From a virus: DNA of 43,313 bases. The translations under genes and the position numbers were made by a program. Under the pieces are notes generated by a model that worked only from the letters and a program-made list of their open reading frames with translations, did no database searches and was not told where the DNA came from. How positions within the stretch are numbered: position 1 is the first letter of the stretch; the number at the start of each line of letters is the position of its first letter. The DNA lies in the IMG/VR virus record IMGVR_UViG_3300042323_000446, positions 1 through 43,313 of that record; one strand, given 5' to 3'. Below, one piece after another: positions 1 to 43,313 of this stretch.

Positions 1-3000
1 TTCCACTTGTTCCACTTGTTCCTGAAGAACCATCTGTTCCGCTAGTTCCTGAAGAACCATCTGTTCCACTTGTTCCACTTGTTCCTGAAGAACCATCTGT
101 TCCGCTAGTTCCTGAAGAACCATCTGTTCCACTTGTTCCACTTGTTCCTGAAGAACCATCTGTTCCGCTAGTTCCTGAAGAACCATCTGTGCCACTTGTT
201 CCGCTAGTTCCTGAAGAACCATCTGTGCCTGATGTACCACTTGAACCACTTGTTCCGCTAGTTCCTGAAGAACCATCTGTACCTGATGTTCCACTTGAGC
301 CAGATGTTCCGTTAGTTCCTGAAGAACCATCTGTACCACTTGTTCCTGAAGAACCATCTGTACCACTTGAACCACTTGTTCCGCTAGTTCCTGAAGAACC
401 ACTATCACCACTTGAACCTGAACTTCCACTAGTTCCTGAAGAACCACTATCACCACTTGAACCTGAACTTCCACTAGTTCCTGAAGAACCACTATCACCA
501 CTTGAACCTGAACTTCCGCTAGTTCCTGAAGAACCATCTGTACCACTTGTTCCGCTAGTTCCTGAAGAACCATCTGTCCCACTTGTTCCGCTAGTTCCTG
601 AAGAACCATCTGTACCACTTGTTCCGCTAGTTCCTGAAGAACCATCTATTCCACTTGTTCCACTTGTTCCTGAAGAACCGCTATCACCACTTGAACCTGA
701 ACTTCCACTTGAACCAGATGTTCCGCTAGTTCCTGAAGAACCACTATCTCCTGAAGAACCACTTGTTCCGCTAGTTCCTGAAGAACCACTATCACCACTT
801 GAACCTGAACTTCCGCTAGTTCCTGAAGAACCATCTGTTCCACTTGTTCCGCTAGTTCCTGAAGAACCACTATCACCACTTGAACCTGAACTTCCACTTG
901 AACCAGATGTTCCGCTAGTTCCTGAAGAACCGTCATTCCCTGAACTTCCGCTTGAGCCACTTGTTCCTGAAGAACCACTACTTCCACTTGAGCCACTTGT
1001 TCCTGAAGAACCACTTGAACCTGAACTTCCGCTAGTTCCTGAAGAACCACTATCACCACTTGAACCTGAACTTCCGCTAGTTCCTGAAGAACCGCTTGAA
1101 CCTGATGTTCCGCTAGTTCCTGAAGAACCGTTTACCCCACTAATACCACTAGACCCTGATGTTCCGCTAGTTCCTGAAGAACCGTCATTCCCTGAACTTC
1201 CGCTTGAACCACTTGAACCTGAACTTCCACTTGAGCCAGATGTTCCTGAAGAACCACTATCACCACTTGAACCTGAACTTCCACTAGACCCTGATGTTCC
1301 GCTAGTTCCTGAAGAACCGTCATTCCCTGAACTTCCGCTTGAGCCACTTGTTCCTGAAGAACCACTAACACCACTAGACCCTGATGTTCCGCTAGTTCCT
1401 GAAGAACCGTCATTCCCTGAACTTCCACTTGAACCACTAGTTCCTGAAGAACCGTCATTCCCTGAACTTCCACTTGAACCTGAACTTCCACTTGAGCCAG
1501 ATGTTCCGCTAGTTCCTGAAGAACCTGATGTTCCGCTAGTTCCTGAAGAACCGTCATTCCCTGAACTTCCGCTTGAGCCACTTGAACCTGAACTTCCACT
1601 TGAACCTGATGTTCCTGAAGAACCGTCATTCCCTGAACTTCCGCTTGAGCCACTTGTTCCTGAAGAACCACTATCACCACTTGAACCTGAACTTCCGCTA
1701 GTTCCTGAAGAACCACTATCTCCTGAAGAACCGCTTGAGCCTGATGTTCCGCTAGTCCCTGAAGAACCGCTATCTCCTGAAGAACCGCTTGAACCTGAAC
1801 TTCCACTTGAGCCTGATGTTCCGCTAGTTCCTGAAGAACCGTCATTCCCTGAACTTCCGCTTGAACCACTTGAACCTGAACTTCCGCTTGAGCCAGATGT
1901 TCCTGAAGAACCGTCATTCCCTGAACTTCCGCTTGAGCCACTTGTTCCTGAAGAACCACTACTTCCGCTTGAACCTGATGTTCCGCTAGTTCCTGAAGAA
2001 CCACTATCTCCTGAAGAACCGCTTGAGCCTGATGTTCCGCTAGTTCCTGAAGAACCGCTATCTCCTGAAGAACCGCTTGAACCTGAACTTCCGCTTGAAC
2101 CTGATGTTCCACTAGTTCCTGAAGAACCGCTATCACCACTTGAACCTGAACTTCCACTTGAACCTGAAGAACCGCTATCACCTGAAGAACCACTACTACC
2201 GCTTGAACCTGATGTTCCGCTAGTTCCTGAAGAACCGTTCACCCCACTAATACCACTAGACCCTGATGTTCCGCTAGTTCCTGAAGAACCGTTATTTCCT
2301 GAACTTCCACTTGAACCTGAACTTCCGCTTGAGCCAGATGTTCCGCTAGTTCCTGAAGAACCACTACTACCACTTGTTCCGCTAGTTCCTGAACTTCCGT
2401 CATTCCCTGAACTTCCACTTGAACCTGATGTTCCGCTAGTTCCTGAAGAACCACTTGAGCCGGATGTCCCACTTGAACCTGAAGTTCCTGAACCACCCCC
2501 TGATGCGGTAATACCTGTAACAACTACCGTAGTACCATCACTATTATATAAATCTAATTGACTAGTTGCAGAAAAATAAGTTCCCCCTGTTAAACAACAA
2601 TCTTCAGGAAATATTCTCCATCTAGCATTTGTTCTTGTAGTCCCTGATACACCTTCAATAGTTGAACCTGTCCACGCATTTATAAAATTTTGACCTGCAA
2701 CACTATTATTTTTAACTTGGGTGTCATAAGGGTTAAATGTAACCGTACCTGTTGCACCTGTGGCTGCGTTCCATAGTGTTTCATAATTATCAATCTGATA
2801 TTGATATGCAAATCCTGTTTCATTAACATAAGCAATCATACCAATTCTTCTTCTTCCTGATGAAAAATTATCCGAATTTAAATTAATGTATGATGGGTTA
2901 AATGGTGTCCCATTACCAATATATAAATTGATTGGTATTGTGTTTGCGGATAAAGTTTGTAACCCAATTCCCGAAAAGGTTAATGAAAGGTCACTAAGAT

Positions 3001-3127
3001 TAGCAACTTCCATCCATCCACCAATACCAAGCACACTGTAATCTGTGCCTTGTACTGAATTTCTAGCGACAGTATAAGGACCTATTGAAAGTTGAGCATT
3101 TAATGGATTTTTATATGGAAACGGCAT
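1..3127 (-). CDS. Giant collagen-like virion/fibre protein, partial (C-terminus outside window)
   Basis: Reading leftward from the ATG at 3127-3125, the frame stays open to the window edge, so at least 1042 residues are present and no stop is seen. The first ~207 residues are non-repetitive, starting MPFPYKNPLNAQLS, and probably fold as a beta-rich attachment domain. From about residue 208 everything is Gly-X-Y repeat: GTS, GSS, GTD, GND, with rare GIS and GVN. That is about 277 or more triplets, collagen-like but without proline. Collagen-like repeats are common in phage tail fibres and head fibres, so an exposed trimeric fibre is inferred. It is the last gene seen of a leftward adhesin cluster, 29 bp after the Thr-Pro stalk gene. 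No Shine-Dalgarno sequence precedes the ATG. The exact virion location is unknown. Confidence 0.8.
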   Translation of the reverse strand, partial: MPFPYKNPLNAQLSIGPYTVARNSVQGTDYSVLGIGGWMEVANLSDLSLTFSGIGLQTLSANTIPINLYIGNGTPFNPSYINLNSDNFSSGRRRIGMIAYVNETGFAYQYQIDNYETLWNAATGATGTVTFNPYDTQVKNNSVAGQNFINAWTGSTIEGVSGTTRTNARWRIFPEDCCLTGGTYFSATSQLDLYNSDGTTVVVTGITASGGGSGTSGSSGTSGSSGSSGTSGTSGSSGSSGNDGSSGTSGTSGSSGSSGTSGTSGSSGSSGSSGSSGNNGSSGTSGTSGSSGISGVNGSSGTSGTSGSSGSSGSSGDSGSSGSSGSSGSSGDSGSSGTSGTSGSSGSSGSSGSSGDSGSSGTSGTSGSSGSSGDSGSSGTSGTSGSSGSSGSSGTSGSSGSSGNDGSSGTSGSSGSSGSSGSSGSSGNDGSSGTSGTSGSSGSSGSSGSSGDSGSSGTSGTSGSSGSSGDSGSSGTSGSSGSSGDSGSSGTSGSSGSSGNDGSSGTSGSSGSSGSSGSSGSSGNDGSSGTSGTSGSSGTSGTSGSSGSSGSSGSSGNDGSSGTSGSSGSSGNDGSSGTSGTSGSSGVSGSSGTSGSSGSSGNDGSSGTSGTSGSSGSSGSSGDSGSSGTSGSSGSSGSSGSSGSSGNDGSSGTSGTSGSSGISGVNGSSGTSGTSGSSGSSGTSGSSGSSGDSGSSGTSGSSGSSGSSGTSGSSGSSGSSGTSGSSGSSGNDGSSGTSGTSGSSGSSGSSGDSGSSGTSGTSGTDGSSGTSGSSGSSGDSGSSGTSGTSGSSGDSGSSGTSGTSGSSGSSGSSGDSGSSGTSGTSGIDGSSGTSGTSGTDGSSGTSGTSGTDGSSGTSGTSGTDGSSGTSGSSGSSGDSGSSGTSGSSGSSGDSGSSGTSGSSGSSGDSGSSGTSGTSGSSGTDGSSGTSGTDGSSGTNGTSGSSGTSGTDGSSGTSGTSGSSGTSGTDGSSGTSGTSGTDGSSGTSGTDGSSGTSGTSGTDGSSGTSGTDGSSGTSGTSGTDGSSGTSGTDGSSGTSGTSG
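2..2500 (-). repeat. Gly-X-Y collagen-like coding repeat array
   Basis: About 2.5 kb of near-perfect 9-nt units in the minus-strand reading frame encode Gly-(Ser/Thr)-(Ser/Asp) triplets. Units are arranged in higher-order blocks of roughly 27 to 54 nt, such as GND-GSS-GTS and GTS-GSS-GDS. Nearly identical blocks recur many times, so the array can probably change length by recombination and may also be misassembled from short reads. It continues beyond base 1. Confidence 0.92.
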
Positions 3128-3156
3128 AAATCTTTTTTATTATAATTATTCGAAAA

Positions 3157-4497
3157 TTAAGTTTTAGTCTCCCCTTTGAAATAAAAATTATTTGTTGATG
3201 GTGTAGATGGTGGTAATAAAGTCGATACGGAACAATATAATACACGGTAAACTCCCGCAGGAATTGCCGCCCCTGAAGTTACTGTAATGTCAGTAGTTGA
3301 AATTGTTGTTGCCGGAGTTAATAAAAGGTCAAAACTGCAAGGGTATGACATATATCCAACACCTATTGTCATATTGTTCATAACACCCCCAACACCTGAT
3401 AAAGGTATCCACACAGAATAAAAATAATATTCGTTAGGGTTTATATTTAAAGTACTAATTGTAATAGTTTCAAATGTGTATTGGTTAATTGAACATCCAT
3501 ATCCGTCTGTATCTACACCAGGGGATTGTTTAATCAATCCATTAAATGATGTTACTGGTGTCATAAAATTACCATCAGAACCTAAAGTAAATCCTGAGTA
3601 AGAAATATACTTATCCATCATATAACTATAGTAAGGGTTTGTTGGGTCAGCCCATCCACCACTACTATACCCATACCAATCAACATTAGTATCTATAGTA
3701 ACACCATCACTTAAGTAATACATATAACTACCTAATTTATACGCCGATGTTGATGAACCACCATTGTCTTGAGGTTCAGGGACCACATAAGCAAATATTG
3801 GGGGTACTGTTGGCGTAGGAGTTGGTGTTAAGGTTGATGTAGGTGTTGGGGTGTTAGTTGTGGTTGATGTAGGCGTTGGGGTGTTAGTTGGGGTAGGAGT
3901 ATTTGTTGGTGTTTTTGTTGGTGTAGGTGTTACAGGTGTTGGTGTTACTGTTGGCGTAGGTGTTACAGGCGTTGGTGTTACTGTTGGTGTTTGTGTTGGT
4001 GTTGGTGTAGATGTTGCACAAGGGTTATATGTTGGAGTAGGAGTTGAAGTTGGGGTTGGTCTTGGAGTTTTACTTGGTTTAGGACAACCACAAGGATTTG
4101 TACAAGTTGCACTTGGTGTTGGGGTATTGGTTGGAGTATTGGTTGGCGTGGGGGTAACTGTTGGGGTTGGAGTCGGAACCTTACATGGGTCTAAAGTTGG
4201 GGTTGGAGTATTTGTTGGTGTTACCGTCGGTGTACTTGTCGGTGTATTTGTTGGCGTTGGTGTTGGTGTCGGTGTTGGTCTAGCAACAGATAAGAAGTTA
4301 GGACAGTCTGAATTAACCGATAAAATAGTGTAAGTCCCATAAATTTCTCTTGGGGGTATTAATAAGTCGGGTTCAAATAAAAAAGGTAATAATACATCAC
4401 CTAAATTAATCGCATCCATACTGTTGTCAGGTTTAAATACGACATTAACAATTTGACCATCATAATTGGTACTAGATATTACAATTGTTTCGTTCAT
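3157..4497 (-). CDS. Thr-Pro-rich stalk structural protein
   Basis: This 446-residue protein has three parts. An N-terminal domain of about 70 residues starts [15 protein letters not shown] stalk from about residue 72 to 230 is built of [12 protein letters not shown] and TVTPTP repeats, interrupted by two short Cys-containing islands (LDPCKVP and [10 protein letters not shown]). A C-terminal beta-rich domain of about 210 residues is rich in Tyr, Gly and Thr. Such proline-threonine stalks hold surface domains away from a virion or cell. Its ATG overlaps the stop of the upstream 78-residue gene (ATGA), so the two are translationally coupled. No enzymatic motif is visible. I infer a tail or capsid decoration protein; no specific family is recognised. 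Confidence 0.8.
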
Positions 4498-4730
4498 ATA
4501 TTAGTCTCACTTATTCTTAACGCACCATTAATTCCTGAAAAAATATTTTGACCACTAATAACCAATAAACCACCAAGTAATAACTCATACACAATTTGTT
4601 GTATACTTGATTTGTATGACGAACCTGCAGGATTTTGTAATGTATCTCCCGTAATAACAATGTGTGCAATGTCATCTGGCGATACTATCAGTGATTGGGG
4701 TCTTTTGGTCAGTCTTTGATAATTCGGCAT
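4494..4730 (-). CDS. Small structural-cluster protein, unknown
   Basis: This 78-residue protein begins [12 protein letters not shown] and has a hydrophobic patch ([13 protein letters not shown]) at about residues 48-60, too short and interrupted to be a convincing membrane helix. It lies between two leftward adhesin genes and overlaps the Thr-Pro stalk gene by 4 nt. An ATATTTAT motif 17 nt upstream suggests its own late promoter. A small adaptor or chaperone for the neighbouring fibre proteins is possible, but nothing in the sequence shows it. Confidence 0.65.
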
Positions 4731-4747
4731 CTTATTAGTCTATATGT

Positions 4748-4755
4748 ATAAATAT
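4748..4755 (-). promoter_or_regulatory. Putative phage late promoter motif ATATTTAT
   Basis: The exact octamer sits on the coding strand of the 78-residue gene, 17 nt before its ATG. It belongs to a window-wide set described in the findings. Confidence 0.45.
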
Positions 4756-4777
4756 GAATATTTTTATAATTTGGTTT

Positions 4778-5086
4778 TTATTGGGTTTCAACTGTATAAA
4801 TATTTGCATCCATAAAAATAAAAGATTCCCCATTTTGGTAATCACTAAGAGATGTGATTAAACCACAATAAATTATTCCAAACTTCTCACACCCCAAAAA
4901 ATCAATAATTTTAACACCAACAGATGGTGCCGAATCAAATTGTGTAGGTAGTAACATTGATATTGCGGGTGGTACAGAAACGTTAACAGTTGCCAACAAA
5001 ACACATTGATTACCATAGACATCACATACATATAAATTATACGGTAATGTAACTCCAAAAACTCCAGTAATCTCAATTTGCGTCAT
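4778..5086 (-). CDS. Small beta-rich structural-cluster protein, unknown
   Basis: I choose the ATG at 5086, giving 102 residues starting MTQIEITGVFGVT. A longer reading from 5143 would put the first codons inside a terminator hairpin. The sequence is hydrophobic and beta-like, with several Cys residues (YVCDVYGNQC, FLGCEKFG, YCGL). A motif close to ATATTTAT (CTATTTAT) lies 5 nt upstream. The gene lies between the papain-adhesin gene and the stalk gene, on the same strand. A structural or assembly role is only inferred from position. Confidence 0.65.
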   Translation of the reverse strand: MTQIEITGVFGVTLPYNLYVCDVYGNQCVLLATVNVSVPPAISMLLPTQFDSAPSVGVKIIDFLGCEKFGIIYCGLITSLSDYQNGESFIFMDANIYTVETQ

Positions 5087-5091
5087 ATTGA

Positions 5092-5099
5092 ATAAATAG
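5092..5099 (-). promoter_or_regulatory. Possible late promoter motif CTATTTAT
   Basis: One mismatch from the recurrent ATATTTAT octamer. It lies just downstream of a terminator and 5 nt before the chosen start of the 102-residue gene, the place where a new transcription unit would begin. Confidence 0.3.
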
Positions 5100-5125
5100 T
5101 TGGTGTTTACTTTAACTCTTTTATA

Positions 5126-5159
5126 AAACAAAAAATCCCCCAAAACTTCGGAGGATTTT
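5126..5159 (-). terminator. Rho-independent terminator after papain-adhesin gene
   Basis: Read leftward, a 10-bp stem (arms 5150-5159 and 5132-5141, one G-U pair) with an 8-nt loop is followed by a run of T residues. It lies about 80 bp after the stop of the 1215-residue adhesin gene and would separate that gene from the small genes downstream. Confidence 0.7.
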
Positions 5160-5241
5160 ATTTATATCTTTAGTTTTTTTGTTAGTTTAAATTCTTATGA
5201 TAATATTGGTGTCTAACAAGGAACGAAGGTTAACGTTGTAA

Positions 5242-8200
5242 TTAGAAAGGTTTCTCTATTGCTAAACAGATTTCACCCCTTTCTATTATTAGTCTTTTCA
5301 TATCTGAAAAACTTATATAGGCATGTCCTGAAACTCCCCAAGCTTTCCCCCAACTATTTTTAATTCTAAATTGTTTTGTGATGGTGTTCACTCCATTAAT
5401 AACATAAGCGTGTCCTCCCGCAATATGTCCACTTAAACGAATTAAACCATTTTTATTAGGAAAAAACATATTATAATACCAATTGGTTCCAACAACGACT
5501 GGTCCAACATTTAACACAGTATTAATTAGTGTGTTAATATCAAACGCCCATAAGTATGATGATATTTTACCTGAACTCATTAGATATTTTGCACCACCTC
5601 TAACAGACGTACCGTTATACCTTTCACCCGGCCATTCATCAACCTTTTGAGCTTCACGATAAATCAACGATGGTTGGATTATTGGTAAAGCTCCTCTATG
5701 AGTTATTGGCCCATCACAAATCCAATGTGCCCAAGCATAACCAACACATTGCGGTGTGTTGCCTTGATTACCCCACCAAACATTACCATCCCATTCTTTT
5801 TTAGTTATAGTTGTTTTAGGTATTGTTAATTTATCTTGAATTAAATATTTGTTATCTCTTTTGTCCTCAATAAATATTCTACCTAATTTTTGCTCATTAA
5901 ATAAAGTTAGATTATTTGGGTCACAATCACAATTGATATCAACAACTGTTACAGTTCCTCCACCATTAAGTTTAATTACATTGATAGCACATTTATAAGT
6001 TATGGTAACATATAATGGTACATCAATAACTTCAACAGTATTATCACAATATAAAATTTGATACGTTGAACCAGTTCCAGGTCCAAATCCACTATATAAT
6101 TGGAATGTTTTGCAACAAGGTGAACAATCTCCAATACCGGTAGTCGTAAGAAAAAGTGGACCCTCACTACCACTACCGCCACCATATAGACAACTACCTA
6201 TAAGACTTGGTAGTGCCACCCATTGAGCCATTGACCCAATTGGTGTTGGACTATTTATAGGAAGATATGCGAGTGGGTCAGGTAATGGATAATATGTGGT
6301 CATATCCTCTAAAATCCAATAATTATTTATATTATCCCAAGAAATCCTCATTAATAAGGTGGGGGGTGCGAGAGCAAAATAAGTAAAATAATATGATGAT
6401 TTACCATTAATCTGAGGTGAAGGATTTATATTTGATGGTAATACAATTGTACCACTACAAGTCGTTCCTTCATCAATAAAACGAATACACTCTCCAGGTG
6501 TATAAACCGTAGGCGTAGGCGTAGGTGTTGGTGTTGAAGTTGGTGTTGAAGTTGGGGGCCAGCTTACCGATGGTTGTTTTGTTGGTGTAGGCGTTGGCGA
6601 ATATGTGGTTGTAGTTGTTGTTGGTGAATATGTGGTTGTAGTTGTTGTTGGTGAATATGTGGTTGTAGTTGTTGTTGTTAAATTTGAGGTTGTAGTTGTT
6701 GTTGTTAAATTTGCCGTGGTGGTTGTTGTGGTTGTCTCATCGGATATTTTGTAGGTAAAGTCGTTAGGTAAACAAACCGATGTTGAGCAGTCAGGACAAT
6801 CAGGATTAAACATTCTGAAAATATTTTTTAATAAATTAAAGTTGTGTTTTACCTCAGGTGCCGATAATGGGGTAACATACATTCTAAATTGTGAAATAGC
6901 ACCATCAAAAGTTCCCGCAAAATTTTGCTCAATTAATATATTAGTTTTTAATCCACTAAATGTTGTTCCTGATAAATCATTAATTGGGAAATTTTCAGGG
7001 TCTTGTATATATGGTCCGTAAGGTTGTGTTATTGATGAAAAAGTTAAATTTTCTCTAAGTCCTTGAGTACCCCCACCCCACGATATATTAAACGGAACCC
7101 CAACTTGTTTTTCTTTGTCAGTATCTAATCCTCTTGGGATGATTTCCTCAAAATTTTCTATAGTATGGAATAACTTACCATTAACATAAATTTTAAGTCT
7201 TCCGTTTCTGTATAATTTATCAATTAACCATTTTTCATTTAACCTGACCAGTTCGATTTGTTCTGATGGTTTACAGTCAATTTGTGTGTATGGTACAGTT
7301 ATTAATGACGATGCATTATTGGCTAGTGACTCTAAATAAAGTTTTTCAGTTATATCACCAAGTCCTCCTCGATACCATAAATCGCAAGTATCTAACCATG
7401 TATATCTTTCCCATACCGCGTCTACTTGGAACCAATGTTCCTCATCTAACCACGCAGGATTCTCTAATAAACATGTAGGGTAAATTGGCGGCGTACAATA
7501 ATCAACAATAGTGTGTCCTGTAGTGTAAGTAATTCCACTTGTTTCACAAGAGCCTGTAGTAACACAATCTCCTGTAAATTTTAACATTCTAACACCAATA
7601 CCAGGGTTTTTTGGGTCGCCACATAATCTAAAAGATAACGCGTTTGACATAGAATCATATATTGGGTTTGTCTCACAAGTATTTTCAATTGATGTAAATC
7701 CTGTATTACAATTATAACAAGTCGTGGTTGGTGTACAAACATCACATGATGGAGAGCAAACAGGTGGTAGTTCACAATCAGGTATTGGGGTTGGCGTTGG
7801 TGAAGGTGTTGGGGTTGGTTCAATAACCGTACTACATACGTGTGTTTGACACTCCCATCCACAAGTTTCGCATGGGTCTAAATTACAATCACAACCACAC
7901 GTAATTTTTTTTTGTGGGTCTCCCTTACAACTACCACAACCATAATTAACGTGAGGGTCATGGATATTATTCACTGACCTAGGTGGATAAACAAAAATAC
8001 ATCTACTATCCGTAATTGTTCTATTACAACATGCACATGTTTGTAGTTCAGTTAAACCTGATGTAACTCTATTATAACCTGAAAAACATAATGGACTACC
8101 ACTTGCATGGTGATAAAATTTATTTTCAGCTCTAGTCCCAAAATAAAAAAAAGTATTTTTATTATTTGGATAAATTTCATTAAGAGTTGTTTCATTTGGT

Positions 8201-8889
8201 AATGGAGTGTGTTCGTTGAATAATCTTGGTTTTAATACCATCTCAACCGACCACCCTTTATTCATTCTTTCAGGGAAAACTTCATAATCAAACCCAAATA
8301 ACTTATAAAATCCTTGATAAAACCCACCGTATAATTCGTGGTACCTACCTTCAAAAGGGCTTGATTTACTAACAACTTCGTATAACACGGTTTTATTGAA
8401 TCCTGAAAATCTTACATTAGGTGACATAGTGTGACCTGTAACTTGGTGTAACTTAAGTCTTCGGTCATAGTACATTCTATTAAATTTCAAATAATCAGAG
8501 TATAATCCTTTAGTAAATGTTATCGTTTCACCGGTCATTTGGTCGACTAATCCATTATCAATACCTGTTAACCCAATATCACATGATGTTGATGATGAAT
8601 AACAAGTTAAATCTTCATTATTTGGGTTGTAATAATTTTGAGATACAAAAATATTATTATTATTGTATTGTTTATACAAAAGTGTTTGATTTTGAACACT
8701 TAAAGGATTGTTAATGTCAAAATAAATTGGGAGTCTGTCTCCATATGTTTGAGCAATCAAATATGGTGAAAAAACAACTTCTTGATTGTAGTCTTGTTCA
8801 TCTGAGGTCAAAGACATATCACTAGAGTCTAAATTAAGTTTTAGAGACCAATTTGGACGATAATACTGATTTATATTTTGACTTGCCAT
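5242..8889 (-). CDS. Multidomain adhesin with ConA/LamG-like domain and C-terminal papain-like protease
   Basis: This protein has 1215 residues. Residues 1-260 look like an attachment domain. Residues ~265-450 are Cys-rich, with CxxC clusters and a short PTPTPSPTPTP linker near 355-370. Residues ~480-710 look like a ConA/LamG domain (KIYVNGKLFHTIENF; GTFDGAISQFRMYVTPLSA). Residues ~716-797 form a Thr-run and Thr-Pro stalk. After a further beta domain, residues ~1030-1215 match peptidase family C1 (papain). The oxyanion Gln1042 (NQG), nucleophile Cys1048 (QCVGYAWA), His1160 (GGHAYVINGV) and Asn1178 (KNSWGKAWG) are all present with papain-like spacing. No I29 propeptide is seen. The likely role is a tail adhesin that binds glycans and cuts host surface protein, or one that matures itself. 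A terminator follows the gene. Confidence 0.85.
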   Translation of the reverse strand: MASQNINQYYRPNWSLKLNLDSSDMSLTSDEQDYNQEVVFSPYLIAQTYGDRLPIYFDINNPLSVQNQTLLYKQYNNNNIFVSQNYYNPNNEDLTCYSSSTSCDIGLTGIDNGLVDQMTGETITFTKGLYSDYLKFNRMYYDRRLKLHQVTGHTMSPNVRFSGFNKTVLYEVVSKSSPFEGRYHELYGGFYQGFYKLFGFDYEVFPERMNKGWSVEMVLKPRLFNEHTPLPNETTLNEIYPNNKNTFFYFGTRAENKFYHHASGSPLCFSGYNRVTSGLTELQTCACCNRTITDSRCIFVYPPRSVNNIHDPHVNYGCGSCKGDPQKKITCGCDCNLDPCETCGWECQTHVCSTVIEPTPTPSPTPTPIPDCELPPVCSPSCDVCTPTTTCYNCNTGFTSIENTCETNPIYDSMSNALSFRLCGDPKNPGIGVRMLKFTGDCVTTGSCETSGITYTTGHTIVDYCTPPIYPTCLLENPAWLDEEHWFQVDAVWERYTWLDTCDLWYRGGLGDITEKLYLESLANNASSLITVPYTQIDCKPSEQIELVRLNEKWLIDKLYRNGRLKIYVNGKLFHTIENFEEIIPRGLDTDKEKQVGVPFNISWGGGTQGLRENLTFSSITQPYGPYIQDPENFPINDLSGTTFSGLKTNILIEQNFAGTFDGAISQFRMYVTPLSAPEVKHNFNLLKNIFRMFNPDCPDCSTSVCLPNDFTYKISDETTTTTTTANLTTTTTTSNLTTTTTTTYSPTTTTTTYSPTTTTTTYSPTPTPTKQPSVSWPPTSTPTSTPTPTPTPTVYTPGECIRFIDEGTTCSGTIVLPSNINPSPQINGKSSYYFTYFALAPPTLLMRISWDNINNYWILEDMTTYYPLPDPLAYLPINSPTPIGSMAQWVALPSLIGSCLYGGGSGSEGPLFLTTTGIGDCSPCCKTFQLYSGFGPGTGSTYQILYCDNTVEVIDVPLYVTITYKCAINVIKLNGGGTVTVVDINCDCDPNNLTLFNEQKLGRIFIEDKRDNKYLIQDKLTIPKTTITKKEWDGNVWWGNQGNTPQCVGYAWAHWICDGPITHRGALPIIQPSLIYREAQKVDEWPGERYNGTSVRGGAKYLMSSGKISSYLWAFDINTLINTVLNVGPVVVGTNWYYNMFFPNKNGLIRLSGHIAGGHAYVINGVNTITKQFRIKNSWGKAWGVSGHAYISFSDMKRLIIERGEICLAIEKPF
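6599..6730 (-). repeat. 27-nt tandem repeats encoding the Thr-rich stalk
   Basis: Three near-identical 27-nt units, followed by two diverged ones, encode TTTTTTYSP-type and TTTTTTSNL-type segments of the adhesin stalk. Copy number could vary between relatives. Confidence 0.8.
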
Positions 8890-8899
8890 CTTTTTTATG

Positions 8900-8926
8900 A
8901 TAAATACTCCAAATCGAAGTATTTAT
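8900..8926. promoter_or_regulatory. Divergent promoter region with perfect 9-bp inverted repeat
   Basis: ATAAATACT at 8900-8908 and AGTATTTAT at 8918-8926 form a perfect inverted repeat with a 9-nt centre. It lies midway between the leftward adhesin gene (ATG 8889) and the rightward gene (ATG 8940). Each arm reads as a GTATTTAT late-promoter-like motif pointing at its own gene, 10 and 13 nt from the respective ATG. Back-to-back promoters or an operator are both possible. Confidence 0.5.
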
Positions 8927-8939
8927 TGAAAAATATGTT

Positions 8940-9776
8940 ATGATAAATTTTAACAAAGAATACTACAGTAATAATTATTACTTCTTTCTAAAAGATAGGG
9001 GTAACCAAATCTCCTTATACTATTCTATTGCTAACACTTTAAGTGAATCTAGAAAAAAAGACAAAAAAATAGACTTCGATAAAAAAGATGCAAAAAAAGT
9101 TAAAGATGTTGTATATAATGTTTTAAACTCAAAAGAAAAACAAACAACAAAAGATATTGAGGATAAATTAAAAGATGTAAAAAAATCTTCAGGTGAGATT
9201 GGAGAGTTAGTTGATTCTGATGGAACAATGTTAAGTTCAAAAATTCCTTTAATAAATTTAACCCTTTCACCAAGAAAAACAATGGACCAGACTGTTGTTA
9301 TGGCTAGAACAACTAATGACCCTGTAACAAGAGGTTACCGTGTTTATTATGGTGAGAGTGAAGACAAAAAAGAAAATATTGTTTCGGAAGTTGATTATTC
9401 AGAAGCCTTTGGGTATGTTGAGACCGAAGGAAAAGATTTTAGACAAACGGTAAATATATTGAAAAAAATGGGTGTTGAAAATCCGGTACAAAGAGCGAAA
9501 GAATTTGGTAAATTACCTAAAGCTAAAAAAGTTAATGGCAAATTAAAACAAAGACTTTCTGAAAAAGATAGTATTGAAGAACAACAAAAAGAAAAAATGA
9601 TTAAAATGGTTGAGGATATCTTAACTAAGAAATCTAAAGATAGTTCAGACGTTGTAAAACGTGATGAAAGCGTTAGTAAGATATTAGTTAAAAATTTACA
9701 ATCAATTAAAAAATTAGCGGATAAAGAAGGTATCAGTATTTCTAAATTAATTAACATATTAAAATCAAATGAATAA
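8940..9776 (+). CDS. Lysine-rich protein, unknown
   Basis: This 278-residue protein begins MINFNKEYYSNNYYFFLKDR. It is rich in Lys, Asp and Glu with predicted helical stretches at residues ~40-85 and ~180-278. A less charged central segment (PLINLTLSPRKTMDQTVVMA, ~104-123) may be the structured core. I recognise no domain. It starts the rightward gene run and its last 8 nt overlap the next gene, so it is probably in an operon with it. An upstream ATG at 8935 is followed at once by a stop, which fixes the start at 8940. Confidence 0.7.
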   Translation: MINFNKEYYSNNYYFFLKDRGNQISLYYSIANTLSESRKKDKKIDFDKKDAKKVKDVVYNVLNSKEKQTTKDIEDKLKDVKKSSGEIGELVDSDGTMLSSKIPLINLTLSPRKTMDQTVVMARTTNDPVTRGYRVYYGESEDKKENIVSEVDYSEAFGYVETEGKDFRQTVNILKKMGVENPVQRAKEFGKLPKAKKVNGKLKQRLSEKDSIEEQQKEKMIKMVEDILTKKSKDSSDVVKRDESVSKILVKNLQSIKKLADKEGISISKLINILKSNE

Positions 9777-10239
9777 GGACTTATACGGAAATAAATTTTC
9801 CCTACCTGAGGAGGTTGTAAGTTATTTACAACAGTGCCATGATGCCGCAGGAGGTGCTGACGAAAGTGTTGAGGGTTATAAGAGAAACAAAGAACTAAGA
9901 GATAGTCGTGAGGTTACATATCAACAATTAAAACGAATGAAAAATTGGTTTGATAAGTTTGAGGGTGATGAAAATGATTTATCTTATATATTGAATGGTG
10001 GCCATTATGTTAAGAATTGGGTTCACAATACTTTAACTTCAATGAGAGATAATGTATACAATACTAAAAAGAATAAATCTGAGGTTTTGCCTAATCAATT
10101 TATTCAGCCACATGAAAAGAATGACATGACAACAATTAATAGACCAAGTAAAAGTCATAAAGCAACTGTTGATAAATATGATACCGCTATTATGGAGAAT
10201 CTAATCAGAATAAACAATTTAATTAAAAAAATAATATAA
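9769..10239 (+). CDS. Helical protein, unknown
   Basis: This 156-residue, mostly helical protein has segments such as ELRDSREVTYQQLKRMKNWF (~43-62) and a C-terminal helix ending LIRINNLIKKII. It overlaps the preceding gene by 8 nt and sits 1 nt before the next. No family is recognised; the tight packing with phage genes suggests a conserved phage protein, possibly structural. Confidence 0.7.
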   Translation: MNKDLYGNKFSLPEEVVSYLQQCHDAAGGADESVEGYKRNKELRDSREVTYQQLKRMKNWFDKFEGDENDLSYILNGGHYVKNWVHNTLTSMRDNVYNTKKNKSEVLPNQFIQPHEKNDMTTINRPSKSHKATVDKYDTAIMENLIRINNLIKKII

Positions 10240-10240
10240 T

Positions 10241-10534
10241 ATGGCGACAATAGACCCAATTGTGTTTGAACAACCTAAAAATGACTTGTCATCAATCGCT
10301 GACATGGAAAGAGCAAAGTTATTCCCAAAGAATGATTATAAACCAACAAATCAATATTCGGCAGTTAATCCTGACGCTATCGCTGATGGCGATGCTCAAG
10401 GTAAAGGTACTGGAGGATTTTTAGATGTTTATAATCAAGGTGCGGGAGCAATTCAAGACATCTTAGAACGAAAGGCTGAGATAGTTATTAATGAATTTAA
10501 ACCTAACTCACCATACACTACACCAAGTGCGTAA
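10241..10534 (+). CDS. Small acidic protein, unknown
   Basis: This 97-residue protein begins MATIDPIVFEQPKNDLS and contains a Gly/Ala-rich middle (GDAQGKGTGGFLDVYNQGAG) followed by a short helix (IQDILERKAEIVINEF). Its stop shares one base with the next ATG (TAATG), so it is coupled to the WYL-like gene. Function unknown. Confidence 0.65.
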   Translation: MATIDPIVFEQPKNDLSSIADMERAKLFPKNDYKPTNQYSAVNPDAIADGDAQGKGTGGFLDVYNQGAGAIQDILERKAEIVINEFKPNSPYTTPSA

Positions 10535-10917
10535 TGAAACTTTACAATACAGTTAAATCCCTTATTTTAGAAGTAGCATCGATTGATTCAATCGTTGATG
10601 CTATAAAAAAAAGAGATAAGATAGTAATTTACTATGATGGTGATGAACCAGGTGGTAGAGGGTTAAGAGAAATTGAACCTGTTTGTCTTGGGTATAGTAA
10701 GTCAGATAATCCTGTTTTAAGAGCTTGGGATAATGAAGGGTCTTCTCATACCGCATATAAGGGAGAACAACCTTTACCAGGGTGGAGATTATTCAGAGTT
10801 GATAAAATATTATCATTTAAACCAACGGGAGAAAAATTTGAATCGTCTAAACCAGGGTATAATCCATCAGGAGACAAAAGCATGAATAGAATTATTATTA
10901 ACGCAGTGTTTAATTAA
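10534..10917 (+). CDS. WYL-like domain protein with possible capsid-targeting leader
   Basis: This protein has 127 residues. Residues ~22-100 resemble a WYL-type SH3-like fold: AIKKRDKIVIYYDG, then LREIEPVCLGY, then GWRLFRVDKILSFKPTGEKF, the order of strands seen in WYL domains, which bind ligands or nucleic acid in regulators. The first 13 residues, MKLYNTVKSLILE followed by VAS, look like a short amphipathic leader ending in an LxE site of the kind cut by T4-type prohead proteases. If so, this is a packaged head protein rather than a cytoplasmic regulator. The domain match is by eye, and the leader is an inference from its similarity to other leaders in this window. Confidence 0.6.
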   Translation: MKLYNTVKSLILEVASIDSIVDAIKKRDKIVIYYDGDEPGGRGLREIEPVCLGYSKSDNPVLRAWDNEGSSHTAYKGEQPLPGWRLFRVDKILSFKPTGEKFESSKPGYNPSGDKSMNRIIINAVFN

Positions 10918-10938
10918 CAACCTCCAATAATATAAGAT

Positions 10939-11523
10939 ATGACAAACGAAAACGACTTAATAGAAAAATTAATGATATCTAAAGCTATTATGGATAAGCA
11001 TAATAACACCCCAAGGTCGGGTAATAATTTAAATATGACAAGTCCAACGGTAGAAAATTATGAAGCTCCACAAGCTAAATATAATTTACCACAAGAATTT
11101 ATGCAGGAATCAGTTACTCAATCATCCCCATCACATCAACAACCAATAACTAAAGATAGAGTAATGTCTTCTAAATTACCTGATGAGATTAAAAGATTAA
11201 TGATAGAACACCCCATCAATCAACCAAACTCAATGGCGGGGCCGTCATTATCTAATGATTTGATTGATAAAGCGTCTAGATTAATGAATCTTGATGCTAA
11301 AGGAAGTCCAAAAGGCCATCAACCAAATAGAATGGTAGAACAATCAATACCAACTCAAGATTTATCAACTTTAAAAGAATTATTAAGAGAGGTTGTTGAA
11401 GAAGTGCTACAAGAAAATGGATTAATTGCCGAATCCACCCAAAAATCAAATGAAATATTTTCCTTTAAGGTAGGTAAACATATATTTGAGGGTAAGGTTA
11501 CTAAGATAAAAAAAATACCTTAA
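10939..11523 (+). CDS. Low-complexity protein with C-terminal helix and small beta domain, unknown
   Basis: This 194-residue protein is largely disordered (rich in Asn, Gln, Ser, Pro) up to about residue 130. A helix follows (STLKELLREVVEEVLQENG, ~137-155), then a short beta tail (EIFSFKVGKHIFEGKVTKIK, ~171-190). The helix ends in VLQE and GLIAE, both similar to prohead-protease LxE/IxE sites. A strong terminator follows directly, so this gene ends a transcription unit. Function unknown; a head-associated role is possible. Confidence 0.6.
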   Translation: MTNENDLIEKLMISKAIMDKHNNTPRSGNNLNMTSPTVENYEAPQAKYNLPQEFMQESVTQSSPSHQQPITKDRVMSSKLPDEIKRLMIEHPINQPNSMAGPSLSNDLIDKASRLMNLDAKGSPKGHQPNRMVEQSIPTQDLSTLKELLREVVEEVLQENGLIAESTQKSNEIFSFKVGKHIFEGKVTKIKKIP

Positions 11524-11542
11524 AGAGAAGTTTACATTAAAT

Positions 11543-11577
11543 AAAAAACCCCCTCATAACTATGTGGGGTTTTTTTA
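11543..11577 (+). terminator. Rho-independent terminator
   Basis: A GC-rich hairpin (AACCCC arm with GGGGTT arm plus an inner CAT/ATG pairing) is followed by seven T residues, 20 bp after the stop of the 194-residue gene. The A-run on its other side may let it work in both directions. Confidence 0.75.
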
Positions 11578-11588
11578 TTTTAATACGG

Positions 11589-11619
11589 TTGATATTTCTT
11601 TAATTTCTTATTATATTTT
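11589..11619 (+). promoter_or_regulatory. Possible host-type promoter (TTG-N20-TATATTTT)
   Basis: TTG at 11589-11591 and TATATTTT at 11612-11619 match the Bacteroidota TTG / TAnnTTTG promoter in 10 of 11 defined positions except the final G. It lies between a terminator and the first glycosyltransferase gene. In AT-rich DNA this could be chance. Confidence 0.3.
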
Positions 11620-11636
11620 TTAGAGAATTTTATAAT

Positions 11637-12857
11637 ATGAAAGAAAAAATTAATGTTTTAGTACTACCAAGTGATAAAAGTGGTGTTGGGAAATTTCGCT
11701 CGGTCGACCCCCACGTACACTTACAAAATCTATATCCCGATGACTTTCACGTAGACATTGACTACGAACCAAGAATTGGTGACCCGAGTTATTGGAGTAA
11801 ATACCAAATTGTACACGTACATAGAAATATTGGAAGTAACTACGATAATACACCTAATATTATTAGAAATTTAAAATCAATTGGGGTTATTGTCATTGTT
11901 GATATTGATGATTATTGGTTACCGACAAAAGAACATCCTATTCATCAAATAATTGTACAACAAAAAATTAACGAAAAAATTGTTGCAAATTTAAAAGAAG
12001 CCGATTATGTTATGACAACAACGGATATTTTTGCAAATGAAATTATAAAATTTAATAAGAACGTTGTTGTATTCCCTAACGCAATTAACCCAAAAGAACC
12101 TCAATTTAATCAACCGACTGTCAAATCAGATAGAATCAGAGTTGGGTGGTTAGGTGGTTCATCTCACTTACATGACTTAATGTTATTACAAGGTTTTACA
12201 CAAAAAAACGGTTCTGAAATTAATAACAAAATTCAATATGTTATTTGTGGTTTTGACACTAGAGGTAGTGTTACTGAAATTAATCCGCAAACAGGTGAAC
12301 AAAAACGTAGAGATATTTTACCTCATGAAACTGTATGGTCAAAATATGAAGAAATTTTTACAAACAACTATAATTTAGTGGATGAAGATTATAAAAAATT
12401 TTTAATAGAATATAAAGAAGGTGATTATGTTTCTAACAAAGAATTACCTTATGTTAGAGTATGGACTAAACCTGTAACATCTTACGCAATGAATTATTCA
12501 AAGCTTGATATTTCTTTATCACCAATTAAAAATCACATCTTTAATAGAATGAAATCCCAATTAAAAGTTATTGAGGCAGGATTTTATAAGAAAGCGTTAA
12601 TTGCTTCAGAAATTGGTCCTTATACAATTGACTTGAAACATTGTTTAAAAAATGGTAATTTTGTTGATGGTAACGCAATGTTAGTTCCTGAACATAGAAA
12701 TCATAGTGATTGGTCTAAACATATTAAAAAGTTAATCCAAAACCCTAATTTAATTACTGATATGGGGGAAAGATTATATGAAACAGTTAAAGACAAATAC
12801 GATTTAAATAACGTAACTAAAGATAGAGCAGAATTTTATAAATCATTAATTAAATAA
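11637..12857 (+). CDS. GT-B fold glycosyltransferase (GT4-like)
   Basis: This 406-residue protein has an N-terminal Rossmann-like half (INVLVLPSDKSGVGKFR; IVIVDIDDYWLP near residue 85-97) and a C-terminal half starting at RVGWLGGSSHLHDL (~168). The C-terminal half has the donor-site region ...SPIKNHIFNRMKSQLKVIEAG (~297-320) typical of retaining GT-B enzymes of the GT4 group. It probably moves a nucleotide-activated sugar to a glycan, protein or modified base in the host cytoplasm. It opens a run of sugar-related genes, 5 nt before the cytidylyltransferase-like gene. Donor and acceptor cannot be read from the sequence. Confidence 0.8.
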   Translation: MKEKINVLVLPSDKSGVGKFRSVDPHVHLQNLYPDDFHVDIDYEPRIGDPSYWSKYQIVHVHRNIGSNYDNTPNIIRNLKSIGVIVIVDIDDYWLPTKEHPIHQIIVQQKINEKIVANLKEADYVMTTTDIFANEIIKFNKNVVVFPNAINPKEPQFNQPTVKSDRIRVGWLGGSSHLHDLMLLQGFTQKNGSEINNKIQYVICGFDTRGSVTEINPQTGEQKRRDILPHETVWSKYEEIFTNNYNLVDEDYKKFLIEYKEGDYVSNKELPYVRVWTKPVTSYAMNYSKLDISLSPIKNHIFNRMKSQLKVIEAGFYKKALIASEIGPYTIDLKHCLKNGNFVDGNAMLVPEHRNHSDWSKHIKKLIQNPNLITDMGERLYETVKDKYDLNNVTKDRAEFYKSLIK

Positions 12858-12862
12858 ATAAT

Positions 12863-13321
12863 ATGTATAATAAAAAAGGTAAAGTTGGGTTCACCGCAGG
12901 TAATTTTGATTTACTACACCCAGGTTATATTTACACTTTTGAAGCGGCAAAAGAACATTGTGATTACTTTATGGTTTTTTTACAAAGAGACCCGTCCGAA
13001 ACAAGATTTACAAAGTATAAACCAGTTGTTCCATTATATGAAAGATATAAAACTTTGATGTCAATAAAGTATGTTGATGACGTTGTAACATATCAAACTG
13101 AAGAAGATTTAGTAAAACTAATTGAGTTTTTTAAACCTGATGTTAGAATTTTGGGTGACGATTATATTGGTAAACGATTTACAGGAGACCATCTACCAGT
13201 TAATGTCGTTTACACTACAAGGTCTCACAATTGGTCAACAACTAAAATTAAAGATTTAATCACAATACAAACATTAAAACAAAATCCTGAAATAATAAAA
13301 AATTTAGATACAAATGATTAA
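12863..13321 (+). CDS. Cytidylyltransferase-like nucleotidyltransferase (TagD/HldE-C type), HxGH variant
   Basis: This 152-residue protein matches the cytidylyltransferase-like fold: GNFDLLHPGY (13-22) at the nucleotide-binding HxGH site, RYKTLMSIKYVDDVV (61-75), ILGDDYIGK (96-104) and WSTTKI (124-129), equivalent to the ISTTxI motif. Family members make CDP-glycerol, CDP-ethanolamine or ADP-heptose-type donors. The second His of HxGH is Tyr22 here, which could lower activity or change specificity. It lies between a GT-B gene and an exonuclease gene (8-nt overlap), so supply of an activated precursor to the glycosyltransferases is a reasonable inference. Confidence 0.8.
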   Translation: MYNKKGKVGFTAGNFDLLHPGYIYTFEAAKEHCDYFMVFLQRDPSETRFTKYKPVVPLYERYKTLMSIKYVDDVVTYQTEEDLVKLIEFFKPDVRILGDDYIGKRFTGDHLPVNVVYTTRSHNWSTTKIKDLITIQTLKQNPEIIKNLDTND

Positions 13322-14033
13322 AATACCTATTACTAAAATTTTGTTTCTTGACATAGAAACCGTTGGGATTGAAAAAGACTTTGACACTTGTGTTAAAAAT
13401 CATCCCGAGATTGCACATCAATTTGATAAGTATTTAGATTGGTTTTTAAAACGATTCCCCGAAGACTCAACTAAGGGAGAAAATGAAGATGAAAGACAAA
13501 ATATTATATTTTCAACAAGAACCTCATTGGTTCCCGAATTTGCAAAGATTGTATGTGTTAGTGTCGCCTTTGTTATGGATAATGGTGAAGTTAAAAAACA
13601 AACCTTTTTTGGTGATGATGAGAAACAATTATTACGTGATTGTCAGAAATTATTGGACCGTTGCGGAAAATTGGATTTCTTTTTGTGTGGTCATAATTTA
13701 AAGAATTTTGATATTCCGATGATTGCCAAAAGAATGATTATTAATGGATTACTTCCACCATCAATTCTACCATCATACGATACAAAACCATGGGAAATTA
13801 AAGCTATTGACACTAAAGAAATTTGGCAATACGGTGCTTACACTGCAATTGGTTCATTAGACTTAATGTGTGCGTCAATGGATGTTCCATCTTCAAAAGA
13901 GGGCGAAATTACTGGTGATAAAGTACACGATTCATATTGGAATCACGGAAAATTAAAAGAAATCTCAGAATACTGCGAACGAGATGTTAACGTATTAATT
14001 GAGGTGATAAAAAAATTAAAAGAACTTAAATAA
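13314..14033 (+). CDS. 3'-5' exonuclease related to the PolB exonuclease domain
   Basis: This 239-residue protein is of the DnaQ/RNase H-like type. It has Exo I LFLDIETVG with Asp13 and Glu15, Exo II GHNLKNFDIP with Asp133, and Exo III YCERDVNVL with Asp224. The whole resembles the stand-alone PolB-exonuclease family (Pfam DNA_pol_B_exo2). No polymerase domain is attached. It may take part in DNA repair, replication proofreading or degradation of host DNA. It overlaps the upstream gene by 8 nt and shares TAATG with the dUTPase gene, forming a nucleotide-metabolism pair inside the glycan module. Confidence 0.85.
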   Translation: MIKIPITKILFLDIETVGIEKDFDTCVKNHPEIAHQFDKYLDWFLKRFPEDSTKGENEDERQNIIFSTRTSLVPEFAKIVCVSVAFVMDNGEVKKQTFFGDDEKQLLRDCQKLLDRCGKLDFFLCGHNLKNFDIPMIAKRMIINGLLPPSILPSYDTKPWEIKAIDTKEIWQYGAYTAIGSLDLMCASMDVPSSKEGEITGDKVHDSYWNHGKLKEISEYCERDVNVLIEVIKKLKELK

Positions 14034-14635
14034 TGACAGAAGAATTTGATTTAGATTTTTTAAAGAAAAAAGCGGAAGAGTTAAAATTAATGTTATCAAC
14101 GCCAGAAAATGATGATATTGACTATAATCAAATACTTGACGAGTTTGGTATTGATGTCAAACAATTAGAAGTTGATATGAAAAACTATAAACCTAAACTG
14201 GATTTAGGATTTACGAAACTACATCTTGATGCGGTTACACCAAGTTATAATTACGCAAGTGATTCTGGCTTTGATTTATATTCAGTTGAAGATGTGACAA
14301 TTGAAGGTCTTGGTAGAGGGTTAGTCCCAACTGGACTATCGTTTGATATTAAAGATGGTTATGAAATCCAAGTTAGGTCTAAAAGTGGATTGGCAATTAA
14401 TCAAGGTTTAATGTGTTTAAACTCACCAGGAACAGTGGATAATGGATACACAGGTGAAGTAAAAGTGATTATATTCAACACAAATAAAGAACCTTTTACA
14501 ATTACTAAAGGTATGAAAGTTGCTCAAGCAGTTTTATGCCCCGTAGTTAATGGTGGTTGGGTTTATTTAGATGAAAAAAATGAAGTGGCCAAAAAAGATA
14601 GAAACGATAACGGATTTGGTTCTACAGGTATATAA
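14033..14635 (+). CDS. dut: dUTPase with N-terminal extension
   Basis: Deoxyuridine 5'-triphosphate nucleotidohydrolase converts dUTP to dUMP, keeping uracil out of DNA. All five motifs are present: SDSGFDLYS (76-84), RSKSGLA (115-121), GTVDNGYTGE (133-142) with catalytic Asp136, KGMKVAQAV (159-167) and the C-terminal RNDNGFGSTG (190-199). Trimeric dUTPases are usually about 140-150 residues; this one has an extra ~55-residue acidic helical N-terminus, so 200 in all. The extension may bind a partner; its role is unknown. Confidence 0.95.
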   Translation: MTEEFDLDFLKKKAEELKLMLSTPENDDIDYNQILDEFGIDVKQLEVDMKNYKPKLDLGFTKLHLDAVTPSYNYASDSGFDLYSVEDVTIEGLGRGLVPTGLSFDIKDGYEIQVRSKSGLAINQGLMCLNSPGTVDNGYTGEVKVIIFNTNKEPFTITKGMKVAQAVLCPVVNGGWVYLDEKNEVAKKDRNDNGFGSTGI

Positions 14636-14643
14636 TTAATATT

Positions 14644-15267
14644 ATGCACAAAACTGCTGAAGATAACTCAAAAAGATTTTTTACGAATTACATTTATAAT
14701 AAAAAAGATTCGGGTAAAATATTAGAAATTGGTTCTTATATTGGAGGGTTTAACATCCGTTCATTATCCCCTGAAAATATGGAATATATTGGGGTTGATT
14801 TAGGCTCAGGACCTGGTGTTGATGTCGTACTTGAAGACCAATATGTCTTACCTTTTGGAGATAACTCTTTTGATTATGTTATTAGTTCATCTTGTTTTGA
14901 ACATAGTGAATTTTTTTGGTTGAATTTTTTGGAAATTATGAGGGTTCTGAAACCTTCAGGTCTTTTTTATTTAAACGCACCATCAAACGGGGATTTTCAT
15001 AGATATCCTGTTGACTGCTGGAGATTTTTTCCTGATAGTGGAAACGCCATGTCTAATTGGGGTAAACGTAATGGGTATAATTGTGAGGTTCTTGAGCTCT
15101 ACACTAGTGATAAAGAAATGGATATATGGTCGGATTATGTTTCTATTTTTATAAAAGACTCTGAACATATTAATGAACACCCAAATAGAATTCTAAGTAG
15201 TTTTAATAACTACACCAATGGTTCTATTTACCCTCATAAAAATTTTACAAATTTAAAAAAATGGTAA
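14644..15267 (+). CDS. Class I SAM-dependent methyltransferase (Methyltransf_11-like)
   Basis: In this 207-residue protein, motif I is ILEIGSYIGG (26-35) for SAM binding. The acidic end of strand 2 is in YIGVDLGSG (48-56), FDYVISSSCFEH (76-87) matches motif IV, and RVLKPSGLFYLNAPS (100-114) is the typical post-motif segment. Family members methylate sugars, lipids, small molecules or proteins. Its place among glycosyltransferases suggests a sugar or glycan substrate. It overlaps the next methyltransferase gene by 7 nt. Confidence 0.82.
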   Translation: MHKTAEDNSKRFFTNYIYNKKDSGKILEIGSYIGGFNIRSLSPENMEYIGVDLGSGPGVDVVLEDQYVLPFGDNSFDYVISSSCFEHSEFFWLNFLEIMRVLKPSGLFYLNAPSNGDFHRYPVDCWRFFPDSGNAMSNWGKRNGYNCEVLELYTSDKEMDIWSDYVSIFIKDSEHINEHPNRILSSFNNYTNGSIYPHKNFTNLKKW

Positions 15268-15824
15268 ATAAAGAAAAAATTAATAAACTATATGTAATGA
15301 GAGATGAGCATTACACCAAAGGTTTAATGGATTTAATACAATATCTGAATGAATTTGGGGATACTACTAAAATGAGAATGGTTGAGATTGGTTCGTATGC
15401 TGGTGAGTCTACTAAAATATTTGCGAAACATTTTAAAGAAGTTATCTCAATAGACCCATTTCTTAATGATTATGACTTAAATGATATAACTTGTTATCAT
15501 ATGGATTTAAATAAGGTATACGAAGAATTTATATCAAATACTAAAACATTCAGTAATATCCGTTTAATCAAACAAACATCTGATGACGCAATTAATGAAT
15601 TAATTAATGAAAGTTTTGATTTTATTTATATTGATGGTATTCACACTTATGCCCAAGTAAATAAAGATATTGATAATTATAAACCATTAATTGTTAAAGG
15701 TGGTTTTATTGGTGGTCATGATTTTCATCCTGTATGGAGTGGGGTAGTCCAATCAATTAAAGAAAAAGTGGGTGAACCAAATAAAACGTTCCAAGATACT
15801 AGTTGGGTAATTAAAATTAATTAA
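15261..15824 (+). CDS. Class I SAM-dependent methyltransferase (Methyltransf_24-like)
   Basis: In this 187-residue protein, MVEIGSYAGEST (40-51) is the SAM motif. FIYIDGIHTYAQVNKDI (121-137) and KGGFIGGHDFHP (146-157) are typical of the Methyltransf_24 family, which often sits in polysaccharide gene clusters. The gene overlaps the upstream methyltransferase and is 2 nt from a glycosyltransferase gene, consistent with decorating a glycan. Substrate unknown. Confidence 0.82.
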   Translation: MVNKEKINKLYVMRDEHYTKGLMDLIQYLNEFGDTTKMRMVEIGSYAGESTKIFAKHFKEVISIDPFLNDYDLNDITCYHMDLNKVYEEFISNTKTFSNIRLIKQTSDDAINELINESFDFIYIDGIHTYAQVNKDIDNYKPLIVKGGFIGGHDFHPVWSGVVQSIKEKVGEPNKTFQDTSWVIKIN

Positions 15825-15826
15825 CA

Positions 15827-16369
15827 ATGTTTTTAAATATTATTACACCGTGTAGTAGACCTGAGAATCTACATGTAATTAGTGAAACTATTAATATACC
15901 AAAAGAAAATTATAGATGGATTGTTGTCTTTGATATGGATGAACTACCAAAAAAGGAATTAATCCCATTAAATTGTGAGCCACATTTATATAGAGAAAAA
16001 GGTAGTGTAGTTGGTCATGCCCAACGAAATTATGCTTTAAACATAATTGATGATGGTTATATATACTTTAATGATGATGACACCTCAGTACATCCTGAAT
16101 TATGGGAAACAATTAAGAATTGTAATTCTGACTTTATTTCATTTATACAATTAAACAAAGATGGAACCACAAGACTTGTTGGTAAAGTAATAGATGTTAG
16201 ACAGATTGATAGTCACAATTTTATTATTTCAAGAAATACTGTTGGGGTTAGTCAATTTTTTATAAACAAGTATGATGCTGATGGGCATTTTGCAAAAGAA
16301 TGTTATAACAAATCATTAACTAAAACACACTTTAATAAACCATTATCCATCTATAATTTATTGAGATAA
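15827..16369 (+). CDS. Small GT-A type glycosyltransferase-like protein
   Basis: This 180-residue protein begins MFLNIITPCSRPENLHVISE, like the first strand and helix of GT2-type folds. IYFNDDDTSVHPELWE (79-94) carries the DxD metal site that holds the sugar nucleotide, and GHAQRNYALN (63-72) is the preceding donor-side helix. It is shorter than usual GT2 enzymes (about 220-300 residues), so it is a minimal catalytic domain. It lies between methyltransferase and two-domain glycosyltransferase genes. The substrate cannot be inferred. Confidence 0.75.
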   Translation: MFLNIITPCSRPENLHVISETINIPKENYRWIVVFDMDELPKKELIPLNCEPHLYREKGSVVGHAQRNYALNIIDDGYIYFNDDDTSVHPELWETIKNCNSDFISFIQLNKDGTTRLVGKVIDVRQIDSHNFIISRNTVGVSQFFINKYDADGHFAKECYNKSLTKTHFNKPLSIYNLLR

Positions 16370-16375
16370 CCATAT

Positions 16376-17887
16376 ATGATAACAATAATATATTCAACCC
16401 ATAAAGACGAAACATATAATAACAAATTTAAACAACATTTGTTACAAACTGTTGGGTTAAAAAATGTACAGATATTAGAATTCCAAAACAATAATCAGTA
16501 TAGTTTGGCTGAGGTATATAACAAAGGTATATCACAATCTATATATGATATTGTTGTTTGTTGTCATAACGACATTAAATTAGAAAAAAATTGGGGTAAG
16601 AAACTAGTTAGTGATTTTGAAAATAATCCTGACTATGGAATTATTGGTAAGGCGGGGTCATGTTATTTCCCTGAATCAGGGGTATACTGGGAGGAAATGA
16701 GAACAACTATGGTTGGTCATGTTTATCACCACCCTGTAGGTCAAAATAAATGGATTAACAAATATTCTGCAAAAATACCTCAACTGATACCTGTTGTAAC
16801 TATTGATGGGTTATTTATGTCATTCGACAAAACAAAAATTAAAAACACGTTTGACGAAACGATTGGGAAATTTCACTTTTATGACCATCCGTTTTGTTTA
16901 AGTAATTATATTGAAAATGTTAAGATTGGTGTTACGTTTTCTTTTGACATCACACATGAATCTGTAGGACAACCGAATAACGAATTTTTTGAAAGTAAGG
17001 TTAAATTTTTAGAGAAATTCTTGTCTATATTACCATTAGATTTAAAACCTAACAGTGTTTACGTTCCTAAAGTAATTGAAAAACCAATTAAAAATATTGG
17101 TAAAGTTGCAATTATTATCCCAACAAAAGATAAGTTTGAATTAATCCAAAATTGCGTTGAATCATTTTACGAACATTGTAACCCCACTCTTTTCCATATT
17201 TTTATCGCCGACACTGGCTCCTCTGATGATAGTAAAACAAAATTAAAAGAGTTAATTAGTAATAAGAATAACATCACTTTAATTGAATATGATTATTACA
17301 ATTTTGCAAAAATAAATAATGATGTGGTTACAAACCATATACCTAATGAGTATGAATTTATTTTATTTTGTAATAACGATATTAAAATACTGAATAATGT
17401 AATATATAACATGTTAAAGATATTCAAAGACACCAATAAAACTGGAACCGTTGGGTGTCGATTACATTACGAAAATAACACAGTACAACATAATGGGATT
17501 ACTGTTTTTGTGGACAAATTAAAAAGACTACAAGCAACTCATATTGGGTTACGTACATACTACGGATATTATACAAACATATCCAAGGTAGTAGGTTCAA
17601 CAGCGGCATTACTAATGATTAGAAAAACAATGTTTGAAAAATGCGGTTATTTTAATGAGGTCTACCAATCTTGTTTTGAAGATGTTGAATTAAATTTAAA
17701 ATGTCTATCCTTAGGTTTTGAAAATTTAATTGATGGTAATTCAGTTGCTTACCATTATGAAAGCCAAACAAGGGGGGTTCAACAATCAAATGACATAGAA
17801 TTAAAGAACGACTATCAAAATGGATTAGTGCCGTTTGTTAATAAAAATTATGATAAATTAAAAAAATACATACCAGTACTACAGTAA
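16376..17887 (+). CDS. Two-domain GT-A glycosyltransferase
   Basis: This 503-residue protein fuses two glycosyltransferase-like domains. The N-terminal one (~1-225) begins MITIIYSTHKDETYNNKF and contains VVCCHNDIKLEKNWG, like the Glyco_tranf_2_5 group. The C-terminal one (~243-490) is a clear GT2 domain: VAIIIPTKDKFELIQNCVES, FCNNDIKIL, VGSTAALLMIRKTMFEKCGY and SCFEDVELNLKCLSLGF. Two sites may add two sugars in sequence. It ends the first glycan sub-cluster; an 86-bp gap then precedes phoH. Confidence 0.85.
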   Translation: MITIIYSTHKDETYNNKFKQHLLQTVGLKNVQILEFQNNNQYSLAEVYNKGISQSIYDIVVCCHNDIKLEKNWGKKLVSDFENNPDYGIIGKAGSCYFPESGVYWEEMRTTMVGHVYHHPVGQNKWINKYSAKIPQLIPVVTIDGLFMSFDKTKIKNTFDETIGKFHFYDHPFCLSNYIENVKIGVTFSFDITHESVGQPNNEFFESKVKFLEKFLSILPLDLKPNSVYVPKVIEKPIKNIGKVAIIIPTKDKFELIQNCVESFYEHCNPTLFHIFIADTGSSDDSKTKLKELISNKNNITLIEYDYYNFAKINNDVVTNHIPNEYEFILFCNNDIKILNNVIYNMLKIFKDTNKTGTVGCRLHYENNTVQHNGITVFVDKLKRLQATHIGLRTYYGYYTNISKVVGSTAALLMIRKTMFEKCGYFNEVYQSCFEDVELNLKCLSLGFENLIDGNSVAYHYESQTRGVQQSNDIELKNDYQNGLVPFVNKNYDKLKKYIPVLQ

Positions 17888-17973
17888 TTTACACAAATGA
17901 TTAATAATTAAAGTAATGGTATAATGAATTTATCAATATATAACCGATTAAGATACCCAATAACAATTTAACT

Positions 17974-18711
17974 ATGGCTGAACAACGAAAAAGAAAACCA
18001 ACAATAACCCCCACTCCGGAGACCACCAATAAACCGGTGAGTAAAAAAGACTTAATTAGTCAGATTATTAAAAGAAAAACTAAAGAAAAGTTTTTAAGCG
18101 TAAATCAAAAAAAGTATTATGACATTTTAACTAATAGTCAAATTACTATTTGTTCAGGACCTGCTGGTGTTGGTAAAAGTTATATTGCCATGAAAGCTGC
18201 GGTGGACTTATTGTCAGACCCAACAACACCTTATGAAAAAATTATTATCGTAAGACCTGCGGTTGAAGCAGAAGAAAAATTAGGGTCACTTCCTGGCAAT
18301 GTTGAAGAAAAATTAGACCCTTATATTTTCCCATCGTATTATTTATTAAATAAAATTATTGGTAAAGAAGCTAGAGAAAAATTAAAAGAAATTGAGGCAA
18401 TTGAAGTTTTTGCGTTAGCGTACATGAGAGGTATGAATATTGACAATTCAATTCTATTGTTTGAGGAGGCTCAGAACTCAACTCCAAGTCAAATGAAATT
18501 ACTATTGACAAGAATTGGGTTTAATTCTAAGTTCTTCCTTTCAGGTGACTTAGAACAATTTGACCGACATAAAGACAAAACTCAAACAGGTTTATGGGAC
18601 GCACTACAAAAGTTTCAAAATTTAGATGACATCGGAACATTTGAATTCAACCACGAAGATGTTGTTAGAAATCCTTTAATAAGTAAAATCTTAAAAAGAT
18701 ACGAAAACTAA
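17974..18711 (+). CDS. phoH: PhoH-family ATPase
   Basis: This 245-residue protein has Walker A GPAGVGKS (62-69), the PhoH segment IIVRPAVEAEEKLGSLPGN (91-109), and a Walker B of ILLFEEAQN (160-168). The usual DEAQ is EEAQ here, a conservative change. FLSGDLEQFDR follows near residue 190. PhoH proteins are common in phages and have RNA-helicase or RNase-associated roles in some hosts; the phage role is unsettled. A strong terminator lies directly downstream. The first ~40 residues are basic and disordered. Confidence 0.92.
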   Translation: MAEQRKRKPTITPTPETTNKPVSKKDLISQIIKRKTKEKFLSVNQKKYYDILTNSQITICSGPAGVGKSYIAMKAAVDLLSDPTTPYEKIIIVRPAVEAEEKLGSLPGNVEEKLDPYIFPSYYLLNKIIGKEAREKLKEIEAIEVFALAYMRGMNIDNSILLFEEAQNSTPSQMKLLLTRIGFNSKFFLSGDLEQFDRHKDKTQTGLWDALQKFQNLDDIGTFEFNHEDVVRNPLISKILKRYEN

Positions 18712-18721
18712 AATTATTATT

Positions 18722-18767
18722 AACCCAATAAGTATAAATTTAATTTAATTTACTTATTGGGTTTTTT
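18722..18767 (+). terminator. Rho-independent terminator after phoH
   Basis: A perfect 13-bp stem (arms 18722-18734 and 18751-18763) with a 16-nt AT loop is followed by a T run. It lies 10 bp after the phoH stop and 13 bp before the next ATG, so the HAD-like gene starts just past it. Confidence 0.85.
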
Positions 18768-18779
18768 ACATATTTTTTT

Positions 18780-19382
18780 ATGTATATGAGAATAGGTATA
18801 GAAATTAATGGAGTTCTACGAAACACATTGGATAAAATAGAACAAACCTATCAAAAATATATGATAGATAAAACGGACGGTCTTGAAGATGAGGATTCCT
18901 TTAAATATGAGATAAATCTTCCCGTAACAAGTTTGGACCTTAGAAGTCATTTCACCTTTCAATCTGATGATGAATTATTCACATTTCTGTATGAAGAATT
19001 CCCAATGGAAGTATTTGGTCATTCACAGTCATCAGAGTATTCAACATTTAACGATTTAAATGAAATATATGTTAACTTAAGGGACAATCACGATTTATTA
19101 ATTGTTTCCGATGAGATAGGTAAATCAAAACCAGCCTCATTATTCTTCCTATCAAAATTTGGTTGTTTAGTGGAAAAAGTAAAATTTTATAGTAATTCAA
19201 CAATTAACTCCATGTGGAATGAAATTGATGTTTTACTTACGGCAAATCCTGCATTATTATTAGACCATCCATCAGATAAGATATTAATTAAATATGAAAC
19301 AATTTATAATAATAATGTTAAGTCGGAACACACAATAAACACAATCAAAGAATTAAAAGATAAATTAAAAACTATTTTATAA
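18780..19382 (+). CDS. Degenerate HAD-like / nucleotidase-like protein
   Basis: This 200-residue protein begins MYMRIGIEINGVLRNT, which aligns with the HAD motif I (DxDGV) of 5'(3')-deoxyribonucleotidases. The nucleophile Asp is Glu and the second Asp is Asn, so phosphatase activity is doubtful. HDLLIVSDEIGKSKPASLFF (104-123) fits the motif II region and VDVLLTANP the motif IV region. It may be a binding or regulatory relic. ATG 18786 is an alternative start. It shares TAATG with the next gene. Confidence 0.55.
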   Translation: MYMRIGIEINGVLRNTLDKIEQTYQKYMIDKTDGLEDEDSFKYEINLPVTSLDLRSHFTFQSDDELFTFLYEEFPMEVFGHSQSSEYSTFNDLNEIYVNLRDNHDLLIVSDEIGKSKPASLFFLSKFGCLVEKVKFYSNSTINSMWNEIDVLLTANPALLLDHPSDKILIKYETIYNNNVKSEHTINTIKELKDKLKTIL

Positions 19383-19657
19383 TGTTAAAAATATTAGGAG
19401 AACATTACTATTTGGATTTAGACAAGATTGATGAATACATTCAAATAAATCAAGATTCATTATCGTCTTCTGGCGAAACTGAGAGTACACAAATTAATAT
19501 AGTAAAATACGAAACAATTAAACTAATGTTAGAAGTGATTATGGATGTCACAGATGAAATTGATGAAACCTTAGCAGGTAAAGGTTCAGAAATATCAATA
19601 CCATTTAAATTAGCGTTTAACACACTTTTAAATAAAAAATTACTAAACAAATACTAA
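19382..19657 (+). CDS. Small acidic protein, unknown
   Basis: This 91-residue acidic protein begins MLKILGEHYYLDLDKIDEYI, with a C-terminal helix (FKLAFNTLLNKKLLNKY). It is translationally coupled to the HAD-like gene (shared A of TAATG) and 4 nt from the following glycosyltransferase gene. No family is recognised. Confidence 0.65.
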   Translation: MLKILGEHYYLDLDKIDEYIQINQDSLSSSGETESTQINIVKYETIKLMLEVIMDVTDEIDETLAGKGSEISIPFKLAFNTLLNKKLLNKY

Positions 19658-19661
19658 TACC

Positions 19662-20726
19662 ATGAATAAAGAACAAATTTCAAAATTAGAACAGTCAATC
19701 CAAAACATGAAAGATAAGAAATCAAGAATCTATCTTTTAGTTCAGGATACTAAGGGTAACGCCAAATCATCAATTGCTTACATCTATAATTTAGGGATGT
19801 CATTATTAAATGAAGGGTATAACCCAATCATTTTACATGAGAAACCTGACTACACTGGCGTATCAGGATGGTTAGGGGAATCATACATGACATCATTACC
19901 CCATAAATCAATTGAAGGCGAAAACTTAGAAGTTTCACCTGAAGACTTTATTGTTATTCCTGAATTATACGGATTTGTGATGAGTCAAATTTCTAAATTA
20001 CCTTGTGGTAAAATTGTACTATGTCAAGCTTATGACCACGTATTGGAAACCTTGCAACCAGGACAATCTTGGTCACAATTAGGTTTTTACAAATGTATTA
20101 CCACATCAGAATCTCAAATGGAGTTTTTAGAAAATTTAATGAAAGGTATTTCTTATGATATTTTAAGACCGTTTATTTCAGAATCATTCACCAAACAAAC
20201 ATTACCCCCAAAACCAATCATTGCGGTTCATTCAAGAGAACAAAGAGATTCCGTTAATTTAATTAAATCTTTCTATATAAAATTCCCACAATATAGATGG
20301 GTTACTTTTAGAGATATGAGAGGTTTATCTGAAGAAGAATTTGCCAAAGCATTAAAAGAAAGTTTCTTATCTGTATGGATTGATGACAAAAGTGCTTATG
20401 GTACATTCCCATTAGAGTCAATGACTTGTGGAGTTCCTGTCTTAGGTTTAACACCAAACTTACTACCCCCTTGGATGTCAGAGAATAATGGTATTTGGAT
20501 TAACAATAAGAATCAAATGGTAGATTTTGTTGCGGACTTCCTACAAAATTGGTTAGAGGACAATGTTAACCCTAATTTATATGAGGAAATGATTAAAACT
20601 GTTGAGAATTTATCAACAAAAAAAGAATTCGATGAGGTTTCTGTAAAGTTATTTAACGATTACGTTAACACAAGACTTACTTCATTTGAAGAACAATTAA
20701 CTAAACTAGAAATTATTGAAGAATAA
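19662..20726 (+). CDS. GT-B type glycosyltransferase-like protein
   Basis: In this 354-residue protein, the N-terminal half (RIYLLVQDTKGNAKSSIAYI, ~22-41) is Rossmann-like. The C-terminal half has IIAVHSREQRDSVNLIKSFY (~186-205) and the hallmark donor-site segment AYGTFPLESMTCGVPVLGL (~244-262) of group 1 (GT4-like) glycosyltransferases. The acceptor is unknown. It sits in a five-gene run that ends in the late sigma factor, so it is probably expressed before late genes. Confidence 0.75.
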   Translation: MNKEQISKLEQSIQNMKDKKSRIYLLVQDTKGNAKSSIAYIYNLGMSLLNEGYNPIILHEKPDYTGVSGWLGESYMTSLPHKSIEGENLEVSPEDFIVIPELYGFVMSQISKLPCGKIVLCQAYDHVLETLQPGQSWSQLGFYKCITTSESQMEFLENLMKGISYDILRPFISESFTKQTLPPKPIIAVHSREQRDSVNLIKSFYIKFPQYRWVTFRDMRGLSEEEFAKALKESFLSVWIDDKSAYGTFPLESMTCGVPVLGLTPNLLPPWMSENNGIWINNKNQMVDFVADFLQNWLEDNVNPNLYEEMIKTVENLSTKKEFDEVSVKLFNDYVNTRLTSFEEQLTKLEIIEE

Positions 20727-20727
20727 T

Positions 20728-21540
20728 ATGGAAAACACACAAAAATTTGACGTATCGGTTATTTTACCAATTAAGTCAGGAAAAGCAAACGGATTTACTG
20801 AATACTTTGAAAAATGTATTGAGTCATTAAAAAATCAAAAAGTTGGTATCAATGAATTAATTATCGTTCACACTAACGAAACGTATATTGTTGATTATAT
20901 CAATCAATTTGATTTTGGAACTTTAAACGTTATTAAAGTTGAGTGGACAAAAGATGCAAACTACGCATCACAAATAAATTACGGTGTAAGGTCCGCAAAA
21001 TCTAAATGGGTTTCTCTATTTGAGTTTGATGATGAGTATTCGAGCATTTGGTTCAAAAACGTTGAGGTTTACTCTAATGCGTATTCAGAGGTTGACGCGT
21101 TCTTACCTATTGTTGTTGATACAGACCAAACAGGTAAATTTGCTGGATTTACTAATGAAGCGACATTTGCGGCAAACTTCACACCTGAAATGGGTATTTT
21201 AACTAATGAAACTTTATTAGAATATCAAAATTTTCAAATTTCTGGTATGGTAATTAAAACATCATCGTTTATTGATTTTGGTTTAATTAAATCCTCATTC
21301 AAATTAACATTTGGTTACGAATTCTTCTTAAGAATGACACATAATTCAGTTAAATTTATGTCAATACCTAAGATTGGTTATAAACACACTAACCTGAGAG
21401 ATGGTTCTATTTTTTGGAATTATAAAAATGGCGACGATAGATTAACAGAAGACGAAGTAAGATTTTGGATTGACTCTGCCAAAAAAGAATACTTTTTTAT
21501 TAATGACAGAGCCATAAAGTATGAACCACAAACAGTTTAA
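20728..21540 (+). CDS. GT2-like glycosyltransferase
   Basis: I choose the ATG at 20728, giving 270 residues (MENTQKFDVSVILPIKSGK); a TTG start 12 nt earlier is possible but lies inside the upstream gene. KFDVSVILPI (6-15) is the first GT-A strand and KWVSLFEFDDEYSSIW (~89-104) carries a DDE acidic cluster at the DxD position. A later GYEFFLRM segment matches the catalytic-base region (ED/EF-type), but the usual Asp is not clear. It is coupled to the sigma-factor gene by TAATG. Confidence 0.75.
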   Translation: MENTQKFDVSVILPIKSGKANGFTEYFEKCIESLKNQKVGINELIIVHTNETYIVDYINQFDFGTLNVIKVEWTKDANYASQINYGVRSAKSKWVSLFEFDDEYSSIWFKNVEVYSNAYSEVDAFLPIVVDTDQTGKFAGFTNEATFAANFTPEMGILTNETLLEYQNFQISGMVIKTSSFIDFGLIKSSFKLTFGYEFFLRMTHNSVKFMSIPKIGYKHTNLRDGSIFWNYKNGDDRLTEDEVRFWIDSAKKEYFFINDRAIKYEPQTV

Positions 21541-22289
21541 TGACAGAAATTATTAATTTAACAGGAGATACAAATGTTGAGTTAAAGAAGAAAGGTAGAA
21601 AACCTAAACAATTAAATTATTTTGATGTTCCAGAAGAGTTGGCCGTTGTTAGATTTTTAGAAGCAACAACTTACGAAGAAAGAAATAAAATTTATAACGA
21701 TTTTTTAAAAAAACCTTTAGATAAGATGATATCTTCAATAATACGAAGATACAAATTATATAGAAAAGACATGGACTTTACGGATATACATGTAGACACT
21801 CACTCATTCTTAATGACAAAAATTGAAAAGTTTAAACCCTCTAGGGAGAAAAAAGCTTATTCATATTTTGGTACAATCTGTAAGAACTATCTTATGGGGC
21901 AAATCATTAAGGACCAAAAAGAAACTAACCGAAAAATATCATATGAGGATATTTCCACAAGTTTGGAAAATAACCCCAACTTTTCGTACAGTATTGAAAA
22001 AGAAGGTATTGACTCAGAAAAAGTAATCAAAAACTTTTTACTTGAGTTAGACAATTTTTTAAAAAATGAAAATTTATCGGATAATGAAGTCAAATTAGGG
22101 TATGCCTTACATGACCTTTTTGAGAACTATGAATCTATTTTTATTGGTAATGATAATAATAAATTTAATAAAAATATAATACTACTTTCATTAAGGGAAA
22201 TGACAAATTTGTCAACCAAAGAAATTAGGGGGTCAATGAAGAAATACAAATCGATGTATTATACTTTAGTGCAAAATATGGTTAAATAA
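21540..22289 (+). CDS. 55: Late-transcription sigma factor, gp55-like
   Basis: In this 249-residue protein, residues ~57-130 resemble sigma region 2 as in T4 gp55: RRYKLYRKDMDFTDIHVDTH, then KFKPSREKKAYSYFGTICKN, then a basic stretch QIIKDQKETNRK. gp55 redirects host RNA polymerase to late promoters. A basic N-terminal patch (KKKGRKPK, 16-23) and a C-terminal helical part complete the protein. It lies at the end of the glycan/nucleotide run, directly before structural genes that carry the ATATTTAT motif, the expected place for the late switch. Confidence 0.75.
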   Translation: MTEIINLTGDTNVELKKKGRKPKQLNYFDVPEELAVVRFLEATTYEERNKIYNDFLKKPLDKMISSIIRRYKLYRKDMDFTDIHVDTHSFLMTKIEKFKPSREKKAYSYFGTICKNYLMGQIIKDQKETNRKISYEDISTSLENNPNFSYSIEKEGIDSEKVIKNFLLELDNFLKNENLSDNEVKLGYALHDLFENYESIFIGNDNNKFNKNIILLSLREMTNLSTKEIRGSMKKYKSMYYTLVQNMVK

Positions 22290-22302
22290 AATTTTATAGT
22301 TA

Positions 22303-22310
22303 ATATTTAT
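22303..22310 (+). promoter_or_regulatory. Putative phage late promoter motif ATATTTAT
   Basis: The exact octamer lies in the 25-bp gap between the sigma-factor gene and the first baseplate-region gene, only 4 nt before the ATG at 22315. If it is a -10 element, the transcript would have almost no leader, or a later internal ATG would be used. Confidence 0.45.
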
Positions 22311-22314
22311 TGTA

Positions 22315-22692
22315 ATGGGAAGACCGCAAAAAAAAGAAATTAATTTAACTAAGGAGTCAATGTTATCTTTGATGCAAGAAATTTATAATGAACTTGTTGA
22401 GCAAAGAAACACGGCTATTAGAATACAAAATAAAATGTTGACAATGATGAAAGAACCTGAGGATATGACTCTAATAGGTCCTGTTATTGAAAAACAACAA
22501 AAAATTATTAACGACTGTGTTGAAAAAAAATTAACATTATCTAAACTACAATCTACTATGTGGGAAAAGTCTAACTCCGCAGGAAGTGGTGGTTTCTCAA
22601 TTACTGATTTAGGTGTGGATGATGATTTATTAGAAAATTTAATACAAAAAGATGCCTCTAAACCTGATGGGTCTTACAAAATGAAAAACTAA
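22315..22692 (+). CDS. Helical protein of baseplate region, unknown
   Basis: This 125-residue, mostly helical protein begins with a basic MGRPQKKEI. Helices span ~14-48 and ~58-90, and the tail is acidic (SITDLGVDDDLLENLIQK, ~95-112). It starts a rightward late-gene run directly after the sigma-factor gene. A transcription co-factor or a tail assembly factor are both conceivable from position; the sequence supports neither specifically. Confidence 0.6.
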   Translation: MGRPQKKEINLTKESMLSLMQEIYNELVEQRNTAIRIQNKMLTMMKEPEDMTLIGPVIEKQQKIINDCVEKKLTLSKLQSTMWEKSNSAGSGGFSITDLGVDDDLLENLIQKDASKPDGSYKMKN

Positions 22693-22697
22693 CTAAA

Positions 22698-24605
22698 ATG
22701 GGCTCATTAGATTTAGGGGTTGATTATAAATCCGCACAAAAAAAGATTTCGGCAACAACCTCATACAAAGATTTAAAATCTCAATATGACACCACCTCTA
22801 AAACTGCCGGAGAGTCTTTTGATACTGCAAAAGAAAACGTTACAGAATCTTTAGATAAAGTTAAAGAACAAACTAAAAGATTTCAAAAAGAAATCAAAAA
22901 TCAATTTGAACAATTATTAGACATTAATAACCTTACTGGCGGTAAAGGTGCTAGTACAATTAGTTACGTTAAAAAAACCTTAATTAGAACTATTAAGAAT
23001 ATTGAACCTCAAATCATCGAAATTCTTCAGGAAGAAGCAATAAACGCTGTTGGCTGTGACCAACAACAAACATATGCCGCACAGGTAATCTATGTCAAAG
23101 TAAGTTCAATAGATTTAATCAATCTATTAAAGAAAGTACCTGCAAGTAAAGATGGAAAAGTCTTATACGAAAAAAACCCAATTGCAATACAACTTTATCC
23201 ATTCTCAATGAATAAAGAATTATATGAAAGAATACAAAGTGGTAACCCTTATTCAACCGATAATGGAGCACAATATATTGGTCAATCAGGACAAGCATTA
23301 TTTGATATTCAATACGTTACTATAAACGCTTTAGGTGAGACAGGACATTGGTTTAAGGTAACTCTTGCAAATAGAATAGGTAGTATTAATAAGGTTGGTA
23401 CTTTTTTAGCGGATTATTATAGAACAATTAAGGTTGTTGAGTTTACAAATATTATGGCAAATATTATGGAGTCATTAAGTGGGGCGATATCTATTAGTGC
23501 TAATGTTGGTGTTGCTCAAGCCGAAGATACTAGTAAATTTATGATGATAATCCAAAGGGTTTTAGGTTTATGTTTTGACAATAAAAAAGAAATTGATGTT
23601 AGTGGTATTGCAAAATTGGCGGAATTAGACGATATTGATGAGTCATTTTTTGAATTCACAGATATTGATTTACGTAATATAGACCAAAGAGTTACTAACA
23701 TTAAAAATGGTGTGGTTGAATTTGAAGATTGTGGTAATGTTAAATTACCGGTTAATTATGATGATATTCTAAATGATTTAGGTACATTAAATTTTATTGA
23801 GGATAAGGACTTAGTTGATGCTGCGGATGCGTTAACTCAAACGTTAATTAATAATCCCGAATGGCAAGGATTTGCTATTCAGGGTAATATTAAAGCCGCG
23901 GTAGATTTAAACTTCCTTAAATTAATTGTTCAAGGAATTGCCGCCGCTCTACTATCTCCAAAAATATTATTACCAATATTTGTAATGTTAAAGTCAATAG
24001 GTCAAACATTTGTTGATGGTGTTAATTCATTTGTTGATTTTATGAAAACCTTTAAAAAGTTTTTTATAAATTTAATATCAAAAATTGGAGCGTTATTTGT
24101 TAAAGAACTTTTTTATCTAATTAAAAAAGATATTTTAAATTTAATACAATCAGTAATCCAAGACGTTGCTAGAGAAAAATTAGATAAACGAATTATTATA
24201 ATTTTAAAATTAATTCAACTTATCATAATTGTTGCTCAGTTTATTTCAGATTGGCGTAAATGTAAAAGTGTTATTGATGAAATTCTGTGGCTGTTAAAAA
24301 TTGCGGGAACAGGTTGGGGTGGTGATATACCATTACCACTATTGTTTGCCTCCCAATTTGCGGGTGGGTATTCTGAAACTCGAGCATTTATTGGGGCTAT
24401 TGAGGAAATGCAAAAACTTGGTATTCCAACAGGACCAATGCCTGACGGAAGTCCTAATTTAGATGTTTTAAAAATGTTAGGACAGATGAAAGCTATGGCT
24501 TCGGAAGAGGCGGAAAATGGTAAGGTACAAATTGCGGTAGGGGCATTAACAATGACCCCAGCAGGTCTGACAGTTCCTGCGAGTTCTTTTGGTAAAAAAA
24601 TGTAA
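22698..24605 (+). CDS. Large baseplate/tail structural protein with hydrophobic segments
   Basis: This 635-residue protein has a helical coiled-coil-like N-terminus (~1-75), a beta domain with YAAQVIYVKVSSIDLINLLK (~121-140), and a long stretch (~400-530) of amphipathic and strongly hydrophobic helices (LIVQGIAAALLSPKILLPIF; IIIILKLIQLIIIVAQFI). It lies two genes before the gp5-like hub gene. Length and hydrophobic helices would fit a tape-measure protein or a hub protein that contacts the inner membrane; T4 gp29 is of similar size. The role is inferred from context only. Confidence 0.55.
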   Translation: MGSLDLGVDYKSAQKKISATTSYKDLKSQYDTTSKTAGESFDTAKENVTESLDKVKEQTKRFQKEIKNQFEQLLDINNLTGGKGASTISYVKKTLIRTIKNIEPQIIEILQEEAINAVGCDQQQTYAAQVIYVKVSSIDLINLLKKVPASKDGKVLYEKNPIAIQLYPFSMNKELYERIQSGNPYSTDNGAQYIGQSGQALFDIQYVTINALGETGHWFKVTLANRIGSINKVGTFLADYYRTIKVVEFTNIMANIMESLSGAISISANVGVAQAEDTSKFMMIIQRVLGLCFDNKKEIDVSGIAKLAELDDIDESFFEFTDIDLRNIDQRVTNIKNGVVEFEDCGNVKLPVNYDDILNDLGTLNFIEDKDLVDAADALTQTLINNPEWQGFAIQGNIKAAVDLNFLKLIVQGIAAALLSPKILLPIFVMLKSIGQTFVDGVNSFVDFMKTFKKFFINLISKIGALFVKELFYLIKKDILNLIQSVIQDVAREKLDKRIIIILKLIQLIIIVAQFISDWRKCKSVIDEILWLLKIAGTGWGGDIPLPLLFASQFAGGYSETRAFIGAIEEMQKLGIPTGPMPDGSPNLDVLKMLGQMKAMASEEAENGKVQIAVGALTMTPAGLTVPASSFGKKM

Positions 24606-24607
24606 TT

Positions 24608-24820
24608 ATGACGAAAAAAGAACAATCAGAAAAAGCCATAAAAATAATAAAAGATTACAAATCACACTCAAATAAAGATTTGACTTTTGTTATGGATTTT
24701 ATTCAAGAAGATTTTAAATTTACCAAAGACGCCGTTATTAAAATGACCGAACATTTAGATAAATTAGAATTAACTTACAATACTATTCTTAAAGAATATC
24801 AAAACAGAACTAGTAAATAA
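24608..24820 (+). CDS. Small helical protein of baseplate region, unknown
   Basis: This 70-residue, charged, helical protein begins [20 protein letters not shown]. It fills the gap between the 635-residue structural gene (2-nt gap) and the gp5-like hub gene (TAATG overlap). Its size and position suggest a chaperone or small baseplate part. No family is recognised. Confidence 0.65.
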
Positions 24821-26400
24821 TGAAAATAGACGAATCTAACATACATCAAATTATATTTCCGGGAATTGTTTATGATAACGAAGACCCGATGATGTTAGGT
24901 AGACTTAGAGTCATACCTGAAACTCAAACATATACCGATATTATAGCATCAGTTCCCAATTGGAATGAGGAGATTGATAAATGGACATCAAAAGACCCAT
25001 TAATCTTCTTACCATTATTACCTTTTTATTTTAGCCAAGTACCAAAAAAAAATGAGTACGTACACATTATATACCAAAATAAAAAATTTAACTTTCAAAA
25101 CCAATTCTATATTCAAGGTCCGTTTTCATCACCAATGACAACACCTTTTGAATATTACCAAGGTTCTAAGAAATTTTTAGCGTCTGGTGATAGAATTAAA
25201 CAAGGTATCTCAATTAAAAATAGTGAAGGACAATATCGTAACAAAGATAGTTATGGCGTATTTCCTGAACCAGGCGATAACGCATTATTAGGCCGTGGTT
25301 CTGCCGATGTTGTTGTTAAAGAAAATGAGGTTTTAATTAGAGCGGGTAAAACAAAAGTATTAAGTACAACCCAAATACCTGTTGGTAATACCTTGAGGTC
25401 ATTCTTACAACTTTCAAATTTTACTCAACAAAAACTTTTATTACCTCAAGAAACCCAAACTAGATTAATTGAAAATGTTAAGGTGGTTAAAAAAATAATA
25501 ATTTGGGATATTGAAAATTTAGAAAATACTCAGAATGTCTTTAATGGGTCTGTTGGTTTATATAATGTAATTCCTAGTCAACGAGTTAATAGTAAAAATT
25601 TTAAATCCGATACTATTGTTAATTTAAGCGTTGGTACTGATTATAGTGGTCCTATTGAAGAGGTTAAATTTACCGCCACAAATTTTAACGATTCATTAAG
25701 TTTAATTAATAAATTCTGTGATGGAGTTTTTAAAAATTTTATTGACTTACCTAATTATATTGTTAATAATCAATTACGTAATATACCCCAAGACCAAATA
25801 TTCCCTTTTGTAGTTACACCATCAAAATTAACATATCAAAAAGGTACTAAATTCTCGCCATCACAAGTTGTAAATGATGTTGCGGAATTAACTAATTATG
25901 TTAAGTTTTATAGTAAAATTAAATTAAATATGGGATTAATTAATAGTGGGTGGTTTTTAGTTTGGGAAAACAAAAATGGTACTGCTGTTATTGGCCCTCA
26001 AGGGGATATTAAGATTGAAAAAGTTACACCATCCGAGTTTGTTCCTTCAGATGTATCCTATGGTATTTTAGGGTCCCAAAAAATTTATTTACTATCACAA
26101 GACTCTACAGGACCTAAAGGTAAAATTAGTTTAAGTCAAACTTTATATGGTATACCACAAGATAAATTTGTTGGTGACGAAAGTAGTATTTATAGTAAAA
26201 CATATCCAACAACAAGGGGGGATGAGTTAATGTCACTACTTAGAAAAATATTTTCATTTGTTACTGGACACGTACATCCTGTTGCCACGGCACCACCTAT
26301 TCCTGTCGCTGCAGGTAATGGACAAACCGCAGCAGAAATTAATGCAATTCTTGCTGACGCAGAAAATACCATCTTAAATCAAAATATCCGAATTAATTGA
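24820..26400 (+). CDS. gp5-like baseplate hub / spike protein with OB-fold
   Basis: In this 526-residue protein, residues ~10-105 look like the gp5/VgrG OB-fold: [20 protein letters not shown], then a conserved [20 protein letters not shown], then [11 protein letters not shown]. The C-terminus carries [16 protein letters not shown] (~482-497), a His-Pro motif usual near the end of phage spike and VgrG proteins. No lysozyme domain is seen between them, unlike T4 gp5. It probably sits at the centre of the baseplate and contacts the outer membrane first. Its last base begins the next late-promoter motif. Confidence 0.7.
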
Positions 26401-26407
26401 TATTTAT
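26400..26407 (+). promoter_or_regulatory. Putative phage late promoter motif ATATTTAT
   Basis: The exact octamer begins on the last base of the hub gene's stop and lies 15 nt before the ATG at 26423. Confidence 0.5.
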
Positions 26408-26422
26408 AAGTAAAACACTTAA

Positions 26423-27913
26423 ATGTCAATTAACAACTCCTACTTTAGTAAGAACAATACTATCATATCCAACAGTTTCACCAATACTGGTAGAAACCCA
26501 GTTACGGAATTATTTTATGGTTCTACCGCAGTGTCTCAATACCCTAGTGGGTATAGTAGATTCATATTCGATTTAGACCTTTCATTACTATTTCAGAAGA
26601 TAAATGACGGCACAATTTCAACTTCAACAACTTGTACCGACACAATTGTCCACACTCTAAGAATGGTGAATACCTCAACCTTTGATATTGAGTTATTAAA
26701 TACCTCAACATCTCAAGGTAGAAAAAGGGCAACATCATTTGATTTAATATTATTTAGAATTCCTTATATCAATAATGACCCACTAACCCCACAAATTTGG
26801 GATGAGGGTGTTGGTTATGATTTTGCCGACTTAATCTACGATTATAGTGACTTTGATAAGAACTTCTCTGATAGACCATCAAATTGGTTTCAAACAACAA
26901 CCATTGGGGTTTGGACAGAACCAGGAATATATGACAACACAAATACCGCAACAGGTACGGGGGTCAATTATTCGGCAATAACTATTGTTGACGTACAACA
27001 CTTTGAGTTTGGTAATGAGAATGTTAGTTTTGATATGACTAGTGAAATAAATTCAATTATTAACGGTTCATTAACTAATGTAACCGGATGGGGAATCGCT
27101 TACAAACCTCAGGTTGAAAACTTATCGGGACTTACTGATACCTATGAAACTCAATTTTTTACAAGACATACTCAAACATTTTACGAACCGTTTTTAGAAA
27201 CAAACTATAACGACCTTATTGAAGACGATAGAAATTTATTCTCTTTAGGTAAGACAAATAAACTTTATTTGTACTTGTTTGATAATGGTAACCCAATCAA
27301 TTTAGACAACAATCCAAATGTTACTATTATGGATTCTTCGGGGACTGAAATTGCCGGATTAACAGGATTAACTACCTGCCAAAGAACTAAAGGTGTTTAT
27401 GAAGTTATTATACCACCACTTATTGGGTATCAAACACCATGTATGTTTACCGATAAATGGTATAACTTAAATTACAATGGTTTCCCATTACCTCAATCAT
27501 TTAATGAATTCACAATACAACCATTAAAAAATTCAATTCAAATTGGTACTAATTCTGTCGACCCAAAATTATATGGATTTGATTTTTATGGTATCAAACA
27601 AGATGAAAAAATATATAATACCGACATTAGAAAAGTTGGTGTTATCATAAAACAAGCTTACACAACTCAAAAACTTTTACAAAATGTTAGTGCTTATTAT
27701 AGAGTCTATGTTAGAGAAGGTCAGACAGAAGTTGAGGTTCAAGATTGGACTAAAATTAATAGAACACCAAACGAATACTATTTTATATTTGATACTAGAG
27801 ATAAAATCCCTAACGAGTATTACATAGATATTAAGGTGGATAGTAGCGGAGAGATAAATACATACAAACGACAAGTTAAATTTCAAATCGTTAATATGAA
27901 GTATTTAGATTAA
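26423..27913 (+). CDS. Structural protein with DNRLRE-like beta domain
   Basis: In this 496-residue protein, residues ~5-260 resemble a DNRLRE/CBM96-type beta sandwich: RFIFDLDLSLLFQKI near 46-60, VGVWTEP-like GVWTEPG near 162, VSFDMTSEINSIINGSL near 200, and FFTRHTQTFYEPFLETNYND near 240. Such domains occur in secreted and adhesive Bacteroidota proteins. The remaining ~240 residues form further beta domains (YYRVYVREGQTEVEVQDW). It follows the hub gene and has its own late-promoter motif. A baseplate or fibre protein that recognises the host surface is inferred. Confidence 0.6.
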   Translation: MSINNSYFSKNNTIISNSFTNTGRNPVTELFYGSTAVSQYPSGYSRFIFDLDLSLLFQKINDGTISTSTTCTDTIVHTLRMVNTSTFDIELLNTSTSQGRKRATSFDLILFRIPYINNDPLTPQIWDEGVGYDFADLIYDYSDFDKNFSDRPSNWFQTTTIGVWTEPGIYDNTNTATGTGVNYSAITIVDVQHFEFGNENVSFDMTSEINSIINGSLTNVTGWGIAYKPQVENLSGLTDTYETQFFTRHTQTFYEPFLETNYNDLIEDDRNLFSLGKTNKLYLYLFDNGNPINLDNNPNVTIMDSSGTEIAGLTGLTTCQRTKGVYEVIIPPLIGYQTPCMFTDKWYNLNYNGFPLPQSFNEFTIQPLKNSIQIGTNSVDPKLYGFDFYGIKQDEKIYNTDIRKVGVIIKQAYTTQKLLQNVSAYYRVYVREGQTEVEVQDWTKINRTPNEYYFIFDTRDKIPNEYYIDIKVDSSGEINTYKRQVKFQIVNMKYLD

Positions 27914-27917
27914 TAAG

Positions 27918-27925
27918 ATATTTAT
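27918..27925 (+). promoter_or_regulatory. Putative phage late promoter motif ATATTTAT
   Basis: The exact octamer follows 4 nt after the stop of the DNRLRE-like gene. It would give an unusually long, A-rich leader of about 70 nt before the Cys-rich gene at 28006. An ATG at 27938 opens only a very short frame. Confidence 0.45.
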
Positions 27926-28005
27926 AATAAAAACAAAATGTTAAATAAGATAAAATTATTAAATTTTACATTATAACCTATAGAAATTAAAAAAAAAATA
28001 AAGAT

Positions 28006-28608
28006 ATGCCAAATTATATTATAAATGAATGTATAACTAATGATGTATACATTCTTTCTGCATCAACGTTAACTTTGGGGGCCACAGTAGAGTTCGATAT
28101 TAGCGAGGCTCGATTTTGTGGTACTGTTGGGGCAGTAACAGGAAGCTCGGAAACTCTAAATATATCCTTTGTTCAATTACACGACGATTGTTGTGCGTGT
28201 TTAAGTGGTCTTACAGAGTCTTTAAATTTTAGTTTTATACGATGTGGTACAGAAGAACAAATTAATATAGAAGCAACTAACTTTTGTAGTTACTTTGGTG
28301 CTCCTACAACAGGTGTTACTTATGAAATACAATTTGGTCGTGAAACACCATTTTGCGTAACTTTTGATGGGTTAACTAATTCGGGTGAAACAAATTATTA
28401 TTACGTTTCAGGACCCTTTTTAGATTGTGAAGATTGTGTATCACCACCGCCAATAAGTGCCAACACTGAATCCACTATATGTCAAGAAGTATGTGACAAT
28501 TCGGTAATTACAATAATTCCACTACATCCAACCTATATAAATAGTGCGGGCCAAGAAGTAGTTCAAATGAACGCGGTTCTTATCGGTGGTAACGGATTAA
28601 ATAGTTAA
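28006..28608 (+). CDS. Cys-rich structural protein, unknown
   Basis: This 200-residue, beta-rich protein has 12 Cys residues, including DDCCACL (~61-67), LDCEDC (~144-149) and ICQEVCD (~161-167). It begins MPNYIINECITNDVYILSAS. Cys pairs of this kind suggest disulfides after cell lysis or metal sites. It ends the rightward baseplate/tail run. Decoration, adhesin or neck roles are possible; none is shown. Confidence 0.65.
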   Translation: MPNYIINECITNDVYILSASTLTLGATVEFDISEARFCGTVGAVTGSSETLNISFVQLHDDCCACLSGLTESLNFSFIRCGTEEQINIEATNFCSYFGAPTTGVTYEIQFGRETPFCVTFDGLTNSGETNYYYVSGPFLDCEDCVSPPPISANTESTICQEVCDNSVITIIPLHPTYINSAGQEVVQMNAVLIGGNGLNS

Positions 28609-28609
28609 T

Positions 28610-29092
28610 ATGAAACAGATAGTTAAACTTAATGAAACACACTTAACTAAACTTATTAAAAAAGTATTAAGTGAACAAGAATCTCAAAGATACATGTTTT
28701 TTAGTAATTTAGAACAAATGAGAAGACAATGTGATTTGTTATTAGATTTAGACCATGATATGGTTGAGTCTATTTTAGAAAATGGACATGACTGGGCTCA
28801 AGACCATATTGCAGAATCTAAAAATAACTTAGACCAAGTATTTGATTTCTTAATGAATGAAACCAAAAAAGACGGTATGGAATTATCTATGTCTATTGAT
28901 GATAAAGATATGGCCATGATGGAGGGTCGTAAAAAAACAGGTACACCCCTTTGTGCAAGAGGTATTGCATCTGCAAAGGCTACATATGACGTATATCCAA
29001 GTGCTTATGCTAATGGTCACGCTATTCAAGTATGTAAAGGAAAAATGAAAGGTCTTGATGGTGAAACACATTGTTCGGGAGCTTATTGTTAA
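28610..29092 (+). CDS. Putative head-packaged protein with LxE leader and YPSAYAN motif
   Basis: In this 160-residue protein, residues 6-23, KLNETHLTKLIKKVLSEQ, form a basic amphipathic leader ending LSE-Q. It is nearly the same as an internal segment of the protein at 29842-30663, and similar to T4 capsid-targeting sequences cut by gp21. The middle is helical and acidic. The C-terminus (~107-150) has LCARGIASAKATYDVYPSAY followed by ANGHAIQVCKGK, a YPSAYAN motif that I recall in many phage proteins of unknown function. Packaging in the head and cutting after Glu22 are inferences. It starts 1 nt after the preceding stop. Confidence 0.65.
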   Translation: MKQIVKLNETHLTKLIKKVLSEQESQRYMFFSNLEQMRRQCDLLLDLDHDMVESILENGHDWAQDHIAESKNNLDQVFDFLMNETKKDGMELSMSIDDKDMAMMEGRKKTGTPLCARGIASAKATYDVYPSAYANGHAIQVCKGKMKGLDGETHCSGAYC

Positions 29093-29133
29093 AAAAAAAT
29101 ATATAATTAATTTTTTTATTTAAATAATATCAT

Positions 29134-29141
29134 TATATTTG
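29134..29141 (+). promoter_or_regulatory. Possible host-type -7 box TATATTTG
   Basis: A perfect match to the Bacteroidota -7 consensus TAnnTTTG, 23 nt before the ATG at 29165. No clear TTG at the -33 position is seen. It could let the two following genes be expressed early by host RNA polymerase. Confidence 0.4.
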
Positions 29142-29164
29142 TAAATAAATACTAATATAAGATT

Positions 29165-29560
29165 ATGAAACAAATTATTCACAAATTAAAACGATTAATC
29201 CAAAAACAATATATTAAATTCTATCGGTCTTCAACCCCAAAAATTACTACATACGAAAAAGATTGTGTTTCTATTTGTGAAAAATTAATAAAAAAAAATG
29301 AAACTGTTTTATTGTTAACCCCAATCTCAAACAAACGTTATATTAAAAACGAAGAAGACCAAATTTTCGTAATTTTAGAAAATTATAGCGTAAAAATAAT
29401 CAACCACGTTTATTCGTACACTGTAATATTAGGAGATAATTCGTGGAATTCTGTAGTTACTTTATTTGATTCAGAAGTTGAGTCAAGACGTAATAAATTT
29501 GAAAAAGAAATTACTTCTAATATCAAATATTCTATTAAAAAAATTTTAGAAAAAATATAA
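29165..29560 (+). CDS. Basic protein, unknown
   Basis: This 131-residue, Lys-rich protein begins MKQIIHKLKRLIQKQYIKFY. It has a beta-rich middle (VLLLTPISNKRY; DQIFVILENYSVKIINHVYS) and ends in a basic helix (SIKKILEKI). No family is recognised. With the secreted-protein gene 24 nt downstream it forms a two-gene unit behind a host-type promoter, so an early, host-directed role is possible. Confidence 0.6.
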   Translation: MKQIIHKLKRLIQKQYIKFYRSSTPKITTYEKDCVSICEKLIKKNETVLLLTPISNKRYIKNEEDQIFVILENYSVKIINHVYSYTVILGDNSWNSVVTLFDSEVESRRNKFEKEITSNIKYSIKKILEKI

Positions 29561-29584
29561 CAAAAACCTAATAAACTAAATCAT

Positions 29585-29845
29585 ATGAAAAAATTATTTA
29601 TCGCACTAGCATTGTTCACTTCTTGTAATTTGTTTTCACAAACAATTACAAATACGGTTAATCCAAAAACTGATACATTAGTTTATATTGGTTATGACAT
29701 CAATCAGTTTAGTGCAGAATATGCTCAAGAAATGGCCACTTGGTCTAATGAAAAAATTGATTGGTTTAATAAAACTTTTTGTTACACACGAGGAAACTTT
29801 ACAATCCCCGACAAACCTATCCAACCTTACCAAAAAGAAGATTAA
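29585..29845 (+). CDS. Small secreted or periplasmic protein
   Basis: In this 86-residue protein, the first 19 residues, MKKLFIALALFTSCNLFSQ, form a signal peptide: two Lys, a hydrophobic core, then a polar end. FTSC could be a weak lipobox with Cys14 as the lipid anchor; a plain signal peptidase I site after the Gln is also possible. The mature part is short and polar with one Cys. A phage protein sent to the host envelope could block superinfection or aid lysis, but nothing specific is recognised. It shares a TTAA double stop with the opposing gene. Confidence 0.7.
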   Translation: MKKLFIALALFTSCNLFSQTITNTVNPKTDTLVYIGYDINQFSAEYAQEMATWSNEKIDWFNKTFCYTRGNFTIPDKPIQPYQKED

Positions 29846-30663
29846 AGTTTATTTAGGTAATCGGCCCACTCTTTCTCTGTACCAGCGTCAATTGAACAGA
29901 AATGATTAACGCTAATTCTATTACTAATCAAATAAATTTTTTGATTCGGGTTCGCCATTTTACTTTTTTCTAAGAAATCTTTATTCATCTTAGCCGCAGG
30001 AACAACATCTAAGATTACTGTGGAAGGTTCATATGATTCTCTTGGTATGGTTGGGGATGGTGTTAAAAATATTCTTTTAAGTCCACCACCATTTAATCCT
30101 CCGTACATATCTTCTTCAGAATCTAAAGTTAACCCACTTTCTCTAAATGAATTGTTTTTACTTTGACAAAAAAGATTAAGTACCTTTCCTTTAGGTGCGG
30201 TTTGTTCTGTTAAAACTCGTTTAACAATTTTTATTAAATCGTTTTCGTTAAGTTTAATTACTTTTTTTTCACCAACAACCACAGTATCTTTTTTTATTTC
30301 AATCCATTCTTTTAATGTTGTGATTGGCACAATACTTTTTTTACCACCAGGAGTTTGATTAATATTATTCCCATCTTCATCACTAAATGTTGACATAGGG
30401 TTATTTTTAATATAGTTAGAAATCTTTTTTACTTTATTCTCCATCTTTTTAATTTTTTTTTTAGGTGTACTCATCTTACCGCCATAACTATCGTATTCCA
30501 ACTCAGCATCAATATACTTTGATACGGGTGTTGTAAATGGTTGTAATGACTCTTTACTAAATTCCCTAACACCAGGTTGCAAAGGAGAAACATAGGACCC
30601 TCTACCACCACTACTATCAGAAGTTGCCTCAAGCAATATTTTCTTTATTAATTGATTTAGCAT
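29842..30663 (-). CDS. Putative head-packaged protein with two LxE leader-like sites
   Basis: This 273-residue protein starts MLNQLIKKILLEATSDSSGG: an amphipathic leader and an LLE-ATSD junction that matches the capsid protein's own predicted site LINE-ATSD. A second leader-like segment, KLNENDLIKIVKRVLTEQ (137-154), copies the leader of the protein at 28610. Protease processing could thus yield two pieces: ~13-153 and a C-terminal ~120-residue domain with VLNLFCQSKNN and IYLISNRISVNHFC. No enzyme motif is recognised. A GTATTTAT motif lies 18 nt upstream. It converges with the secreted-protein gene by 4 nt. Confidence 0.65.
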   Translation of the reverse strand: MLNQLIKKILLEATSDSSGGRGSYVSPLQPGVREFSKESLQPFTTPVSKYIDAELEYDSYGGKMSTPKKKIKKMENKVKKISNYIKNNPMSTFSDEDGNNINQTPGGKKSIVPITTLKEWIEIKKDTVVVGEKKVIKLNENDLIKIVKRVLTEQTAPKGKVLNLFCQSKNNSFRESGLTLDSEEDMYGGLNGGGLKRIFLTPSPTIPRESYEPSTVILDVVPAAKMNKDFLEKSKMANPNQKIYLISNRISVNHFCSIDAGTEKEWADYLNKL

Positions 30664-30681
30664 AGAATTTTTAATATACTT

Positions 30682-30689
30682 ATAAATAC
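30682..30689 (-). promoter_or_regulatory. Putative late promoter motif GTATTTAT
   Basis: One base from the common octamer, in the orientation of the leftward 273-residue gene and 18 nt before its ATG, inside a 48-bp divergent gap. Confidence 0.4.
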
Positions 30690-30711
30690 ATCAAAAAAAG
30701 ATATTATTACA

Positions 30712-30945
30712 ATGGAAGAACAACAATTATTTGGAAAACTATTCGACACAATACCACTACTAACTGAAGACCATTTAGATGTGTTACTACAGTCTATGGA
30801 TAAAGACAACGCATCATACATATTAATACAGGCAGTTAAGAAAGCGTACCACGATGGTGTGTATTCTTTAGGTGAGTCTGAAGTTGTGTCAAGGGCAATT
30901 AGAGTTATGTCAAAACAAGTAATTAAAGACGAAACAAAAGATTAA
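30712..30945 (+). CDS. Small helical protein, unknown
   Basis: This 77-residue, acidic, helical protein begins MEEQQLFGKLFDTIPLLTED. It is a lone rightward gene between two leftward genes: divergent from the 273-residue gene and convergent with the PG-binding gene, with which it shares a TTAA double stop. No family is recognised. The isolated, opposite orientation resembles that of the bS21 gene. Confidence 0.6.
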   Translation: MEEQQLFGKLFDTIPLLTEDHLDVLLQSMDKDNASYILIQAVKKAYHDGVYSLGESEVVSRAIRVMSKQVIKDETKD

Positions 30946-31478
30946 GCATCAGTTGATGGGTCACCACCCCCTGATGTCTGTGACGACGAATTATTTGTTT
31001 TTGCCACAACAGGTGCTCCAACAGGTGCTCCAACAGGTGCTCCAACAGGTGCTCCAACAGGTGCAACATTTGTTGTTACCCCTAAAGCAGCAATTATCGC
31101 AGCAATAGTTTTAGGACCTATTTTACCATCAACCACCAACCCTGATTGTTTATTAGTATTTAACCAAGTTTGAATATCTTTAGCCGAGTAGTTTGTTTTA
31201 CCAGGAGTCGCAGGTGTTAATGCAGATTTATCTTGCGGATTTTTCGCTTGTAAATAATCAGGAGCACCATCACCATCTGAATCAGCATTAAATCCAGAAA
31301 GACCTGGACCTGCGGGTGTACCAGGAGTCGCAGTTGTTGCCGTAGTAGGGACAGGGATTTCCCCATCTTCATATGGACCCGCCTCTGAAATAATTTTTTT
31401 AATAGTTTTTTCTCTAATACTTTCATGTAAATTTAAAATCCTATTTCTTTCTTCAGTATTTAAATTAAATCTATTCAT
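30942..31478 (-). CDS. Putative head-packaged protein with peptidoglycan-binding domain
   Basis: This protein has 178 residues. Leader residues ~1-32 (ERNRILNLHES; EKTIKKIISE then AGP) end in an IxE site like those cut by prohead protease. A DSDGDGAPDYL loop (67-77) resembles a calcium-binding thrombospondin-3 repeat. Residues ~96-133 match a PG_binding_1 domain, with VDGKIGPKT (116-124) as hallmark. Residues ~139-158 are VGAP repeats and the tail is disordered. A PG-binding protein carried in the virion could hold or loosen the cell wall at entry. No catalytic domain is present. Confidence 0.7.
   Translation of the reverse strand: MNRFNLNTEERNRILNLHESIREKTIKKIISEAGPYEDGEIPVPTTATTATPGTPAGPGLSGFNADSDGDGAPDYLQAKNPQDKSALTPATPGKTNYSAKDIQTWLNTNKQSGLVVDGKIGPKTIAAIIAALGVTTNVAPVGAPVGAPVGAPVGAPVVAKTNNSSSQTSGGGDPSTDA
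31009..31064 (-). repeat. 12-nt tandem repeat encoding VGAP linker
   Basis: Four perfect 12-nt units plus a partial fifth encode the (G-A-P-V) linker after the PG-binding domain. Perfect identity suggests recent expansion. Confidence 0.9.
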
Positions 31479-31493
31479 AATATTTCTTTATTA

Positions 31494-31501
31494 ATAAATA
31501 T
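31494..31501 (-). promoter_or_regulatory. Putative phage late promoter motif ATATTTAT
   Basis: The exact octamer on the coding strand of the PG-binding gene, 15 nt before its ATG. Confidence 0.5.
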
Positions 31502-31565
31502 CTCAAAATTTTTAATTATACAGTAATTGGTGTTTAAATAACTTATTAATATTTTTTTATAACAT

Positions 31566-31586
31566 AAAAAAAAGAAACAATTTCTT
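31566..31586 (-). terminator. Weak terminator after HNH gene
   Basis: Read leftward, a 6-bp AAGAAA/TTTCTT stem with a 3-nt loop is followed by eight T residues, 13 bp past the HNH stop. The stem is AT-rich, so strength is uncertain. Confidence 0.45.
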
Positions 31587-31598
31587 GTATCCTTTATC

Positions 31599-32285
31599 CT
31601 ATTCCGTTTTATTTGATTTACGAATATTCTCAATACCCCACATTGGTTGTAGGTTATCTAAGGACCAACATCTCATAAACTCTTCATCACCCATTTCAGA
31701 GATATTAAAATAAGTTATAGGTAATTTATGGTCAACATGCCATTCACCATAATTGTCCCACGTCATTGTCTCCTTGAATTGTAATTCTAAATGTGATATT
31801 AATTGTTCAGGAGTGTATTGTAATATGTCAAAGTAATGTCCGTATTTATCCACATTACTTTCTTTTAATACGGTGTAGATAGCAGTTCTGAAATTACTGA
31901 TTAGTTTATAGAGGGGGTCTCTCGCTTTACGATTTCTTTCGTAATCACGTTTTATTTGACGAATTTTATCAACATTATTTTCTCGGTATTCTTTAAGATA
32001 TTTAGTTAAATGTTCTTTATTTTGTTCTGCCCATTTTTTGTGATTTTTCTTTAGACGTTCTTTTGTTTCAGGTTTAGAAAAATATTTCTTTGTTGCAACT
32101 TCTCTACCGCCAATAAATCGTCTTCCTGACGGTCCCATAATAATACCATTTTCTTTTAATATTCTTAAAATTGTTGGTTTACTTATGCCTATTTTTTCTG
32201 AAATTGTTTGAGAACCTAAAAGTTCTTCATTATACATTTTAAGTATTCTATTTAATTCTTCTTCTGTAGGTATAAATTTTTTCAT
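31599..32285 (-). CDS. HNH homing-type endonuclease
   Basis: This 228-residue protein has an N-terminal helix-turn-helix-like segment (ISEKIGISKPTILRILKENG, ~28-47) that may bind DNA. A basic, helical middle (~65-125) follows. The C-terminal HNH nuclease has EWHVDHKLPITYFN (~180-193, with His-Asp-His metal/catalytic residues) and SLDNLQPMWGIENIRKSNK (~207-225). Free-standing HNH genes in T4-like phages are mobile and often lie next to conserved structural genes; this one sits right after the capsid gene, with its own promoter motif and terminator. Its target is probably in or near the capsid gene of relatives lacking it. Confidence 0.85.
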   Translation of the reverse strand: MKKFIPTEEELNRILKMYNEELLGSQTISEKIGISKPTILRILKENGIIMGPSGRRFIGGREVATKKYFSKPETKERLKKNHKKWAEQNKEHLTKYLKEYRENNVDKIRQIKRDYERNRKARDPLYKLISNFRTAIYTVLKESNVDKYGHYFDILQYTPEQLISHLELQFKETMTWDNYGEWHVDHKLPITYFNISEMGDEEFMRCWSLDNLQPMWGIENIRKSNKTE

Positions 32286-32290
32286 ATAAT

Positions 32291-32298
32291 ATAAATAT
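32291..32298 (-). promoter_or_regulatory. Putative phage late promoter motif ATATTTAT
   Basis: The exact octamer lies 5 nt before the HNH gene's ATG, between the capsid terminator and the gene. The surroundings are very AT-rich, so chance is more likely here than at other copies. Confidence 0.35.
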
Positions 32299-32340
32299 AT
32301 AATTATTATACCAAAAAATCAAGTGTTATATATTAAACAT

Positions 32341-32370
32341 AAAAAAAGGGACAATAAATTGTCCCTTTAG
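32341..32370 (-). terminator. Rho-independent terminator after major capsid gene
   Basis: Read leftward, an 11-bp AAAGGGACAAT/ATTGTCCCTTT stem with a 2- to 4-nt loop is followed by a T run, about 22 bp after the capsid stop. It isolates the capsid message from the HNH gene. Confidence 0.85.
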
Positions 32371-32391
32371 TCTTATTCTTTAAGATTTTGA

Positions 32392-34242
32392 TTATCTCAA
32401 TTCTCTTAAATCGAATGTACGAACACCATCAACAGTAATACGTCCATAAAAACGGTTGTTGACCATCTTTTTTGCGTATCTCGTCATTATTCCTTTTATC
32501 GGAGTAAAGTTGAACGGATTGTACATTGTAGGTGTTAATTGTAGAGGTACATACGGTGCGTAGATGTAACCTGTGTCTAACAATGATGTTCCTTTGTGTC
32601 CTACTAACACTGTGTTAGCTGGGAAGTAAGGGTCACGGTAAACTTGGTAACGTCCTGCAAGAGTACCAACTCTTTCAATACCCATGTTATACTGGTCTTG
32701 CTCAGGAGATGCGTTAGATACGTGGAAGTACTCTAAATCATCAAAAATAGCTGAAATCTCAGAAGAAACTACAATCCAGTTAGCTCCACCTCTTAATGTA
32801 GATTTGTGGATTTGTGCTGACAATTGGTTAATTGCAGTAATTAATGTTTGATTCCAATCTTTTTGAGTATAAGATGTAGTTTGAGAAATTCTTCTCCATC
32901 CGTTGTAATCCCAACGTAAGTTCCATGCTGCTCCTTTACGTAAATCTCTTAAGATTTCACGGTCAATTTCAGCCGCAACTTGTTCAGACAATAAAGCTGT
33001 TAATTCAGCTTCAGCATCGATGTTGTGGAATGCAGCAACGTCTTGAGCTAACTCAGGAGACCATTGTGCTCTTAATTTTCTTTCTGTAACAGATACAGTA
33101 ACTGAATCTAAGTCGAAAGAAACCTCACCTATTTTGTCTTCAAATTCTAATTCTTCGTAACGTCTGAACGCTGCGTAGAATGATGTTCCTGAAGCCGCTT
33201 CAGTAATAGTAGTACCTGTGTAACCATCTAAAGATGTTGAATCACAATCAGCACATACTGGACAAGATAAATCAACTTCTAAGTAGATACATCCGTTAGC
33301 ATCACATACGTTTTTAAACGAACCACCGTTACCAGTTGATGCCCAAGTAGTTTGAGTAGTGCTACCGTAAGAAACGATACCTTTACCATATTGTTGAGTA
33401 ACAACTCTGAACAATAAAGCTCCTGTTGATACTGGACATGGTGTTGTTGCAGAAACATCTAAACCTGCACCTGTGAAGATAATTAAATCAGATAAGAAAG
33501 ATTCTGTATCCATTTCATTACCATCAGGTCCGATTAATTTACCTGCTCCTGTGTCAGCAAAACCACACATTTTAACGATAACTTTTCTTGTGTTACCTGA
33601 AGGGATAGTTGCAGCACCTGCAGTATCACCTGAAATATTAGCATCAACTAATAAACCGTTAGTCCATTTTTGGATTGAGGTTGTAGCAGTGATTGCTGAC
33701 CAACGACCTTTTGAATAATCGAATAAACCTGCTGGGTCTAAACCTGGTTCAGTTCCTTCGTAGAATAAGTCATAAAGGTTTTTACTTACCGCTCCAGCTC
33801 CTGTGTAACCTGCATTTTGAGATGTTGGTCCGTTTGGTGCTCCTAGTGGTGCGTAGTGGTCTCCTGAAGATACATCACTCCATTGAGTGTTAGTACCACC
33901 TGAATAACCTTGAATTTTAGGTACAAAGTAGAATAATTTACCGATTGGTAAGTTCATAGCTTGTACTGATACGATGTCATTCGCTAATAATTTAGAAAAT
34001 ACACGTCTTACGATAGGGAATACAACAGTTTCAAATGAACCTGAAGACCCGTCAGACGTTGCTTCGTTAATTAAGAAAGACGCTTGGTTCTCATATAATT
34101 GAGCTACGTTTTCTTTTAGGTGACCTTTAAGGCCTTCTAGGAATCCTAATTTATCCCATTTGTTAATTGTATCTTCTTTGATAACTTTAAGGTGTTTTAA
34201 CCCGATGTTACCAACAAGACCTGATTCTAATAATGCTCCCAT
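32392..34242 (-). CDS. 23: Major capsid protein, gp23-like
   Basis: This 616-residue protein has a T4-like propeptide of about 60 residues (FLEGLKGHLKENVAQLY) ending FLINE-ATSD, where the prohead protease probably cuts after Glu60. T4 gp23 is cut at FLTE-AE, residue 65. Next comes FPIVRRVFSKLLANDIVSVQ, matching the gp23 segment after its site. Near residues 375-430, VSVTERKLRAQWSPELAQDV and AEIDREILRDL match the HK97-fold core. It is longer than T4 gp23 (521), mostly through a central insertion with a CPVCADC cluster (~330). It follows the scaffold gene by 38 bp, with no motif of its own visible, so it is probably co-transcribed. Confidence 0.92.
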   Translation of the reverse strand: MGALLESGLVGNIGLKHLKVIKEDTINKWDKLGFLEGLKGHLKENVAQLYENQASFLINEATSDGSSGSFETVVFPIVRRVFSKLLANDIVSVQAMNLPIGKLFYFVPKIQGYSGGTNTQWSDVSSGDHYAPLGAPNGPTSQNAGYTGAGAVSKNLYDLFYEGTEPGLDPAGLFDYSKGRWSAITATTSIQKWTNGLLVDANISGDTAGAATIPSGNTRKVIVKMCGFADTGAGKLIGPDGNEMDTESFLSDLIIFTGAGLDVSATTPCPVSTGALLFRVVTQQYGKGIVSYGSTTQTTWASTGNGGSFKNVCDANGCIYLEVDLSCPVCADCDSTSLDGYTGTTITEAASGTSFYAAFRRYEELEFEDKIGEVSFDLDSVTVSVTERKLRAQWSPELAQDVAAFHNIDAEAELTALLSEQVAAEIDREILRDLRKGAAWNLRWDYNGWRRISQTTSYTQKDWNQTLITAINQLSAQIHKSTLRGGANWIVVSSEISAIFDDLEYFHVSNASPEQDQYNMGIERVGTLAGRYQVYRDPYFPANTVLVGHKGTSLLDTGYIYAPYVPLQLTPTMYNPFNFTPIKGIMTRYAKKMVNNRFYGRITVDGVRTFDLRELR

Positions 34243-34280
34243 TTTTTTGGTTTTTTATTTTTTTTTTAGTTTATTTTATT

Positions 34281-35753
34281 TTATTTTAATTTTGACATTA
34301 AATCTTTCATTCTTAAGAACTGAGGATTTTCATATGTTTTAGACTCAATCAAATTAGCCGATGACCCTGTCGATGGAGAACTTTGAATAGTTCTTTCAAT
34401 TGACTCATTCATTGGTTGATTTGTCTTAGACGAAAGGTTATCTTTTAATGTCTTATACAAGTTTTTAGATTCTTTAATAGTTTCAACACTATCAAAACGT
34501 CTTAAGATATTAATCTTTTCTTGTTTTGATGTTGAATGTTCTGTGAACAAACGTGTAGCGTATGCTAAGTTTGAGTTGAACACTGCAACTTCGTTTAATT
34601 TATTTCTAAAAATGTTAAGTGCTTTTCTGTACTCTTCATTTTTTTCTCTAAGAACTTGTAATTCTCTGTTATCAATACTTTCTTTTTGGATTGCCGTGTT
34701 AAATTTTGAATGAGCTCTTGGTTTTGGTAAACCGCCAGTTCTAAAATTAGAACCACTTCCTAAAGTTCTTGATGCTTCTTTGGTTTCAACCTTTTTAACA
34801 GTTTTCATATCACCGTCAAGATTTTCACCCTCTTTATATTCAAATTTTGCTTTACCAGTACCCATGGTTTTATTAACTGTTCTTTTTACAGTTTTAAAAC
34901 CACCTTCTTGGTTAGGTTTGTTTGAATATATTTTTTTCTTATTTGGATTTCCAATTCCGACACCTTTAGGTTTGATTGACATTTTCTTAGATTCCATTAC
35001 AGGTTCATCATCGTCGTATAGACCCATGTCTTCTTCGCCTTCTTGTTCGTCAAATTCAATTTCATAAACAATTTCTTCACTGTCCATTTCTTCTTCTTCT
35101 TCGTCAAATTCTATTTCATAAACAATTTCTTCACTGTCCATTTTAGGTTCGTCCATTCCAAAATCCATTTCTTCTTCTTCGTTAGTGTTAAATACTTTAT
35201 CGATGATGCTATTAATGTCGTCTTCGTCTTCGTCTTCGTCTTCCATGCCAAAATCTGACATATCATCCATTTCGAACATTTCTGTTTCATCAACGTATTC
35301 GTCACCTTCTCCGACAATCATATACTCTTTTTCAGAATCTTTAAGATTGATATTACCTGAATTATCTTTGGTAACCACGATATTATCTTCAGGACCCATT
35401 AAGCTGAATACACGTAAGATTTCATCCTCGTCATCAACGTCAGTAAGGTCAATAGTTTCGTCGTCATCCATAGAATCTTCATCATCCATAGAATCTTCAT
35501 CATCCATATCTAAATTATCCATATCCAAGTCCAACCCTTCTTCGTCAGACATATCGTCTTCCATTTCAGGTTCGTCCATTTCAATGTCTGTTTCAATCTC
35601 ATCTTCTTGTTCAGTCAGAGACTCTTTTACTAGTTCTTTGATTTCTTGCTTCATAGTTGAAGCAAGTATTCCTTTTGCATTTTCAGCAACTGCATCCTCT
35701 AAATTTTTCATTTGGATGATTGCTTCTTCAACTAAAGATTTTTCTTTTGCCAT
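34281..35753 (-). CDS. 22: Prohead core scaffolding protein, gp22-like
   Basis: This 490-residue protein has an N-terminal helical part with KELVKESLTEQEDE (39-52), a likely protease site. A very acidic region follows (~50-260: DMDDEDSMDDEDSMDDDE), then a basic Gly/Lys segment (~265-340) and a helical C-terminus (REKNEEYRKALNIFRNKLNE). It lies between the protease and capsid genes, as T4 gene 22 does. Its core would be digested during maturation. Acidic scaffold sequence diverges quickly, so order and composition carry the call. Confidence 0.8.
   Translation of the reverse strand: MAKEKSLVEEAIIQMKNLEDAVAENAKGILASTMKQEIKELVKESLTEQEDEIETDIEMDEPEMEDDMSDEEGLDLDMDNLDMDDEDSMDDEDSMDDDETIDLTDVDDEDEILRVFSLMGPEDNIVVTKDNSGNINLKDSEKEYMIVGEGDEYVDETEMFEMDDMSDFGMEDEDEDEDDINSIIDKVFNTNEEEEMDFGMDEPKMDSEEIVYEIEFDEEEEEMDSEEIVYEIEFDEQEGEEDMGLYDDDEPVMESKKMSIKPKGVGIGNPNKKKIYSNKPNQEGGFKTVKRTVNKTMGTGKAKFEYKEGENLDGDMKTVKKVETKEASRTLGSGSNFRTGGLPKPRAHSKFNTAIQKESIDNRELQVLREKNEEYRKALNIFRNKLNEVAVFNSNLAYATRLFTEHSTSKQEKINILRRFDSVETIKESKNLYKTLKDNLSSKTNQPMNESIERTIQSSPSTGSSANLIESKTYENPQFLRMKDLMSKLK
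35047..35141 (-). repeat. Direct repeat within scaffold gene
   Basis: Two 41-nt copies (35047-35087 and 35101-35141) that differ at one base encode MDSEEIVYEIEFDE twice. An 18-nt repeat near 35465-35510 likewise encodes DEDSMD twice. Recent internal duplication is the simplest reading. Confidence 0.85.
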
Positions 35754-35775
35754 TTGTATGTTTTTAATTTACTAT

Positions 35776-35783
35776 ATAAATAT
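35776..35783 (-). promoter_or_regulatory. Putative phage late promoter motif ATATTTAT (scaffold/capsid unit)
   Basis: The exact octamer lies 22 nt before the scaffold ATG and downstream of a terminator, so it would drive the scaffold-capsid unit. Confidence 0.55.
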
Positions 35784-35860
35784 CCCCAATGTTAAAAAAG
35801 TTTTAATTAAACTAATTTAATAATTGGTTTTTAATTTATTATAAATAGTGCCATTTTTAA

Positions 35861-35896
35861 AAAAAAACAAAAAAGGGGACTAATGCCCCCTTTTTA
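35861..35896 (-). terminator. Rho-independent terminator before scaffold gene
   Basis: A 9-bp stem (AAAAAGGGG 35870-35878 with CCCCTTTTT 35887-35895) has an 8-nt loop. Read leftward it is followed by long T runs. It ends the unit carrying the protease and the 69-residue gene. Confidence 0.8.
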
Positions 35897-35918
35897 TTAT
35901 TATCGAAATGTGAAAATT

Positions 35919-36128
35919 TTATTCTATCACCTCATCAATTTTACTTTCAACAATTGCGGTTAATCTCCAATCCTGTGTGTAGTTTTCGTAAACTTTAGTT
36001 ACTTTGGCCTCAACATCAGTAGGGTTATAACCTTTTACTAATTTTTCTTCTCTTAATTTTTTAAGTTTTCCCGATTTTTCATCAATCATATCGGTTGTGA
36101 TTTTTGCAATAAAATACTTTTCGTCCAT
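35919..36128 (-). CDS. Small DUF4494-like protein
   Basis: This 69-residue protein starts MDEKYFIAKITTDMIDEKSG, followed by EEKLVKGYNPTDVEAKVTKV and a C-terminal IVESKIDEVIE. The layout (first strand, charged turn, a segment where the protein enters an AEA-type helix, last strand) resembles DUF4494, a small Bacteroidota family of unknown function; the match is by eye. It lies between protease and scaffold genes, before a terminator, so a role in head assembly is possible. Confidence 0.55.
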   Translation of the reverse strand: MDEKYFIAKITTDMIDEKSGKLKKLREEKLVKGYNPTDVEAKVTKVYENYTQDWRLTAIVESKIDEVIE

Positions 36129-36141
36129 GTTATAAATTTTT

Positions 36142-36897
36142 TTAATTTCCTAAATAATCGGTTAATTTTCTCATTAAGTCAAGTGATTTGTTACCATTTT
36201 CACCAACATTTCTTTCTACCGACATTTTTTTCTCTTCTTCCAAGTTCTCGTCAAAGTTAAATCTATCTTCAGGATTTTGGAATAAGTATGCTCCAGGTGT
36301 TGATGGTGATGATACTAAGTCAAAACAGATTAATTCAAAATCTTCTTGTACTTCATTCTGTTCACCAACTTTTTTAAGGGAACCCACCCCTCTTGAAGAA
36401 ATCCCTAAGGTAACACCTTGTCTTAGGTAGTTAGCCGCCAAATCTCCTTTAGTTGATACAATACCTCTTTCGTGGAATCCTGGTGAAGTGAGTAATTGTA
36501 TCTTACCCATTAATATAGGTCCTTCCCACCATATTTCATTTATTGCGTGAGATACTCTATCTAAGTCAATTAATGATGATTCAGGATGATTTAACTCTGA
36601 AAGAGCTGTACCTTTTTCTATCATTTTTTTATAGTTTTCCGCTTCTCTTTTTAAAATACGTTCAGGATATATTCTACCATTTCTATTTGGGGTGTTATAT
36701 TTTTGTAATACCGCATAAAATTCAAATGGTTTAGAATGGTCTAACATATTACCTTTAGATTCTCTAATTAACTTTTCGTTACGATTGTCATTTGGATTAA
36801 TATATCCCGCATCGTATTCAACAAGAATTGATTTTTTATTCAACTCGTTATTAATATTAATTTTTAAATTATCCATTTTTTTACCACAAATTTTCAT
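36142..36897 (-). CDS. 21: Prohead core protease, gp21-like
   Basis: This 251-residue protein is a serine protease of the T4 gp21 type. FYAVLQKYNTPNRNGRIYP (60-78) is the family's N-terminal signature. LSELNHPESSLIDLDRVSHA (99-118) carries the probable catalytic His104, and LGISSRGVGSL (164-174) the probable Ser167 or Ser168. It would cut capsid, scaffold and leader-bearing head proteins after (L/I)xE. A polar tail (~215-251) may be removed by self-cleavage. It precedes the DUF4494-like and scaffold genes, the T4 order 21-22-23. Confidence 0.88.
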   Translation of the reverse strand: MKICGKKMDNLKININNELNKKSILVEYDAGYINPNDNRNEKLIRESKGNMLDHSKPFEFYAVLQKYNTPNRNGRIYPERILKREAENYKKMIEKGTALSELNHPESSLIDLDRVSHAINEIWWEGPILMGKIQLLTSPGFHERGIVSTKGDLAANYLRQGVTLGISSRGVGSLKKVGEQNEVQEDFELICFDLVSSPSTPGAYLFQNPEDRFNFDENLEEEKKMSVERNVGENGNKSLDLMRKLTDYLGN

Positions 36898-36919
36898 TTA
36901 TAACCACCAAAGGTTTTAT

Positions 36920-36927
36920 ATAAATAT
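36920..36927 (-). promoter_or_regulatory. Putative phage late promoter motif ATATTTAT
   Basis: The exact octamer lies 22 nt before the protease ATG and overlaps the last base of the upstream gene's stop. Confidence 0.5.
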
Positions 36928-37397
36928 TAAACATTCTCTAATTGTAGCATCTCATCGTTTGTTTTGATTTTTTTAGTTAGATAAAAGTTAAAGTAATTGT
37001 TACCTATAAAGTTTTCGTAAAAAATTCTAGTAGTAATATCTTTAAGAGACTCTTTAATTTCTTTTGATTTAAAGTCATGTCCTTCATGATTCAAAAAGAA
37101 ATTAATTTCTAAATTCATAAAAGATTTTTTACCTTGATTTAGTCCGCTGGACCTTAAATCTAAATCCACTATAAATTTATCATCAAATAACTCTTTATCT
37201 AAGGATTCGTAGATTGAATGTTTTATGGCTCTGTTCATATTAAGAACTGTCCGTGACCAATTTTGACACTCTGTGGTCGGTTCCACCCATGTTTGGATGT
37301 TAAGATAGAGTGACTTAAAATTCATCGAATCAACTGTTCCATATATTATTTTGGCGGTGTTGAATCCGTGAATATGTGAGGTTTTCCCCTTTTTCAT
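36927..37397 (-). CDS. Head-region protein, unknown
   Basis: This 156-residue protein begins MKKGKTSHIHGFNTAKIIYG. It is alpha/beta-like, with a hydrophobic C-terminal segment (FYENFIGNNYFNFYLTKKIK). It sits in the minus-strand head operon between the protease gene and the head protein at 37676. Position would suit a head-completion or neck protein, but no family is recognised. Confidence 0.6.
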   Translation of the reverse strand: MKKGKTSHIHGFNTAKIIYGTVDSMNFKSLYLNIQTWVEPTTECQNWSRTVLNMNRAIKHSIYESLDKELFDDKFIVDLDLRSSGLNQGKKSFMNLEINFFLNHEGHDFKSKEIKESLKDITTRIFYENFIGNNYFNFYLTKKIKTNDEMLQLENV

Positions 37398-37421
37398 TAA
37401 ATTTCATAATTTTTAAGTTTA

Positions 37422-37448
37422 TTGTTTTTAGAAAAATAGGTATATTTA
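37422..37448 (+). promoter_or_regulatory. Possible host-type promoter for bS21 (TTG-N16-TATATTTA)
   Basis: TTG at 37422-37424 and TATATTTA at 37441-37448 approximate the Bacteroidota TTG / TAnnTTTG promoter, with the last G missing and a spacer slightly short. It lies 36 nt before the bS21 ATG. No ATATTTAT octamer is present on this strand, so early expression by host polymerase is suggested. Confidence 0.35.
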
Positions 37449-37484
37449 CAGCAATAGTCAAAATAAATATAAACTCAAAAAAAT

Positions 37485-37679
37485 ATGTTAATAGTAAAAG
37501 TAGGAAAGAATGTAACTCTTGAAAAAGCGTTAAAAATTTACAAAAGTAAAGTTATAAAGACAAGACAAAGTAGAGAATTAAACGAGAGAAAAGAATTCCA
37601 AAAAAAATCCGTTAAAAGGAGAAATGAAATTTCAAAAGCAAAATACGTACAAAAAAAATATAAATCAAACAATGATTAA
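37485..37679 (+). CDS. rpsU: Phage-encoded 30S ribosomal protein bS21
   Basis: This 64-residue basic protein reads MLIVKVGKNVTLEKALKIYK, then a basic helix with SRELNERKEFQKKSVKRRNE and a C-terminal AKYVQKKYK. These are the features of bS21, including the conserved (K/R)xEFxKKSVKRR-type core. Length fits the Bacteroidota form (about 64; E. coli has 71). Tyr54 lies where Bacteroidota bS21 is reported, as I recall, to contact the hidden anti-Shine-Dalgarno sequence. No Shine-Dalgarno precedes it. It is a lone rightward gene inside the leftward head operon and shares a TTAA double stop with the gene opposite. Confidence 0.88.
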   Translation: MLIVKVGKNVTLEKALKIYKSKVIKTRQSRELNERKEFQKKSVKRRNEISKAKYVQKKYKSNND

Positions 37680-38395
37680 AGATTCTCATTCAAACTTTTA
37701 AGTTTGAAATAAGTTAACTTGTCGTATTTTTCTGATATTACTTTATCAAGAGTTTCATCAATTCTTATTTGAGTTGACTTGTCCTTATTATTATTTTTCA
37801 TTTCAGTTAATTTATTCACAACACTTTCTTTAACATTATCAAATTTTTGATTTAAAGTAACATCATCTTCAGATAAAAATTTTGTTAATTCTTTTTTATC
37901 TGACTCACTTAATGACTCAATAAAATTTGAGATTGTTTTATTTGCAATGTTTACCATAGAGGTTAACGGAATTTGAACGGTGTCTGTTTTCTTGATAGGT
38001 AATTTCTTAATAGTTTCAGAAATAAGTTTTTTACTTGTTATTCTTGATTCAATTGTTAAAATATCTCTTGAGAATAAATTATCAATATTATTATACTGAT
38101 TAACAACTTTAGAATTTTTAACCCATAACTTTAGTGGGGTAATATCCGACTCTTGTATTTTATTAACGGTATTTTCATAAATGGTAATACATTCATTCAC
38201 ATAATCGTCAACAATAGATTCTGCCAATCCTTTATTAGAAGATAAATCATCATACAAATAAAAAAGTTTGCGTATCTTTTTATTTTCTAAAACTAACTTT
38301 TTAAATTTTTTGAATTCTTCTTTAAATGTGTCATTTTTATATGACTCTAATAACACATCTTCAATCTTTGATTTAATTATTCCAAAATTTGTCAT
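37676..38395 (-). CDS. Putative head core / internal protein with LxE leader
   Basis: This 239-residue protein is highly helical and charged, with no recognised fold. The start MTNFGIIKSKIEDVLLESYK resembles the leader-plus-LxE (VLLE-S, cut after Glu17) of the other proposed packaged proteins. It lies directly after the portal gene, where T4 has the small core proteins gp67 and gp68, which are also digested by gp21. A prohead core role is inferred. An ATATTTAT motif lies 12 nt upstream, overlapping the portal stop. Confidence 0.6.
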   Translation of the reverse strand: MTNFGIIKSKIEDVLLESYKNDTFKEEFKKFKKLVLENKKIRKLFYLYDDLSSNKGLAESIVDDYVNECITIYENTVNKIQESDITPLKLWVKNSKVVNQYNNIDNLFSRDILTIESRITSKKLISETIKKLPIKKTDTVQIPLTSMVNIANKTISNFIESLSESDKKELTKFLSEDDVTLNQKFDNVKESVVNKLTEMKNNNKDKSTQIRIDETLDKVISEKYDKLTYFKLKSLNENL

Positions 38396-38407
38396 CTCTT
38401 TTTATTT

Positions 38408-38415
38408 ATAAATAT
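38408..38415 (-). promoter_or_regulatory. Putative phage late promoter motif ATATTTAT
   Basis: The exact octamer overlaps the first base of the portal stop and lies 12 nt before the ATG at 38395. It sits within a longer near-palindrome ATTTATAAATAT. Confidence 0.5.
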
Positions 38416-40238
38416 CAATCTTTTAGAATTTTGTTTAATTCTTTCTCTATTTCACCTAAAGAATTTCTCGCTTTAGATAAATCAATAAATGAATCTGACT
38501 CTGTTAAGTTATCACTTTCTAATAAAATTGATAAATTATCACGTTTAAATGACTCAGGTGTTATCCCCGCGTCACCACCTATTTCAGGACCTGGAGGTGG
38601 TGGTGGTGCTCCTCCGCCAGTATCTTCAGGACCTCCTAATCCTCCTAAAGGTGGTGGGGTCGCTCCCACAGTTTGGGTTGCGCCTGATTTAACACCATAT
38701 AATTTGTCAATATTATCAAATACTCCTGTATGGTTGATAATAGTTGCGGTATTAGTTAATTCTGCCCCAACGGCTTTCTCAACACGTTGTTGTTGCAAAT
38801 CTAATTTAATTTCTTCATCCGAGAATCCTAGTACATGTTTCTTAGCCCAAGTCACTGACACTGGTGCAATACCCTCGATTGCCGTTACAGCATCTTTGTA
38901 TAATAAAACTTTTTCTTTCCAAACATCAATTTTTAATAAATCGGCTTGTGTTGATGGATTAGTTAATCCTAAGGTAAAGTTTGATAATTCATCTTCAAAA
39001 CCTAATAAGAATAAATGTATGATGGCGATTTTATTCATTTCTGCAATCATAGATTTTTGAATTCTATTAATTGTTCTTGCAAAACGGATGTCTTGTAATG
39101 ATAAATTCTTACCATCACCAACCACTTCCTCAAACCCTAAAAACGCCTTAGGTACCCGAAGTGCGGTTAATAATTTCTTTTGGATGTATTCAATATCGGC
39201 AATCTCAGAAAGGTTCTGAGCTCCAGGTAAAGTATCAATTGGATTTGGCGCCGCTTGGTCACGAACAGGAATAAAATAATCTTGGTCAACCGCCATTTGG
39301 TTAAATCTCATATCAACATTACCTGATTGACTATCAACCACCTGACTACGTTTAAATTTGTTTGCAACACGTTGTACATATGCCTCAACATCTTTATCGT
39401 CCATGTTACCAACAAAAACTTTAAATACACGTCTTTCAGGTGCTCTTGAAGTCCGATAGATTAACATTGCGTCTTCCGACAATAATAATTGTTTCCAAAT
39501 ACGTCTTGCTTTTTCTAACATAGAAGTACCATAAGGTAATTTTCTATCATCACCTAATAATCTAAAGTGAGCAATTTCCCATGAATTAAATTCCATGTCT
39601 TTAGCCTTCCACTTAAATCTTAAACCTTTGTTTTCTACGGGTTCCTCAACGTTTGCAGATTTTGCCGCCATACCTCTTTCAAGTCGTTCAATCTCAATAT
39701 TTGGTAATTGCATACAACCAACAATACCTTTCTCGGCATCTAATTTTAAATAAACAAAATTATCACCGTATTTTGCGGTATTTCTTGTCCACATTGGTAA
39801 ATTAGTATTGATGTCTAAAACATTATTAAATAAATCAATTAAGATTGATTTAATACGTTTAGATTCTGAATAAATTTGTAACATGTATCCATTTTGGTCA
39901 ACAGTTGTTGATTCTTCACCGTAGATATCTAAAGCCGCCGAAATTTCGGGAGTATATTCCATAGATTCGTAATCATAAAATGATGCTAATCTTGTTGGTT
40001 CATAATAAACCGCTTGAGTATATAAGTTACTCTCAATTTTTGTCCATTGATTGGCTAAGTAAAACGTTTGTTGAGCTTGTAGTTTTTCTCTTTCGTATTC
40101 CTGTTTTGATGATGTTTTTAATAATTCAGTCTTGTCTAAATTATATGTTGGATAATCTTGATTTAACAGGGCGTTAGGCCCAAAAGCTTGGGATAACCTC
40201 TGCCAAACTGTAAATTGATTATTTTGATTATTTTCCAT
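38415..40238 (-). CDS. 20: Portal protein, gp20-like
   Basis: This 607-residue protein resembles T4 gp20. PEISAALDIYGEESTTVDQN (~95-114) is the conserved start of the clip/wing domain. TNLPMWTRNTAKYGDNFVYL (~145-165), EFNSWEIAHFRLLGDDRKLP with YGTSMLEKARRIWKQLL (~215-255) and PGAQNLSEIADIEYIQKKLL (~335-360) follow the gp20 order. The C-terminal ~60 residues are Gly/Pro-rich (GGGAPPPPPGPEIGGD) and disordered. Twelve copies would form the packaging channel. Position between terminase and head genes agrees. No octamer motif is seen just upstream. Confidence 0.9.
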   Translation of the reverse strand: MENNQNNQFTVWQRLSQAFGPNALLNQDYPTYNLDKTELLKTSSKQEYEREKLQAQQTFYLANQWTKIESNLYTQAVYYEPTRLASFYDYESMEYTPEISAALDIYGEESTTVDQNGYMLQIYSESKRIKSILIDLFNNVLDINTNLPMWTRNTAKYGDNFVYLKLDAEKGIVGCMQLPNIEIERLERGMAAKSANVEEPVENKGLRFKWKAKDMEFNSWEIAHFRLLGDDRKLPYGTSMLEKARRIWKQLLLSEDAMLIYRTSRAPERRVFKVFVGNMDDKDVEAYVQRVANKFKRSQVVDSQSGNVDMRFNQMAVDQDYFIPVRDQAAPNPIDTLPGAQNLSEIADIEYIQKKLLTALRVPKAFLGFEEVVGDGKNLSLQDIRFARTINRIQKSMIAEMNKIAIIHLFLLGFEDELSNFTLGLTNPSTQADLLKIDVWKEKVLLYKDAVTAIEGIAPVSVTWAKKHVLGFSDEEIKLDLQQQRVEKAVGAELTNTATIINHTGVFDNIDKLYGVKSGATQTVGATPPPLGGLGGPEDTGGGAPPPPPGPEIGGDAGITPESFKRDNLSILLESDNLTESDSFIDLSKARNSLGEIEKELNKILKD

Positions 40239-40275
40239 GTAATAAATTTAATTCTAATTATCTATAATTAAATAG

Positions 40276-40431
40276 TTAATTTTGATTACCTTTTTTTCTG
40301 TTAGGGTCACCTTTTTGTTGGTTTATTTTATTATCACCACCAGGTTTAACATTACTAATACCCTGACCAGGCACGTTTAATTTACTGCCATTAAGCTTAT
40401 TCCCCGATTTTTTTCTAGAAGTTAATCCCAT
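40276..40431 (-). CDS. Short basic protein between terminase and portal genes
   Basis: This 51-residue protein begins MGLTSRKKSGNKLNGSKLNV and ends PNRKKGNQN. It is basic and rich in Lys, Asn and Gly, and probably disordered. Support comes from a start 14 nt after an exact ATATTTAT motif, a stop just before the portal gene's leader, and its fit in the 214-bp gap. Similar short basic proteins near terminase genes may bind DNA or the portal. No family is recognised. Confidence 0.6.
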   Translation of the reverse strand: MGLTSRKKSGNKLNGSKLNVPGQGISNVKPGGDNKINQQKGDPNRKKGNQN

Positions 40432-40445
40432 GTGATGTTTTATTA

Positions 40446-40453
40446 ATAAATAT
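40446..40453 (-). promoter_or_regulatory. Putative phage late promoter motif ATATTTAT (portal unit)
   Basis: The exact octamer overlaps the first base of the terminase stop and lies 14 nt before the 51-residue gene; it could also serve the portal gene. Confidence 0.5.
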
Positions 40454-42222
40454 TATCTAACACCAAATAACCAACCATACTTTTGATAATCTTCTCTAGA
40501 CATGTTCTGACTGTTATACTGATTAATTCTTTCAGACATGTGCGGTATAACAGGATTAAATTCTAATTTTTTTGATGTTTGGTCATTATTATTAACCGCC
40601 CAAGCCTCAATCATCGCTTTAGTGTGCTCAACAACCTTAGTCAAATTACTAAATGAAGACTCGGCAACGTAAGTTGCCATAGCCACCGACATAATTAAAT
40701 CGTCATGATGTCCTTTTTGGTGGTCAGGACGGCCATTAATGTAGATGAACGTATTCATTTCATTAAAAAGTCTTGAACTATAAATTTTAAATCCATGTCT
40801 CATCCCCTCTTCAAATGACGAGATAATTTGAACCCTTTTATTGTTAAAGTTAATCCCTGGTATTTTTTCATGTGCCTTGGCATCGTACTTCCACTTATTA
40901 GCAGTATCGACACCATCAACATATAAGTCTTTGTAACCCATTTCCTGTAATTTTCTTGATGTGGAAACACCCATACCGCCAGTAATATCAATTACAATAA
41001 AACATGAATACATGTTGGCCCATTTATAACAAATTTCCGCCATAGTATCTGGTGGTAATTTACCAACATATTCTGCAACCTGTTCTCTCTCATCAAAATC
41101 AATAATTTGAAAGGAGCTAAAATCTTCACTATCTCCACGAGATACGTCAACCCCCATAATGTATTTATGGCCAACAACAGGTTCTTTCCAAATCCATAAA
41201 GCATTACCCATCATTTTATTCTTGGGTTCTGTAATAGAATTTTCTCTAATAGTTTGTAACATTTTAGAATCAAATACGTTATCACCTGAACCTAAGAAGT
41301 TACATTCCAACTCCTGAGATACTTTACGTTTATCATATTTTAATTTCTTAACCATCGCCTCAAACCAAGAAGAACAAGGTTTATAACCTTGGTCCATTAA
41401 TTTTTTTAGTTCACTATAATCTCTTTCGGACGCTGGTATATGTGACCAACTAAGTATATCTTTTTCACTATACTCTTCTTTATTTAAAAGATAGTGAATC
41501 ATATCCTCGGTTTTAACTAAATATAAATCTTTTGTATAACGAGGGTCACGAAACCAATACATTTCAGTAATCCTAAAGTCATTCATGTTTCTTAATGCTT
41601 GGTCGTATATTTCATAATAAATTCGGTCATAACCATTTGGCGTTGAGACTACAATTACTTTACCTCCTGTAGATAGGGACGCCATACAAGCCGCCCAAAA
41701 ATCACTGTCGGCCTCGATAAACGCCGCCTCATCAAATACAAGTATTGTAGGAGTAAATCCACGTAAGGCATCTTTAGATGTTGCAACGGCTTTAACCTCA
41801 CTACCGTTATTTAATTTATAATGTTTTTGTGAGTTTTTTTCAACTGCAAAGTCAACCCCAACCCAACTTGGCCATTGACCAACAAAGGCTCTAATCTTGT
41901 TCGCCATTTCTAATGACGTATCAAGTTTATTAGCAATTATAAGAACTTTTTCGGGTTTATTTTTTTTAGCAAAAGAAAGTTTCATCGAAGCCCAAGCTGC
42001 GGTAACTGTAGATACTCCCGCTTGTCGATATTTTAGGGCGATGTTTTCGTTATAATTCTCGTAATCTTCAAGTAATGATGCTTGGTCAGGAAATAATTCT
42101 AATGGTACGTATTTAGAAACTGTATTGTCGTAGGTTTGTAGATAAGTTCTTAACGCGTATTTTACATCCTTATGACATTTTACGTACTCTATTAGTACCT
42201 GTTCTTTGGATAAATTTAACAT
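40453..42222 (-). CDS. 17: Terminase large subunit, gp17-like
   Basis: This 589-residue protein is the DNA-packaging motor. The ATPase half has a Walker A-like RQAGVST (66-72), shorter than the classical P-loop as in T4 gp17, Walker B TILVFDEAAF (159-168; Asp164, Glu165) and coupling motif STPNG (193-197). The RNase H-like nuclease half has GVDVSRGDSED with Asp359, the VIDITGGMG strand near 405, and HHDDLIMS with Asp507/Asp508 as the third acidic site. It starts 7 nt after the preceding gene and probably shares its message. Confidence 0.95.
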   Translation of the reverse strand: MLNLSKEQVLIEYVKCHKDVKYALRTYLQTYDNTVSKYVPLELFPDQASLLEDYENYNENIALKYRQAGVSTVTAAWASMKLSFAKKNKPEKVLIIANKLDTSLEMANKIRAFVGQWPSWVGVDFAVEKNSQKHYKLNNGSEVKAVATSKDALRGFTPTILVFDEAAFIEADSDFWAACMASLSTGGKVIVVSTPNGYDRIYYEIYDQALRNMNDFRITEMYWFRDPRYTKDLYLVKTEDMIHYLLNKEEYSEKDILSWSHIPASERDYSELKKLMDQGYKPCSSWFEAMVKKLKYDKRKVSQELECNFLGSGDNVFDSKMLQTIRENSITEPKNKMMGNALWIWKEPVVGHKYIMGVDVSRGDSEDFSSFQIIDFDEREQVAEYVGKLPPDTMAEICYKWANMYSCFIVIDITGGMGVSTSRKLQEMGYKDLYVDGVDTANKWKYDAKAHEKIPGINFNNKRVQIISSFEEGMRHGFKIYSSRLFNEMNTFIYINGRPDHQKGHHDDLIMSVAMATYVAESSFSNLTKVVEHTKAMIEAWAVNNNDQTSKKLEFNPVIPHMSERINQYNSQNMSREDYQKYGWLFGVR

Positions 42223-42228
42223 GTTTCA

Positions 42229-43313
42229 TTATTTTGGTCTCGATAATCCTAGTCCATTTAAGAAATCATCAAATCCTTCATCGTCATCTTCATCGTCACC
42301 GCCACTCAACGCTTCTTCCGCGTCATATTCTTTCAATTCAGTAACAATTTCATTAACCATCCTCTGAATAAATTGAGTTCCTTGTGGGTCACCTGAAAGT
42401 ATAAGTTTAGCAACTCTAAAAAATTCTTCAGCATTTAATTTAGAAAATCTCATAAATAAGTAATGTTGGATGTGTTTCATGTCTTCATCAAACAATTCGA
42501 TTGGATAAGCTTGTAAGAATTTTTCCCAAAAAATTGGACCTAATCGAGAATCCCAAATTTCTGCCGGTAAAGTATCTTCAGCACTCATAATCATTTCTTG
42601 TTGTTTTGGGTCATCAGGTAAACCGTGAGTACCAAATATTTCGTAAATACCTTTAACTAATTCATGAATTAAAAGCGGGAACGTCATTGCTCTTGCTTTA
42701 ACTGTTGGTGGGTCAGTTTCGGTGTCAACTTCTGATTGTCCCATTTGACCACCACCGCCACCAGCCATTCCTTCCATATCAGGGAATAACCAATATGCGT
42801 GTTCCATTAAAGATTGTGACACGGTGTATAAATTCATTAATCTAGGGTCAATATCATTAAGTTCTCTTGAAACTAAATTAAACATGTGACCGCCTTTAAA
42901 CGCAGCACCTTGAATAAGTGAGTTAATAAATCTTCTTTTAGCTCTTTCTAAATCAAATGTTTCGGCGTCACCCATAAACTCTTCGATTTCTTCTTCGCTA
43001 GGCATTTCAGGTTCTTCTTTCATTCCTTCTGCCGCACCCATAGGTCTCATAACTAATTTAGCGTCAAACTGCATTGCTCCTTCAGGAATACCCATCTCTT
43101 TAATAACTAAATCAACTGCAAGTTGTTCTAAAACTTCTTTGTTTTCCATTTGAATTGATACAACTGTTTGTAACGATTGCATCGCAGTCATCATTAGATT
43201 ATTTAATGGATTGCCCCCTTGGATTACTCTGGTGTCACCCATGGCTCTTCTAACTTTATCTACAGAATCTTTAAATCTTTTTGATGATATTAATTCAATA
43301 TAATCCTTATCCA
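42229..43313 (-). CDS. Acidic structural-region protein upstream of terminase, partial
   Basis: The frame is open from the window edge down to the stop at 42229, so the N-terminus lies outside. At least 361 residues are seen. The internal Met at 43242 is unlikely to be the start, because the 23 codons before it read as ordinary protein (DKDYIELISSKRFKDSVDKV). The protein is helical, with an AGGGGGQMGQ loop and an acidic tail (GGDDEDDDEGFDDFLNGLGL). It directly precedes the terminase gene. It does not look like gp16; a head or packaging accessory role is possible. No family is recognised. Confidence 0.65.
   Translation of the reverse strand, partial: DKDYIELISSKRFKDSVDKVRRAMGDTRVIQGGNPLNNLMMTAMQSLQTVVSIQMENKEVLEQLAVDLVIKEMGIPEGAMQFDAKLVMRPMGAAEGMKEEPEMPSEEEIEEFMGDAETFDLERAKRRFINSLIQGAAFKGGHMFNLVSRELNDIDPRLMNLYTVSQSLMEHAYWLFPDMEGMAGGGGGQMGQSEVDTETDPPTVKARAMTFPLLIHELVKGIYEIFGTHGLPDDPKQQEMIMSAEDTLPAEIWDSRLGPIFWEKFLQAYPIELFDEDMKHIQHYLFMRFSKLNAEEFFRVAKLILSGDPQGTQFIQRMVNEIVTELKEYDAEEALSGGDDEDDDEGFDDFLNGLGLSRPK

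Follow-up and report, generated by a model that had tools for sequence, protein, structure and literature searches.

Why should the adhesin of a phage end in an enzyme that cuts proteins? The question is raised by a gene on the virus record IMGVR_UViG_3300042323_000446, the whole of which (43,313 bases) was analysed and is referred to as the window. An original prediction had assigned a papain-like protease to the end of the encoded protein and had proposed that it either cuts host surface proteins during adsorption or serves in maturing the fibres of the phage itself. Terminase, portal, head protease and major head protein of the window match phage families and make up a T4-like gene set. A role of the papain-like enzyme in head maturation was considered and rejected because a T4-type head protease is already present. 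By terminase and capsid, the nearest cultured phages are Microcystis phage Mel-JY01 and the Flavobacterium immuto phages, with 27-43% sequence identity. The Bacteroidota-type promoter motif, which was used as a host hint, gave no signal in the window (2 matches versus 1.8 expected). The adhesin gene adjoins genes for a Pro/Thr-stalk protein and a collagen-repeat protein, and two small ORFs are also found downstream of it on the same strand. The features are as follows.

5242..8889, minus strand: adhesin gene (1215 aa), composed of backbone, Thr/Pro stalk, a possibly beta-rich domain and the papain module
6742..8889, minus strand: N-terminal backbone, residues 1-716, conserved at 61-94% identity whether or not the relative carries papain
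6505..6735, minus strand: Thr/Pro-rich stalk, residues 719-795, read from the sequence
5908..6504, minus strand: domain that separates stalk and protease (residues 796-994), also retained by the papain-less L007 group
5242..5886, minus strand: papain module of peptidase family C1 (residues 1002-1215), which moves between carriers as a unit
5839..5886, minus strand: conserved pro-segment-like element LGRIFIEDKRDNKYLI, residues 1002-1017
5764..5766, minus strand: Gln1042, oxyanion-hole Gln, codon CAA, motif GNQGNTPQC
5746..5748, minus strand: Cys1048, catalytic nucleophile, codon TGT, motif QCVGYAWA
5410..5412, minus strand: His1160, catalytic, codon CAC, motif GGHAYV
5356..5358, minus strand: Asn1178, catalytic, codon AAT, motif KNSWGKAWG
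3157..4497, minus strand: fibre-like protein with Pro/Thr stalk, downstream of the adhesin
2..3127, minus strand: collagen-repeat protein, downstream, cut by the window edge (Pfam Collagen, 4e-117)

It is probable that the collagen-repeat protein shares one tail/adhesion gene cluster with the adhesin. It consists mostly of Gly-Ser-Thr collagen repeats; as a by-product of these, the reverse strand of the region is also open, reading as a Pro/Glu/Val repeat.

The assignment to the papain family is upheld by several independent profiles. Pfam Peptidase_C1 (PF00112) matches the window protein with 23.7 bits, above the cut-off of 20.7, which is also passed by the carriers L119, L128, L101, L105, L094 and L142; NCBIfam had no match on the window protein. 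The phage family phrog_16701 ('peptidase') matches residues 1000-1213 with an E-value of 8e-51, covering positions 3-232 of a profile of 234. When a profile of the relatives was compared to solved structures, the best match was xylellain (3ois, 5e-10), followed by cathepsins B and K. Gln1042, Cys1048, His1160 and Asn1178 are invariant across an alignment of 49 relatives, occur in the order of family C1 and are accompanied by the NSWG motif. All four catalytic residues, for which the codons could be located, are thus confirmed together with their motifs, and so is a complete papain-type domain as the C-terminal part of a probable tail adhesin. In nucleotide comparisons, the closest pairs have a dN/dS of about 0.06-0.2. 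Taken over all 201 usable pairs, the median rises to 0.29, a value made less reliable by saturation. As the catalytic residues are invariant and dN/dS is well below 1, the module looks intact and selected, and we classify it as a predicted family C1 cysteine peptidase of the short, xylellain-like type. That it is a worn-out or binding-only domain is, for the same two reasons, highly improbable to us; what would fit this are shortened ends in L038 and L062, which may be assembly errors. In these two loci (L038:8197-8715, L062:8203-8829) the C-terminal end of the papain has been lost, either by a reading frame change or by an assembly error, and the L038 papain stops ahead of the catalytic Asn.

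The domain is larger than predicted. Its start had been placed at 5800, while the module begins about 29 residues earlier, at residue 1002 (5886), because a conserved LGRxxxxDxRDxxYLI segment that precedes the enzyme core is part of the module. In the 49 aligned relatives, no variation occurs at four positions of this segment (module residues R3, D8, R10 and D11). The segment is kept even in L043, L075, L077 and L078, in which segment and core are set apart by as many as about 70 residues of Pro/Thr linker. A D.RD or D.RS element occurs at the equivalent place in stand-alone phage and bacterial enzymes, and we regard the segment as a putative N-terminal element common to short phage and bacterial C1 peptidases. 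An inhibitory propeptide had been stated to be missing. This holds true for the Inhibitor_I29 prodomain, which has no Pfam match on the window protein, but not for pro-segments in general, as the conserved segment is present. It probably docks onto the enzyme core and may serve as a latch that is released by displacement or cleavage of the segment. In a 2013 paper on xylellain, part of the N-terminal sequence is said to cover the active site; the conserved segment described here would be consistent with this.

The protein on which the enzyme sits is probably a modular adhesin and part of the phage tail. The predicted order of a ConA/LamG-like domain, a stalk and the protease had to be revised: the stalk (residues 719-795) is confirmed, while an additional domain of about 200 residues, probably beta-rich, intervenes between stalk and protease, and the LamG assignment is weak. 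On the window protein, Laminin_G_3 scores 15.8 bits, under the curated cut-off of 27.6, with the LamG/ConA-like region restricted to residues 657-681; it matches 6 of 33 relatives at E-values up to 0.1 (best 7.5e-4). The N-terminal backbone matched nothing in the profile search against solved structures, nor did it have a significant relative in 50,697 phage records (cultured phages). Because of this, the term 'adhesin' is based on the architecture and on the weak LamG match. The backbone contains many invariant cysteines between residues 280 and 470 (e.g. C285, C287, C288, C297, C343 and C352), an uncommon feature in proteins that assemble in the cytoplasm; they are possibly metal-binding.

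We scanned viral contigs with the whole window protein and found 78 loci with the N-terminal backbone. When the window locus is included, 34 ORFs with the papain module (22 distinct proteins) stand against 45 without it (21 distinct proteins), counts that reflect how the loci were found and are not prevalences. Some papain-less forms end soon past residue 716, others have DUF285 repeats or long Pro/Thr tracts. The closest comparison is provided by the L007 group (nine contigs), which is 95% identical over residues 1-718 and has no papain module. These adhesins end at CDCDPNNLSI, exactly where the window protein runs into the module, and the next gene begins directly. On the backbone tree, the module appears or disappears about 8 times, with at least 4 of these changes being forced by well-supported branches. 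A sister of the papain-bearing L075 and L077 (L063:5983-11919) has a long run of DUF285 repeats at its C-terminus instead. Enzyme and repeat domains substitute for one another on one backbone.

A protease that matures the phage's own fibres, cutting itself or a neighbouring fibre during assembly, would account for the fusion and for the pro-segment-like element, and the Pro/Thr linker between element and core in four relatives could be cut. Auto-processing is common among C1 enzymes. We nevertheless consider fibre maturation, the second function of the original prediction, unlikely. A 95% identical adhesin exists without the module, and the large records checked encode no papain elsewhere; the backbone-module junction varies and lacks a conserved cut site outside the module; the phage has a separate T4-type head protease; and the module is found on at least six unrelated carriers.

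These carriers were revealed by a scan with the module only, in which further N-termini were encountered, namely a KKNxTLP-type protein, an SDNF-type fibre protein and three other short proteins. With the adhesin counted, there are at least six unrelated carrier types that have the module in frame at the C-terminus, in addition to stand-alone genes. The papain module also occurs on relatives of the N-terminal type of the protein encoded at 3157..4497 (MPSVVILKSDNF...; L114 and L128). In the papain tree, about 10 carrier changes are observed versus 22.6 with shuffled labels. The exchange can be seen at the DNA level in L101, L105 and L119, which share 6.7 kb of 93-96% identical DNA. This shared stretch sets in 33-74 bases upstream of the module and reaches into the DNA polymerase gene, whereas the carriers fused to the module bear no relation to each other. 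For L101 and L119, identity is 93% over the 6.7 kb and starts 33 bases ahead of the module. The carrier breakpoint thus falls immediately ahead of the conserved segment, in support of the module limits given above.

The module is restricted in number. Exactly one papain copy was found in 19 of 19 records, most of them over 100 kb, whatever the carrier. In 20 of 21 records with a papain-less adhesin there is no papain copy anywhere in the record, absences that are provisional because records may be fragments. One record of 322 kb (G005) has the adhesin without papain, and its single copy sits on the KKN carrier. With one copy per record, the module looks like an accessory function carried by a single probable tail protein.

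Stand-alone papain forms occur in the same gene region (L115, L120, L121 and L133), so that covalent display is not always needed. In three of these (L115:5693-6648, L133:5693-6648 and L120:4760-5715), the gene is found close behind a gene for 91 residues. A small protein (MIKLI.RTTD.K...) is encoded by a separate gene that overlaps the papain gene (ATGA) in L121:5636-6663, while a protein of the same type is fused to papain as one protein in L094:737-1663, a hint that the two work together.

Could the enzyme work inside the infected cell, e.g. on host or defence proteins, with the fusion ensuring late expression or delivery? Stand-alone relatives occur in many phages and, as read from their sequences, have no obvious signal peptide. 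The C1 peptidase of jumbo phage XacN1, also stand-alone, has been listed among the potential lytic enzymes and is unreported in virions (PMC5852040), so that an action within the cell is possible for related phage enzymes. For the module described here we consider an intracellular role quite unlikely, since a cytoplasmic enzyme would not be expected to be fused in frame, time and again, to the ends of probable tail proteins, and since nearly all carriers are encoded within the tail-gene region.

That the C1 family occurs in phages as stand-alone proteins is already known, and acquisition of xylellain-type C1A enzymes by Myoviridae and Siphoviridae has been reported (PMC10380794). Relatives of the module are present in 52 phage records. 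The phrog_16701 peptidases (XacN1 ORF382 and those from RAS14 and from Gordonia, Streptomyces and Mycobacterium phages) match the module over its full length and have the N-terminal D.R(D/S) element in common with it, but are stand-alone in the three records inspected, whereas the module is fused. Xylellain, a short bacterial C1A enzyme, has the same order of catalytic residues but is likewise a stand-alone protein and not the C-terminus of a phage protein. A search that started from the distant phage enzymes returned a mostly stand-alone set, and the top loci of a mixed profile were those already found. In 40 distant viral loci, the C1 domain is preceded by at most about 75 residues in all but one (N-termini were assigned mechanically). 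New is the repeated C-terminal fusion of a C1 module to probable tail proteins within one phage clade. The open-access literature searched contained no account of a phage fibre with a papain-type domain, which is not proof of absence.

One distant virus (L266:2789-4639) codes for a 617-residue protein in which a GH25 muramidase, a G5 domain and a C1 peptidase are combined. This fusion is an independent link to the cell envelope; it makes an envelope substrate worth considering and leaves undecided whether that would be protein or peptidoglycan. It would also fit a cell-wall enzyme that cuts the peptide links of peptidoglycan as NlpC/P60 or CHAP lysins do, as would a relative from Gordonia phage GMA2, which is annotated as 'putative lysin', and the NlpC/P60 domains found on phage tails (PMC7824862). 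However, the Gln-Cys-His-Asn set and the NSWG motif are those of family C1, and neither NlpC/P60 nor CHAP had a family match on the window protein in profile searches, which makes a cell-wall enzyme very unlikely in our view.

Phage tails are well known to bear enzymes that cut sugars and cell wall. The depolymerases and the tail-tip M23 or NlpC/P60 hydrolases resemble the present case in being enzymes on tail proteins for passing the host surface, but they act on polysaccharide or peptidoglycan, whereas the module belongs to a protein-cutting family. Another protease at the C-terminus of fibres or spikes is the S74 intramolecular chaperone protease of tail spikes. It differs in being a self-cutting Ser/Lys enzyme with a fold unlike papain, and S74 gave no match on the window protein in the profile search.

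The reading that fits the comparative data best is the cutting of host surface proteins. With moderate confidence, we favour an accessory, displayed protease acting on such proteins over fibre maturation. The carriers would be virion proteins with the papain module displayed at the tip, and during adsorption the module would cut proteins of the outer surface of the host, be it to clear a protein layer, to reach a buried receptor or to obtain release from a decoy. What calls most for caution here are the stand-alone forms of the same gene region and the C1 peptidase of XacN1. More tentatively, and with considerable reservation, one might picture a portable protease tip, with one module per phage that is re-attached in frame to the outermost tail protein. 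Protein-cutting would then be a swappable part of host recognition, similar to depolymerases, and the N-terminal segment would be a tethered latch that is opened upon host contact. If a tail-borne protein-cutting enzyme is real, host surface proteins become a barrier or receptor that is actively processed by phages, and it could be clearly tested why some phages of this group carry papain while near-identical ones do not. The fusion arrangement would surprise a phage specialist and is directly testable; the function assigned to it is inferred.

C1-like proteins were also encountered outside the viral records. Closely similar proteins of 352 residues (L160 and L161, 5128-6183) occur in MAGs labelled Alphaproteobacteria and Flavobacteriales, a likeness that suggests mis-binning or recent transfer.

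Follow-up and report, generated by a model that had tools for sequence, protein, structure and literature searches.

Interchangeable leader peptides that probably load unrelated proteins into the heads of large uncultured freshwater Bacteroidota phages

We suggest that large uncultured freshwater Bacteroidota phages probably use short leader peptides, recognisable in their protein sequences, to load proteins into the virus head. In a 43,313-nucleotide stretch of viral DNA (IMG/VR record IMGVR_UViG_3300042323_000446, hereafter the window) and in related IMG/VR phages, in which leaders were traced with DNA patterns and HMMs, shared leaders ending sharply at a glutamate precede unrelated cargo, are swapped between cargoes and recur, with the same terminal motif, at the module junctions of a polyprotein, and a prohead protease of the S77 family is present. 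These leaders are very likely to be prohead-targeting propeptides, and the best reading is that they resemble the capsid-targeting sequence (CTS) of T4, greatly expanded. Each leader would act as a short amphipathic helix at the N-terminus, of which there are three interchangeable forms; by binding the scaffold core during head assembly, it would draw cargo of otherwise unrelated sequence into the prohead. The S77 protease would then cut after the terminal hydrophobic-x-Glu motif, freeing the mature cargo, which would leave with the DNA at infection.

The type-1 leader has the 22-residue consensus MKKIIRLTESDLTRIVKRVIxE↓Q (arrows mark predicted cuts) and is found at two sites in the window, the N-terminus of the protein encoded at 28610 and the interior of the protein encoded at 29842–30663. 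The nearly identical stretches on which the original prediction was built, KLNETHLTKLIKKVLSEQ in the first protein and KLNENDLIKIVKRVLTEQ at residues 137–154 of the second, are indeed present. With a position-specific matrix built from relatives, the leader-core scores of these sites were 20.9 and 23.0, respectively, and the N-terminus of the second protein (MLNQLIKKILLE↓ATSD) scored 14.2; the top score in 200 shuffled window proteomes was 12.6. The type-1 HMM yielded 280 matches of at least 10 bits in the ORFs of relatives and none in the same ORFs reversed, and all 137 core matches in frame in viral contigs start 6–8 residues downstream of a methionine. The final leader residue was Glu in 247 of 249 sequences, although this column played no part in selection (the search pattern biases columns 8–16 but not columns 1–7 and 17–22). 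Position 20, two residues before the Glu, was I, L, V or M without exception, and the residue between them is unconstrained. Conservation is lost past residue 23 and is close to zero from residue 24.

The gene at 28610..29092 (plus strand) encodes a small protein of the YPSAYAN family (160 aa), consisting of a 22-codon type-1 leader (28610..28675, plus strand; MKQIVKLNETHLTKLIKKVLSE↓Q, with a predicted cut after Glu22), then a conserved helical domain, and finally a C-terminal part that contains cysteine. This family was found in more than 599 viral stretches. The length of its leader varies (mostly 13–22 residues), and Glu22 is invariant in 40 members. AlphaFold predicted, with moderate confidence only, a leader helix terminating at Glu22, and a fold search with the predicted model gave no PDB match.

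It had been proposed that a single leader ending in (L/I)xE is borne by unrelated proteins in a phage with a gp21-type protease, and this proposal is strongly supported by the number of cargo clusters, the swapping of leaders, the polyprotein junctions and the conserved S77 protease. In related IMG/VR phages, the type-1 leader is N-terminal on at least 247 proteins, corresponding to at least 143 non-homologous mature clusters; among the matches listed, the most sites in one record was 16 (a 108-kb record). A second leader type, unrelated to the first, was present on at least 48 clusters, and a third type on at least seven proteins. The sole feature common to types 1 and 2 is the terminal hydrophobic-x-Glu junction. 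When both types were merged, at least 176 cargo clusters were obtained, and 13 of the 176 contained both, indicating that the leaders are interchangeable. Cargo annotation with Pfam, PHROGs and PADLOC returned almost only peptidoglycan-binding and LysM domains; since these are the only recurrent recognised domains, some of the cargo may act in the periplasm. Single weak matches were treated as noise. Some leaders are internal or C-terminal, a position that a simple N-terminal propeptide does not predict; T4 Alt, which is also cut C-terminally, offers a parallel (PMC9026906).

Judged from its sequence, the 273-aa protein encoded at 29842..30663 (minus strand, as are all its parts) belongs to the gp23 head region and is a polyprotein, with the hydrophobic-x-Glu motif before each module. 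A short leader (30628..30663), whose mature start ATSD resembles that of gp23, is followed by module A (30271..30627; ATSDSSGGRGSYVSP...), an internal type-1 leader (30205..30270; EKKVIKLNENDLIKIVKRVLTE↓Q) and module C (29845..30204; QTAPKGKVLNLFCQ...). Module C is a variable C-terminal cargo, with a different module or none at this position in other members. In all 52 loci that have both genes, the polyprotein gene is located downstream of gp23 and in the same orientation. A hydrophobic-x-Glu motif preceded the polyprotein module starts in 30 of 30, 21 of 21 and 49 of 50 cases, against backgrounds of 28%, 25% and 9%, in a count for which the module-A family was chosen without the cut site in the selection pattern. 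The protein is probably a multi-module version of the leader-bearing cargo, cut at several such sites.

The S77 prohead protease of the window is of the T4 gp21 type (36142..36897, minus strand; PF03420, E 1e-22; T4 gp21 5jbl, E 5e-14). Its catalytic positions are occupied by His104 and Ser168, and both residues are conserved in relatives. The major capsid protein gp23 (32392..34242, minus strand; PF07068, E 5e-74) has a 60-residue pro-region (34063–34242, minus strand) that ends at a predicted site, INE↓ATSD. In an alignment to T4 gp23, this sequence or a close variant sits where the T4 protein is cut, and the pro-region ended in INE↓AT in 60 of 79 sequences and in INE↓AS in two more. Of the 27 leader-bearing records that reach 100 kb, 20 contain the protease; the remaining seven also lack gp23 and therefore look like fragments. 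In a weak comparison with seven random large records, the Fisher test gave p = 0.07, and p = 0.0003 once records without a head module were removed. The proteases from leader-bearing records fall into a single clade (56–83% identical to that of the window), so their co-occurrence with the leader may partly reflect ancestry.

A gene for ribosomal protein bS21 (37485..37679, plus strand; PF01165) lies on the opposite strand inside the terminase-portal-protease-gp23 region. On the basis of this gene, the phage can be assigned to the bS21 myophage clades that are predicted to infect Bacteroidota (PMC9723584). The arrangement given there, with terminase, portal, protease, gp23 and an opposite-strand bS21, is that of the window, which very probably belongs to this Bacteroidetes myophage clade. 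The passages of that publication considered here call the neighbouring genes hypothetical proteins and make no mention of leaders or of a packaged set.

The original prediction had extended the leader to other proteins of the window. The protein encoded at 30942..31478 (minus strand), with a peptidoglycan-binding-like domain at residues 102–129, has a type-1 score of only 1.6 and a different leader (MNRFNLNTEERNRILNLHESIREKTIKKIISE↓AGP; 31383..31478, minus strand), but this leader proved to be of the widespread second type. A leader common to the proteins at 10534 and 37676 and the scaffold was ruled out by matrix score. The WYL-like protein at 10534 scored 0.1, had no homologues in the fetched loci and has no supported leader. 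The protein at 37676..38395 (minus strand) had a best matrix site of −4.3, and the scaffold fails on leader-core score; however, each has a hydrophobic-x-Glu site conserved across its family. The former is a candidate prohead core protein outside the leader family (VLLE17↓S; 74 distinct N-termini). The latter (34281..35753, minus strand), between the protease and gp23, is a scaffold or core protein candidate (LVKESLTE48↓Q, LVKESLxE↓Q across the family; 70 distinct N-termini) with no Pfam or PHROG match. The starts predicted directly after Glu are QESQRYMFF..., ATSDSSGGRGSY..., QTAPKGKVLNLF... and AGPYEDGE..., and ATSDGSSGSF for gp23.

The type-1 leader was found in none of 50 random viral records and none of 297 Bacteroidota genomes, and a pattern search of 84,980 cellular genomes gave 14 matches, none of them a leader; the leader is thus not equally common in non-phage proteins. 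In isolated phages, tblastn searches with type-1 and type-2 queries found neither leader, and a gut-style variant gave only chance-level matches (E 5–10). The leader HMM was negative in three regions of Flavobacterium phage immuto, the closest isolate found by protease.

In T4, the internal proteins (IPs) and Alt have short propeptides and are cleaved after Glu (PMC9026906, PMC5694885). The leader is the only part shared by Ip1–3, which are injected and each of which disarms one specific Type IV restriction enzyme (PMC12373910). The phages described here likewise have T4-type gp20, gp21 and gp23 and probable short N-terminal propeptides with a terminal Glu on otherwise unrelated small proteins. 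However, the CTS Glu is cut by gp21, whereas the cut by the gp21-type protease is predicted here, and the T4 proteins are injected, whereas packaging and injection are predicted here. The T4 CTS has 10–19 residues and, by inspection, looks unrelated to these leaders, only the terminal hydrophobic-x-Glu seeming common. T4 has three IPs and Alt, against up to 16 sites per record among the matches listed, three leader classes and at least 176 cargo clusters here, and internal leaders and polyproteins further distinguish these uncultured phages. The giant phages phiKZ and SPN3US resemble these phages in their large genomes and in having inner head and ejection proteins that a related prohead protease processes after a Glu, but the motif there is A-x-E or S-x-E, and the propeptides are mostly long, with no common leader on unrelated proteins except the paralogues gp53 and gp54 (PMC5694885).

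The leader proteins could also be targeted and cut, yet serve as core or assembly factors that are kept in the head or lost at maturation; up to the cutting step, this coincides with our explanation. In T4, IPIII influences head assembly (PMC9026906); the polyprotein is consistently found in the gp23 region, and no host-directed enzymatic domain was recognisable in any cargo with Pfam, PHROGs or PADLOC. Nevertheless, small proteins that run into the hundreds, are unrelated to one another and have a patchy distribution resemble accessory effectors more than assembly parts, and the best analogues, T4 Ip1–3, are injected anti-restriction proteins (PMC12373910), so we regard this alternative as the less likely one, though it deserves some weight. 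It is improbable that the leader is a permanent, uncut docking helix by which diverse proteins are anchored to a scaffold or compartment. As expected of a binding peptide, conservation extends from one end of the leader to the other; the leader is also amphipathic (helical moment, p 0.02–0.04 in three long-leader sequences), and cleavage itself is predicted. However, a docking helix would not account for the convergence of two or three unrelated leaders on a terminal hydrophobic-x-Glu with a free middle residue, for the end of conservation past residue 23, for the retention of Glu in the 28610 family while the rest of the leader changes, or for the same motif at polyprotein junctions.

In the codon test, synonymous changes were present in leader codons while the amino acids were held, showing that constraint acts at the protein level. 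Synonymous variety at many leader positions was somewhat below that in gene bodies, and in three proteins a type-1 leader precedes the remnant of a type-2 tail; from these two observations, recombination does occur. A mobile 5' cassette (a recombination or translation-start element) with no targeting role could leave such traces but is very improbable, given the codon test, an end defined by a protein-level rather than a DNA motif, and the exchange of two unrelated leaders on the same cargo.

Proteins that phages inject are seldom easy to spot, being small and without resemblance to anything known. Prohead-targeting leaders of the kind proposed here are legible in raw sequence and, among the 'hypothetical proteins' of abundant lake phages, would single out probable injected effectors and predict the exact N-terminus of each. 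We lean, if only slightly, towards a dedicated modular delivery system in a large clade of Bacteroidota phages, with three unrelated, interchangeable leaders exchanged by recombination and a multi-site polyprotein, which would place dozens of unrelated effectors per phage in one virion, the largest repertoire proposed for any phage group. If they are effectors, the cargo clusters would be a rich and unexplored source of candidate proteins for countering defences in Bacteroidota or taking these hosts over, and the leaders could be used to load proteins into phage heads. Within the cargo, (L/I)xE was slightly depleted (0.94 of expectation, versus 1.15 in other ORFs), a difference that we did not count as evidence.

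Scoring of the window proteins (named by their start coordinates) with a matrix of the type-1 leader core, the leader being a 22-residue N-terminal sequence ending in hydrophobic-x-Glu, revealed three significant sites, at residue 12 of the 28610 protein (score 20.9) and at residues 143 (23.0) and 2 (14.2) of the 29842 protein; the best score in 200 shuffled proteomes was 12.6. The original prediction of a capsid-targeting-like leader with an LxE site is real and stronger than was stated, and its sequences in the 28610 and 29842 proteins were found where it had placed them. Its further examples fared less well: the 10534 protein scored 0.1 and had no homologue among the fetched loci of related phages, and the 30942 protein (1.6), the 37676 protein (-4.3) and the scaffold did not score as carriers of a type-1 leader. 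Nevertheless, the 30942 protein belongs to a second leader type, and the families of the other two keep a hydrophobic-x-Glu site (VLLE/S and LVKESLxE/Q, respectively; slashes mark predicted cuts).

Most of the 22 type-1 leader positions carry 2-4 bits of information, with only 1.25 at position 21. Position 20 is I, L, V or M without exception, 247 of 249 sequences have Glu22 and Gln is favoured at position 23, with information falling to 0.1-0.5 bit from position 24 onwards. The 247 proteins with this leader at the N-terminus formed 143 clusters, and their mature parts, beyond the terminal Glu, had no detectable mutual similarity. Codons vary inside the leader, and the constraint therefore acts on the protein. 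Some members of the 28610 family have a 22-residue leader, others a shorter one of 13-14 residues (MRNLDRIIKKVIRE); all keep Glu22, and the conserved body starts a few residues further on. In the AlphaFold model of the 28610 protein, residues 9-22 form a helix that stops at Glu22, predicted with moderate confidence; the model of the 29842 protein was unusable.

The type-1 leader is phage-specific. Its profile matched 15 of 20 related records, with up to 16 sites in one record (108 kb) and 10 in another of 281 kb, and gave 280 matches of at least 10 bits in real ORFs vs none in reversed ORFs. Among the matches listed for the TESDLTRIV DNA pattern in viral contigs, all 137 in-frame ones lay 6-8 residues past a Met. 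The original prediction had proposed a check for the leader in cellular proteins, where it was not found: the profile had no match in 297 Bacteroidota genomes (nor in 50 random viral records), and the 14 matches to the DNA pattern in 84,980 bacterial and archaeal genomes included no leader. A profile search of the 14 cellular genomes concerned (positive control, 16) gave nothing beyond a single weak match that covered part of the leader, positions 6-16 (18.5 bits, E 0.008).

The type-2 leader, with which the 30942 protein begins (MNRFNLNTEERNRILNLHESIREKTIKKIISE/AGP), has the consensus MKKFLITEEEKxRILxMHxxATxxQYLxE/Q and occurs in 78 proteins from 48 unrelated clusters; hydrophobic-x-Glu follows soon after the motif in 77 of them, with exactly equal spacing in 50. 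When types 1 and 2 were merged (325 proteins, 176 clusters), both leaders were present within 13 clusters, with mature-part identities of 47-94% in the clearest swapped pairs and about 30% in more distant ones. Furthermore, in three proteins a type-2 tail (RQYLME, SRHYLIE, SRQYLKE) immediately follows a type-1 leader, an apparent relic of leader replacement. Since the leaders replace one another and share only the terminal hydrophobic-x-Glu, the best explanation is that they act as equivalent targeting signals and share a predicted cut site. A rarer third leader (MKKxILxEEIxxMKYLLGYKRGVVISE/Q; 7 proteins) was found, as MKYLLGYKRGVVISE/Q, at L166 1503-2459, L518 2758-3405, L489 2429-3115, L057 9931-10554 and L120 3506-4738 (L-numbers are fetched loci), and the L166 protein has a type-2-like start ahead of it.

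Judged from its sequence, the 29842 protein is a polyprotein. Its relatives comprise module A (ATSD...RGSYxAP), an optional repeat A' (GEYNGP), module B (VWFGKKKKPKGS...) and variable C-terminal parts; in the window copy, a type-1 leader followed by another module (QTAPKGKVLNLFCQ...) takes the place of B. With junctions counted without selection on the site, hydrophobic-x-Glu preceded the modules at a near-fixed distance in 30/30 cases for A, 21/21 for A' and 49/50 for B; the corresponding background in length-matched random windows was 28%, 25% and 9%. In all 52 loci with both genes, the polyprotein gene is found downstream of gp23 in the same orientation, often as its immediate neighbour; these polyprotein counts include near-identical relatives, so events are not independent. 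ATSD forms the first mature residues of both the 29842 protein and gp23 after the predicted cut, which is INE/ATSD or a close variant in most gp23 relatives. The extreme C-terminus of some module-A proteins is leader-like (L136 10992-12068, L120 1951-2643), possibly a C-terminal targeting tail, comparable with C-terminal processing in T4 Alt. In L057 and L052, the C-terminal cargo in module B's place has an HExxH-like motif (VYILFHELRHEQQ) and is possibly a metallopeptidase.

The 43.3-kb window, an IMG/VR virus record, is T4-like myophage DNA. On the minus strand, the large terminase (40453-42222) and portal (38415-40238) were named from sequence and gene order, the prohead protease (36142-36897) matches Pfam Peptidase_S77 and T4 gp21 (5jbl), with His104 and Ser168 at the catalytic positions of gp21, and a scaffold candidate (34281-35753) and a major capsid protein matching T4 gp23 (32392-34242) follow. 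A gene for ribosomal protein bS21 (37485-37679, plus strand) lies between portal and protease on the opposite strand, the arrangement described in PMC9723584 for myophages whose predicted hosts are freshwater Bacteroidetes; the source of the window therefore very probably belongs to that bS21-encoding clade. The same paper raises packaging of phage bS21 as a possibility; the window bS21 has no leader, and under the leader model the leader-dependent route would therefore not load it. Elsewhere on the minus strand, a long collagen-like GTSGTSGSSG repeat protein (1-3100, open at the left end) is probably a fibre protein, and a 1215-aa protein (5242-8889), whose linkers are rich in Thr and Pro and whose C-terminal domain is of the papain peptidase family (PF00112, E 6e-5), is a probable adhesin or structural enzyme.

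Of the leader-bearing records, 27 reach 100 kb or more, and 20 of these contain the S77 protease; the other seven probably miss the head region, because gp23 is absent too. It occurred in 9 of 50 random viral records (2 of the 7 of at least 100 kb). This co-occurrence is consistent with the leader model but is not independent proof, because the proteases of leader-bearing records form one clade.

In T4, a short propeptide takes internal proteins into the prohead core, gp21 removes it from these proteins and Alt by cutting after Glu, and injection of the mature proteins follows. The IPIII residues that matter are 4 and 7 for targeting, and 8 and 10 for processing (PMC9026906, PMC5694885). The leader is the sole mutual similarity of Ip1-3, which inhibit three different restriction enzymes, and related phages have at least 10 Ips, many recognised via the signal sequence (PMC12373910). 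By analogy, we infer that the leaders described here would bind the prohead core and be cut by the S77 protease after the terminal Glu, and that the mature cargo would be packaged in the head and then injected. The principle of packaging proteins by means of a capsid-targeting propeptide that is then cleaved off is thus known from T4; the novelty lies in the scale, in leaders that are interchangeable although unrelated, in the polyprotein and in the host group. A literature search covering few subscription journals turned up no previous account of these leaders. The set is of unusual breadth and open to a direct proteomics test.

Among the cargo, peptidoglycan-binding domains are the only recurrent ones to be recognised. 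Proteins with peptidoglycan-binding and LysM-like domains, and no obvious catalytic domain, occur with both leader types (L229 4952-5320, L468 6111-6518, L218 9602-9961), and such cargo may help ejected proteins or DNA through the cell wall.
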